DNA from: a virus
Direction: 5' to 3' (one strand)
DNA length: 47,175 nucleotides
IMG/VR virus record: IMGVR_UViG_3300025122_005921
Coordinates: 1 to 47,175 of that record
The first letter of the stretch is position 1. The number at the start of each line of letters is the position of its first letter. The notes below the pieces were generated by a model. It saw only the letters and a list, made by a program, of their open reading frames with translations, did no database searches and was not told the DNA's origin. Positions 1 through 47,175 of this stretch are shown here, in pieces. Made by a program: the position numbers and the translations under genes.

Positions 1-2
1 TG

Positions 3-785
3 ATAGATCCACGACCTAATAGTGAGAGTTATTCGATTCAAGATATTTTTAATTACAGGAGTCGCTTTCCTAATACAAAGATATTTCACAGAGTTAATGA
101 GTGTGATAAGAGAAAAAATACAAACTTCATGGACAATTTGATATTACAGTCAAGTCAAATAACTGATGTGACAGTATTTATAAGCAGCTGGTTATCAGAT
201 TACTTTTTTGAAAAAGGATTTAATAAAAAATCTCATGTGATCTATAACGGATGCAATAAAAATTTCTTTTTCAAAAAAGAAAAAAAAGATCTTCATAGCC
301 CTATAAGACTAGTAACACATCACTGGTCTGATAACTGGATGAAAGGGTTCGATATCTATTCAGATATAGATAGATATATTGAAGGTAACAGTGAATTAGA
401 GTTCACATATATTGGTAGATATTGCAAAGAATATTCTCCAAAAAATACAAAAATCATGCCACCTATGAGCGGAATTGATTTGGGTGATGAATTAAGAAAT
501 CACGATATTTATGTTACTGCTTCTAGGTGGGAACCGTGTGGAATGCACCATATAGAGGGAACCGCCTGTGGGCTTCCAGTTTTATATCATAAAGACGGCG
601 GCGGAATAAATGAATTTTGTAGTAGGCACGGTGAGAGCTTTGATAGCTTCAAGACATTTTTAAGTAATTTAGACACAATAATAAAAAATTATTCTGACTA
701 TACAAATCAAATAGATTATGACTTTTTAAGTTCTGTAAGATGCTGTGAAGATTATTATAATATTATTAAAGATACGATATTATAA
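3..785 (+). CDS. Glycosyltransferase, GT4-like (5' end outside window)
   Basis: The reading frame is open from position 3, so the gene starts left of the window. The ATG at 129 is internal, because the codons before it read a typical glycosyltransferase segment (RVNECDKRKNT). The protein looks like the nucleotide-sugar-binding C-terminal half of a GT-B enzyme: the EX7E-type motif WEPCGMHHIEG is followed by GLPVLYHKDGGG, as in family GT4. It would move a sugar from a nucleotide donor to an unknown acceptor in the cytoplasm. No membrane segment is visible. Its stop overlaps the ATG of the sulfotransferase (TAATG), so the two are translationally coupled. Donor and acceptor cannot be told from the sequence. 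Confidence 0.82.
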   Translation: MDPRPNSESYSIQDIFNYRSRFPNTKIFHRVNECDKRKNTNFMDNLILQSSQITDVTVFISSWLSDYFFEKGFNKKSHVIYNGCNKNFFFKKEKKDLHSPIRLVTHHWSDNWMKGFDIYSDIDRYIEGNSELEFTYIGRYCKEYSPKNTKIMPPMSGIDLGDELRNHDIYVTASRWEPCGMHHIEGTACGLPVLYHKDGGGINEFCSRHGESFDSFKTFLSNLDTIIKNYSDYTNQIDYDFLSSVRCCEDYYNIIKDTIL

Positions 786-1492
786 TGAATAAGCCATTTA
801 AATATATTCACATCCCCAAGACAGCCGGTGTTTCTGTGAGAGATTCCGGGCTTGTTAAGAAAGAAAACTGGACCGGACATACTCCGGTGATGGACATAAA
901 GGATCTTGATAAGTTTTTTAGTTTTTGTTTCGTGAGAAATCCATATTCTAAAATTTTATCAAGTTATCTCTTTTTAAAATCTCATCCCTCAGGAGATAGT
1001 AATAGACACATTATTGATAAATGGACAAAAAAAGAATTTCTAAACTTAGCTTATTCAAACTTTAAAGAATTTTGTGTAGGATATAGTCTAGGAGATGTAG
1101 ATGAATTAGATGATAAGCATTTTTTATTCACTCAGACTTCATATCTAGTGGATAAATCTGCAAATATCTTGGTTGATTTTGTGGGATCATTTGAGAATTT
1201 AAAAGATGACTGGATCAAGCTTCAAAAAATAAACGGAGTTCAAGAAAGTGAGTTGATTAGCTTGCCTTGGAAGAATAGACTTAAAAATTCTGAGAATATT
1301 AATTGGCGACTAAAGAAGACTGATAAAGAGCAAATTGAGTGGTATAACACATTTGCAGATAGAGAGCTCGACTGGAGAGATTTTTATGATGATATATCTG
1401 CAGATATAGTTTACTCTAAAATGGAACAAGACTTTATTAATTTTGGATATGAAAGATCAAGCTATAAAAAGAAGCTTTGGCATGAAGTATGA
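785..1492 (+). CDS. Sulfotransferase-family protein
   Basis: This 235-residue protein has both PAPS-binding signatures of carbohydrate sulfotransferases. The 5'-phosphosulfate loop is near the N-terminus (HIPKTAG, residues 9-15, with Lys12). The 3'-phosphate motif is FVRNPYSKILSSY (residues 49-61, with Arg51 and Ser59/60). Known relatives move sulfate from PAPS to a hydroxyl of a sugar. The protein lacks the N-terminal membrane anchor of eukaryotic members and should be soluble. It starts on the stop of the preceding glycosyltransferase and overlaps the mutase gene by 11 bases, so it probably modifies the same glycan. No PAPS-making genes are in the window, so PAPS would come from the host. 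Confidence 0.8.
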   Translation: MNKPFKYIHIPKTAGVSVRDSGLVKKENWTGHTPVMDIKDLDKFFSFCFVRNPYSKILSSYLFLKSHPSGDSNRHIIDKWTKKEFLNLAYSNFKEFCVGYSLGDVDELDDKHFLFTQTSYLVDKSANILVDFVGSFENLKDDWIKLQKINGVQESELISLPWKNRLKNSENINWRLKKTDKEQIEWYNTFADRELDWRDFYDDISADIVYSKMEQDFINFGYERSSYKKKLWHEV

Positions 1493-2573
1493 TTTTTTAA
1501 TAGTTGGAGCAGGTTTATTTGGTTCTGTATTTGCTGAGCATGCAATAAGAAATGGGAAGAGTGTTCTTATAGTTGATAAAAGAGAGCACATAGGTGGAAA
1601 TTGTTATACTAAAAATAAAGAAGGTATCAATATTCATGTATACGGACCCCATATATTTCACACAAGCAATGAAAAGATATGGGATTATGTAAATCAATTT
1701 TCTAGATTTAATCACTTTAGATATTCACCCAAGGTAAATTACAAGGGAGATATCTACTCCTTCCCTATAAATCTAATGACATTAAATCAGCTTTGGGGTA
1801 TCAAGACCCCTGATGAAGCTAAGAAAAAGCTCGAAGAGGTCAGAGTAAAAATAGATAAACCAAAAAATCTTGAAGAGTGGGCTTTATCACAGGTGGGTGA
1901 AGAAGTATATGAAATATTTATAAAAGGATATACTTCAAAACAGTGGATGCGATCGCCTAAAGACTTGCCAGCATCAATTATTAAAAGACTTCCAATCAGA
2001 CTCACATATGATGAAAACTACTTTAACGACAGCTTCCAGGGAATTCCAATTGGTGGTTACACTGGATTAATTAATAACATGATTGATGGCTCAGACGTCG
2101 AATTAGGTGTAGACTTTTTTAAGGATAGAGATAGGCTTCAAAAGGTTAGCAAAAATATCGTCTACACAGGAAAGATAGATGAATATTTTAATTATGAGTT
2201 TGGTGATCTTGAATATAGAACACAAAAATTTTTAACAAAAAGAGTCGATGGTGATTTTCAGGGAACTGCAGGCGTGAATTACACAGATATCAAAGTTCCG
2301 TTTACCAGAATAATAGAGCATAAGCATTTTGAGTTTTTAAAGAAAGATTTTTCTTATGTCACACGGGACTATCCGGATAAGTGGAATAGAGAAAAAACTC
2401 CCTATTACCCAATAAATGATGATAAAAATACAGACATTTATAAAAAATACAAGATGTTATCTAAAAAAGAAGCTGGAGTAATTTTTGGCGGTAGGTTAGC
2501 AGAATATAGATATTTTGACATGCATCAGGTAATAGGATCTGCTATGAATAAATTTAAAAAAATAGAAGATTAA
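1482..2573 (+). CDS. glf: UDP-galactopyranose mutase
   Basis: This flavoenzyme interconverts UDP-galactopyranose and UDP-galactofuranose, supplying the furanose donor. The N-terminal FAD fold is clear (FLIVGAGLFG), followed by the family segment HVYGPHIFHTSN and, later, YTGKIDEYF. With the start at ATG 1482 the protein is 363 residues, a normal bacterial length. A longer frame opening at TTG 1443 would add 13 residues before MKYDFLIVGAG that do not fit the family. The start lies inside the end of the sulfotransferase gene. The stop overlaps by 4 bases the stop of the convergent gene on the other strand, so no room exists for a terminator. The presence of glf implies galactofuranose in the glycan. 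Confidence 0.95.
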   Translation: MKYDFLIVGAGLFGSVFAEHAIRNGKSVLIVDKREHIGGNCYTKNKEGINIHVYGPHIFHTSNEKIWDYVNQFSRFNHFRYSPKVNYKGDIYSFPINLMTLNQLWGIKTPDEAKKKLEEVRVKIDKPKNLEEWALSQVGEEVYEIFIKGYTSKQWMRSPKDLPASIIKRLPIRLTYDENYFNDSFQGIPIGGYTGLINNMIDGSDVELGVDFFKDRDRLQKVSKNIVYTGKIDEYFNYEFGDLEYRTQKFLTKRVDGDFQGTAGVNYTDIKVPFTRIIEHKHFEFLKKDFSYVTRDYPDKWNREKTPYYPINDDKNTDIYKKYKMLSKKEAGVIFGGRLAEYRYFDMHQVIGSAMNKFKKIED

Positions 2574-3562
2574 GATACTTTATTAAATTCTATTTCTGAT
2601 GCCACTTTCCAGTCATGTCCTTGCATCACATTAAGCATGTATTGAACACGTTTTTTTCCAGTATGATATTTCATAATGTGATCATATGCATTTTGACCTA
2701 TTCTTGCACATTCTTCTTTGTTGTCTAGATAGAATTCCATTTTTTCTTTAAACTCTTCAATTGTAGAATAATATACACATGACTCGCCGTCAACAAATTT
2801 ATTAGGGTATATTATAAATGGCTTTTGAACAAAGCAGCAAGCTCTATTGGCAGAAATTTCCCACATTCTCATGCAGCAATTTCCAGCACCCCATGCACTA
2901 ACACCTATCCACGATCTTCTAATCATTTTCAAATAAGTGTCAAAATCAAATTTTTTATTAATTAGAACATCTCTACCCATGCTTTTCAATTCTAGACAGT
3001 GATTATGTGCCGGCCTTCTTAACCCGTCATCTAGCTGCCCAAAGCTGCAGAAAATATCAAATTTCTTTTCTTCGGGTTCGCCAAAATATCGATTCCATGC
3101 ACCAATATAGCAGGGAATTATTTTGTCTCGCTCAAGATCTTCTGGAAATACTACTCTTTTAAAATACCACCTGCACTTATCATACATTTCCTCATTGATC
3201 CAGGGATTGCCTCTATGTCGAGAAGGATCAGTTTTTGCGTCTTCACACTGCGTAGGCGTGTCAGTATAGCTAGTACATGTCCACTCACTGTCTGTAATGT
3301 ATGCAGTGACATCAGGTCTATTGATTTTATCTAAAAGGTAATACTTTCCTGAACGATGCTGTCCCCTTATTTTTCCAAAGATGGCAAAGATATAGTCAGC
3401 ATCTTTTGCATGCTCTAGTACTTCATCATCACTATACACATTTTTTACACCATTTCCAGGATCTGTTGCAATTACTTCTATGTCGTTATCATATAGCCCG
3501 TCAATTATTAGAGGAGCTAGTGCATTCAATTTTCTATCTGGCGTTATAGCTACTATTTTCAT
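2570..3562 (-). CDS. Glycosyltransferase, Glyco_trans_1_2/CgeB-like
   Basis: This 330-residue protein starts MKIVAITPDRKLNALAPLI. Its C-terminal part resembles the Glyco_trans_1_2 domain: an NCCMRMWEISANRACCFVQ segment, then a block with STIEEFKEKMEFYLDNKEE, and a terminal helix. This is the donor-binding half of a GT-B fold. It has several cysteines (a CC pair twice) but no obvious metal motif. No signal peptide or membrane segment is seen. It is the second gene of a two-gene minus-strand unit: its ATG overlaps the stop of the radical SAM gene (TAATG), so the two are co-translated. The donor sugar is unknown; glycosyltransferase function is likely but not certain. Confidence 0.65.
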   Translation of the reverse strand: MKIVAITPDRKLNALAPLIIDGLYDNDIEVIATDPGNGVKNVYSDDEVLEHAKDADYIFAIFGKIRGQHRSGKYYLLDKINRPDVTAYITDSEWTCTSYTDTPTQCEDAKTDPSRHRGNPWINEEMYDKCRWYFKRVVFPEDLERDKIIPCYIGAWNRYFGEPEEKKFDIFCSFGQLDDGLRRPAHNHCLELKSMGRDVLINKKFDFDTYLKMIRRSWIGVSAWGAGNCCMRMWEISANRACCFVQKPFIIYPNKFVDGESCVYYSTIEEFKEKMEFYLDNKEECARIGQNAYDHIMKYHTGKKRVQYMLNVMQGHDWKVASEIEFNKVS

Positions 3563-5052
3563 TATTCAGTTGTTTTTAAAATATGATCCGGAAGTGATAT
3601 ATTTCCCATGCCCATGGAATGTTCATAGTTTATTCCAGATCTAGATGGGTTAAAAGATATATCTAACTTTTCTCTAACTTCTTTCTCAAGAGCATCTCTG
3701 TGATTAACTATTTCTCTCACATCAAGATAGTCTGTCCATACATATGATACATACCCTCCGTCAGGATCACCCTTATAGTAATCTAGCTCAGATAAATAGT
3801 CAACTGATGCTTGATAAAGCTTTTCACCAGTTATTTTACTCACATAAACATAGTGATCGTCACATTTAACAGCTTCATCAAAATAAGGTGATCCCGGGTA
3901 CGTTGTAATAATGGTACAGTCAAAATCATCTGGAGCGGCTTTTAAAAGCCAGTTCTTTGTATTTTCTATTGATTTTTCATTCTCTCCGGCGTGACCAATA
4001 GACATTAATGCCTTAACTTTGAGATCGTGATTTTTTGCTATCTCTACAGCTCTAGTATTATCTTCCCTGGTTGCATTTTTTTGAATAGTCTTAAGAACTC
4101 TAGGGTCGCCAGATTCAAATCCCGTAAGTAGCCATCTAAATCCGGCTCTATGCATGGCTGAAGCCTGATCTGCATTAAAGAGCTCAGCTTTTACAAATCC
4201 GCGAAGCCTAAAGTCAACACCAAGTTCTGATTGAAGATCTGATATGTTATTCATCAATTGAACCATGGATTTATTTACATTTAGTTCATCATCATAGAAC
4301 ATGAATCCAGTCATGTCATAGGTTTTGTAAAGATGACGCATTTCAGAAATAATTGACTCTATAGATCTAGTTCTAATTTTTCTTAAAAATGGAGAATTTC
4401 TTCCACTGCAAAATGTGCACCTAAATGGGCAACCTAGCTGAGCTATTAGGCTTATAGATTTATGATTTTCTATTTCATAGTGATAAGAATTTACATCTAC
4501 TAGATGTCTTGCAGGCATCGGAAGATTAGAAAAGTCTTCATTAGATAAAAAGAAAGGAGATTTTCTATCATCTGCATCAATAATTCCTTTATCTATCTTT
4601 AGCGCTTCAAAAATTGTAAATTCACCATCTCCGCACACTAAAACATCGAAAGCTTTTTGTAGCTTTTTGATATCTTCTGTAGCTCTATTACTTCTCTCTA
4701 GGCCGTTAGATTTTTCAAGTTTTGACGTCGCATTCATGAGTGTTACATGTGGTCCGCCTAATATTATTTTATTATTATCTAGAGATCTTATATGATTTGC
4801 AATTTTAACAGCAAACGGAACTTGAGGTGTAGTTGCTGTGATTCCAAATGTTTTAGATGACAAATTTAACTTAATATAGTCTGTAACCACATCTAGAAAA
4901 TTTTTAACTCCGCTCAAGTCTAGTACATCTATTTTAAATCCCTCTTTTTCTAGAGAGCTAGCCACCTTTAGAATTCCTATGTTCATAAATACTCTTTCAT
5001 CCAGAAGAAATGGAGAGGGCGGAATAATAAGACATATTTTTTCAAGTTTCAT
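3562..5052 (-). CDS. B12-binding radical SAM protein
   Basis: The N-terminal ~150 residues look like a cobalamin-binding Rossmann domain (KICLIIPPSPFLLDE, then KIILGGPHVT). They are followed by a radical SAM barrel whose iron-sulfur motif is GCPFRCTFC, with Cys208, Cys212 and Cys215 in CxxxCxxC spacing. At 496 residues it has the usual length of class B cobalamin-dependent radical SAM enzymes, which often methylate unreactive carbons or rearrange rings. The DxHxxG signature of free B12-binding domains is not evident, as in many of this class. With the glycosyltransferase that follows, it probably modifies a sugar or a glycan. The substrate is unknown. It is divergently placed to the gene at 5147, across a 94-base intergenic stretch. 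Confidence 0.85.
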   Translation of the reverse strand: MKLEKICLIIPPSPFLLDERVFMNIGILKVASSLEKEGFKIDVLDLSGVKNFLDVVTDYIKLNLSSKTFGITATTPQVPFAVKIANHIRSLDNNKIILGGPHVTLMNATSKLEKSNGLERSNRATEDIKKLQKAFDVLVCGDGEFTIFEALKIDKGIIDADDRKSPFFLSNEDFSNLPMPARHLVDVNSYHYEIENHKSISLIAQLGCPFRCTFCSGRNSPFLRKIRTRSIESIISEMRHLYKTYDMTGFMFYDDELNVNKSMVQLMNNISDLQSELGVDFRLRGFVKAELFNADQASAMHRAGFRWLLTGFESGDPRVLKTIQKNATREDNTRAVEIAKNHDLKVKALMSIGHAGENEKSIENTKNWLLKAAPDDFDCTIITTYPGSPYFDEAVKCDDHYVYVSKITGEKLYQASVDYLSELDYYKGDPDGGYVSYVWTDYLDVREIVNHRDALEKEVREKLDISFNPSRSGINYEHSMGMGNISLPDHILKTTE

Positions 5053-5146
5053 ATTTTATTTATATCACTTTTATTTTAAAAGTACAGTATTAACCAGACC
5101 AGTAAACATTTGTAAAATACATCATAACTCTTGGATTAGGTTAGCA
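5053..5146. promoter_or_regulatory. Divergent intergenic region with TATAAATA box on minus strand
   Basis: This AT-rich gap separates the minus-strand radical SAM unit from the plus-strand genes. On the minus strand, positions 5064-5057 read TATAAATA, the exact core of T4-type late promoters recognised by gp55. It sits only 4 bases upstream of the radical SAM ATG, so a transcript would begin at or beside the start codon and have almost no leader. No Shine-Dalgarno is seen there. The same octamer occurs inside a gene at 17629-17636, so chance is a real alternative. On the plus strand no confident promoter is seen. Confidence 0.3.
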
Positions 5147-5908
5147 ATGATAAATAATATCGCAGTTGTGACATATACAAATTCTATATGTGAGGATATA
5201 TGGCCAATTTATTTCGGTCAGTTAGATAAATATGGAAACAAACTTAAAAGTTATGTTTTTTCAGATAAGCTTCCTAGCCCAGGAGAGTTTGAAGGACACA
5301 CGTTTCTCAAGTATAATAATGAAAATCCCTATTACATGCAGTATAATAATTTATTAGAATCACTAGAAGAGGAGTACATCATATACTGTCAAGAAGATTT
5401 TTTCCTACAGAGCGAAATAGACTATGAAGAATTAAAGAGATGTCTTCTGGTTCTAGAAAATACAGACTATTCATTTGTAAGGCTTGTTAAGACAGATATC
5501 GGAGCGTGGAAACATTCTAGTGAATGTAAAAAAAGAGATTGGGAAGTGATAGAGTTGGATGACAATATATACTGCGCACATTCAACAGATTTCGATGCAT
5601 TTTCATTCCAGATGCAAGCAACCTTGTGGAAAAAGTCAGATATGATTAATCTTTACAACCATGTCAAATCAGAAAAGTGGCTTGAAGACAGAGAGTGGGA
5701 TAAGGGAATGAGAGAAACAAATACAAAAGGTTCATATTACTATAAGGACTCCGCTAAGGAAGGGCCTTATCACTGGGCGCCTGAAATTTGGCCATATGTG
5801 TGTACTGCCGTTGGAAGGGGAAAGTGGACGCTTTCTGTTCATGGAGATAGGCTTTTAAATATTCTTAATGAATATAGTGTTGATATTAGAAAAAGAGGAA
5901 TTAGATAA
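5147..5908 (+). CDS. Putative GT-A-like glycosyltransferase (paralogue of 6967-7740)
   Basis: With the start at ATG 5147 (MINNIAVVTYTNSICEDIW) the protein has 253 residues and aligns end to end with the gene at 6967. The longer frame opening at 4979 would run through the divergent gene's start and is rejected. A YIIYCQEDF segment near residue 75-83 sits where a GT-A enzyme carries its metal-binding acidic pair. Both copies share a C-terminal block (GKWTLSVHG, then NEY and KRG). No membrane segment is present. The family is one I cannot name, so glycosyltransferase is inferred from the acidic motif and from its setting among sugar genes. It opens the plus-strand run after the minus-strand island. 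Confidence 0.55.
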   Translation: MINNIAVVTYTNSICEDIWPIYFGQLDKYGNKLKSYVFSDKLPSPGEFEGHTFLKYNNENPYYMQYNNLLESLEEEYIIYCQEDFFLQSEIDYEELKRCLLVLENTDYSFVRLVKTDIGAWKHSSECKKRDWEVIELDDNIYCAHSTDFDAFSFQMQATLWKKSDMINLYNHVKSEKWLEDREWDKGMRETNTKGSYYYKDSAKEGPYHWAPEIWPYVCTAVGRGKWTLSVHGDRLLNILNEYSVDIRKRGIR

Positions 5909-5915
5909 AGCATTT

Positions 5916-6134
5916 ATGAAAACCTATGAGCATTATAGAAATATCGGTGGCTACCCTTCATTTGATCAATTAAATTATATTATTGACTGGTCTCAATTTA
6001 ATGATGATCCCAGGACACAAAACTTAGATCTACATCTAGGATCACTTATAAATCACAGTCTTATTAGAGATGACAAGATTAATGTTCATGGATTTGGAGA
6101 GCATCCTAACGGCTGGTGGAATGGAAAAAAATAG
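5916..6134 (+). pseudogene. Truncated N-terminal copy of the glycosyltransferase at 9328-10326
   Basis: This 72-residue frame (MKTYEHYRNIGGYPSFDQL...) matches only the first ~70 residues of the 332-residue protein at 9328. Shared elements include FNDDPRTQNLDLHLG against FANDPRTKDIDFHIG, and GEHPNGWWNGK against GEWPNSWFNGK. It then stops just after WWNGKK, so the donor-binding half is missing. It begins 7 bases after the preceding gene. It is best read as a remnant of a duplicated gene pair, because the gene before it is also duplicated (at 6967). It may still be translated, and could act as a small acceptor-binding protein, but no catalytic part remains. Confidence 0.6.
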
Positions 6135-6141
6135 GGCCACT

Positions 6142-6954
6142 ATGATAAAAACAGTAATATCACAGCGTGAAGCACTAAAAAAGCTATCACAGGCTATTAG
6201 TAAGCCCATTTATGTTGAAAAGACACAGTCTTCGGAAATAAGGGCAAGCAATATTGATCCACAAATAGTCTCTTCATGGTACGATCACTTAAATAAAAGC
6301 GGCATTCTAGTCGTTAGCTCAAGGACAGACATTTTAAATTTTTTAATTCATAGATATAATCTTGTGTCTTATTTAGAAATTGGGGTACGAGATGGTAACA
6401 ATTTTAGAAATATTAGATGTCTAAATAAGACAGGAGTTGATCCTTCAAAAGAGTTCCCAGATATTGAAAATGTTGTGTATACGACTTCAGATGAATTCTT
6501 TTCTTCTCTTGAGGGGGATGTAAAGTATGATCTAATATTTATCGATGGTCTTCATTTAGATCACCAGGTAAGCAAAGATATTCAAAATTCTCTTAGCCAC
6601 CTTTATGAAAATGGAATAATTTTAATGCATGACTGTAACCCTCCTACTATTCATCATGCTCGTGAAGACTTCAGTGATCTAAGCACACCTGCTGGAGGAA
6701 AGTGGAATGGAACAACATGGAAGGCATATGCTAGAGAGAGGTGTACAAATAAAGATATCTTTGCATGTGTTATTGATTTGGACTGGGGTTGTGGATTAAT
6801 TCATATTCAGGATAAGCAAAAGCTATATAATAAAGACGAACTTGATACATGCTTAGAGTACACATACATGGATGAAAATAGAAAAAGTTTGCTTAATTTA
6901 ATATCTGTGGATAAGTTTTTATCCATGGATATTGGAAAAGATACTCAAGGATAA
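6142..6954 (+). CDS. SAM-dependent methyltransferase, Methyltransf_24-like
   Basis: The class I methyltransferase core is visible: motif I YLEIGVRDGNNF (residues 78-89), an acidic residue after the second strand (GVDPSKEF), and LIFIDGLHLDHQV (131-143) followed by GIILMHDCNPP. The IDGxH plus HD pattern is typical of the Methyltransf_24 family in sugar clusters, which O-methylates sugars and may bind a metal through the Asp and His residues. I chose ATG 6142 because a TAGGG element lies upstream and residues before it do not resemble the family. The frame extends upstream to 6070, overlapping the truncated gene. The protein has 270 residues and is soluble. It probably caps or decorates the glycan. 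Confidence 0.75.
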   Translation: MIKTVISQREALKKLSQAISKPIYVEKTQSSEIRASNIDPQIVSSWYDHLNKSGILVVSSRTDILNFLIHRYNLVSYLEIGVRDGNNFRNIRCLNKTGVDPSKEFPDIENVVYTTSDEFFSSLEGDVKYDLIFIDGLHLDHQVSKDIQNSLSHLYENGIILMHDCNPPTIHHAREDFSDLSTPAGGKWNGTTWKAYARERCTNKDIFACVIDLDWGCGLIHIQDKQKLYNKDELDTCLEYTYMDENRKSLLNLISVDKFLSMDIGKDTQG

Positions 6955-6966
6955 TAAGGATTTAAA

Positions 6967-7740
6967 GTGAAAGATTTAAGCAAGATATCGTTAGTAACAT
7001 ATACCAATTTAAATTGTCATGACATATTAAGGCCCCATATAGGTCAAATAGATAAATTTGCTAGCAAGTTTAAGAGTCATATTTTTACAGATGGCGTCCC
7101 AGATTTTGGCTTTAATAAAGACAGACATCAAATATCAATATATGATGATAGTGAGCCATACTATAAGCAATGGTTGACTTGCCTAGATAATGTAGAAGAA
7201 GATTATATAATTTATCTTCAAGAAGACTTTTGGTTATTTGATCACACTGATTATAGTGAAATTTTAAGATGTAAAAAGTTTTTAGATGAAAGTGATTATA
7301 GCTTTGTTAGACTTGCAAAATATGATCTTAGGCTTGGAATGCATAGACCAAAGTCTTATAAGATAAAAGATTTCCCTGATGTTAGGCTAGACGATAATAT
7401 ATTTGATGCATATTGTCATGATAGTGATTGTTATTCATTTATGATGCAGGCAACACTTTGGAAAAAGAAAGATTTTATAAAACTATATAGCCAGGCAAAA
7501 TCCACTAGAATCGAATCTCCAGAGTGGTGGGAAGCAACAATGGATTGCAAGATAAAAGGTGCGTTTTATCATCAAGAGGATATGCCTAAGCTTGGCCCAT
7601 GGCATTGGCAGTCTAAGACATTACCTCATATATCTACGGCAGTAGGATATGGAAAATGGACACTATCTGTTCATGGAGGTCGTTTATTAGATATAATAAA
7701 TGAGTATGGAATAGATGTTAAAAAAAGAGGAACAAGATAG
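6967..7740 (+). CDS. Putative GT-A-like glycosyltransferase (paralogue of 5147-5908)
   Basis: This 257-residue protein starts at GTG 6967, behind an AAGGA Shine-Dalgarno at 6956-6960. It matches the protein at 5147 across its length: VTYTN near the start, YIIYLQEDFW around residue 78-87, FMMQATLWKKKD in the middle and GKWTLSVHGGRLL near the end. The QEDF motif is a plausible metal-binding pair. It follows the methyltransferase by 12 bases. The divergence between the two copies is large enough that they may use different donors or acceptors. The family name is not recognised, and the function is inferred from motif and context. Confidence 0.55.
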   Translation: MKDLSKISLVTYTNLNCHDILRPHIGQIDKFASKFKSHIFTDGVPDFGFNKDRHQISIYDDSEPYYKQWLTCLDNVEEDYIIYLQEDFWLFDHTDYSEILRCKKFLDESDYSFVRLAKYDLRLGMHRPKSYKIKDFPDVRLDDNIFDAYCHDSDCYSFMMQATLWKKKDFIKLYSQAKSTRIESPEWWEATMDCKIKGAFYHQEDMPKLGPWHWQSKTLPHISTAVGYGKWTLSVHGGRLLDIINEYGIDVKKRGTR

Positions 7741-7748
7741 TGGAGCTG

Positions 7749-7850
7749 ATGTTAAGATTTATTAATTTTATTATTTCTATATTTAAGAGAAATAAAGAAG
7801 ATGAAAAAGAATCTGCATCTAGAAAAAATGATCCATTCATATATGATTGA
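7749..7850 (+). CDS. Very small membrane peptide (33 residues)
   Basis: This short frame opens at ATG 7749, 8 bases after the previous stop, with GGAG at 7742-7745 close upstream. The product, MLRFINFIISIFKRNKEDEK and 13 more residues, has one short hydrophobic helix followed by a strongly charged tail, like a single-span or membrane-surface peptide. It fills an otherwise empty gap between a glycosyltransferase and the carbamoyltransferase and ends just before the latter's start, which is consistent with a real coupled gene. The tight Shine-Dalgarno spacing and small size leave doubt. No family is recognised. Confidence 0.4.
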   Translation: MLRFINFIISIFKRNKEDEKESASRKNDPFIYD

Positions 7851-7855
7851 TCTTA

Positions 7856-9310
7856 ATGAGAATACTAGGAATAAATTGTTTAAATCATGATTCAGCAATA
7901 TCTGTCATAGAAAATGAAGAGATTGTGTTTGCATCTCATTCTGAACGGTATAGCAGAATTAAAAATGACAAGTATTTAAATGACGACATTATTGAAGATG
8001 CACTAAGCTATGGAATTCCAGATAGGGTTATTTATTATGAGAGACCGTATTTAAAAAAGCTTAGACAGGCATATGCAGGACAATGGTCTCGAGCTATCTC
8101 AGAAGATAATCTTCCATCCAAGTACCTGAGTCGATGGTTCAACGAAAAAGATATCTACTATGTAGATCACCATAAGAGTCACGCAGCAGCTGGGTATTAT
8201 ACATCAAGTTTTGATGAAGCTGTTGTCGTCGTCATTGATGCCATTGGAGAATGGGATGTTTGCAGTATCTGGCATGGAAAAGGCAATAAGCTTAAAAAGA
8301 TTAAAAGTATAAAATACCCACATTCTTTGGGAATTTTTTATTCTGCCATGACACAAAGAGTGGGATTAAAGCCATGCGAAGAAGAGTATATTTTAATGGG
8401 AATGTCGGCATGGGGAGAGCCAAAATACAAGAATAAAATATTAGAAGATTTTTTTCATTTAGATAAGATGTATAAGTTAAAGAAAAATCTTCACAAGGGT
8501 GTTGGAGATTATATTCCTGACGGAGAGGACTTTGATATAGCTGCAAGCACTCAGGCTGTAACTGAGCATATTCTAGATTGGGTATTTATGAATGCCAAAA
8601 AGATTCTCCCTGAGGTTGAAAATTTGGTGTATATGGGTGGGGTATCATTAAATTGTGTAGCTAATTCTGCAATACTTCCAAAATATTATTCCAATGTATG
8701 GATAATGCCAAATCCTGGAGATGCTGGATCTTCTCTAGGGTGCGCTACTGCCTATTATGGAAAGAAAATAAATTGGAAGACTCCCTTTTTAGGAAAAAAT
8801 ATATCTGGAAAATATCCTGTAAAAGATGCACTTGATCTCTTAGATAAAGGTGAGATATTTGGAATAGCCTCCGGGCGTGCAGAGTTTGGCCCTAGGGCAC
8901 TAGGAAATAGAAGCCTTCTAGCAGATCCTCGTGGAAATGAAATAAAGGATAGGGTCAATGAGATTAAAAAGAGACAAAAATTTAGACCATTTGCTCCTGC
9001 TGTGCTAGAGGAAAAGGCTCATGAAATATTTGAATTACCTGTTTCTAAAGTTCCCTACATGCAATTTATTGGGAAGTGTAAGTTTCCAGAAAAATATCCA
9101 GCAATTTGCCATGTAGATAATACAAGCAGAGTCCAGACAGTTTCTAAGAAAGATAATCCTGGGTTTTATAATCTAATAAAAGAGTTTTACAAGAAAACTG
9201 GATGTCCATTATTATTAAATACTAGTCTAAACATAAAGGGCCAGCCAATAGTCAATGATAAAAAATGTGCGAGAGAATTTGAAAAATTTTATAATGTCAC
9301 AGTATTATAG
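7856..9310 (+). CDS. Carbamoyltransferase, NodU/CmcH/TobZ family
   Basis: The N-terminal Kae1-like domain is recognised by MRILGINCLNHDSAISV and FASHSERYSRIKND; the middle has VYMGGVSLNCVANS and PNPGDAGSSLG. The C-terminal domain carries GRAEFGPRALGNRSLLADPR and the RPFAPAVL segment. Members use carbamoyl phosphate and ATP to carbamoylate a hydroxyl of a sugar, as NodU does on Nod factors. At 484 residues it is somewhat shorter than most relatives but has both domains. ATG 7856 fits the family start; the frame also opens at TTG 7847. With the sulfotransferase, methyltransferase and SGNH protein it forms a set of decorating enzymes. Confidence 0.88.
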   Translation: MRILGINCLNHDSAISVIENEEIVFASHSERYSRIKNDKYLNDDIIEDALSYGIPDRVIYYERPYLKKLRQAYAGQWSRAISEDNLPSKYLSRWFNEKDIYYVDHHKSHAAAGYYTSSFDEAVVVVIDAIGEWDVCSIWHGKGNKLKKIKSIKYPHSLGIFYSAMTQRVGLKPCEEEYILMGMSAWGEPKYKNKILEDFFHLDKMYKLKKNLHKGVGDYIPDGEDFDIAASTQAVTEHILDWVFMNAKKILPEVENLVYMGGVSLNCVANSAILPKYYSNVWIMPNPGDAGSSLGCATAYYGKKINWKTPFLGKNISGKYPVKDALDLLDKGEIFGIASGRAEFGPRALGNRSLLADPRGNEIKDRVNEIKKRQKFRPFAPAVLEEKAHEIFELPVSKVPYMQFIGKCKFPEKYPAICHVDNTSRVQTVSKKDNPGFYNLIKEFYKKTGCPLLLNTSLNIKGQPIVNDKKCAREFEKFYNVTVL

Positions 9311-9327
9311 AGATAGGGTTTGATTAG

Positions 9328-10326
9328 ATGAGAACTTTTGAACACTGGAGACGCTCACCGTATGGATATGAAGATCATATAATGTATATGAATAACTGGA
9401 ACCAGTTTGCAAATGACCCTAGGACAAAAGATATTGATTTTCATATTGGTTGCAAGCCTGACTTTACAACTATTGATAACAGCAAAATAAATATTCATAG
9501 CTTGGGAGAATGGCCTAATTCCTGGTTTAACGGAAAGGTAAGGGGACAAAACATTGCCAATAATAAAGAAATAGAGAAAAATTTTGACTATATTTTTTCT
9601 TATTGTAAGCAAACTGCAGCAGGAAGAGGCTCGCCCTATATGCATGTGCCATATGCCTATGATTTTAATCACATATTATCAGGGCTGTCTTTTAATAGCA
9701 TAGATCAAGTAGCCAAAGATATAGACGTATTCATGTGTGCAACTCTTCCTGGTGAAAAAACACTCGGTGAAAAGCATCCTGTGTGGGACTGGTACAAAAC
9801 TATGGAAAAGTTTAATAATATTTTTTGTAATAGCTGCTGGAATCACACAAAGTATTCATGGAAAGATAAGCAATCTTTTTCAGCTAGAAGCAAGATATCT
9901 ATTGTTTTTTGTGATTTCATAGGCTCAACACCTAAGTGTAGGGAATTTGCCAGAACTAACTATCCATGGATAAAATTTAAAGAAGGAGAAGGAATAACTA
10001 AGCCAGTTACTCCACAACCTAAGCACCGTATTTTCGATGCAGCATTTTCTAAGTCTATAATCTTGTGTCATAAAAGTCCATTCGTAGGAGAAGATTCTCC
10101 ATATAACCCACCAATAGAGGATTATCTTGATCCGTCGACTGATTTTATATATTTTGATAACGATAAAGATCTAGAAATCAAGATTCGTGAAATATTGAAT
10201 AACTATGATGACGAAAAATATAAAAAAATGACTCAAAGTGCATTTGATAAATATAAGAATAGCTTTGATATAGAGAAAATATATGAAAAATATATAGTTC
10301 CGATCGCTGAAAAAGGAAAACAGTAA
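9328..10326 (+). CDS. Glycosyltransferase, Glyco_trans_1_2-like
   Basis: This 332-residue protein has an N-terminal region duplicated at 5916 (FANDPRTKDIDFHIG, GEWPNSWFNGK). Its C-terminal half has the look of a GT-B donor domain: RIFDAAFSKSIILCHKSPF, then FIYFDNDKDLEIKIREIL and a final helix, as in Glyco_trans_1_2 proteins. There is no membrane segment. The start follows the carbamoyltransferase by 17 bases with a TAGGG element. Its stop overlaps the next ATG (TAATG). The donor is unknown. The complete copy here contrasts with the broken copy at 5916. Confidence 0.65.
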   Translation: MRTFEHWRRSPYGYEDHIMYMNNWNQFANDPRTKDIDFHIGCKPDFTTIDNSKINIHSLGEWPNSWFNGKVRGQNIANNKEIEKNFDYIFSYCKQTAAGRGSPYMHVPYAYDFNHILSGLSFNSIDQVAKDIDVFMCATLPGEKTLGEKHPVWDWYKTMEKFNNIFCNSCWNHTKYSWKDKQSFSARSKISIVFCDFIGSTPKCREFARTNYPWIKFKEGEGITKPVTPQPKHRIFDAAFSKSIILCHKSPFVGEDSPYNPPIEDYLDPSTDFIYFDNDKDLEIKIREILNNYDDEKYKKMTQSAFDKYKNSFDIEKIYEKYIVPIAEKGKQ

Positions 10327-10718
10327 TGTCTGAAAGAAAATATCTACCAACTCTATCAGAGCTTATAGATAGACTTTCGATTATACAGCTAAAGGAAGTA
10401 TTTATTTCTGATCATAAAGAAGAATATGCGCAAGAAATAGATGATATATGTCATGATATTGATATTCTATTACCTGAATCTGGTGATTTAATAAGGGCAA
10501 TAATTGTGTTATCACAAATGAACTTACATATCTGGCATAACGAATCAAACTATCGCAAGGGCATTAAAGACGGAAATAATTTAGAGTTAACTCATGGTCT
10601 TAATGGGATCAGAAATACTGCAAAAAATAAAATACAAGAAAAAGTAGGCGGAAGAAAAGATTATAAAATTGATTGTCTAGCAGTAGAATTTAAAGATTGG
10701 GAAATAAGCTGGAACTAG
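10326..10718 (+). CDS. Conserved small protein of glycan loci, function unknown
   Basis: This 130-residue, mostly helical protein has LSELIDRLSIIQLK near the start, NLHIWHNESNYRKG in the middle and GLNGIRNTAKNKI after it. These resemble patterns of uncharacterised DUF4254/DUF6165-type proteins that sit in bacterial and phage polysaccharide clusters, though I cannot assign one family firmly. It has no membrane segment or catalytic signature that I can name. It is coupled to the glycosyltransferase by a TAATG overlap, so the two products may form a complex. It ends 12 bases before panB. Confidence 0.5.
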   Translation: MSERKYLPTLSELIDRLSIIQLKEVFISDHKEEYAQEIDDICHDIDILLPESGDLIRAIIVLSQMNLHIWHNESNYRKGIKDGNNLELTHGLNGIRNTAKNKIQEKVGGRKDYKIDCLAVEFKDWEISWN

Positions 10719-10730
10719 TAAGGAGTATTT

Positions 10731-11687
10731 ATGGCGGCTGATGATAGAAATAAGGTAACAGTCTTAAAGCTTAGAAGGCAAAAGAAGCAAGGAAGTAAAA
10801 CAGTGTTAGTCACTGCTTACGACTACCCACAGGCAAGAATTTCTGATGGGGCTGGAGTAGATTGTATTCTAGTTGGAGATTCACTTGGAATGACAACTTT
10901 AGGATATAAAACAACCATTCCAGTAACTATGGATGACATGATAAGACATTCTGAGGCTGTCGCAAGAGGAGCAAAGAAAGCATTTCTTATAGGAGACATG
11001 CCATATATGTCTTATCAGGTATCTAATGAAGAGGCTGTATACAATGCTGGACGATTTGTTAGGGCAGGTATGGACTGTGTCAAGGTTGAAGGTGCAATGA
11101 TCGAAAGAATCAAGGCCATAGCCGATTCAGGTATAATGGTCATGAGTCATTTAGGGTTGACACCCCACACAAGAGCAAAACTAGGTGGGTATAGAGTTCA
11201 AGGAAAAACAGCAAAGCAAGCTGAGCTTATTCTTGAGCAAGCACTTTCCCTTCAGGAGGCGGGCTGTTCATTTTTACTATTAGAGGGAATGCCTAGAGAG
11301 TCAGCAGAGATAATTGCTTCAAAGCTTCAAATTCCAGTATACGGAATCGGAGCCGGGGACAAGGTAGACGGTCAGTTAGTTATTTTTCATGATTTGATGG
11401 GTCTGTTTTGGGAATTTAAATCTAAGTTTGTAAAGAGATATTGTGAGGCAGGTCAAATAATGCAAAGTGCTCTAATTGATTATGTTAATGAGGTTCGCAC
11501 TGGTGAATTTCCCTCTGAAGAAAACTTTTATGCCATTAAGGAAGAAGAGCTAGAAAAATTATTGGGAGGAGGAAATTGGAAAACTGAAAGGATAGTGTAT
11601 GAGACAGATCAGGGATTTCCTACCAACCACTGTGCTACTCCCAACACTGTAACGGAAGTTAAAAACAAAAAAAAAAATAAAGAATAA
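10731..11687 (+). CDS. panB: 3-methyl-2-oxobutanoate hydroxymethyltransferase (PanB)
   Basis: PanB adds a hydroxymethyl group from 5,10-methylene-tetrahydrofolate to alpha-ketoisovalerate, giving ketopantoate for coenzyme A. The match is strong: VTAYDYPQARISD, CILVGDSLGM, PVTMDDMIRHSEAVARG, GDMPYMSYQ and LGGYRVQGKT. The metal and catalytic residues appear conserved at Asp50, Asp89, Lys118, Glu120 and Glu185, matching the spacing of the E. coli enzyme. A good AAGGAG precedes the ATG. At 318 residues it is about 40-50 longer than usual, with a C-terminal extension ending in a lysine- and asparagine-rich tail. It lies in a sugar operon just before an acetolactate-synthase-like gene, with no other pantothenate gene, so an altered substrate is possible. 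Confidence 0.93.
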   Translation: MAADDRNKVTVLKLRRQKKQGSKTVLVTAYDYPQARISDGAGVDCILVGDSLGMTTLGYKTTIPVTMDDMIRHSEAVARGAKKAFLIGDMPYMSYQVSNEEAVYNAGRFVRAGMDCVKVEGAMIERIKAIADSGIMVMSHLGLTPHTRAKLGGYRVQGKTAKQAELILEQALSLQEAGCSFLLLEGMPRESAEIIASKLQIPVYGIGAGDKVDGQLVIFHDLMGLFWEFKSKFVKRYCEAGQIMQSALIDYVNEVRTGEFPSEENFYAIKEEELEKLLGGGNWKTERIVYETDQGFPTNHCATPNTVTEVKNKKKNKE

Positions 11688-11726
11688 CAATCTAACAGAT
11701 TATCAGATCTACTGTTTAGAAAATCC

Positions 11727-11731
11727 AGGAG
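11727..11731 (+). promoter_or_regulatory. Shine-Dalgarno deciding an ATT start
   Basis: AGGAG lies 6 bases upstream of the ATT codon at 11738, which is the only position in this frame with a well-spaced ribosome site. No ATG, GTG or TTG exists in the frame between the upstream stop (TAG at 11717) and the start of the conserved TPP domain. This supports ATT as the real initiation codon. Confidence 0.6.
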
Positions 11732-11737
11732 AATCTC

Positions 11738-13597
11738 ATTAAAAATAGCCAAAAAATAAAAGTAGCTGATTATCTCATAAATAGATTATCTGAGTATGGT
11801 GTTAAAGAAGTTTTTCAAGTATACGGAGCTGCCACTGGCCATCTTGTAGATGGATTTGTTAGAGCAGAAGGTATAAAATATATTGCACCATTTCATGAAC
11901 AAGCTTGTGGATTTGCAGCTGAGGGATATGCAAAGGTAACTGGAAATTTTGGTGTAGCTATGTCGACAAGTGGTCCGGGCGGTCAAAATTTAGTAACTCC
12001 AGCAGGAAATTGTTATTTTGATTCAGTTCCATGTCTCTTTATAACAGGCCAGGTAAAGCAGCAGTTTATGAGGCCAGATGAGTCAATAAGACAGATAGGC
12101 TTTCAAGAATCTGATATGGTTGGATTGATGTCCTCTGTAACAAAATATTCAGTAATGGTTTCAAAGCCAGAAGATATAAAGTATGAGCTTGAAAAAGCTA
12201 TTCATATAATGAAGTCAGGTCGTCCCGGTCCTGTTCATTTAGACATCCCAATAGATGTTGCAAAGGAAATGATAGACCCTGACGAGATATTTGGATTTGA
12301 TACAGAGTTAGAAAGTGTATTTGATATATCAAAAATAGATGATAAAATAGAGTCATATATTAAAGATCTAATGTCTTCAAAAAGACCCACGCTGCTAGTA
12401 GGTGGCGGGGTTCGTTTGTCAGGAGCAGAAAAAGAAATACTAGAGCTAGGAAGAATTTTAAAAATACCAGTATTTCCCACATGGAATGCGCTGGATATAA
12501 TTTGTTCAGACTATGAATTTTATGCAGGAAGAATAGGAACATATGGGGGAGCTGGGAGAAACTTTGGAATTCAAAATTCAGACTTGCTTTTATCAATTGG
12601 TAGTAGAATATCAGGTAGAATCACCGGCGGAAATATACACAGTTTTGCCAGAGAGGCGAAAAAATATATAGTAGATGTTGATAAGCCTGGGCTACAAAAA
12701 AAATTACAGCAAGTTCCATTTGACGAATGTATTTTATCTGATGCAAAGCTTTTTATAGAAAGATTAATTTATAAAATAAAAAATATTCCAGACTTTTCTC
12801 AATGGATGGCAGAATGCACGGAGTGGAGAGATAAGTACGATCCTGTAACTCAAGAAATGTTTGATAGTTCAGAGTATGTACATCCTTATGCGTTTACGAG
12901 AATCCTATCTGAAGAAATGAGTAGTAATGATATATTAGTGGGGGATTGTGGTGGAAATATAGTTGTTATAAACCACTCGTTTAAGACAAAGACTGGTCAA
13001 AGATACTTTACCAATAATGGAAATTCTCCAATGGGATTTTCTTTTGCTGCATCTATAGGTGCGTGGTTTGCTTCTGATAAGGAGAGACAGAACGTTGTGT
13101 GTATAATTGGTGATGGAGGAATGAATATGAATATTCAAGAACTTCAAACATTGGTAAATTATAATGTATGTGTTAAAGTTATAATTTTAAATAATCACAT
13201 ATATGGTATAACTAAAGCATTCCAGGAGACTAATTTTGAAGGAAGAATGGAAGCGTGTGGACCTATAGGATATAATCCTCCTGATTTTATTAAAATTGCA
13301 CAAGCGTACGGATTAGCAACTATGACAATTGAAGGAACAGATTATGAACAAATTAGAAATCAAATAAAAGATATAATAGCTCATGATGGTCCAATTATAA
13401 TTGATGTAAATTGTCATGAACATCATACATATGAGCCTAAATTAATAGGATGGGAAACTCCAATAGAAGATATGTATCCATATTTGGACAGGGAAGAATT
13501 TTTGAAAAATATGCATATTAAGCCTTTAGATATATCTTTAAACCCTGATAAGCTTGTATACCCTACCAAGGTTGATGATAATGGTTCAATGGAGTAA
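11738..13597 (+). CDS. TPP-dependent acetolactate-synthase-like enzyme, ATT start
   Basis: The protein has the three-domain layout of acetohydroxyacid synthases. The N-terminal domain has the catalytic glutamate in HEQACGFAAEGYAK (Glu54) and STSGPGGQN. The C-terminal TPP-binding motif begins GDGGMNMNIQELQ at residue 458 and ends IILNN. Starting at ATG 11960 would remove the first ~74 residues including that glutamate, so the true start is upstream, at ATT 11738, giving 619 residues. Known relatives join pyruvate-derived two-carbon units to keto acids. In sugar clusters, YerE-type members attach them to 4-keto sugars to make branched sugars such as yersiniose. Neighbouring ColD-like and dehydratase genes fit such a role. 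A plain acetolactate role next to panB is the alternative. Confidence 0.85.
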   Translation: MKNSQKIKVADYLINRLSEYGVKEVFQVYGAATGHLVDGFVRAEGIKYIAPFHEQACGFAAEGYAKVTGNFGVAMSTSGPGGQNLVTPAGNCYFDSVPCLFITGQVKQQFMRPDESIRQIGFQESDMVGLMSSVTKYSVMVSKPEDIKYELEKAIHIMKSGRPGPVHLDIPIDVAKEMIDPDEIFGFDTELESVFDISKIDDKIESYIKDLMSSKRPTLLVGGGVRLSGAEKEILELGRILKIPVFPTWNALDIICSDYEFYAGRIGTYGGAGRNFGIQNSDLLLSIGSRISGRITGGNIHSFAREAKKYIVDVDKPGLQKKLQQVPFDECILSDAKLFIERLIYKIKNIPDFSQWMAECTEWRDKYDPVTQEMFDSSEYVHPYAFTRILSEEMSSNDILVGDCGGNIVVINHSFKTKTGQRYFTNNGNSPMGFSFAASIGAWFASDKERQNVVCIIGDGGMNMNIQELQTLVNYNVCVKVIILNNHIYGITKAFQETNFEGRMEACGPIGYNPPDFIKIAQAYGLATMTIEGTDYEQIRNQIKDIIAHDGPIIIDVNCHEHHTYEPKLIGWETPIEDMYPYLDREEFLKNMHIKPLDISLNPDKLVYPTKVDDNGSME

Positions 13598-13602
13598 TTA
13601 AA

Positions 13603-14040
13603 GTGATAAAGTCTTTTGAAAGATATTTTGTTAACACGTCTGATCAACGAACAGGAGAGAATAATGGTAAGCTTTATTCTTTATGGAAGCATTATGAAAA
13701 AGATAGAAGCCTGCCGCCTATGGAGCTGTATATAACAACATTTAATCCAGGGGTTTTAAAAGGTCCTCACTTACATAAAACAAGATGGGATTATTTTACA
13801 TGTATCAAAGGTAAGGTCGCTATTATTGTAAAAGACTCTGATAATAAATATTATGAATTTATATCATCAGAAGATAATCCTATAACTGTAGAAGTACCCG
13901 CAAATATACCCTCTGCGACTATTAATCTTACAAATGAAATTGCAATGGTGACAAATCTGTGTAATCCTGCGTGGCATCCTGACAATGAAGATAATTACAA
14001 TATTGAATTTATTGATTATAATTTTGAAAAATGGAAATAA
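13603..14040 (+). CDS. RmlC-like sugar cupin
   Basis: This 145-residue single cupin has the family core GPHLHKTRWDYFTCIKGKVAIIVKD and later VEVPANIPSATINL and NPAWHPDNEDN. It resembles dTDP-4-keto-sugar epimerases and the related ketoisomerases, which reposition or epimerise carbons next to a keto group. It may be the 3,5-epimerase of the dTDP-rhamnose route, whose other three enzymes are at 25.5-28.0 kb. Alternatively it acts on the product made by its immediate neighbours. Translation starts at GTG 13603 with GGAG at 13591-13594, inside the end of the upstream gene. It overlaps the radical SAM gene by 10 bases. Confidence 0.65.
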   Translation: MIKSFERYFVNTSDQRTGENNGKLYSLWKHYEKDRSLPPMELYITTFNPGVLKGPHLHKTRWDYFTCIKGKVAIIVKDSDNKYYEFISSEDNPITVEVPANIPSATINLTNEIAMVTNLCNPAWHPDNEDNYNIEFIDYNFEKWK

Positions 14041-15482
14041 TCAATAAGGTGGATGTACTTTTAATAAATGTATCAGAAGATGCAGAAAAAAATCATAGAA
14101 CTAGAGTGGGTCATGGATCACATAAAGGATTTGTTGAATCACAGCTAGCAGCCGGACTTGCAATGGCGCAATCTCCGCACATTGGATTAGCATATTTGCT
14201 TGCAATTACTCATAAAAATGAAATGGATGGTCATATTATTGATATGGCCGCAGATGACTATGCTGTTGAAGATATTTTAGATTATGTTGATAAGCATATG
14301 CCAAAAATAATAGGAATGACAGCTTTCACCATTCAAGTTAAAAGTGCTGGGTATATTGCATCTAAAATTAAAGAAAGACATCCTGATATCATAATTGTTT
14401 TAGGTGGCGCTCATGCAACAGCTATGCCAGTTGAAGCATTAGAAGAATTCTCAGCATTTGATTGTACAGTTCCCGGTGAGGGTGACGTTCCTTGGTATAA
14501 TATTTTAAATAACATGCACACACTCTCTAGTATTCCTGGAGTTGTAACACGAGAAAATTATGATAAACAATATGTAAATAAAACAGTTCATTCAACACCT
14601 ATTAAGCAAATAGTTAGAATAGAGGATTTGAATGAAATACCTTTTCCAAGATGGGAAGGATTTAATCTATCTCGATATGCCGGTGATTGCCCTCATGGGA
14701 CAAAGCTAGAGCTACCAATGTCTACAAGCAGAGGTTGTCCTTACAAGTGTAATTTTTGCTCTAGAATGTTTGGTAGAAAAAGAAAATCTAGATCAATTGA
14801 TTCAATAATTGAAGAAATGCATAGAAATGTTGATGTATTTGGTGCAGAGGCTATAGCTTTTTTAGATGAAACATTTGTTGCAAGTAAAAATTTTAGTAGA
14901 GAATTATTTCAAAGAATGATTGATGAGGGACTGAATAAAAAAGTAAAGTGGTCATGTGAGACAACTGTTCATCTAGATGATCCTGAATTTTATGCACTTA
15001 TGAAAAGAGCTGGTTGCTACTATGTATTTTACGGATTTGAAAGTGGCAATGCAGAAATGCTAAAAAGAATTGGAAAGGGTGTACATCATAAATCTCAGAT
15101 AGTTAAAGCTACGAAAGCAGCACATTCTGCCGGCATAGTAGCTGTAGGAAGTTTTATTTTAGGATTACCAGGTGAAACAGAGGCGACTGTTATGGAATCT
15201 ATTGAAGTTGCAAAAACACTATATGATCACGTGTATTCAATAACTTTTCCAATTGCTGTTCCGTTTCCAGGAACTCTGGCTAGAACTTATGCAGAAACAG
15301 GTGAGTTTGGATTAAAAATATTGACAAATGATTGGGATTTTTATGGCAAACAATATCCAGGAGTAATGGATAGTGATGTTTTAAGCATAGACAGATTAAG
15401 AGAACTTCAAGCTCATGCCTATGAACAAATACCTAAAAAGAATCTAGATGAATTTTTACATCTTAAATCACAGCAAGCTTGA
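14031..15482 (+). CDS. B12-binding radical SAM protein
   Basis: The N-terminal half reads as a cobalamin-binding domain (VDVLLINVSED, then IIIVLGGAHATAMPVEAL and VPGEGD). The radical SAM domain has SRGCPYKCNFC with Cys236, Cys240 and Cys243. At 483 residues it belongs with class B cobalamin-dependent enzymes, often C-methylases or ring-modifying enzymes. It differs clearly from the minus-strand enzyme at 3562, so the two probably act on different substrates. A ferredoxin gene begins 10 bases downstream and could reduce its cluster. Its place between a cupin and a ColD-like enzyme points to a nucleotide-sugar substrate, such as a C-methylation, but this is inference. Confidence 0.87.
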   Translation: MEIINKVDVLLINVSEDAEKNHRTRVGHGSHKGFVESQLAAGLAMAQSPHIGLAYLLAITHKNEMDGHIIDMAADDYAVEDILDYVDKHMPKIIGMTAFTIQVKSAGYIASKIKERHPDIIIVLGGAHATAMPVEALEEFSAFDCTVPGEGDVPWYNILNNMHTLSSIPGVVTRENYDKQYVNKTVHSTPIKQIVRIEDLNEIPFPRWEGFNLSRYAGDCPHGTKLELPMSTSRGCPYKCNFCSRMFGRKRKSRSIDSIIEEMHRNVDVFGAEAIAFLDETFVASKNFSRELFQRMIDEGLNKKVKWSCETTVHLDDPEFYALMKRAGCYYVFYGFESGNAEMLKRIGKGVHHKSQIVKATKAAHSAGIVAVGSFILGLPGETEATVMESIEVAKTLYDHVYSITFPIAVPFPGTLARTYAETGEFGLKILTNDWDFYGKQYPGVMDSDVLSIDRLRELQAHAYEQIPKKNLDEFLHLKSQQA

Positions 15483-15492
15483 GAATGTTTAG

Positions 15493-15753
15493 GTGTCTGA
15501 TAAAAATGATAAATGGGAAGATAATGTCGGTGGATTATCTATCATAGCAGGAAAGAAAGTATCATTTTATGTAGACAGAGAATGTATACTTTGTTCAATC
15601 TGTTCAGAAGCTGCTCCAAATAATTTCAAAATAAGTGATGATGAAGATCACGATATCTGTTATAAGCAGCCTGATAGTGAAGAAGAGCTAGAGGAGTGCT
15701 ATGAGGCGCTGGAAAATTGTCCAGTTGATACTATAGGTGATGATGATATATAA
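15493..15753 (+). CDS. Small [4Fe-4S] ferredoxin
   Basis: This 86-residue acidic protein carries ECILCSICSEAAP with Cys31, Cys34 and Cys37, and Cys76 in ENCPVDTIG. This is the ligand set of a single [4Fe-4S] cluster ferredoxin. Two further cysteines (56 and 69) could form a disulfide, as in some monocluster ferredoxins. The start is GTG 15493 with a weak ribosome site. It lies directly after a radical SAM gene and before the ColD-like gene, so it is probably the electron donor for the radical SAM enzyme, or less likely for a deoxygenation by its neighbour. No ferredoxin reductase is in the window. Confidence 0.85.
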   Translation: MSDKNDKWEDNVGGLSIIAGKKVSFYVDRECILCSICSEAAPNNFKISDDEDHDICYKQPDSEEELEECYEALENCPVDTIGDDDI

Positions 15754-15756
15754 ATT

Positions 15757-15765
15757 TGGTATAAA
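15757..15765 (+). promoter_or_regulatory. Possible extended -10 promoter upstream of the ColD-like gene
   Basis: TGGTATAAA fits an extended -10 element (TGn followed by TATAAA). It lies just after the ferredoxin stop, with a start of transcription expected about 35 bases before the next ATG. The -35 region is poor. A second TATAAT is present at 15782-15787. The next gene has a good AAAAGGG ribosome site at 15795-15801. It resembles the stronger element at 28866-28874. Confidence 0.35.
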
Positions 15766-15808
15766 ATTATTTTTTTATGAATATAATTGAATTCAAAAGG
15801 GTATATCA

Positions 15809-16975
15809 ATGTATAGTTGGCCACTTATAAATGACAATGTTTCAAATAAAGACAAACAAGCGCTTGTAGAATTTTTACAAACTCCCAATATTCGTCTCAC
15901 ACAGGGAGAAAAAGTAAGACAGTTTGAAGAAGAATGGTCTAGGTGGCTGGGGGTAAAGCACAGTGTCTTTGTAAATTCGGGAGCAAGTGCAAACTATATC
16001 ATGACTGCCATAGTCAGAGATTTAAAAGGCAGGTGTGAGGTAATTGTCCCACCTATTGGCTGGGTAAGTGATATAGCACCTGTAGTCAATTTAGGAATGA
16101 AACCTGTTTTTGTAGATGTTAATTTAGAAAACTTGGCGATGTCAGTTAGTAATATTGAGTCTGCAATAACAGAAAAAACAGGTGCAATTATTTTAGTTCA
16201 TGTGCTAGGGTTTAATGGATTAAATGATAAGATTATAGAAATTGCTAAAAAGAACAATTTAATTCTCATAGAGGATTGTTGTGAATCTCATGGCGCTACT
16301 CTCAATAATAAGAAAGTTGGGACATTTGGTGACATGTCAAATTTTTCATTCTATTTTGGGCACCACATGACAACAATAGAAGGCGGAATGGTATGCACTA
16401 ATAATGAAAATATTTATAATTTGGCAAAAAGTTATAGATCGCACGGAATGATAAGAGATTCTTCTGTCGATGTAAGAGAAAGATATAGAACAGAATATCC
16501 AGAGCTCAATCCTTTATTTACATTTAGAGTTCCCGGCTTTAACATGAGAGGAACCGAGTTGAATGCAGTAATAGGACTGGAACAGCTTCCAAGGCTAGAT
16601 GAAAATATTGATTTAAGAAATAGAAATTTAAAATTATTTCTATCTTTACTAAAGCCTAGCTTGTATCACACTGAGTATAGTGTAAATGGGTGTAGTAATT
16701 TTGCTTTACCCATTATATTGAAAAATAATAATAGTGAATTATTTCAAAAAATTTGTAATATTTTAAAATTAGAAAAGATAGAATTTAGAAAAGGAGCAGC
16801 AGGCGGTGGAAATCAGGTAAATCAGCCGTATCTTGAAAAATATAGCTATAGAGTGGATAATAATTTAAAAATAGCCGACCATATTCATAATTTTGGCTTA
16901 TATGTTGGAAATCATTCTGATGTAAGTTTTGAAGATATACACCATCTATGCGATCTTATAAACGATATAGGATGA
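15809..16975 (+). CDS. ColD-like PLP-dependent nucleotide-sugar 3-dehydratase
   Basis: The protein has the DegT/DnrJ/EryC1 aminotransferase fold: FVNSGASANY, IVPPIGWVSDI, EDCCESHGA, and the FSFYFGHHMTTIEGGMV segment. In aminotransferases this last segment carries the lysine that binds PLP; here it is histidine (His185-His186). That change is the hallmark of the 3-dehydratases ColD and RfbH/E1, which remove the C3 hydroxyl of 4-keto-6-deoxy sugars. TIEGG and the absence of the extra iron-sulfur cysteines favour ColD, which acts on GDP-4-keto-6-deoxymannose and makes PMP from glutamate. The 388-residue length also fits ColD. A GDP-mannose dehydratase gene at 19190 would supply the substrate. 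Confidence 0.85.
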   Translation: MYSWPLINDNVSNKDKQALVEFLQTPNIRLTQGEKVRQFEEEWSRWLGVKHSVFVNSGASANYIMTAIVRDLKGRCEVIVPPIGWVSDIAPVVNLGMKPVFVDVNLENLAMSVSNIESAITEKTGAIILVHVLGFNGLNDKIIEIAKKNNLILIEDCCESHGATLNNKKVGTFGDMSNFSFYFGHHMTTIEGGMVCTNNENIYNLAKSYRSHGMIRDSSVDVRERYRTEYPELNPLFTFRVPGFNMRGTELNAVIGLEQLPRLDENIDLRNRNLKLFLSLLKPSLYHTEYSVNGCSNFALPIILKNNNSELFQKICNILKLEKIEFRKGAAGGGNQVNQPYLEKYSYRVDNNLKIADHIHNFGLYVGNHSDVSFEDIHHLCDLINDIG

Positions 16976-17277
16976 ATAAAAGTGGCAATTTTTGTAAAAG
17001 GAAAAGGAATACTCAAAGCTCAGGGAAGCAGAAGAAAAACTTTAAGGTAATAAGAGATGTTGCAAAAAAGATGAATGACATAATTCAAAAAACTGACAAC
17101 ACATACGATTTAGAAAGAAATTGTTCAGGATGGGCAAACGTATACACGGGAGCCCTGCACCTTAGAAATGATCAGGGAAGCTGGACCATACAAGAGGATG
17201 AAGACAAATTAATTGTGATAAACAATCTAACAGGCAAGAAATACAAAATGATGCTTGAACCATTAGATGATACTTGA
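16972..17277 (+). CDS. Small basic protein of unknown function
   Basis: This frame is coupled to the ColD-like gene by an ATGA overlap. From ATG 16972 it encodes 101 residues; a start at 16948 is less likely because it lies well inside the previous gene. The first ~30 residues are rich in lysine and arginine. The rest has alternating charged and hydrophobic residues with SGWANVYTGALHLRN and LIVINNLTGKKYKM, suggesting a small beta-rich domain. No membrane segment or known motif is seen, and I do not recognise a family. Its place between nucleotide-sugar enzymes is the only clue. Confidence 0.55.
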   Translation: MNKSGNFCKRKRNTQSSGKQKKNFKVIRDVAKKMNDIIQKTDNTYDLERNCSGWANVYTGALHLRNDQGSWTIQEDEDKLIVINNLTGKKYKMMLEPLDDT

Positions 17278-17298
17278 ACTATTATAGGAGAATGAATA

Positions 17299-18267
17299 GT
17301 GTTTAAAGATAAAAATGTCCTAGTGACAGGTGGCACTGGAATGATTGGTAGAGAGCTTATAGACATTTTATTACAAAGAGGTGCAAATATTACAGTATGT
17401 GACTTATTTGACCCATGTGATATTGAAAATATAAAATTTATAAAAAAAGATTTAAGATATCTAGATCAGTGCATGGAAGTATGTAAAAATAAAAATTTTG
17501 TTTTCAATCTTGTGGGAATAAAAGCTTCACCAAAAATGTGTGCTGAGCAACCGGCTGATATAATGGTACCTATGATGATGTTTAATACAAATATGATGCA
17601 TGCGGCAATGAGTAATAAAGTCGAGTGGTATTTATATACTAGTTCTGTGGGTGTTTATCAGCCAGCAGAAGTATTATATGAGGATGATGTATGGTCAACA
17701 CAGCCATCTAAAAATGACTGGTATGGTGGCTGGGCAAAAAGAATAGGTGAATTACAAGCAGGTGCTTATGGAGTTCAATATAAAAATAAAAATATATCAA
17801 TTGTAAGGCCTGCTAATGTGTATGGACGATATGATAATTTTGATCCTGAAAACGCTATGGTGATTCCTGCACTAATCCGGAAGGCTCACAAAAGTCAAGT
17901 ATTGGAAGTATGGGGAGATGGAACACCCATACGAGACTTTATTCATGCAAAAGATGTCGCTAGGGGCATGATACATGCCGTAGAAAATAAAATTATAGAT
18001 CCCATAAACTTAGGAAGCGGCGACGGAGTCCAGATAAAAACTATTGCAGAGACAATAGCAAGGGAGTTTAACAGGCCCATTAAATGGCTCCCAGTCAAGT
18101 CCCCAGGTGATCCACGAAGGGTTTTTGACATGACACGAGCAAAATCTTATGGATTTAATACTACTGTGTCAATAGAGCAGGGTATAAAAGACACAATTGA
18201 CTGGTTTTTAAAAAACAAAGATAGTGTTGATAATAGATTTAACGCATTTAAAAAAGAGGTAATATGA
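17299..18267 (+). CDS. NAD(P)-dependent sugar epimerase/reductase (SDR, WcaG/ColC-like)
   Basis: This extended SDR has the nucleotide-binding motif VLVTGGTGMIGRELI at the N-terminus, NLVGIKASP, the YTSSVGVY strand, RPANVYGRYDNF and WGDGTPIRDFIHAKDV. It is 322 residues, start GTG 17299. Its gene neighbours suggest the 4-reductase/5-epimerase step that turns the ColD product into a GDP-sugar, as ColC or GDP-fucose synthase does. The catalytic YxxxK is odd: the motif here is YGGWAK, with Tyr142 five residues before Lys147 instead of four. Either the loop shifts or another residue donates the proton. It is followed by a related SDR through an ATGA overlap. The exact substrate is uncertain. Confidence 0.7.
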   Translation: MFKDKNVLVTGGTGMIGRELIDILLQRGANITVCDLFDPCDIENIKFIKKDLRYLDQCMEVCKNKNFVFNLVGIKASPKMCAEQPADIMVPMMMFNTNMMHAAMSNKVEWYLYTSSVGVYQPAEVLYEDDVWSTQPSKNDWYGGWAKRIGELQAGAYGVQYKNKNISIVRPANVYGRYDNFDPENAMVIPALIRKAHKSQVLEVWGDGTPIRDFIHAKDVARGMIHAVENKIIDPINLGSGDGVQIKTIAETIAREFNRPIKWLPVKSPGDPRRVFDMTRAKSYGFNTTVSIEQGIKDTIDWFLKNKDSVDNRFNAFKKEVI

Positions 18268-19211
18268 GTTTTTTCACAGGTAAGAATATTTTAGTGACAG
18301 GTGCTGCCGGGCTAGCTGGCAGCGCAGCAGTTCTTAGGCTTTTAGATGAAGGCTCTAATGTAAGAGCAACAATCTTTAATTCTAGAAAGTTAAATTTTAA
18401 GAATAGTAATCTTGAAGTCGTAAAGTGTGATCTTCACAGTTATAAATCATGTCTTGATGTAACAGATGATATTGATATTGTCTTAAATTTTGTTGCTTAT
18501 ATTAGAGGAGCCAAGGGACAGGTTGAGTCTCCTACTTCTCTGGTAAGAAACAATGTAAATCCAGCAATGAATATGATTGATGCTGCAGCCGCTTCTGGAG
18601 TTGAAAGATTTGGTTTCGTAGGAAGCTCTACTAGCTATCCTCCAAGCGACTCTCCAATTTTAGAAAACCAGGGATTTGACGATGAACCCTATCCGTGCTA
18701 TGAGGGTGTGGGGTGGATGAAAAGGTACAGTGAAAAAGTTTGTCAATACTTTCATAAAAATAGCAATACTAAATTCGCAATGACAAGAACAACTGCAATC
18801 TACGGCCCTAGGGATAACTTCAATGAACGGGGTCATGTAATACCACAGCTTATTCTCAAAGCTGACAGACAAGATAATCCCTTTGAAGTGTGGGGGGACG
18901 GAAGCCAGATTCGTGATTTTATCTATGTTGACGATTTAGTAGATGGTCTTCTATACACTGTTGAGCATCATGCTGTTGCAGATCCTGTTAATATTGCAAC
19001 AGGTACGCCTACTAGTGTAAGGACTCTGGCAAGAACAATCACAGATGCATATGAATACAGTCCAGAATTTTACTTTGACGAGACAAAACCTACAATGATT
19101 CCAACGAGATTAGTAGATGTTACTAAAGCAAGCGATCTAGGATGGCGCGCACAAACAAATTTAAAAACCGGAATAAAAAAGACAGTTGAATGGTACAAGA
19201 AAAATCAATAA
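18264..19211 (+). CDS. SDR-family sugar epimerase/reductase-like protein with altered active site
   Basis: This 315-residue protein has ILVTGAAGLAGSAAV at the start, ATGTPTSVRTLA in the C-terminal part and WGDGSQIRDFIYVDDLV, so it is an extended SDR related to the gene just before it. The usual YxxxK is missing: the equivalent segment is CYEGVGWMKRYSEK, with the lysine (Lys153) kept but the nearest tyrosine seven residues away. The Ser/Thr of the catalytic site lies in FVGSSTSYPP. The protein may still bind NAD(P) and a nucleotide sugar and act as a non-standard epimerase or as a partner of the SDR at 17299. The gene is coupled upstream by ATGA and downstream by a 22-base overlap with gmd. 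Confidence 0.65.
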   Translation: MSFFTGKNILVTGAAGLAGSAAVLRLLDEGSNVRATIFNSRKLNFKNSNLEVVKCDLHSYKSCLDVTDDIDIVLNFVAYIRGAKGQVESPTSLVRNNVNPAMNMIDAAAASGVERFGFVGSSTSYPPSDSPILENQGFDDEPYPCYEGVGWMKRYSEKVCQYFHKNSNTKFAMTRTTAIYGPRDNFNERGHVIPQLILKADRQDNPFEVWGDGSQIRDFIYVDDLVDGLLYTVEHHAVADPVNIATGTPTSVRTLARTITDAYEYSPEFYFDETKPTMIPTRLVDVTKASDLGWRAQTNLKTGIKKTVEWYKKNQ

Positions 19212-20215
19212 AAAGATCATTTATTACAGGGATCACAGGAATGGTGGGATCTCATTTAGCTGATTTCTTACTAGAAAATACAGATTGGAAAATTTATGGA
19301 TTTTGTAGATGGAATGATGATTTCACAAACTTAAGACACCTGTTTGATAGAATTAATAATAATGATAGGATCACTATCATTTATGGTGATTTAAATGACT
19401 ACGCATCTGTTTCATCTGCTGTGAGGGACTCTAGCCCTGATTATATTTTTCACCTGGCTGCTCAAAGCTATCCTAAGACTAGTTTTTCTGCACCGCTGGA
19501 GACATTGCAGACAAATATTATAGGAACAGCAAATGTGCTGGAGTCAATAAGAAGCATAGATATCGATCCAGTAGTCCACATATGTGCTTCTTCAGAGGTT
19601 TTTGGAAGAGTTTCCCAGGAGGACGTGCCAATCAAAGAAGACTGTATTTTTCACCCTGCCTCTCCCTATGCTATATCAAAAGTAGGAACAGACTTGCTTG
19701 GTAGATTCTATGCGGAAGCATATGATCTTAAAATCATGACAACTAGAATGTTTACACACACTGGCCCAAGAAGAGGTGATGTATTTGCAGAATCTACATT
19801 TGCAAAACAAATTGCAATGATAGAAGAAGGAATACAGGCACCAATTGTAAAAGTTGGAAACTTAGACTCAATGAGAACGTGGTCTGATGTTAGAGATGCA
19901 GTTAGGGCATATTATATGCTTGTAACGATTAACCCGATTCCAGGAGAGTATTATAATATAGGTGGAAGTTTTTCTTGTTCTGTTAAAGAGATGCTTAGCT
20001 ATCTTTTGAGTCTTTCAAGCAGGGATGATATAGAAGTTATGGTAGAGGAGGCTAGATTGAGACCTATTGACGCAGATCTTCAAATACCATGCACTGAGAA
20101 ATTTGAAAATCACACTGGGTGGCGTCCCGAAATATCATTTGAAAAAACCATGAAAGATCTTTTGAATTATTGGAGAAATCGAGTTAAAAATGAAAAAATA
20201 TTTCTGTCAAGGTAA
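19190..20215 (+). CDS. gmd: GDP-mannose 4,6-dehydratase
   Basis: This enzyme makes GDP-4-keto-6-deoxy-D-mannose, the common precursor of GDP-fucose, GDP-rhamnose, GDP-perosamine and GDP-colitose. The sequence shows the Rossmann motif ITGITGMVGSHLADFL, HLAAQSYPKTSF, the ASSEVFG strand and a proper YAISK (Tyr160, Lys164). The family-specific segment is FTHTGPRRGDVFAES, followed by VGNLDSMRTWSDVRDAVRAY, which separates it from dTDP-glucose dehydratases. Length is 341 residues. ATG 19190 lies in the end of the upstream SDR. With the ColD-like enzyme at 15809 it gives the first two steps toward 3,6-dideoxyhexoses. GDP-mannose must come from the host. Confidence 0.88.
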   Translation: MVQEKSIKRSFITGITGMVGSHLADFLLENTDWKIYGFCRWNDDFTNLRHLFDRINNNDRITIIYGDLNDYASVSSAVRDSSPDYIFHLAAQSYPKTSFSAPLETLQTNIIGTANVLESIRSIDIDPVVHICASSEVFGRVSQEDVPIKEDCIFHPASPYAISKVGTDLLGRFYAEAYDLKIMTTRMFTHTGPRRGDVFAESTFAKQIAMIEEGIQAPIVKVGNLDSMRTWSDVRDAVRAYYMLVTINPIPGEYYNIGGSFSCSVKEMLSYLLSLSSRDDIEVMVEEARLRPIDADLQIPCTEKFENHTGWRPEISFEKTMKDLLNYWRNRVKNEKIFLSR

Positions 20216-20221
20216 ATAAAA

Positions 20222-21016
20222 ATGAAAATAATAAGCTTAGTATTTGACTATGATTTAAAAAAGGTTTCTGATTCCGGAAGATCTTGGGGTTACGATGCAT
20301 ATAAGAATCAAGATTTTATATTTGAATACTCTGCAGCATCTTATGCGACATTTTTACACCACAATCCAGATCTCGACTACATAATCGATACAGATAGTCC
20401 AGATCTATTATGGAAAAAATTAAAAATATATGATGTTTCTAAAAATAATCTATACATCAACAATGCATCAGAAGAAATAGATGAATGGAAAAATCACAAA
20501 TATTGTTTTTGGCCTCTTGCAATGCACAGAAAAAAATATGTTCAATATGGTGAGTCAATTTTAAAGCTTGACAATGATCTAGTATGTCTTAAGCCCATCG
20601 ATGATCTCTTGAATAAGGATGAAATTCTTGTCTGGAAAAGAGAGAGAAAGATTAATGAGGGAAGAGAGACCTGGGGTGAGAGATATGTCTGCAGGGAGGT
20701 TTTAGGAACTGAAAACTTTGAAGCTTATAACACAGGTGTACTCGGAATCCCAGCAAATAATTTATCACTTATTGATAGATGTATAGACGTAACAGAAAAA
20801 ATGATAAATATAGACACATCAGAAGTTATTAGATATAAGGAAGCACCTGGTCAAAAATTTAAAATGTGGGTAGTCAGCGAGCAAACAGCAATGAACTGGG
20901 CTATTCACGAAAGTAATTCAAAAGTATTAGAGTGTTATGAATACTTTAATCATCTTTGCTATGGTTTTAATGTTAAAAAAGAGGTCATAGAATCAGCAAG
21001 GTATTTAATAAAATAA
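20222..21016 (+). CDS. GT-A-type glycosyltransferase
   Basis: This 264-residue soluble protein shows features of GT8-like enzymes: a KLDNDLV motif around residue 117 that would bind the metal and the diphosphate, FEAYNTGVLGIP about 60 residues later, and SEQTAMNWAIHES near residue 220. The family is not certain. It sits between gmd and the GDP-mannose 3,5-epimerase-like gene, which suggests, but does not prove, a GDP-sugar donor. A good AAGGT ribosome site lies upstream. No membrane anchor is visible. Confidence 0.65.
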   Translation: MKIISLVFDYDLKKVSDSGRSWGYDAYKNQDFIFEYSAASYATFLHHNPDLDYIIDTDSPDLLWKKLKIYDVSKNNLYINNASEEIDEWKNHKYCFWPLAMHRKKYVQYGESILKLDNDLVCLKPIDDLLNKDEILVWKRERKINEGRETWGERYVCREVLGTENFEAYNTGVLGIPANNLSLIDRCIDVTEKMINIDTSEVIRYKEAPGQKFKMWVVSEQTAMNWAIHESNSKVLECYEYFNHLCYGFNVKKEVIESARYLIK

Positions 21017-21035
21017 CTAATATTAGGAAAAATAA

Positions 21036-22040
21036 ATGAAAACAGCGATAGTTTGTGGAGCAGGAGGATTTATTGGGGGAGTCCTTACTAAGAGGCTTAA
21101 GTCTGAGGGCTATTTTGTGAGAGGAGTAGATTTAAAGTTTCATGAATTTGAATTTTCCTCAGCAGATGAGTTTGTGAAAGGAGACCTTAGAGATCCATCC
21201 GTAGTTTCAAAAGTCATAGATGATGATGTAGATGAGGTATATCAACTTGCTGCAGATATGGGCGGCGCAGGATTTGTCTTTACTGGGGAAAATGATGCAG
21301 ATATCATGCATAATTCTGCGTTAATAAATTTAAATGTAGCCAAGGAGTGTGTAAAAAAAGGTGTTGGAAGGGTGTTTTATTCTTCTTCTGCGTGCATGTA
21401 TCCCGAACATAATCAGCTTGATCCTAATAATCCAAATTGTTCTGAGAGTTCTGCATATCCTGCAAATCCAGACTCAGAGTACGGATGGGAGAAGCTTTTT
21501 TCTGAAAGAATGTTCCTATCTTTTATGAGAAATAAAGGGTTGAATGTGCATATTGCAAGGTACCATAATATTTTCGGACCATCGGGAACATGGGAAGGCG
21601 GAAGAGAGAAAGCACCCGCAGCTTTTTGTAGAAAGGTGGCAGAGGCCAGGGATGGAGAGCGAATAGAGATATGGGGCCCAGGAACACAGACAAGATCGTT
21701 TCTATATGTAGACGAATGTGTTGAGGCAACATTTAGATTGATGCAGTCAGATTTTTCTGGACCTGTAAATATAGGATCTGAAGAGATGATAACAATAAAT
21801 GATTTTGCACAAATGGCAATAGACATTTCAGGAAAAAGCTTGTCCATATACAACATTGATGGAGATGAGTTTATAGAAAAATATGGGCATCCATGTCCTA
21901 TAGGTGTAAATGGTAGAAATTCTGATAATACGCTTATAAGAAAAAAGCTAGGGTGGGATTATTCACAAACACTTAGAGAGGGAATGGAAAGAACATATAA
22001 ATGGGTGGATTCTAAAGTCAAAGGTAGAGATAAAAAATAA
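21036..22040 (+). CDS. GDP-mannose 3,5-epimerase-like SDR
   Basis: The sequence closely follows the GDP-mannose 3,5-epimerase family known from plants and some bacteria. It has AADMGGAGFVF near residue 72, SSSACMYPEHNQ, the catalytic YGWEK (Tyr149, Lys153), RYHNIFGPSGTWEGGREKAP, AAFCRK, TQTRSFLYVDECV, NIGSEEMITI and GRNSDNTLIRKKLGW. The enzyme converts GDP-mannose to GDP-L-galactose (and GDP-L-gulose). At 334 residues it lacks the plant N-terminal extension. An AGGA site precedes the ATG. It therefore adds a second GDP-mannose branch beside the Gmd/ColD branch. NAD-binding glycines are in VCGAGGFIGG. Confidence 0.88.
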   Translation: MKTAIVCGAGGFIGGVLTKRLKSEGYFVRGVDLKFHEFEFSSADEFVKGDLRDPSVVSKVIDDDVDEVYQLAADMGGAGFVFTGENDADIMHNSALINLNVAKECVKKGVGRVFYSSSACMYPEHNQLDPNNPNCSESSAYPANPDSEYGWEKLFSERMFLSFMRNKGLNVHIARYHNIFGPSGTWEGGREKAPAAFCRKVAEARDGERIEIWGPGTQTRSFLYVDECVEATFRLMQSDFSGPVNIGSEEMITINDFAQMAIDISGKSLSIYNIDGDEFIEKYGHPCPIGVNGRNSDNTLIRKKLGWDYSQTLREGMERTYKWVDSKVKGRDKK

Positions 22041-22041
22041 A

Positions 22042-22935
22042 ATGTCTAAAAATGCTCAAAAGCATATAGTAATAGGCGGATGTAGTTTTACACAGCATGA
22101 AAGACTCGAGACGTGGCATCATAGTGTTAAAAGAGATTTTTCAGAAAATACAAGGCTTCACAGTTCTGGGATCGGTGGAGCAGGAAATTATGTCATATCT
22201 ACGATGTGCATAAATAAAGTTTCTGAGCTGTTAAAATCAGGAGCATCTCCAGAAGACATATTAGTAATAACACAGTGGAGCGGTGTATCTAGAAAATCAT
22301 TTATAGGAGATAGTAGACCGTCTGTTCTTTCCGTAGCATTTCATCAGTGTGAATCAGAAAATGAAATAAAAAGTCTAGCAAGTAAAAACGGATCATCAAA
22401 GTTTTGTTGGGACATAGGGAAGAAGAATAATATTGGATATTGGACAAACTATAAAGACAATTACTGGTCTGATGAGGCTGCTTTTATTGAGACATTAGAA
22501 AATATTTTGAGAACACAATGGTTTTTAAAGTCTTCAAATATTAAATTTCTCATGTTCTTAGGGTGGGATCTATTTACCAATTCTGATACTGGAAGTCACA
22601 TGCACACTTCACCAAGAGGGTGGTTTAAGGCAAACGATAGTAGGGGACAGTGGGACAAAAACACCCCTTACAGAAATAAAGAAAATGATCTTTTGAAGGA
22701 TTTATACCCTTGGTCTGCTCATTTGTGGAATATGATAGACTTTTCACATTTTACATTTTTTGAGAATGAAAGCGTAAAACTAGGAGGAATGATACAGTGG
22801 GGTCAGTACAATCTAGATTCAAAAAAATGGTATTGTGGAGATAGTGATCCACATCCTTCAAGATATGTCCAGGATGGGTTTTATTTAAATCACGTAAAGC
22901 CATGGGTTGAGGATAATATTAAAGATGATAGTTGA
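22042..22935 (+). CDS. SGNH-type hydrolase/acyltransferase-like protein
   Basis: The N-terminus carries GGCSFT, a block I motif with the putative catalytic Ser15. Block II is SGIGGAGN, with a glycine and Asn49. DPHPS near the C-terminus (Asp269 and His271) supplies the Asp-x-His pair. The protein has 297 residues, rich in tryptophan, and no signal peptide or membrane segment. SGNH proteins in glycan clusters add or remove acetyl or other acyl groups; this one could also act on another ester. It begins 1 base after the GDP-mannose epimerase-like gene and overlaps the next gene. Substrate unknown. Confidence 0.62.
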   Translation: MSKNAQKHIVIGGCSFTQHERLETWHHSVKRDFSENTRLHSSGIGGAGNYVISTMCINKVSELLKSGASPEDILVITQWSGVSRKSFIGDSRPSVLSVAFHQCESENEIKSLASKNGSSKFCWDIGKKNNIGYWTNYKDNYWSDEAAFIETLENILRTQWFLKSSNIKFLMFLGWDLFTNSDTGSHMHTSPRGWFKANDSRGQWDKNTPYRNKENDLLKDLYPWSAHLWNMIDFSHFTFFENESVKLGGMIQWGQYNLDSKKWYCGDSDPHPSRYVQDGFYLNHVKPWVEDNIKDDS

Positions 22936-23707
22936 TTCCAATCAAACAGAATTTGGATACGAATTAATAGCATGTCTACCATTTGCTTATTGGCTCCACA
23001 AAAATAATCAGCTAGAGGGTGTAATAAGTTGTCGTGATACAAAGTGCTTATATTATTTCACTGAAAATCATGAAGAGGTTTATGATTCAAGATCTGAATT
23101 TAAGAAACCATCTGTGCCAAACGGAAATATTCATGTTCCCATGCTAGATTTAAGAATGTGGGAGCCGCCACCGATAAAAAATCACTATAGAAATGATAGA
23201 TTTAAATGGGATAAACCCACGCTTGTTATTTGTAATAAATTTAAGAATGGAGGAAGAAATCCAATGGGAATTCCTATTGATGCACTCGAAGAATTATTTT
23301 CTTATTTCTACAATGATTACAAAATAGTCTATAATAGACCACTTCACAAGAACATAGCTCATGACGAATCAGGTCAAATTAACATAGGAGATTTTGATCT
23401 AATCGGTAGAAAATTTCCTGATATTATTGATATCAATAAGCTTTATTTAGAAAATCTAGATATCACATGTAATCTTCTCCAGATAATGATTATGTCTAAT
23501 TGTGAAAATTTTATTTCTATGCAGGGAGGGTCTTCCATACTCTGTAGCTATTTTGGTGGAAAAAATTTAATTTATGCCTATGAGGGTAAAGAGCTTCAGT
23601 GTGGATCGTATAGCAATTGGTACAACAAGCTATCAGGTTCTCAAATTCTACACTCACCATCTATAGATAATTTAAAAATAGATAGTTTAAAGATTTTTGG
23701 AAAATAA
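22925..23707 (+). CDS. Putative glycosyltransferase of uncertain family
   Basis: From ATG 22925 the product has 260 residues: MIVDSNQTEFGYELIACLPFAYWLHKNN at the start, then NGGRNPMGIPIDALEELF and FISMQGGSSILCSYFGG near the C-terminus. A start at TTG 22907 is possible. The C-terminal glycine-serine motif and the FG(Y)EL opening are seen in proteins of bacterial glycan clusters that resemble fucosyltransferase or GT61-like folds, but I cannot assign the family. It overlaps the SGNH gene by 11 bases, which suggests that the two products work together. No membrane segment is seen. Confidence 0.42.
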   Translation: MIVDSNQTEFGYELIACLPFAYWLHKNNQLEGVISCRDTKCLYYFTENHEEVYDSRSEFKKPSVPNGNIHVPMLDLRMWEPPPIKNHYRNDRFKWDKPTLVICNKFKNGGRNPMGIPIDALEELFSYFYNDYKIVYNRPLHKNIAHDESGQINIGDFDLIGRKFPDIIDINKLYLENLDITCNLLQIMIMSNCENFISMQGGSSILCSYFGGKNLIYAYEGKELQCGSYSNWYNKLSGSQILHSPSIDNLKIDSLKIFGK

Positions 23708-23717
23708 TGGTGATAAA

Positions 23718-24632
23718 TTGAAAGTCATGATAACTGGCGGATTAGGTCATATTGGATCCTGTTTAATTGAGCGCATACCGGAAAGTTTTGATATCATTAT
23801 TGTTGATAATTTATTAACCCAGAGATTTTGCTCGCTTTTTAATAGAAAAAGAAAGATAGTATTTCTAGATGAAGATATAGAAAATATAAAAGTGAGTCAC
23901 TTAGCTGATGTCGATGTAGTCATTCATCTAGCTGCTATAACAAATTCAGTAGAAAGCTTTAAGAATAAAGAAGAAATGGAAGTTGTGAATATTATAAAAA
24001 CAGAAAAATTTATCAATACATGTAAAAATGCATGTATACCAAGACTAATATTCCCCTCCTCAGCAAGTGTTTACGGTGTTGATTCTGATTATGTTTATGA
24101 GGATGATAATAGCTTTATTAATCCACAAAGCCCATATGCTGAAGCAAAAATAAAAGTTGAAAATACAATTAAAAGATCTCTAGGTAATGACACAAAATTC
24201 GTCATATTGAGATTTGGAACGATATTTGGAATAAGTCAGGGTATGAGATTTCATACTGCGATCAATAAATTTTGCTATCAGGCTGCAATGAATAAGCCAC
24301 TAACTGTGTGGAGACAAAATTATAATCATATAAGGCCATATCTTGGAATAAATGACGCAATTAACAGTATGATATTTTTTATAGAGAGCTGCGATAGCAC
24401 ATGGAATGAAACCTACAATGTTTTAACTTCAAACTATTCTCTTCACGATATCATTGAAATGATTATGAGTATTGATAATTCTGTATCAATTGATCTTATT
24501 GATTCACCTCTGGTCAATCAGCATTCGTATAGGGTGTCTGATAAAAAAATTAAAAATATTGGGTTCATTCCAAATGATGACATGGTTGAAAGCATAAAGG
24601 AAACTCTTTTACTTCTAGGACACAGGACATGA
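23718..24632 (+). CDS. NAD-dependent nucleotide-sugar epimerase/dehydratase (TTG start)
   Basis: This extended SDR has VMITGGLGHIGSCLIE, HLAAITNSVESF, the FPSSASVYG strand and a normal YAEAK active site, with LRFGTIFG and the domain that binds the nucleotide sugar. From TTG 23718, behind GGTGAT at 23709-23714, it is MKVMITGGLG, 304 residues. An earlier TTG (23697) lies within the previous gene, and ATG 23727 would cut into the Rossmann strand. Substrate cannot be fixed: relatives act on UDP-, GDP- or dTDP-sugars. The stop overlaps the next ATG by 4 bases. Confidence 0.75.
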   Translation: MKVMITGGLGHIGSCLIERIPESFDIIIVDNLLTQRFCSLFNRKRKIVFLDEDIENIKVSHLADVDVVIHLAAITNSVESFKNKEEMEVVNIIKTEKFINTCKNACIPRLIFPSSASVYGVDSDYVYEDDNSFINPQSPYAEAKIKVENTIKRSLGNDTKFVILRFGTIFGISQGMRFHTAINKFCYQAAMNKPLTVWRQNYNHIRPYLGINDAINSMIFFIESCDSTWNETYNVLTSNYSLHDIIEMIMSIDNSVSIDLIDSPLVNQHSYRVSDKKIKNIGFIPNDDMVESIKETLLLLGHRT

Positions 24633-25465
24633 GCATGGTGTCCGATAAAATCATGGTGGGGTGGCTATCATACGTAAATGATTTTAATTCTGGCAGGAGA
24701 AAAGAAATTTTTGAAAAAAGCATAGAGGGCTTAAGGCTTTTAAAAGATCAGCCGGCATATATTGTAAATTTTGATAACAATTCCTCAGATGAAATAAAAA
24801 ATATAATTTTAAATTCTAGGATATTTGACAAGTGTATTCATTTTGATGATAATTTTTTCGATATATCAGTTTTGCTAGGTTCTGCATATCTTGCAAATAG
24901 GATGGGATTTAAGTATTGCATGTACATGTATGATGACTTCACTATCTATAGTAGCAATTTTATAAATGATACAATTTCATTTTTAAATAATAATGATGAT
25001 GTTCATTGTGTAAGAGTAACAGAGTATTCTTATTTAAATATGGATAAGTATGATTCTCAAATAGTTCCTAAAAATAAGAATCCTGACTCTATCCGACATT
25101 ATAATACAGTTACTGGAGACAGTCTTTCCTGGTCAGATGAGATTAGAGTAGGAGATAATATTTTCTATAAAAATAATTGGCACTATACATCTAGGCCAAC
25201 TGTATGGAGGACAGATGCTCTTCTTTCTATTTTTGATGATATAGAAGAAATTCCTGTTATGCAACCTTTTGAAGGACATGCATGTAAAAAACTTCAAGAT
25301 ATACCTCTAGTGACAGGAGTTTTAGACGGCGGGGCAATGAATACTTTTAGGCAAAGTGAGAGAATGATAACCAAAAAGGAGCTTGGAAAAGACAGCCCTG
25401 CAAGATCTATTAATTCAAAAATAGACAAAGGCTTATTTATTAAACTCTTGCTGGAATTAGCGTAA
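24629..25465 (+). CDS. GT-A-like glycosyltransferase
   Basis: This 278-residue soluble protein begins MSMVSDKIMVGWLSYVNDFN. It contains CMYMYDDFTIY near residue 95-105, where the acidic pair could bind a metal and the nucleotide sugar, followed by RVTEYSYLNM and RPTVWRTDALLSIF. The order (acidic motif, then a tryptophan-rich acceptor segment) recalls the proteins at 5147 and 6967, but a clear alignment is not evident. Glycosyltransferase function is inferred from this and from its location between a sugar epimerase and rmlA. It is coupled to the upstream gene by an ATGA overlap. Confidence 0.5.
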   Translation: MSMVSDKIMVGWLSYVNDFNSGRRKEIFEKSIEGLRLLKDQPAYIVNFDNNSSDEIKNIILNSRIFDKCIHFDDNFFDISVLLGSAYLANRMGFKYCMYMYDDFTIYSSNFINDTISFLNNNDDVHCVRVTEYSYLNMDKYDSQIVPKNKNPDSIRHYNTVTGDSLSWSDEIRVGDNIFYKNNWHYTSRPTVWRTDALLSIFDDIEEIPVMQPFEGHACKKLQDIPLVTGVLDGGAMNTFRQSERMITKKELGKDSPARSINSKIDKGLFIKLLLELA

Positions 25466-25502
25466 AATTAATTGAAAAAAAAATTCTATGCAGAGAGAGA
25501 AA

Positions 25503-26237
25503 ATGAAAGGAATAATTCTTGCAGGTGGAACTGGTACACGACTTAGTCCGCTTACAAAGGCAACTAATAAGCACCTTCTACCTGTCGGCGGTGTTCCCAT
25601 GATATATCATCCCCTTAAAAGGTTGGCTGAGTCTAAAATAACAGACATCATGATAGTCACAGGCACAGAGCACATGGGTGATATGATAACAACACTCGGC
25701 AGCGGTAGAGAATTTGGCTGTGAGATAACATACAGGGTGCAGGATAAGCCTGACGGAATTGCAGGAGCACTTCTATTATGTGAGTCTTTTATTGGTGATA
25801 GTTTGTTTGTTACTGTTCTTGGAGATAATATTTTTGAAAATAGCTTTTTAAGCTATGTGGAAAAGTTTAAAAAAATTCAAAGTAGTTCTGGATTTAAAAG
25901 CATGCTTCTTCTTAAAGAAGTTTCCAACCCAGAAAGGTTTGGTGTGGCAACTATAAGTGATGGAAAGATAGTTAAAATAGTTGAAAAACCAACTTCTACA
26001 GAGTCAAATCTATGTGTGACTGGTGCATACTTTTATGATAAAAATGTATTCCAGTTTATTAAAAATTTAGAGCCATCTAGAAGAAATGAATTAGAAATAA
26101 CAGATGTAAATAATCAGTATATTGGTTTAGATTCATGCTATCATGATGTACTTGATGGGTGGTGGACAGATGCGGGAACACACGCCTCTTATAACAGCGC
26201 AAATTTATTTTTTATAAATGGTGAAAATAGCTCATGA
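25503..26237 (+). CDS. rmlA: Glucose-1-phosphate thymidylyltransferase-like (RmlA)
   Basis: RmlA joins glucose-1-phosphate and dTTP to dTDP-glucose, the first step to dTDP-rhamnose and other dTDP-sugars. The signature GIILAGGTGTRLSPLTKATN opens the protein and is followed by KHLLPVGGVPMI, VLGDNIF, and VEKPTS. At 244 residues from ATG 25503 it is a short version of the usual 285-300, lacking the C-terminal extension. ATG 25488 is also possible, but AGAGAG lies just before 25503. The next two genes are RmlD- and RmlB-like. Confidence 0.85.
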   Translation: MKGIILAGGTGTRLSPLTKATNKHLLPVGGVPMIYHPLKRLAESKITDIMIVTGTEHMGDMITTLGSGREFGCEITYRVQDKPDGIAGALLLCESFIGDSLFVTVLGDNIFENSFLSYVEKFKKIQSSSGFKSMLLLKEVSNPERFGVATISDGKIVKIVEKPTSTESNLCVTGAYFYDKNVFQFIKNLEPSRRNELEITDVNNQYIGLDSCYHDVLDGWWTDAGTHASYNSANLFFINGENSS

Positions 26238-27061
26238 AAAAACTAGTCTTTGGCGGTGGAAAGGTTTCAGTTGCACTTTCTAGATTTGATAATTCATATA
26301 TGATTATTAAAAAAAGCGAGTGTGACATATCCAATATTGATCATGTCACCGATGTGATAGATGAATATGATCCAGACATCATAGTGAACGCAGCGGCAAT
26401 TACAAATTTAGAGAGATGTGAGGAGGACAAGTATGGAGCTTATTTGTCTAACACATACGGAGCTTTAAATCTTTTAAAGGCTTGTTCAGATTCTTCAATA
26501 AAACTAATTCATATAAGCAGTGGATGTCTTTTTGATGGAAATAATTCAGAGTTCACTGAACTTTCACTTCCAGATCCAAAAGTCTGGTATACAAGAACAA
26601 AATTGTGGACAGATGATATTATATCATCATTTGGATATGAAAACTATCTTATTCTTAGGCCGAGGCAAATGATATCTTCATTTTCACATCCAACAAATAT
26701 GATTACTAAATTTCTTAAGATGTCATCTATTTCTGCAATAGATGAGCCTAATTCTTTAACATGTGTTGAAGATTTTTGTGAAATGATAGCACATTTGATA
26801 AAATATGAACAGAATGGAATTTTTAATTGCTGTAATTCAGGCTATATTACGCCATATGATATAGCATGTAGAATTAGAGATAATATTAAAAATAGCTTTC
26901 ATGTCGAAAAAATAGAATATGAAGAATTCCTAAAAACAACTCCCAATAAGAGAGTGAATACACTTTTGTCTATAGAAAAATTAAAGTCCACCGGATATGA
27001 TCCCAGATCTGCATCTGACGCTCTTGCCTGGTGCCTAGAAAAATATGAGAGTTATGAGTAG
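26234..27061 (+). CDS. rmlD: dTDP-4-dehydrorhamnose reductase-like (RmlD)
   Basis: This SDR reads MKKLVFGGGKVSVALSRF, with DIIVNAAAITNLERCEED and ISSGCLFDGNN, as in RmlD, and YTRTK as the catalytic Tyr/Lys pair. It would reduce the 4-keto group of dTDP-4-dehydro-L-rhamnose to give dTDP-L-rhamnose. The glycine-rich loop (FGGGKVS) is somewhat different from the usual GxxGxxG, and the protein (275 residues) is a little short. It overlaps rmlA by 4 bases and rmlB by 8 bases, so the three are one unit. The matching epimerase (RmlC) may be the cupin at 13603. Confidence 0.7.
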   Translation: MKKLVFGGGKVSVALSRFDNSYMIIKKSECDISNIDHVTDVIDEYDPDIIVNAAAITNLERCEEDKYGAYLSNTYGALNLLKACSDSSIKLIHISSGCLFDGNNSEFTELSLPDPKVWYTRTKLWTDDIISSFGYENYLILRPRQMISSFSHPTNMITKFLKMSSISAIDEPNSLTCVEDFCEMIAHLIKYEQNGIFNCCNSGYITPYDIACRIRDNIKNSFHVEKIEYEEFLKTTPNKRVNTLLSIEKLKSTGYDPRSASDALAWCLEKYESYE

Positions 27062-28001
27062 TAATACAATATTATTAACAGGGTGTGCTGGGTTCATAGG
27101 AAGCCACGCAACAGAAGAATTTTTAAAACATGGGTATACTGTGGTGGGAGTAGATAGCCTCACATATGCTGGAAAAATGAAAAATATGAATGGATTTATA
27201 GATCATTCTAGGTTTTTCTTTTACAAAGAAGATATTTGTAATTTTTCTTCAGTTTTAGAAATTTGTCAAAAACATGGTATTGTGTGGATGGTAAATTTTG
27301 CTGCAGAAACCCATGTGGATAATTCTATAAATGACTGTGATAACTTTATTCACTCTAATGTAGCCGGAGTAATGTCTCTTCTTAATGTTTGTAAGAAGAT
27401 AAAGTGTAAGATTTTTCACATATCAACTGACGAAGTATATGGATCCACGAAGTCAGGATCATTTTCAGAGAATGATATTCTAAATCCTAAAAATCCATAT
27501 TCTGCAACAAAGGCAGCAGCAGAACATCTTGTGAAATCATATTCTAACACATATGACATAAAATATCTCATTGCAAGACCATCTAATAATTTTGGTCCTA
27601 GACAGCATAATGAAAAATTTCTTCCTACAATTGTAAGATCTTTAACAAATAATAGAAAAGTTCCTGTTTATGGCAACGGAGAAAATGTTAGAGATTGGTT
27701 ATTTGTTAAAGATAATGTTAGGGCAATAAGATACATTATGGAGAGCTCTCCTGAATGTGAAACTTATAATATTACATCTAAGAATGAGATGACAAATTTA
27801 CAAATTTGTAAGTTAGTATGTGATATTCTTGATAAAAAAATTGATGAAAATATTAATTTTATTAATGATAGACTTGGACACGACTTTAGATATTCTATTA
27901 AAAATGCAAAGCTCAAAAGTATAGGATTTTCTAATTTTTCTGTATTTGAGAAGTCTATGCATGAGACTGTTAAAAGTCTGGATGGAGAAAAAAATGAGTG
28001 A
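27054..28001 (+). CDS. rmlB: dTDP-glucose 4,6-dehydratase-like (RmlB)
   Basis: The Rossmann motif LTGCAGFIGSHATEEFL, FAAETHVDNSI, HISTDEVYGS and the active site YSATK followed by AAAEHLV are the classic signature of dTDP-glucose 4,6-dehydratase. RPSNNFGPRQHNEKFLP follows. It makes dTDP-4-keto-6-deoxyglucose from the RmlA product. From ATG 27054 it has 315 residues, slightly short of the usual ~350. A start at 27045 is also open; GAGAG just before 27054 supports the later one. The gene overlaps rmlD upstream and the UDP-glucose-dehydrogenase-like gene downstream by 8 bases. Confidence 0.85.
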   Translation: MSSNTILLTGCAGFIGSHATEEFLKHGYTVVGVDSLTYAGKMKNMNGFIDHSRFFFYKEDICNFSSVLEICQKHGIVWMVNFAAETHVDNSINDCDNFIHSNVAGVMSLLNVCKKIKCKIFHISTDEVYGSTKSGSFSENDILNPKNPYSATKAAAEHLVKSYSNTYDIKYLIARPSNNFGPRQHNEKFLPTIVRSLTNNRKVPVYGNGENVRDWLFVKDNVRAIRYIMESSPECETYNITSKNEMTNLQICKLVCDILDKKIDENINFINDRLGHDFRYSIKNAKLKSIGFSNFSVFEKSMHETVKSLDGEKNE

Positions 28002-28836
28002 TATTAAGATAGGTGTTATTGGGCAGGGATTTGTTGGTTCTGCAGTTAGAGAGGGTCTTCAAAATTTCTATGAGACGTTAACATATGATGTAGATCACGC
28101 AAGGTGCAATAGTACACATGAAATGGTCTGCAAGGAGTCGGATATAATATTTGTATGCATACCTACACCAATGAAAAGATCAGGAGAGTGTGATATTAGG
28201 CTTCTTGAAAGTGTTATAGAAAAGATTCAAGTAGAGTGTAGAAAGGTTAATAATAATCCTACAGTTGTAATAAAGTCCACTGTTCCTCCAGGAACAACAA
28301 CTAAGATTTATAATAAGGGATGGCTGGATATATGTTTTAGTCCAGAATTTCTTACCGAGGCAAATTCATTTGAAGACTTTAAGAATCAATCACGAATAAT
28401 AATTGGAGGAGCAGGTGCAAAAAAAGTCAAGCAGATGTTTAGAAAGGTATTTCCAAGAATACCAATCGTCGTAACAAAGTCAAAAACTGCCGAAATGGTA
28501 AAATATTTTACAAATTGCTTTCTTGCAACAAAGGTAACATTCGCTAATGAGATGTATGAAATATGTCAATCATCAGAGATAGACTATGATAAAGTTTGTG
28601 AATATGCGTTGCATGATACAAGAATAGGAAAGAGTCACCTGGCTGTTCCCGGTCCTGACGGAGACAGGGGGTTTGGAGGTCATTGCTTTCCTAAAGACCT
28701 AGAGGCGATGATCTATTTTGCAGAAATATATGACTGTGAACCTTCGATTTTAAAAAAAGTTCTTGATAAAAACGATAATATTAGAGAGAATAGAGACTGG
28801 GAGGCCATGAAAGGTCGAGCAGTTAGTGAAGACTAA
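27994..28836 (+). CDS. UDP-glucose/UDP-sugar 6-dehydrogenase-like, lacking the C-terminal domain
   Basis: This NAD-dependent dehydrogenase resembles UDP-glucose 6-dehydrogenase, which forms UDP-glucuronate. It has IGVIGQGFVGSAVREGL, IIFVCIPTPM, STVPPGTTTK, FSPEFLTEANS, AEMVKYFTNCFLATKVTFANEM and the catalytic GGHCFPKD (Cys231). From ATG 27994 (GGAG at 27984-27987) the product is only 280 residues. Normal enzymes have 390-450, so the C-terminal UDP-binding domain is missing. Such short versions may still work as dimers or bind another nucleotide sugar. It is the last gene of the sugar block; the next gene has its own promoter. Confidence 0.75.
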   Translation: MSDIKIGVIGQGFVGSAVREGLQNFYETLTYDVDHARCNSTHEMVCKESDIIFVCIPTPMKRSGECDIRLLESVIEKIQVECRKVNNNPTVVIKSTVPPGTTTKIYNKGWLDICFSPEFLTEANSFEDFKNQSRIIIGGAGAKKVKQMFRKVFPRIPIVVTKSKTAEMVKYFTNCFLATKVTFANEMYEICQSSEIDYDKVCEYALHDTRIGKSHLAVPGPDGDRGFGGHCFPKDLEAMIYFAEIYDCEPSILKKVLDKNDNIRENRDWEAMKGRAVSED

Positions 28837-28865
28837 GAAGTCTACGTGTTAATTCTTAAAAAATA

Positions 28866-28874
28866 TGGTATAAT
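28866..28874 (+). promoter_or_regulatory. Extended -10 promoter upstream of the nuclease gene
   Basis: TGGTATAAT is a perfect extended -10 element (TGn-TATAAT) in the 44-base gap after the last sugar gene. A weak -35 (GTGTTA) lies 17 bases upstream. The expected start of transcription is at or next to the ATG at 28881, so the message would have little or no leader. The gap is too short to hold a clear terminator. This marks a boundary between the sugar block and the nuclease-to-baseplate block. Confidence 0.6.
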
Positions 28875-28880
28875 TGTATT

Positions 28881-29732
28881 ATGAAAAATGAAAGTAAAGT
28901 AAGTTCACTATCTATTCTTCCAACTGGAAAATCTCATATTTCATTTTCTGAGGTCAAATGTTGGAAGGAGTGCTCATGGAGGCACAAACTAATTCATATC
29001 GACAAGGTTGATGTATTTGAACCATCTCCCTATTTAGATTTTGGAACTGCAGTTCACGAGGGGTGTGAGTCATATTTAAATACCAGAACTATAGATGAGA
29101 AAGGTTTGTTAGATGGTGTTAGAGATGCGTGGAAAGATAATGGGTTTGATGATCCTGAGTGGGTAAAGAAGCAGCCGGGATGGTACAAGTATGCTCCTGT
29201 TGAAGAGTGGTGTAATTGGGCAAAAAATATGTGGAGTGAAATTCCAGATTTTTTAGATGAAACATTTCCAGGGTGGGAGTGTTTTGATGCCGAGGAACGA
29301 CTATACGAATCCATAGAGGGAAAGGATGTCAACTTTAAAGGCTTTATTGACGCTGTTATAAAGGTACCAGATAAGAAAGGGGGATACAAGTACTGGATAA
29401 TTGACTGGAAGACATCTCAATCCTACGGCTGGCGAAGACAGAAAAAGCAAGATATTTTAATGACAGCTCAGCTAATTCTCTATAAGCATTTTTGGTCTAG
29501 AAAGCACTCTGTTGACTTGAAGGATGTTAGATGTGGTTTTATATTATTGAAGCGCGGGGGTAAACCAGGCAGGGTCTGTGAGCTTGTAACAGTATCTGTT
29601 GGGCCTAAATCACTAGATAGAGCAAGAAAGATAGTCAATAATATGATAGCTTCTGTTAAGAGAGGCATGTTTTTAAAAAATAGAGATTCATGTAGGTACT
29701 GCCAGTTTAAAGATACGCCTTATTGTACATGA
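28881..29732 (+). CDS. PD-(D/E)XK nuclease, Cas4/RecB-like
   Basis: The sequence has FGTAVHEGCESY (His near residue 54), and the active-site strand IIDWKTS around residue 172, with an upstream acidic residue. These are the RecB-family nuclease signature. The Cas4-like iron-sulfur cluster is indicated by CWKECSWRHK near the start and CRYCQFKDTPYC at the very end (C-x2-C-x6-C). Cas4-type proteins cut single-stranded DNA ends, and phages use relatives in recombination or replication. No cas1, cas2 or CRISPR array is nearby. At 283 residues it is complete. It is preceded by its own -10 element, and 46 bases separate it from the next gene. Confidence 0.83.
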   Translation: MKNESKVSSLSILPTGKSHISFSEVKCWKECSWRHKLIHIDKVDVFEPSPYLDFGTAVHEGCESYLNTRTIDEKGLLDGVRDAWKDNGFDDPEWVKKQPGWYKYAPVEEWCNWAKNMWSEIPDFLDETFPGWECFDAEERLYESIEGKDVNFKGFIDAVIKVPDKKGGYKYWIIDWKTSQSYGWRRQKKQDILMTAQLILYKHFWSRKHSVDLKDVRCGFILLKRGGKPGRVCELVTVSVGPKSLDRARKIVNNMIASVKRGMFLKNRDSCRYCQFKDTPYCT

Positions 29733-29778
29733 TTAACTCTACACAATAGATGAGATACAATCACCTTGGAGATACACT

Positions 29779-31026
29779 GTGCCAGATAAAAAGAAAGTTA
29801 TAATACTGTCAGATCATGCACTTTCAACTTCAGGTGTTGGAACACAAACCCGACACCTTGTTCAGGGATTGCTTGAAAAAAATAAATGGTCATTTAGACA
29901 ATTTGGCGCAGCCCTAAAACACATAGATTACGACACTGTGGTAGTTAATGAGGACTTCATTATCAAGCCCATAGACGGATTTGGAGATAGAGATCTTATA
30001 AGGATAACTCTTGCAACTGAGAAGCCCGACGTGTTATTTATCTTCACAGATCCTAGATTTTTTATATGGCTATTTGAGATGGAAGATGAAGTACACCAAA
30101 TGTGTCCAATAGTTTGGTGGCATGTTTGGGATAATTATCCTTATCCAAAATATAATAGTGTGCTATATGAATCTACAGATATGATTAATTGTCACTCATT
30201 TTTAACATATGAGATGATTAAAGAAAAATTTCCTCAAAAAACAAACTTCATACCTCATTCAGTTCCTGAGGACATTTATCATCCTCTTCCAGAAAGTGAA
30301 ATAAAAAATTGGAAAAAACAGATCTTAGGAAAGGATAGGGAGGATCACTTTGTTGGAATTTGGACAAATAGAAATGCAAAAAGAAAGAGACCGAATGATC
30401 TTTTGGCATCGTGGAAGTTATTTTTAGACTATCTTGAAGAAAATCACGGTCATAGAAAAGCTACTTTAATAATGCACACAGATCCATTTGATGGAGAAGG
30501 GCCCAATCTAACAGTCGCATCAGAAATGTTGAACATTCATGATAACGTATTCTTTTCATCTGAGAGAATAGAATTTGATAAAATGAATATACTTTATAAT
30601 ATTTCAGATTTTTGCATAAACATAAGCTATGCTGAGGGATTTGGCCTTCCTACTCTAGAGTGTATGCAAGCTGAAGTTCCCATTATTGCTGTCAAGACAG
30701 GTGGGCTTACGAGACAGGTTGTAGATCATAGAGATGGAAGTGAAAACGGGGTTGCTCTCGACGTCGAGGTTCAATCTCTTGTTGGATCACAACAGGTCCC
30801 TTACATTTATGAGGATTATGTTTCCTGTAGATCAATTTCAAATGCTATGATCAAGTTATACGAGATGGATCCAGCGGAGATGAAGAAACTTAAGAAAAAG
30901 GTAAGAGAGTATGCATTAAGTGAATTTTCATATCAAAAAACAGTAGATGACTGGGACAATCATCTAGAAGATATTTCTAAAACTTGGAGAGAAAAATATG
31001 AGCGGTGGAGTTGCGTCACCTTTTAA
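29779..31026 (+). CDS. Glycosyltransferase, GT4-like
   Basis: This 415-residue GT-B enzyme has the GVGTQTRHL loop near the N-terminus that binds the acceptor side. The donor-domain signature ISYAEGFGLPTLECMQAEVP includes an EX7E motif, followed by IIAVKTGGLTRQVV. It starts at GTG 29779, with GGAG 8 bases upstream. It is soluble and without membrane segments. Similar GT4 genes occur next to structural genes in marine T4-like phages. Its 3' end overlaps the next glycosyltransferase gene by 29 bases, so the pair is co-translated and may act in sequence. Donor unknown. Confidence 0.85.
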   Translation: MPDKKKVIILSDHALSTSGVGTQTRHLVQGLLEKNKWSFRQFGAALKHIDYDTVVVNEDFIIKPIDGFGDRDLIRITLATEKPDVLFIFTDPRFFIWLFEMEDEVHQMCPIVWWHVWDNYPYPKYNSVLYESTDMINCHSFLTYEMIKEKFPQKTNFIPHSVPEDIYHPLPESEIKNWKKQILGKDREDHFVGIWTNRNAKRKRPNDLLASWKLFLDYLEENHGHRKATLIMHTDPFDGEGPNLTVASEMLNIHDNVFFSSERIEFDKMNILYNISDFCINISYAEGFGLPTLECMQAEVPIIAVKTGGLTRQVVDHRDGSENGVALDVEVQSLVGSQQVPYIYEDYVSCRSISNAMIKLYEMDPAEMKKLKKKVREYALSEFSYQKTVDDWDNHLEDISKTWREKYERWSCVTF

Positions 31027-32209
31027 TTTTAATCCCACAATAGGTGGGAAAAATGTCGTGATTCGAGCGCCATTGCTGTCTATAAGTGGGTATGGTGTTC
31101 ATTGTAGGCAGATATTTAAATGGGCAGAAAAAAGAAGAAATTTTAATCTGTATTCTCAGATAGTTCCGTGGGGAAATACAACGTGGATGATAAATCCTGA
31201 ACTAGAGGGCGGACTGATTGGAAGAATCATGTCCACATCTTCAGAAAAAAGAGAAATATATGACATATCTTTTCAGGTTCAACTACCTGATGAATGGGAT
31301 CCAAATTTAGCTAAATTTAATGTAGGTATATCTGCAGTCGTCGAAACTGATCACTGTAATCCAGAGTGGATAGAGAGATGCAACATGATGAGCTGTATTG
31401 TTGTTCCGTCAAACCACATTAAAGATGTTTTATTAAAAACTGGTGAAATTAAAGTTCCCCTCTATGTAATTCCAGAGTGGTATTTTGAAGAGATAGATAC
31501 AGGCTCGGAAGAAAGTATCGATTTAGATTTATCTACAGATTTTAATTTTTTGCTGGTAGGTCAGTTTACTGGAAACGATCCCTGGAATGATAGAAAAAAT
31601 ATATATTTCACAATCAAGTGGTTTTGTGAGACATTTAAGGATGATCCTGATGTTGGCCTGGTACTAAAGGCAAATCATGGGAGAGGAACTAGAATAGATA
31701 GAGAAATAACTAGAAATAAAGTTCGACAAATACTCGGGGAGGTTAGAAAGTCACAGTTTCCAAAAATTCATCTGATTCATGGAAATTTAACACCAGGTGA
31801 GATCATAAGTCTCTATAAAAATCCAAAGATAAGATGCTTATTAAGCCTCACAAGGGGAGAGGGATTTGGACTACCGCTCCTAGAGGCATCTGCTTGTGAG
31901 CTACCAGTAATAACAACAAATTGGTCAGCTCATCTTGACTTTTTAAATTTAGGAAAATTTATACCAATTCAGTATAATTTAGAAGAAATTCCAGAAAATA
32001 GGGTGGATAATAGGATATTTCTTAAGGGAATGAAGTGGGCTCAGCCGCTAGAAGATGACTTTAAAAAGAAAGTATTAAAGTTTAGAAATAAGTACAATAT
32101 ACCTGATCAGTGGGCTGTCGAACTATCTAAAAAAGTTAAAGATGAATTTTGTGATAAGTCTATAATGTTAAAATATGATAAGATGCTACATGATATGCTT
32201 GGGATTTAA
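30998..32209 (+). CDS. Glycosyltransferase, GT4-like
   Basis: This 403-residue protein starts at ATG 30998 behind GGAGAG. It has VVIRAPLLSISGYGVHCRQ in the N-terminal domain, and the donor-binding LTRGEGFGLPLLEASACELP with EX7E, followed by VITTNWSAHLDFL. It lacks membrane segments. It is related to, but clearly different from, the enzyme encoded just upstream. Because the pair lies in the block with late and baseplate genes instead of in the large sugar block, it may glycosylate a virion protein directly. That is inference from location. Confidence 0.83.
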   Translation: MSGGVASPFNFNPTIGGKNVVIRAPLLSISGYGVHCRQIFKWAEKRRNFNLYSQIVPWGNTTWMINPELEGGLIGRIMSTSSEKREIYDISFQVQLPDEWDPNLAKFNVGISAVVETDHCNPEWIERCNMMSCIVVPSNHIKDVLLKTGEIKVPLYVIPEWYFEEIDTGSEESIDLDLSTDFNFLLVGQFTGNDPWNDRKNIYFTIKWFCETFKDDPDVGLVLKANHGRGTRIDREITRNKVRQILGEVRKSQFPKIHLIHGNLTPGEIISLYKNPKIRCLLSLTRGEGFGLPLLEASACELPVITTNWSAHLDFLNLGKFIPIQYNLEEIPENRVDNRIFLKGMKWAQPLEDDFKKKVLKFRNKYNIPDQWAVELSKKVKDEFCDKSIMLKYDKMLHDMLGI

Positions 32210-32524
32210 ATGAGCTCTATCACTATTTTTCTTATATCTGTATGTTCTATACTGTTAGTTATGTTGTGCATATCTGTTTATTTTAATGTAAAACACGGTA
32301 TTTTAATTTTAAATACTATGGATAAAATTGAAGAATCTCTTGATGTGATAGATCAAAAATACGCAAGTGTTAGCAAAATATTAGAAATTCCCATATTTTT
32401 TGATTCTGTGGAGGTGAGAAAAGTAATATCCGACATAGAGTCTGTCAAACACACCTTTTTAGAGATCGCAAGAATTCTTACTGATGAGGATAAAAATATA
32501 GATCAAGAAGGAATCGATGCCTAA
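32210..32524 (+). CDS. Small single-span membrane protein
   Basis: The first ~28 residues (MSSITIFLISVCSILLVMLC...) form one clear transmembrane helix. After it come a short basic stretch and an amphipathic, coiled-coil-like region with LDVIDQKYASVSKILE, then FFDSVEVRKVISDIESVKH. It has 104 residues, no cysteine-rich motif and no signal-peptidase site. It starts directly after the glycosyltransferase stop and overlaps the sigma factor by 8 bases. I believe similar small proteins lie next to gp55 in marine T4-like phages, but their role is not known. Confidence 0.7.
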   Translation: MSSITIFLISVCSILLVMLCISVYFNVKHGILILNTMDKIEESLDVIDQKYASVSKILEIPIFFDSVEVRKVISDIESVKHTFLEIARILTDEDKNIDQEGIDA

Positions 32525-33254
32525 AAAAGCTAGAAGAAAAATTAGAAGAGCTAAAAGATCTACAAAGCCGTATTTTGATAAAAATACACATGACGCCATT
32601 GTAAAGTTTCAAAATACAGAAGAGACAGCTGAAAAAGAGAAGATATATGTAAAAGAAATTCTTCCTGCATTTAATAAACTAGCTGAAAATTTGATATTCA
32701 TCCACGGATTTGCAAAACCTCATGGTCAGGGAGCATATGAGGGATTAAAAAGTGACTGTGTTACATTTCTTTATGAAACTTTAAGAAAGTTTGATCCTTC
32801 TCGAGGAACAAAGGCATTTTCTTACTTTAATGTCGTAGCAAAAAACTGGCTAATAATTCAAAGCAAGAAAAAAATTAAAAGTAATAGAAGACATGTAAGC
32901 ATAAGCGACACAGGATCTCTGTCGTCATCAGACATGTCTTTAATTGAAAATTTTAAAGTCGAGCCGTCACAAGATGATGCTATTATTAAAGCTGAGGCAA
33001 TATCAAATTTATTTGACCTCATGGTGGAGATAAGATCTAGGCTCAAGAGTGAAAATGAATTAGCGTGCATGGATGCAATACTTACAATTTTTTCGAGAAT
33101 AGATGATCTAGACCTACTTAATAAGAGAGCTGTATTTGTTTATATGAGAAACCTTTCTAATTTAAATCCAAAACAACTTTCTGTAGCCATGTCGGTTATA
33201 AGAAAGCACTATAAGGAATTAGTTAAGACAGGCGAGTTTGATATTTTCTTCTAG
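32517..33254 (+). CDS. 55: gp55-like sigma factor for late transcription
   Basis: This 245-residue protein has a basic N-terminus and a sigma-70 region 2-like segment: FLYETLRKFDPSRGTKAFSYFNVVAKNWLI, followed by KKKIKSNRRHVSI. This resembles gp55 of T4-like phages, which directs host RNA polymerase to late promoters with a TATAAATA-type -10 box. It is longer than T4 gp55 (185 residues), as in several marine relatives. It lies immediately before the structural genes it should control, between a small membrane protein and a small helical protein. Sigma region 4 is not evident, as expected for gp55. Confidence 0.82.
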   Translation: MPKKARRKIRRAKRSTKPYFDKNTHDAIVKFQNTEETAEKEKIYVKEILPAFNKLAENLIFIHGFAKPHGQGAYEGLKSDCVTFLYETLRKFDPSRGTKAFSYFNVVAKNWLIIQSKKKIKSNRRHVSISDTGSLSSSDMSLIENFKVEPSQDDAIIKAEAISNLFDLMVEIRSRLKSENELACMDAILTIFSRIDDLDLLNKRAVFVYMRNLSNLNPKQLSVAMSVIRKHYKELVKTGEFDIFF

Positions 33255-33262
33255 GGGGTTGT

Positions 33263-33622
33263 ATGTCTAAGACAGTCGAAGATCTGATGGACAAATTAAA
33301 GACAAAGGAAAAAAAGATAGAGAGATTTTCAGATCTGCTTGATTCCTTAGAGTCCACAGAAGATAAGAAAAAACTCCTGTGGAGAGAAGTTTATGAAAAT
33401 GCACTAACAGATAGGGAGAGTGCAGGAATTTTATTTACAGACTTGCTAACACAGTCACAGGGAAACGCTGCCAACCATTCTATGTTCGGACCTATTATGT
33501 CAAAGTATCTAGAGAGAATGGCGAAGTCAAATGACCAAATTTTAAGACTCGCAGAGCTTATAGCTAAGGAGGAGCAGACTTCAATAAATCCCGACGATAT
33601 ATTTAATAAGATAAGGGATTGA
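33263..33622 (+). CDS. Small helical protein, possible small terminase (gp16-like)
   Basis: The 119-residue product is acidic and mostly helical. Residues ~65-100 (MFGPIMSKYLERMAKSNDQILRLAELI) recall the oligomerisation helices of T4 gp16, where a similar [22 protein letters not shown] run occurs. This supports the small terminase idea. T4 gp33, the late transcription co-activator that works with gp55, is the main alternative because of the adjacent sigma gene. A strong AGGGGG ribosome site precedes ATG 33263. The stop overlaps the region just before the baseplate spike gene. Assignment is tentative. Confidence 0.4.
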   Translation: MSKTVEDLMDKLKTKEKKIERFSDLLDSLESTEDKKKLLWREVYENALTDRESAGILFTDLLTQSQGNAANHSMFGPIMSKYLERMAKSNDQILRLAELIAKEEQTSINPDDIFNKIRD

Positions 33623-33624
33623 TC

Positions 33625-35331
33625 ATGGGCAGAGAAAGCAGAGGTGATGGAGTTCTCATAGGAACACTTAAGTCATCCGCAGCCAGAAGAAATAGAACAA
33701 GAGTTCTTAGAGAAGGAAATGTTTCAAATAGGGTCTTTTATTCTGCAGTTGTATTAGACTTTATTTCTAATCCAGCTGAGGATCTAGAGGAAACGCGATC
33801 TGATGACGAGGACCAAACGTATAGAGAATCTCTAAGAGATGGAGCAAATAGAGTTGCCAATCCTCAGTTCGTAGATAGAATGCCCAGAAATAGCATAATA
33901 GGCCAGGTAGTTTCAGATAATGGAAAAGAAGGGATGCCAGAAATTTTTTATCCATTCTTTTCACCACATATGTCTCCTCCAGTCAAAGCAGGAGAGCAGA
34001 TTTGGGTATTTTTTGAAAGAGCAGGAGATAAGGATTCTCTGGGATACTGGATGACAAGAAGGGCGACAGACCTCCAGGTAGATGATTTAAATTATACACA
34101 TCAGGATAGAGCTTCAGACCCAGCTGTTGTGAAGACAAGCCAGTCACTTAAGTCGTCTCACAGCGGCGAGTCAATTGACGAAGAGGCAAATGCTTATGGT
34201 TTTCCCAGTGGTGGAGGATTTTCAAAGCAGGACAACACACTGCTGGGTGACACTCCGTATGAAGGTGTCATAAGCTTGTCTCACACATACCAGCATCAAT
34301 TTACAGGCGAGCCAGTTCCAAGATTTAGTAAGAGATCTGCAGATTTTACAATTCAGGGATCAAATAATACCCTAATATGTCTTGGTGAGGATAGAGGCAG
34401 AAATTCTGACGGTGAAGGAGGGGGAACAGCAGCAGACAGAGCCATCACGGGAAAGGGTGCAATTGACATAGTCACAGGTCGTGGAGTATCAATAAACGCT
34501 GATGATGGATCATTACAGTATGAAGATGAAACATCTCCTCCGATAGTAGAAAATACTAGAGAGTATGAGGAGACAGATAAGACTCCTGCTATTAAGAGTG
34601 AAGCTGATAACCTACTAGAGGGAGATCCTGATTTCATTAATGACCTTTCTAGGGTGTATGTCACAATGAAGTCAAATGGTGATGTGAATTTTGGAATATC
34701 CGAGTTAGAGTCAGCGGGTGATACTGATGTATCTGATCGTTCAGAGGAGCCCTTTGTCATAGCTAAGTCAACTAACACACGTATAATAGCAAAGGGTGAT
34801 GGATCAATAAAGATAGTCAAGATGTTAGATTCTGATGCTAACTCTGATGATAATACGACAGGAAACGAGGCATCTATAGTAATTGACAAGGATGGAAACA
34901 TTCAAGTCAGGACAGGCGGAAAGGTGGAAATTGCAGGAGTTTCTGACTCTTTCTCAGATTCCACAGGGACTGCCTCAAATGGCACCGCAGACCAGCCATA
35001 CCTCAGGTGGGATGAGTTTGCAGCCTGGGGCGATGCATTAATAGATGCAGTGACTGATGCTATTCAAAATAACGCCACTGCTATTCAGGTAAATGGTGCA
35101 GCCCTCTCTGCCGCAGCAGCTGCGGGAAGTGGTGGAGGACAGACACCTGGCTGGAACGCACCAAATGTTCCTCTCGGAACAGCATTTGCCACGCTCAACA
35201 GCAATTCAGCAACTCAGGGGGGTGAAATTTCCTCTCCCCTTGCTACAATAGATACATATAAGAGCGGGCAGGGGACGACATCAGCCGGGTATATGGATAA
35301 AATTAGATCAAAGATAATTTTTGGAGAGTAG
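33625..35331 (+). CDS. gp5-like baseplate hub/spike protein without lysozyme
   Basis: The 568-residue product (ATG 33625 behind AAGGGA) has an N-terminal segment IIGQVVSDNGKEG with PEIFYPFFSPHMSPPV and AGEQIWVFFERAG. This resembles the OB-fold of gp5/gpV/VgrG spike proteins. The C-terminal half is Asp/Gly/Thr-rich with a repetitive character, as in beta-helical spikes, including INADDGSLQYEDE and VIDKDGNIQVRTGGKVEIAG. Unlike T4 gp5 it has no lysozyme domain. An alanine- and glycine-rich linker precedes the end. It would form the membrane-puncturing spike at the tail tip. It is followed within 9 bases by a small gene and then by gp25. Confidence 0.7.
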   Translation: MGRESRGDGVLIGTLKSSAARRNRTRVLREGNVSNRVFYSAVVLDFISNPAEDLEETRSDDEDQTYRESLRDGANRVANPQFVDRMPRNSIIGQVVSDNGKEGMPEIFYPFFSPHMSPPVKAGEQIWVFFERAGDKDSLGYWMTRRATDLQVDDLNYTHQDRASDPAVVKTSQSLKSSHSGESIDEEANAYGFPSGGGFSKQDNTLLGDTPYEGVISLSHTYQHQFTGEPVPRFSKRSADFTIQGSNNTLICLGEDRGRNSDGEGGGTAADRAITGKGAIDIVTGRGVSINADDGSLQYEDETSPPIVENTREYEETDKTPAIKSEADNLLEGDPDFINDLSRVYVTMKSNGDVNFGISELESAGDTDVSDRSEEPFVIAKSTNTRIIAKGDGSIKIVKMLDSDANSDDNTTGNEASIVIDKDGNIQVRTGGKVEIAGVSDSFSDSTGTASNGTADQPYLRWDEFAAWGDALIDAVTDAIQNNATAIQVNGAALSAAAAAGSGGGQTPGWNAPNVPLGTAFATLNSNSATQGGEISSPLATIDTYKSGQGTTSAGYMDKIRSKIIFGE

Positions 35332-35340
35332 GAGAGAATA

Positions 35341-35553
35341 ATGAGTGATTGGAGTGACTTTGAAGATAATCTTGTTGAGGCATTTTTAAATGCAGCGGGA
35401 CCATTTGATGATCCTGATCATGAATCTGAGGCAAGACGAAATATAGAAGTTCTAGTTGATGGCTCCCGTTCCGTTGGCGGATTGAGGCGAGCAATAAGAG
35501 ACTACATAAATTATAAGATTGATAATCACACCTCTAACGAAGATCACGATTAA
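35341..35553 (+). CDS. Small acidic protein between spike and gp25 genes
   Basis: This 70-residue protein (MSDWSDFEDNLVEAFLNAAG...) is acidic with a helical N-terminal half. It contains GGLRRAIRDYINYKID in the C-terminal half. It lies 9 bases after the spike gene with AGGAG before its ATG, and 50 bases before gp25. No family is recognised. Its place suggests a baseplate or tail chaperone role, but nothing in the sequence proves it. Confidence 0.55.
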   Translation: MSDWSDFEDNLVEAFLNAAGPFDDPDHESEARRNIEVLVDGSRSVGGLRRAIRDYINYKIDNHTSNEDHD

Positions 35554-35560
35554 TTTTAAG

Positions 35561-35579
35561 TCAGCATTTCACTTGCTGA
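35561..35579 (+). terminator. Short hairpin between small gene and gp25-like gene
   Basis: TCAGCA (35561-35566) and TGCTGA (35574-35579) form a 6-base-pair stem with a 7-base loop, followed by ATATTTAATCTT. The T-rich tail is interrupted, so strong termination is doubtful. It could be a processing site or a weak attenuator. The gp25 ribosome site (AGGAG at 35593-35597) lies just beyond it. Confidence 0.3.
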
Positions 35580-35603
35580 ATATTTAATCTTCAGGAGAGT
35601 GTG

Positions 35604-36086
35604 ATGGCAGAGCTAAGTTTTAAAAGTGTCGGAATCAAGAATACCAATCCAACACTAAGAAGGACTATTGATACCCACCCTATTGGAATAAAAACTCCCC
35701 TCCAGCTGGGCAGAGAGAGATCTGGATTATTTGATATGCACTTTTCTATCGCGGATCAGATTCATGACAATCTTAGAAATCTTATTTTAACAAACTATGG
35801 TGAGCGCCTTGGGAATTATGACTATGGCGCTAATTTAAGAGAGCTTACAACAGAGCTGTCATCAAAGGAAGATTTTGATGCTGAGGCTATGCTAAGAATA
35901 AAAGGCGCAGTTAAATCTCACCTACCGTTTGTTGAATTAGAGACGTTTGTATCAAAGTTCGATAGAAAGGTGCTCAACTCAGGTGTTGAATCTGTTGCGA
36001 AGATACAGCTCATGGTAAAATATAGCATACCAAAACTTAGGATAACAGATCGAGCAATTAGTGTATTTTTATATGTAATAGGATAG
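35604..36086 (+). CDS. 25: gp25/W-like baseplate wedge protein
   Basis: The 160-residue protein belongs to the GPW/gp25 family. The core is IHDNLRNLILTNYGERLGNYDYGANLRELTTE, which matches the family pattern of a loop with GER and a DYG, followed by a helix and terminal strands. gp25 links sheath and baseplate wedges in contractile tails. ATG 35604 has AGGAG 6 bases upstream; GTG 35601 is too close. The next gene, gp6-like, follows by 7 bases, the usual order in T4-like and P2-like phages. Confidence 0.85.
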   Translation: MAELSFKSVGIKNTNPTLRRTIDTHPIGIKTPLQLGRERSGLFDMHFSIADQIHDNLRNLILTNYGERLGNYDYGANLRELTTELSSKEDFDAEAMLRIKGAVKSHLPFVELETFVSKFDRKVLNSGVESVAKIQLMVKYSIPKLRITDRAISVFLYVIG

Positions 36087-36093
36087 TAGTTAT

Positions 36094-37929
36094 ATGGCTT
36101 CAAAAATTAAAAGTGTTAGACCGAGATCATATCTTAATAGAGATTTTGATTCTTTTAGGGCAGAGCTTGTAGAGTATGCAAGAACATACTTTAGTGATAA
36201 AATAACAGATTTTTCTGAAAATGGAATGGGAGGTCTTTTTGTAGAGATGGCTGCATATGTCGGTGACGTCATGTCTTATTATTTAGATCATCAATTTAAT
36301 GAGCTAGATATCCAAACAGCTGTTGAGCCAGGAAATATCGAGAGGCTTGTTAGAATGTCTGGAGTAAAGATACAGGGTGCAGCTCCTGCAACAGCTAGTG
36401 TAGACTTTTATATAGAGGTTGATTCTACTCTTAAGAATACTAGCTACATTCCAGATGTAACAAAGATGCCAATAATAAAGATGGGAACACTGGTTTCATC
36501 AAAAAATGGAGTTAAATTTGAATTACTTGAGGATTTAAATTTTGCAAAAACAGACTCACAGGGCAATGTTATTGCCAGCTATGAGACAAGAACATCAGAC
36601 ACTAGTGGAAATCCTTCTACATTTTCTGTAAAATTAACAGGTGTGTGTCAGTCTGGAATAACTTCCGCCGAGTCATTTATTGTTCCAGACACAGTCCAAC
36701 CATTCAGGACAATAACTTTGGGATCACCTAATGTCGTAGAAATAATACACGTATCAGATTCAGATGGCAATACATACTACCAGGTAGATGCCCTCACACA
36801 AGACGTCGTTTATAAAAGAGTGGTCAATATAGATGAAGATAGTGATCTTGTTCCTGAGAATATTGAATTGATACCAGCACCTTATAGATTCATATCCACC
36901 ACTAGCAGACAGACGGGTATGACAACTTTAAGATTTGGCGGAGGAAGTGCTGATACGTTTGATAATGATATAATTCCTGATCCAAGCGAGGTTTCTCTTC
37001 CGCTATACGGAAGTAAAATGACATTTTCAAGATTTACAATCGACCCAAATTCACTATTAGAAACTAGAACGCTTGGAATATCTCCTAGAAATACAACAAT
37101 AGCGGTTAGATATAGGGCTGGTGGCGGAATTTCTCATAATGTTTCTGCAAATCAGATAGCTACTGTTTCAACACTTTTAACAGAGTTTTCATCAACAACA
37201 TCAGCTTCAATTGTAACATCTATTCGTGCATCTGTCGAGATAGACAACCCCCTTCCCGCATCTGGGGGTGAGGCCGCAATGACATTAAATGAATTAAGGG
37301 CAACAGCTCTAGCATTTAGAAATTCACAGTCTAGAATAGTAACCAAGGAAGACTTAGTTGCAAGAATATATACTATGCCATCTAATTTTGGAAGAGTTTT
37401 TAGAATTGGAATAAGAACTAATCCCAATAATCCCCTTTCAACAGAGTTAGCAATATTAAGTAGAAGCTCTGATGGAAAGCTTATAATATCTCCAGACTCT
37501 CTCAAGGAAAATTTGCGATTATATGTAAATCAATTTAGATTAATATCTGATGCAATAGACATAATTGATGCCCAGGTATTCAATGTAAAAATAGAGTACG
37601 GTGTCGTCGTAGATACAGTTGCTAATAAGAATTTAACAATTCAGAATATTAATTCATCATTAAAAGAGTATATGGCAATTGAAAATTTTCAAATCGATCA
37701 GCCCATAATGACATCAGACCTTATTAATCTCATAATTAATACTGATGGAGTTTTATCTTTGGTAGATTTTTCAGTATTAAATCTTGTCGGAGACATGGAT
37801 GGAAGAACATATAATACTAATTCATTTTCAATAGCCTCAAATACAGATAGAGGAATGATATACGCTCCTGCTGGTGGAATTTTTGAGGTAAAGTACCCAG
37901 ATGATGATATTATTGGAAGCGCGAGGTGA
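36094..37929 (+). CDS. 6: gp6/J-like baseplate wedge protein
   Basis: This 611-residue protein starts MASKIKSVRPRSYLNRDFDSF. It contains the baseplate J family pattern: FSENGMGGLFVEMAAYVGDVMSYYLDH near residue 50, then EPGNIERLVRMSGVK. Later sections include FRNSQSRIVTKEDLVARI, a typical gp6 segment, and a C-terminal region resembling other wedge proteins. gp6 forms the ring that connects wedges in the contracted and extended baseplate. The length is close to T4 gp6 (660). Position after gp25 confirms the assignment. Confidence 0.85.
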   Translation: MASKIKSVRPRSYLNRDFDSFRAELVEYARTYFSDKITDFSENGMGGLFVEMAAYVGDVMSYYLDHQFNELDIQTAVEPGNIERLVRMSGVKIQGAAPATASVDFYIEVDSTLKNTSYIPDVTKMPIIKMGTLVSSKNGVKFELLEDLNFAKTDSQGNVIASYETRTSDTSGNPSTFSVKLTGVCQSGITSAESFIVPDTVQPFRTITLGSPNVVEIIHVSDSDGNTYYQVDALTQDVVYKRVVNIDEDSDLVPENIELIPAPYRFISTTSRQTGMTTLRFGGGSADTFDNDIIPDPSEVSLPLYGSKMTFSRFTIDPNSLLETRTLGISPRNTTIAVRYRAGGGISHNVSANQIATVSTLLTEFSSTTSASIVTSIRASVEIDNPLPASGGEAAMTLNELRATALAFRNSQSRIVTKEDLVARIYTMPSNFGRVFRIGIRTNPNNPLSTELAILSRSSDGKLIISPDSLKENLRLYVNQFRLISDAIDIIDAQVFNVKIEYGVVVDTVANKNLTIQNINSSLKEYMAIENFQIDQPIMTSDLINLIINTDGVLSLVDFSVLNLVGDMDGRTYNTNSFSIASNTDRGMIYAPAGGIFEVKYPDDDIIGSAR

Positions 37930-37935
37930 GTAGCC

Positions 37936-39501
37936 ATGTATAGGATTTTAACCGCCAGCAAGGATTCATATGTCACTAATAAAATTATTGATAATAGTTT
38001 CAGAGCGACTGATGCAAATGTTGGAAAGGCTGCCACTCTAGATCTTTTTAAGCTATATGCCGAGTCGACATCTGGATCTGATACATCACCTATTGAGCTA
38101 TCTAGGGCTGTGGTTAAATTTAACTTGAATGCGCTAAGATCGCTAACAGGGTCTATACTAGATATAGGTCACAGCTCATTTAAGTGTACATTAAAGCTAA
38201 CCGATGTGTATGGTGGTCAAACTTGTCCTTCTAATTTTAAATTAATAGTATTTCCTCTTTCTAAGTCATTTGATGAGGGAATAGGAAGGGATATAGTTAG
38301 ATTTGCAGATGTAGATTCATGTAATTGGTTGACATCATCAATTTCAAATTCAACAACGGCAGTTACATGGTCTCTGGGTGGTGCAAATCACCAGGGACTT
38401 TTAGGATCATCTAATATTGATATTATTTCTAGTGGAAATCTTAATGATGGAAGTGGAATAGTAAATTTGTGGAAGCAGCAGGTATTTTCAACAGGTGAGG
38501 AAGATCTATCTATTGATGTCACAACAATTGTTTCTGCAACATTAAAAAATATAATTCCTGATCACGGTTTTAGAATATCATACACAGGATCAGAAGAAAC
38601 AGATACAGTAACAAGATTTGTTAAGAGGTTTGGTTCAACAAATGCATCGAATCCGAATTTAAGACCGCAGCTAATTGTAGAATATAATGATGCCACACAG
38701 GATCATCATAGATCATTTTATTTTAATATAAGCGGATCTTTATTTTTGAATAATTTTCATAGAGGGGTGTTTGCAAATATACTTTCCGGAGCTTCTGCGA
38801 CAAAAATCACTGGTGATAATTCTCTAATTCTAAGATTAACGTCTGGATCTACTGGGAGAAATACATTTTTCCAAAAGATAATAACAGCGTCACAACATAG
38901 TGTTGGAAACAACTCTATTACTGGAGTTTATTCTGCATCATTTGCTGTATCTCAATTTTCTGCTTCTAATTCTGGAGAAACTAGACAGTCCACAAGGCCT
39001 CTGGAAAAAGAGATTAAAAATGCAGGCTCGGCAACATTCACTGAGATATGGGAGTCTCTTGATGGTACAGTTGCATTTTTGACATCAAGCTTTGTCGTAA
39101 ATAGTGTTCAAAGATCTTCATTTTCTAATCAGCCAAAGAGATTACTGGCAAGCATTACAAACTTACAATCAGAATATTCTAAAGACAGTAAAATAAAAAT
39201 AAGAGTTTTTGTAGAAGATGTTGATAGGCCCATTAAGTACAAAAAAGTTCCATTTGTAAATGATGGAGAGATTTTTACTTCGATGTATTACAGAGTTATC
39301 GACTCTATGTCTGGAGATGTTGTTATTCCATATGGCCTAAGTGGAAGCACACTTTTATCTACAGATTCAGATGGAATGTATTTTAACTTTTATGTTGATT
39401 CATTACACATGGGAAGATCTTATAAATTTGAATTTTTGGTAAAAGATATGGGAGTTGATCAATATTTCGATAACGTTGCGTCCTCTTTTAGTGTGATTTA
39501 A
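37936..39501 (+). CDS. Baseplate-region protein with DNRLRE-like N-terminal domain
   Basis: Residues ~1-255 (TASKDSYVTNKII, RAVVKFNLNALRSL, then ISYTGSEETD and PQLIVEYND) follow the pattern of DNRLRE domains, a jelly-roll fold that binds carbohydrate in other proteins. The rest, to residue 521, is Ser/Thr/Asn-rich and ends with a beta-sandwich-like domain. The start ATG 37936 follows gp6 by 6 bases, and the stop abuts the next gene. It is probably a baseplate or tail-surface protein, perhaps glycan-binding. A T4 equivalent is not obvious. Confidence 0.55.
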   Translation: MYRILTASKDSYVTNKIIDNSFRATDANVGKAATLDLFKLYAESTSGSDTSPIELSRAVVKFNLNALRSLTGSILDIGHSSFKCTLKLTDVYGGQTCPSNFKLIVFPLSKSFDEGIGRDIVRFADVDSCNWLTSSISNSTTAVTWSLGGANHQGLLGSSNIDIISSGNLNDGSGIVNLWKQQVFSTGEEDLSIDVTTIVSATLKNIIPDHGFRISYTGSEETDTVTRFVKRFGSTNASNPNLRPQLIVEYNDATQDHHRSFYFNISGSLFLNNFHRGVFANILSGASATKITGDNSLILRLTSGSTGRNTFFQKIITASQHSVGNNSITGVYSASFAVSQFSASNSGETRQSTRPLEKEIKNAGSATFTEIWESLDGTVAFLTSSFVVNSVQRSSFSNQPKRLLASITNLQSEYSKDSKIKIRVFVEDVDRPIKYKKVPFVNDGEIFTSMYYRVIDSMSGDVVIPYGLSGSTLLSTDSDGMYFNFYVDSLHMGRSYKFEFLVKDMGVDQYFDNVASSFSVI

Positions 39502-42500
39502 ATGGCAAGAGATATTCAAAGACATAAAAGACCAAAACTTTTTAGTCCAGCTGTAACTAGGCAGGAGCAAAAGCTTGCAGTAAGTGATCCAGTTTCATTA
39601 TCACGGCTATCAGACACAAATGTCTTGAGCACATCTTCATTTAGATACGATCAACCAGGAACTGGGCTAAAGTCAACACAGGAGCTTCCAGTCGAGTGGT
39701 CCAAATTTGAAAAGCATACATTTTTTAATTCTGCACAGTCTAAGTTAAATATAGCATTTGATAGAGTTGTTAATCACTACCCGTTTCAAGGAACAGAGAA
39801 GCAAGTTGAGGCATTCGAAGATTCTCTTACGGGATATGAAAAATATATTTTAGATATATTTCCTAAAAATAATGGATATCTATTTTTCTCCGGAACATCA
39901 AAAAGTGAAAATCCTGAGGGCGGGTTTAGTGAAAAGCTTGGGACATATATTTCTGTTATAGACAGTGCTGGGTCCCAATTTCCCCTATTTTCAAAAAATA
40001 TAACAGGAAATGCTGTAATAAATCCTGGTACAAAGTCAGTTAGTTTAGAAATGCAGCTATTTATTCCCAGTAAATTAAATGATAATCAAATAGTATGTCA
40101 AAAAAGAGTTGAAAATAATCATGCAATAACTCTTGCAGTATCTGAATCACAGTCATCACGTAATTGTAAGTTAATTTTTTCTGTTAATTCTGGCTCTGCT
40201 ATGCTCTTTACAAGTGCATCAATTGAAAAGGGAAAGTTTAACCATGTTTGTGCTACGTTTGATAGAAGGTCAGGAGTAAATGGATTAAAACTATACTTAA
40301 GTGAATCACTTGTATCATCATCATCTTCAACCTATGAAATGGGAAGCCTATCTACAAATAACACCAGGTTCATAATAGGTTCAGGATCTTCATTTAGTGT
40401 AACAAAAGGCAAGCTTCCTGCGACAGATACAGGAGACATAGATGTATTTACTCCAGTTCAAACTCTTTCAGGAGCCCTGGATGATTTTAGATTTTTTCAT
40501 GATATAAGAACACTTGATCAGCAAAAACAGTATGGAAATAGATCAATTTATGCATCTAAGGATTTAAAGCTATATTTTAAGTTCAATGAACCAACTGGAT
40601 CATTTAATGTTGATAATGTTGTTCTTGATAGTTCTGGAAATTCTCTTCATACAAGAATTTCAAATTTTAAGTATAGCTTAAGAAATACAGGATCAGTTTC
40701 TGGACCTATGACTGCTGAAGATATTAATAGATGTCCTATTCTATTTCCATCATATAAATCAGTTAAAAGTTTAAATGTTCATCTTTTGGCTTCTGCAAGT
40801 AATTATGATAATAATAATCCGAATCTGGTAACTAAATTGATACCAATTCATTATCTTTTAGAGGGAGAATGGGAGCAGGGACTATCATCACTTCATGGAC
40901 AAATGAATGATGCATATACGGGCGCATCTATTCCAGGTTCTGGTAAGATCGGATCTGCACAATATTTGACGGCATTTTTATTGGTGTGGGCTAAGTTCTT
41001 TGATGAGATGAAGCTTTTTATAGATTATTTTTCTAATGTAACAAGTATAGACTATGACTCGGTTAATTCTGCACCTGATAAATTTCTTCCATTTATAGCC
41101 AGCTACTATGGATTCACTTTACCATCAATATTTTCAAATACAAATCCGTTACAATTTATAAGGGGTGAGAATATTAAAGATTCCTATTCTAGATCTGTTC
41201 ATTCATTGTCCTATGTGCAAAATCAGATTTGGAGAAGAATTCTTATAAATTTGAATGAAATAGTCTTATCCAAGGGGACAGTTTATAGTATCAAGTCTCT
41301 TATAAGAGCGGCAGGAATAGATCCTGACGGAATTCTTACAGTAAGAGAGTATGGAGGTCCCACAAAAAGAACTCTTAATAATAGCAGACAATCAAGAACA
41401 GAAGTAGCTTCTATTCTAAGCTTTTCTGGAAGCCTAGCCAATATGCCGAAAGGAACATTATCTCCCCAGGGATTTTCTAATAATTATCCGCATATAATAT
41501 CTCCGTTTTTATCATCTTCAAGAATAGAAGTGGGTTATCCTAAAATCGCAGGATCATTTGTAAAGAAGAAAGAATACTATCCACATGGAATATCAAATAA
41601 TAAATCTGATGGACTTCACACCTCAGGATCCTGGACATACGAGGGAATTTATAAATTTAAAAGTTTAAGAACAGGATCTTATGGTACATTTCAAAGCGGA
41701 GCCAGAATTCACGTGTCAGGATCCGGCGCACCCTCATCTACACACTCAGTTTTAGCTAATTTAGTGATATACTCAGGATCACAGAACAGTATTACTTCGA
41801 GTGGCTCTGAGTTAAGGTTGTATGTCAGACCTTCAATTTCTACTACAAACGAGCCTGTTTTAAAGCTAGCCTTAACGGGTGTTCATATTTTTGATGGAAA
41901 TCTTTGGAATGTATCATTTGGAAGACAGCGTTCAGATGAGCCCATTACAAATTCAACGGGATCTTATTTTGAAGGAACTGTAGGAGTAGTATCATCATCT
42001 TATTTCTTACGTTGTGCAAGATCATCTTTTGGTGAAATAAAGGAGATTTTTAATACATCAAAATACTTTAAGGAAACAAGTGACGGAAATTCATCTAATG
42101 ATATGTTCCAGTCTATAAATAGCACGTATAATACATCTGGGGCATTTACTGTGATCGGATCACAAAGCCTTAATAGCACCCCTCAGTACTTTTTAAATGA
42201 CTCATCTTTGTCAAACATTCACAGAGAGGTTAATTTTGAAGGAGATGTTTCTCAAATGAGATTTTGGTCAAAAGCTCTAGACCTCAATGAATGGAGTGAG
42301 CATGTTAGAAGTTTTAAGTCTTTAGGAGTTAAGGATCCTCTAGTAAATTTCAACTTTGAAACATATCAGACAGGATCATTTCAAAAAATTAGATTTGACG
42401 TATCAACTGATCAAAAAAATACTGACACAGATGCTAATGGAAACATTATATTAAGTGATTTTTCTCAAAATAATCTTAATATAACTGGATCAGGATTTGA

Positions 42501-43113
42501 ATCATCTAAGTCTGTTATAAAGCCAGAAACATTCTATTATAGTATATTTTCACCTAGCTTTGATGTCGCTCAAACTGATAATAAGGTTAGGATAAGAAGC
42601 TACCAAGATCCCAAATATTTTAAAGATAGAGATTATGCATCAACAGCTCCAGTATATGAGGTTCCTAGAAGCGAAGAACCAGATGATGATACAAGATTCA
42701 CAGTAGAGTATTCGTCTGTTAGAGCTTTAAATGAAGATATAATGAGGCTTTTTGGCGATTTAAATTTCTTTGATGATGCTCTAGGTCGACCCAATCTTTT
42801 ATTTGATGAATTCTATCCGGATCTTGATCAATTGAGAAAAATATATTTTAAGAGATTGACAGGAAAACTAGACATTCAAGTTTTCTTCAGTATGTTTAAA
42901 TGGTTTGATACAGCATTAGGATCGCTTATAGAGCAGCTTGTTCCCAAAAAAGCTAAATTTCTTGGAGTTAATTTTGTTGTTGAGTCGCATGTTTTAGAGA
43001 GAAATAGATTTAGATATCTATTTGATGAGATTTACTTATTGGCGCTTGAGAGAAATACTGATAGAGGGAATTTATTTCTCTCTCAGGTTGTTGGAACAAT
43101 GAAGAAATATTAA
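39502..43113 (+). CDS. gp7/gpI-like baseplate wedge protein with two LamG-like domains
   Basis: This 1203-residue protein has a LamG/concanavalin-like domain at ~170-345, with KGKFNHVCATFDRRSG and GALDDFRFFHDIRTL. A tail protein I-like region follows at ~480-620: FLLVWAKFFDEMKLFIDYF, PDKFLPFIASYYGF and LSKGTVYSIKSLIRAAG. A second LamG-like part is at ~705-930 and ends DVSQMRFWSKALDLNEW. The C-terminal ~110 residues form a separate helical part. P2 gpI and T4 gp7 occupy this place after gpJ/gp6, so I read it as the wedge protein with inserted lectin-like modules. The gene begins directly on the previous stop. Confidence 0.7.
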   Translation: MARDIQRHKRPKLFSPAVTRQEQKLAVSDPVSLSRLSDTNVLSTSSFRYDQPGTGLKSTQELPVEWSKFEKHTFFNSAQSKLNIAFDRVVNHYPFQGTEKQVEAFEDSLTGYEKYILDIFPKNNGYLFFSGTSKSENPEGGFSEKLGTYISVIDSAGSQFPLFSKNITGNAVINPGTKSVSLEMQLFIPSKLNDNQIVCQKRVENNHAITLAVSESQSSRNCKLIFSVNSGSAMLFTSASIEKGKFNHVCATFDRRSGVNGLKLYLSESLVSSSSSTYEMGSLSTNNTRFIIGSGSSFSVTKGKLPATDTGDIDVFTPVQTLSGALDDFRFFHDIRTLDQQKQYGNRSIYASKDLKLYFKFNEPTGSFNVDNVVLDSSGNSLHTRISNFKYSLRNTGSVSGPMTAEDINRCPILFPSYKSVKSLNVHLLASASNYDNNNPNLVTKLIPIHYLLEGEWEQGLSSLHGQMNDAYTGASIPGSGKIGSAQYLTAFLLVWAKFFDEMKLFIDYFSNVTSIDYDSVNSAPDKFLPFIASYYGFTLPSIFSNTNPLQFIRGENIKDSYSRSVHSLSYVQNQIWRRILINLNEIVLSKGTVYSIKSLIRAAGIDPDGILTVREYGGPTKRTLNNSRQSRTEVASILSFSGSLANMPKGTLSPQGFSNNYPHIISPFLSSSRIEVGYPKIAGSFVKKKEYYPHGISNNKSDGLHTSGSWTYEGIYKFKSLRTGSYGTFQSGARIHVSGSGAPSSTHSVLANLVIYSGSQNSITSSGSELRLYVRPSISTTNEPVLKLALTGVHIFDGNLWNVSFGRQRSDEPITNSTGSYFEGTVGVVSSSYFLRCARSSFGEIKEIFNTSKYFKETSDGNSSNDMFQSINSTYNTSGAFTVIGSQSLNSTPQYFLNDSSLSNIHREVNFEGDVSQMRFWSKALDLNEWSEHVRSFKSLGVKDPLVNFNFETYQTGSFQKIRFDVSTDQKNTDTDANGNIILSDFSQNNLNITGSGFESSKSVIKPETFYYSIFSPSFDVAQTDNKVRIRSYQDPKYFKDRDYASTAPVYEVPRSEEPDDDTRFTVEYSSVRALNEDIMRLFGDLNFFDDALGRPNLLFDEFYPDLDQLRKIYFKRLTGKLDIQVFFSMFKWFDTALGSLIEQLVPKKAKFLGVNFVVESHVLERNRFRYLFDEIYLLALERNTDRGNLFLSQVVGTMKKY

Positions 43114-43128
43114 GATAAGGATGAAAAT

Positions 43129-44019
43129 ATGTCAATAGCACCATTCAAAGATGTTCCTAGAGTTGATGTTGGTCAAAGTGTGACTGTTACGCCCGTTACA
43201 GGCGGAATGGACACTTCTGCAACTGCACACTTAAGACAGGGTGTGAGTGTTAGAAATATGTCTGACTATGGTCAGACAATGTATCCAATTTTATCCAATA
43301 AAGGCCCACAGCCAAATGGAACATTTGATCACACAATGGATAATACTACTTCATTTGGAACAGTAAGACTTTTTAATATAGTTGCAGAGGCAGGATATTT
43401 TAATGGAAGATTTCAACCTTTTGATGACATCGTAGGTAGTTTTAATCCCGTTCAGTTTATTAAAGATCCAGGAACACAGCAGTATCCAGTTGTCTGGTGG
43501 GGGGATACATTTTTAGATCCTGGTATGTTTAACGGAATAATTGAGCCACTTGCAATAAGACACAAGATGAGCAATGTTAGCAATGATGGGCCGTTTCCAG
43601 CTCATGATATCAGGGCATCAATTAGTCCTGAATCAGGGCCAATGATAACAGGTAGATGCACTTTTATAAAGCAAAAAGAGTGCTTCGAACCACAAGACGC
43701 TATTTCACCGTTTGAGGATTCACAGGATACATTTTATAGACCAGCAGGTGTAGATGGAAGACCAGTAACGCTACTTGGCTATGATGATCCTGAGGAAAGG
43801 ACCATCAGGCCCTTTGATGAGTCAACTGCAGATGTAAATCCTACTGAATTTTCAACTTTAGATGATTCGTTTAATGATTTGGGTCCATATGGAAAATATT
43901 GTAGATCGTCTGAATCAGGATTTGTATATCGTCTTGGAGATTATAATGTACAGGCTGGAACAGGAAATAGAAGGGTCAATGGAACTGATTCTCTGGCTTT
44001 TGGAGGGCTAATTAAGTAA
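43129..44019 (+). CDS. Virion-associated protein of unknown function
   Basis: This 296-residue protein is rich in Asp, Pro, Gly and Phe, and lacks membrane segments. It begins MSIAPFKDVPRVDVGQSV and contains several FNPVQF, YFNGRFQPFDD and IRPFDE-like segments, which suggest short repeated structural elements. It ends DSLAFGGLIK. An AAGG ribosome site precedes the ATG. It lies between two LamG-bearing baseplate genes and its stop overlaps the next ATG (TAATG), so it is probably part of the same tail assembly. No family recognised. Confidence 0.6.
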   Translation: MSIAPFKDVPRVDVGQSVTVTPVTGGMDTSATAHLRQGVSVRNMSDYGQTMYPILSNKGPQPNGTFDHTMDNTTSFGTVRLFNIVAEAGYFNGRFQPFDDIVGSFNPVQFIKDPGTQQYPVVWWGDTFLDPGMFNGIIEPLAIRHKMSNVSNDGPFPAHDIRASISPESGPMITGRCTFIKQKECFEPQDAISPFEDSQDTFYRPAGVDGRPVTLLGYDDPEERTIRPFDESTADVNPTEFSTLDDSFNDLGPYGKYCRSSESGFVYRLGDYNVQAGTGNRRVNGTDSLAFGGLIK

Positions 44020-47000
44020 TGGCTAGAAGAAGAAGATCTCAGTTTTTTAATCCGTCTAATAACTCAGTTTCATATGAGGGTCCTACAAATGTTCTCCAGT
44101 CTGTTGCTACTCCTGGAAATATAACTCTCGGAGAGAAGAGATACACAGCGAGTGACTCACTTATTGGATTCTGGAGATTTGACACAGACGTCTCTAAGAA
44201 GGGAGACAGCATTGATCTTTCTAATAGCAGAAATGATGCAACTTATGCGCTAGATGCAGATAGACCTGTGTTCATGGGCATAACACCATCTTATCATGTT
44301 CAGAGTGCAGCTAATATGTGGAATGGCTCTGACACAATGGCTCTTGCTGGATCATCTGAGTTTTGGAATAAACAGGTAGGGCCCGGTGATAAATCAGGAT
44401 TGGGTGTGGCTGATCCTAACTGTTTCACATTTGCTGCATGGATAAGATACTCAGGCTCAGGTGAAGGGACATATCCACGAATATTCGAGATTGGAAATCA
44501 TGATTTATTTGTAAATTTTGATAATAACAATTATCTTACTTTTACTAGAAGCTTTTCTGCACAGGCGGGAATATGGAGAAACGGGACATCATTTGAGGAT
44601 AATAGGTGGTATCACATCGGGATATCATATGACGCTAGATCAATCTATAACAACCCTATATTTTATATAGACGGTGTGAAGCAGGCGTTGATCTCAGAGA
44701 CACTGACTCCCGATGGCAATGCTATGCCAATAGAAGACTACGGGCTGCAGATCGGAAACAGGTATGCACAAGATAAGACCTGGCATGGCAATATAGCCTC
44801 AATAGGCTTTTGGAATGAGGTCATAGATCAGACAAGCATAGAATCCATGTATGCAGCTAGGTTTGGGTCATATGAGGATATGTCTGGGTACATCAGCCTT
44901 CCAGCTAGAGTAAGGCTTAGAGAGTGGGATAATATGACAGGATCTTATCCCACAGTTCTTAGGACTACGGGAATAAAGAAGCCTCCATTTAAGAATTACT
45001 TTGATGACGAGAGAGCGATAGTATATAAGGATACACTCAATGCTGTATATCCATTTCTTCTTAATGTTAGTGATTTTGTAAAGTATGGCAGCAACTGGCA
45101 AGCAAGACCGTCAGGTATCGTTGCAACAATCGGAGCCGACTCCAGTGTTGGACAATCAGACGGTATCAATACGACTGGAAGTGTAAGACCGTTTGTTTCT
45201 GACCAGTGGCTCAAGCCATCTGTATATCAGGAGGGTGAAATCACTCCTTTTGATGAGAGCAGGGTGTATCTTGATTATTCATCTCAGTTCTACTTGACAG
45301 GTACAGCAAATAATGTCACACCTGGTTTTTCATCTGGTCTTGGAAGCAAGCTTAACATTAAGATTTCTCTAAACACAACAGATGAAAAGAAGATGACCAG
45401 GTGGTGTACGAATGGATATTCCCCCGATGAAATCACTAGCTTTGGAGGAGTTGACCGTAACTCTGGATTTTACTATTTTAATTTTGGTGACCAGAGATGG
45501 GAGGATATAGGGCTTGTTGATCCTGTAACAAAGCTAGAATACGGGACAACATTCTTTTATGTGGGCACGGGAGCTTCTTCTGCGGAATTTCCTGCACTTC
45601 CTGACCACACAGTTAGAGCACACAGTGGGTATTACGCTGATGACACCGGGCACGATGCAGAAAGGTGGCAACCCTTAAAGTCCTATCAGTTCCGTATGTC
45701 ACCGCATACTGGGCATAGAGCATCAGTGTTTTCACAGCTAAAAGATGATTTTGGATATGGTTCTATAGGAGCGGCAACAATGGCTGGAGCAGCTCCATAT
45801 GCTCCCAACTATCATGCCACCGGCAGTCAGGTCATAAAGATGTCAGACTATATATCTCACCCAATTGCTTTGGAGAAGGCAGTCCTTAGGATACCCGTTA
45901 GAGCTCAGATGAGATTTGGCAATGCTCACAGAGATATATCAGGAGATGAAGACGCAGCTGTAAAGCTCGGCGGCGGCGCTCTAGACGGAGCGAAGCCGTA
46001 TGGATCAACAAGAGACTTTGATAACTATACGTTCTTTGTCTATAGACAGGCAAGACCCGGAGCTTACACTAGAGACAGTATACATGATGTTTCTGGAAGC
46101 AAAAGATATCTCGTAATGAGCGGTTGTGCGACATTTTATAATGCAGATGCATTTAATTCTAATATCATAACTACTCTTTCAAGTAGCGCTCTTCCTCATA
46201 ACCCAAACTTTGCTCATAACTTTTCTATAAACCCTAGTGCATCTTTTTCACCCGGATTAGTCGGAAACTATACTGGATCATTAGTCATAGAGATGACGCC
46301 TGCTGTTCCCGCTGGGGGGAAATGGGGCTCCACAAGATTTGCTTTAAGAAGCCCTTCCGCCGTTGGAGACTACGGAGAAAATATAACCAAGACTCCGACA
46401 ATATCTGTGCAAGATTTTTGGGCAGGTGGAACAACATCTCCAAATCTTTTTCTATCTGGAGTGGTCCCAGTAATAGGAGCACCTGATACTAATGAGTATT
46501 CTGTTGGAATGGGAAATCTTTTAACCGGATATTTTCATCGTTATGATCCTGCACTGCCCAGTGGTCCTGCTGTAAACACTGCCCTTATAGCTGGGACCTC
46601 TCTAGATATACCGATGCCAGAAGGAACGAGGCCATTAGTGGGATTTCCCGGTAGAAGCCAATTTGTAAATTTTAAGCAGGATGTAATTACAAAGGGATGG
46701 GTGGAGGACCCCACCGGCTCTCCCAGCGTCGGACCCATCGCTCCCACATTTACAACAAATGCAACAAGTCATTTGTCTCCCTATATTTTGCTTCCTGAGG
46801 ATGAGCTAGTGATAGGCGTTGATGTAGGAGTTTCAACAACTGTTACAAGCGGAACATATAGTGGTGGCGCCGCAGAAGACTTCTACGGTAAAGACGATCC
46901 TGAGCTATTAGGTCAAACAAGGTTTTCTGCACAGAATATCATATCTGGTTCACATATGATAATTGAGTCAGGTGAATCATCTCTTACTTTGTTTGGATCT

Positions 47001-47175
47001 CTTGTTAGGCTAGGTGTGGAGAAGTTGCCTGAGAGCGGTCAACCCTTGACATCAGATGCTATTCACGAGGCGATTCACTATGATAATCCAGTTGTTGATC
47101 AATTTGAGATAAACGCTAGATCTGACTACCTTAGCACATATATAGATGAGTTAATAACAGGAAGCATAAAGGTAA
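44019..47175 (+). CDS. Large LamG-domain virion protein (3' end outside window)
   Basis: The frame starts at ATG 44019 (MARRRRSQFFNPSNNSVSY) and is open to the last base, at least 1052 codons, so it continues to the right. Residues ~47-265 form a LamG/concanavalin-like domain: LIGFWRFDTD, FTFAAWIRYSGSG, NRWYHIGISYD, and IASIGFWNEVIDQ. The rest is a long beta-rich sequence rich in Gly, Ser, Thr, Pro and aromatic residues, typical of phage surface or fibre proteins. The stop-start overlap with the upstream gene shows coupling. It may bind host or phage glycans; no enzyme motif is seen. Confidence 0.75.
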   Translation, partial: MARRRRSQFFNPSNNSVSYEGPTNVLQSVATPGNITLGEKRYTASDSLIGFWRFDTDVSKKGDSIDLSNSRNDATYALDADRPVFMGITPSYHVQSAANMWNGSDTMALAGSSEFWNKQVGPGDKSGLGVADPNCFTFAAWIRYSGSGEGTYPRIFEIGNHDLFVNFDNNNYLTFTRSFSAQAGIWRNGTSFEDNRWYHIGISYDARSIYNNPIFYIDGVKQALISETLTPDGNAMPIEDYGLQIGNRYAQDKTWHGNIASIGFWNEVIDQTSIESMYAARFGSYEDMSGYISLPARVRLREWDNMTGSYPTVLRTTGIKKPPFKNYFDDERAIVYKDTLNAVYPFLLNVSDFVKYGSNWQARPSGIVATIGADSSVGQSDGINTTGSVRPFVSDQWLKPSVYQEGEITPFDESRVYLDYSSQFYLTGTANNVTPGFSSGLGSKLNIKISLNTTDEKKMTRWCTNGYSPDEITSFGGVDRNSGFYYFNFGDQRWEDIGLVDPVTKLEYGTTFFYVGTGASSAEFPALPDHTVRAHSGYYADDTGHDAERWQPLKSYQFRMSPHTGHRASVFSQLKDDFGYGSIGAATMAGAAPYAPNYHATGSQVIKMSDYISHPIALEKAVLRIPVRAQMRFGNAHRDISGDEDAAVKLGGGALDGAKPYGSTRDFDNYTFFVYRQARPGAYTRDSIHDVSGSKRYLVMSGCATFYNADAFNSNIITTLSSSALPHNPNFAHNFSINPSASFSPGLVGNYTGSLVIEMTPAVPAGGKWGSTRFALRSPSAVGDYGENITKTPTISVQDFWAGGTTSPNLFLSGVVPVIGAPDTNEYSVGMGNLLTGYFHRYDPALPSGPAVNTALIAGTSLDIPMPEGTRPLVGFPGRSQFVNFKQDVITKGWVEDPTGSPSVGPIAPTFTTNATSHLSPYILLPEDELVIGVDVGVSTTVTSGTYSGGAAEDFYGKDDPELLGQTRFSAQNIISGSHMIIESGESSLTLFGSLVRLGVEKLPESGQPLTSDAIHEAIHYDNPVVDQFEINARSDYLSTYIDELITGSIKV

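Follow-up and report, generated by a model that had tools for sequence, protein, structure and literature searches.

A putative virus-borne pathway to branched-chain deoxysugars, probably with PanB as one of several interchangeable donor-making modules

The described systems nearest to the locus reported here are the yersiniose A, erwiniose and colitose pathways, the carboligase JanthE and the ketopantoate hydroxymethyltransferase PanB. In YerE-like enzymes, the donor is a 2-oxo acid and the acceptor a ketone (PMC12247030, PMC12188165). ErwE favours hydroxylated donors, namely 4-hydroxy-2-oxobutanoate and longer ones (PMC12247030), and 4-hydroxy-2-oxovalerate is accepted by JanthE (PMC12188165). 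PanB has previously been used as a 2-oxo-acid aldolase and hydroxymethylating enzyme (PMC7610986, PMC7611260). With regard to viruses, a marine survey interpreted the viral "pantoate transferase" as boosting CoA (PMC8940887), and another survey left genes located in LPS-like islands out of its catalogue (PMC11360552); this may explain why the PanB and TPP gene pair described below went unnoticed. No described pathway with PanB as a donor maker was found in the open-access literature, in agreement with the preliminary description of this DNA, which knew of none with such a gene set. More than 200 YerE-like clusters were reportedly surveyed in one study, which may already have noticed PanB.

The window, that is, the whole stretch of 47,175 nucleotides analysed here, is an IMG/VR virus record (IMGVR_UViG_3300025122_005921), in which T4-like baseplate genes and a long glycan locus are found. 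The six co-directional genes described before as a run from PanB to a ColD-like enzyme are all present on the + strand in that order, and profile matches confirmed their families. They and their neighbours are as follows.

10326..10718, + strand, small 130-aa protein directly 5' of PanB, without a Pfam match
10731..11687, + strand, PanB family, 2-oxo acid hydroxymethyltransferase (PF02548, 333.5 bits; TIGR00222, 289.6 bits against a cut-off of 207.55)
11738..13597, + strand, predicted YerE-like TPP carboligase, 619 codons (PF02775, PF00205, PF02776)
13603..14040, + strand, FdtA/WxcM-type cupin (PF05523, 37 bits)
14031..15482, + strand, B12-binding radical SAM enzyme (PF04055 and PF02310; CxxxCxxC)
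15493..15753, + strand, Fer4_13 ferredoxin (PF13370, 53 bits)
15809..16975, + strand, ColD-like PLP 3-dehydratase of the DegT fold (motif SFYFGHHMTTIEGG; 2gms, 213.5 bits)
17299..18267, + strand, SDR of the GDP-L-fucose synthase type (NF047922, 149 bits, below cut-off)
18264..19211, + strand, second SDR of the GDP-L-fucose synthase type (NF047922, 160 bits, below cut-off)
19190..20215, + strand, nucleotide-sugar 4,6-dehydratase, GDP-mannose 4,6-dehydratase-like (PF16363, 244 bits; TIGR01472, 171.7 bits)

The 130-aa protein also occurs near PanB in 13 loci (ORF cluster 21), with 50-86% identity among its relatives. Further 5' of the run, at 1443-9310, lie a UDP-galactopyranose mutase, a second B12-radical SAM gene on the minus strand and a carbamoyltransferase, and a sulfotransferase at 785-1492 stands just ahead of this region.

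The scan of viral contigs for PanB listed 80 loci, whose PanB is 68-89% identical to that of the window (68-83% for the aligned ones); the locus scans were pattern-based, so that the counts are to be read as at least these values and not as abundances. In all 81 PanB-bearing viral contigs listed, the window included, PanB directly adjoins a TPP gene, which lies upstream of it in 60 and downstream in 21, and clustering of all ORFs placed a DegT-fold gene near PanB in 73 of the 81. In the reverse direction, PanB adjoins the TPP gene in 16 of the 18 loci recovered with the window TPP and in 35 of the 39 recovered with a second TPP type, and in the remaining four the contig or locus ends straight after the TPP gene. 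The TPP partners diverge down to 31% identity, while the aligned PanB proteins stay 68-83% identical, and the PanB-paired TPPs are spread over at least four separate clades of the TPP tree. Moreover, the layout with a TPP gene also occurs in L175 and L217, which carry other PanB lineages with about 48% identity to the window PanB. The 81/81 adjacency means that the pairing is not due to chance. Against the possibility, raised in the preliminary description, that homologues never co-occur in sugar loci, PanB and the TPP gene occurred together in every viral PanB locus found. A search for the gene order elsewhere had also been proposed there; the PanB-TPP pair recurs in the viral contigs, but PanB adjoins none of 47 bacterial TPP genes. 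Likewise, among the matches listed from a collection of 84,980 genomes, PanB is about 42-53% identical and none has a TPP neighbour. In L201, L209 and L242, either mutation or an assembly error has divided the TPP gene between two frames or ORFs.

The conserved core is PanB, the TPP carboligase and the His-type PLP 3-dehydratase, joined in some loci by a B12-radical SAM gene. Thus, the six genes do not hold as one set as first thought, and we rejected them as a unit, the cupin and the ferredoxin being not recurrent. Around PanB of the window's TPP type, the cupin was found near 2 of 22 loci and a B12-radical SAM gene of some kind near 15 of 22. The window's radical SAM enzyme carries both a B12-binding domain and a CxxxCxxC radical SAM core, scores below the cut-off of every NCBIfam equivalog, and might possibly carry out a further C-modification, as predicted from its domains. 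The ferredoxin had no matches in related loci, short ORFs having been filtered out; it is possibly the electron donor of the radical SAM enzyme. In L303 (10305-12593), a 762-aa radical SAM protein has a CxxxCxxC motif running directly into an apparent intein.

The TPP frame is open and homologous upstream of ATG 11960, beginning at about 11738. An ATT codon there is preceded by an AGGAG ribosome-binding site (at 11727, 6 bases ahead), and the TPP genes of relatives have their ATG near this place. The gene probably starts with this ATT rather than with ATG 11960, and the gap between PanB and the TPP gene is about 50 bases from that start. The best solved sequence relative of the enzyme is JanthE (8rph), at 316 bits, the best acetolactate synthase reaching 267; the corresponding scores are 382 and 242 for the TPP of L028, and 989 and 213 for the aldolase-linked TPP of L223, which is 71% identical to JanthE. 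In fold comparison, the predicted structure of the window TPP (mean pLDDT 82) matched JanthE first (TM 0.90/0.92), and acetolactate synthases at about 0.8. In a tree with JanthE as the sole YerE-like reference, 41 sugar-locus TPPs and JanthE were set apart from 10 acetolactate-synthase-type sequences (SH-aLRT 98). The acetolactate synthase model TIGR00118 gave 335 bits, below its cut-off of 538, for a query without the N-terminal 74 residues. The TPP loci also encode makers of keto-deoxysugars, namely the His-type DegT partner and a 4,6-dehydratase. By sequence, fold and tree, the window enzyme is predicted to be a YerE-like carboligase, and the identity as an acetolactate synthase was rejected on score, fold and tree.

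A His in place of the PLP lysine is the mark of the 3-dehydratases ColD and RfbH. The DegT-fold enzyme of the window has this His where aminotransferases have the lysine (motif SFYFGHHMTTIEGG), and its best solved relative is ColD/WbdK (2gms), with 213.5 bits against 155 for the CDP-sugar dehydrase 3bcx. This agrees with its earlier assignment to a type that would deoxygenate C3. Among the DegT partners of TPP genes, this position was His in 92, Lys in one and unread in nine, and the partner in L002 exceeds the RfbH cut-off (446.8 vs 423). The best NCBIfam match of the window 4,6-dehydratase is TIGR01472, whose 171.7 bits lie under the cut-off of 415. Loci with the window's TPP type repeatedly contain the GMD-like dehydratase and Fcl-type SDRs: the SDR at 17299-18267, a candidate reductase of the 4-keto sugar or the branch, or an epimerase, recurs in these relatives with 50-55% identity, and the SDR at 18264-19211 has a 57% identical copy in L063. 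The GMD-like, ColD-like and Fcl-type genes suggest a GDP-sugar route for the window type and an RfbH-based route for the other TPP type. T4 gp23 was found in 7 of 29 records. Genes of the psbA/psbD type were found in two of the 29, the records of L038 and L187, which carry the RfbH-type module; at least some hosts of these viruses are thus probably cyanobacteria.

With regard to PanB itself, the window protein passes the housekeeping model TIGR00222, and nine positions, which we take to be catalytic, are invariant in 146 viral copies (near-copies included). The substrate of viral PanB could therefore still be 2-oxoisovalerate. On the other hand, positions 179, 183, 200, 212 and 214 (E. coli numbering) differ from housekeeping PanB, being mostly bulkier, and the changed pocket positions are found in all viral lineages, including the independent L175 and L217. 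Mutation of several residues, 212 and 214 among them, has been used to broaden the substrate range of E. coli PanB (PMC7610986), and the change at these two in viral PanB makes an acid smaller than 2-oxoisovalerate plausible. The predicted PanB structure is of modest confidence (pLDDT 71), and no argument here rests on it.

Partners were counted within three genes of 123 viral TPPs after 90% dereplication, each class being taken from the highest-scoring phmmer match to one or two seeds and the HpaI and DJ-1 types being assigned partly by motif. The partner was PanB in 66, DmpG/DmpF in 24, NeuB in 6, an HpaI-type enzyme in 5, and HMGL, DAHP synthase and a class I aminotransferase in one each; a DHQ-synthase-like gene was found in 8, none in 8, a DJ-1-like gene in 2 and a contig edge in one. 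None of the 66 PanB-paired TPPs has a second donor-type gene within three genes; at a distance of six genes, NeuB is near a PanB-paired TPP in 9 of the 123 loci. Beside the 47 bacterial TPP genes, the partner was HMGL in 10, NeuB in 8, DmpG in 3, HpaI in 3, DmpG with HpaI in one and an aminotransferase in one, while 21 have no recognised partner. Two strong TPP relatives were found in 398 Pseudomonadota genomes; one of the two lies in a contig with the order TPP, SDR, 4-hydroxy-2-oxovalerate aldolase, acetaldehyde dehydrogenase and RfbH-type DegT, and a bacterial operon (L272) has RfbG-RfbH-AcDH-aldolase-SDR-TPP. Viral loci with the same aldolase pair (DmpG/DmpF) and without PanB were also found. 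To account for the partners on the TPP tree, at least six switches between PanB and any other state are needed, and 14 when all partner types are distinguished; a bacterial aldolase-linked TPP is nested inside a PanB clade.

PanB and the partner families that replace it, except DHQ synthase and DJ-1, make 2-oxo acids. This, together with the donor use of YerE-like enzymes and the aldolase uses of PanB, indicates that PanB most likely makes the donor of the TPP enzyme, and its exchange for aldolases and others beside one TPP family points to a donor that is hydroxylated and longer than two carbons. The rule is not universal, because no donor-type gene was recognised within three genes in 8 of the 123 viral loci and 21 of the 47 bacterial ones, and 8 viral loci have a DHQ-synthase-like gene instead; moreover, as a counterpoint to the donor reading, NeuB also serves sialic-acid synthesis. 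JanthE-type TPPs stand beside DmpG/DmpF in viruses (L223, 5293-7107), with a relative in the bacterial operon (L272, 8548-10449), and this neighbourhood predicts 4-hydroxy-2-oxopentanoate as the natural donor of JanthE. A NeuB-family synthase is found at or near YerE-like TPPs in L252, L262, L337, L343 and L344 and in the bacterial L409, L410, L416 and L417, and it could provide a long ulosonic-type 2-oxo acid as donor. A DJ-1/PfpI-like gene lies near the TPP gene with no evident donor maker in L336, L340, L342, L347, L348, L303 and L332, several of which have a cupin, and a DHQ-synthase-like gene with a short SDR in L233, L248, L250, L321, L328, L333, L341 and L346.

From these data, it is likely that the window carries a virus-borne pathway for a branched-chain deoxysugar, in which PanB would be an exchangeable donor-making module, one among several. 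We infer its substrates, the order of its steps, the identity of the donor and the final glycan as follows. The 4,6-dehydratase would form a 4-keto-6-deoxy nucleotide sugar, probably GDP-linked in the window, from which the ColD-like PLP enzyme would take off the C3 hydroxyl to give a 3,6-dideoxy-4-keto sugar. PanB, acting outside vitamin B5 synthesis, would join the C1 unit of 5,10-methylene-THF to pyruvate or 2-oxobutanoate to give a 4-hydroxy-2-oxo acid. The YerE-like TPP enzyme would decarboxylate this acid and couple the acyl anion to the C4 ketone, so that C4 becomes a tertiary alcohol with a hydroxylated branch. The SDRs would reduce the remaining ketone, and glycosyltransferases of the locus would attach the sugar to a glycan. 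The preliminary idea of a branched deoxysugar was largely right as to the nucleotide-sugar locus, the YerE-like TPP enzyme and the ColD-like dehydratase, but the substrate of PanB is probably the donor acid rather than the sugar. A wider reading, which is plausible but tentative, is a modular system with a conserved sugar-acceptor part and an exchangeable donor cassette (PanB, DmpG/DmpF, HMGL-like, HpaI-type, DAHP synthase, NeuB or aminotransferase), with a distinct 2-oxo acid, and hence a distinct branched sugar, from each; viruses would have added the folate-based PanB cassette, not yet seen in bacteria, and the cassettes would vary surface glycans.

An unlikely alternative, nearest to the wording of the preliminary description, is a yersiniose-like scheme, in which the TPP enzyme adds a two-carbon unit from pyruvate, the donor of YerE (PMC12247030), and PanB separately hydroxymethylates C3 of the sugar beside the C4 ketone. 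As general chemistry, C3 of a 3-deoxy-4-keto sugar is acidic. PanB chemistry relies on metal chelation of a 2-oxo acid, which, with the catalytic positions unchanged, argues against action on the sugar C3, and the enzymes that replace PanB make 2-oxo acids and do not modify sugars. The interchange of PanB with aldolases points to the longer hydroxylated donor in place of the two-carbon and C1 additions first suggested. Quite improbable is another scheme, in which the joint product of PanB and the TPP enzyme is a hydroxylated aldehyde or acid, attached to the glycan as a decoration via an ester, amide or ether, with no carbon-carbon branch; the window does have further decorating enzymes (the carbamoyltransferase and sulfotransferase), but the TPP subfamily includes JanthE, which couples to ketones (PMC12188165), and a 3-dehydratase for ketone sugars repeatedly co-occurs.

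It is very unlikely that PanB is an auxiliary gene raising host pantothenate and CoA, supplied by the TPP enzyme as an acetolactate synthase. The window PanB passes the housekeeping model, and the marine survey reads viral "pantoate transferase" in this way (PMC8940887). Among cultured phages, no close PanB was found, and the nearest, in Microcystis phage MaAM05 (47% identity), does stand beside panC. However, PanC (PF02569) was found in 0 of 30 records searched, mostly fragments, which makes a role in pantothenate synthesis unlikely; the TPP groups with JanthE apart from acetolactate synthases, the partner genes are sugar enzymes, and aldolases take the place of PanB beside related TPP genes. 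We rejected the pantothenate/CoA role on the absence of PanC and on gene context. That the genes are auxiliary ones standing side by side without functional relation is hardly credible, since this is already contradicted for PanB, the TPP gene and the dehydratase by the 81/81 adjacency, the two gene orders and the several distant TPP lineages with PanB, though the cupin, the ferredoxin and the exact radical SAM gene differ among relatives.

The proposed donor-making role of PanB suggests a concrete chemistry for a gene pair common in marine viruses, and natural donors for YerE-like enzymes, including 4-hydroxy-2-oxopentanoate from DmpG for the JanthE type. New branched sugars would become predictable from gene order. 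If true, viruses have transferred a vitamin-pathway enzyme into glycan synthesis, and the published reading of viral PanB as a booster of host vitamin B5 and CoA would be corrected.

Finally, the locus can be compared with the known systems. It resembles the yersiniose A pathway (CDP-glucose dehydratase, DdhC/RfbH, YerE, YerF) in having a 4,6-dehydratase, a His-type PLP 3-dehydratase, a TPP carboligase and an SDR in one sugar locus; in contrast, the viral loci are virus-encoded and add PanB (or an aldolase and others) beside the TPP gene, and the window has a ColD-like dehydratase and probably a GDP-linked sugar. With ErwE and erwiniose it shares the proposed donor class of 4-hydroxy-2-oxo acids (PMC12247030), whereas the viral donor would derive from PanB and a folate C1 unit. 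JanthE (PDB 8rph) is the closest solved relative of the TPP enzymes, but the window TPP shares about 30% identity with it, and the CDG of JanthE is GDG in the window enzyme. The viral PanB has the family and catalytic residues of ketopantoate hydroxymethyltransferase, but no PanC partner was found in the records searched, and the viral enzyme is altered at the five pocket positions. The colitose pathway (ColB/GMD, ColD, ColC) shares with the window the GMD-like, ColD-like and Fcl-type SDR genes, to which the window adds the TPP carboligase and PanB, so that a C4-branched derivative is expected and not colitose.
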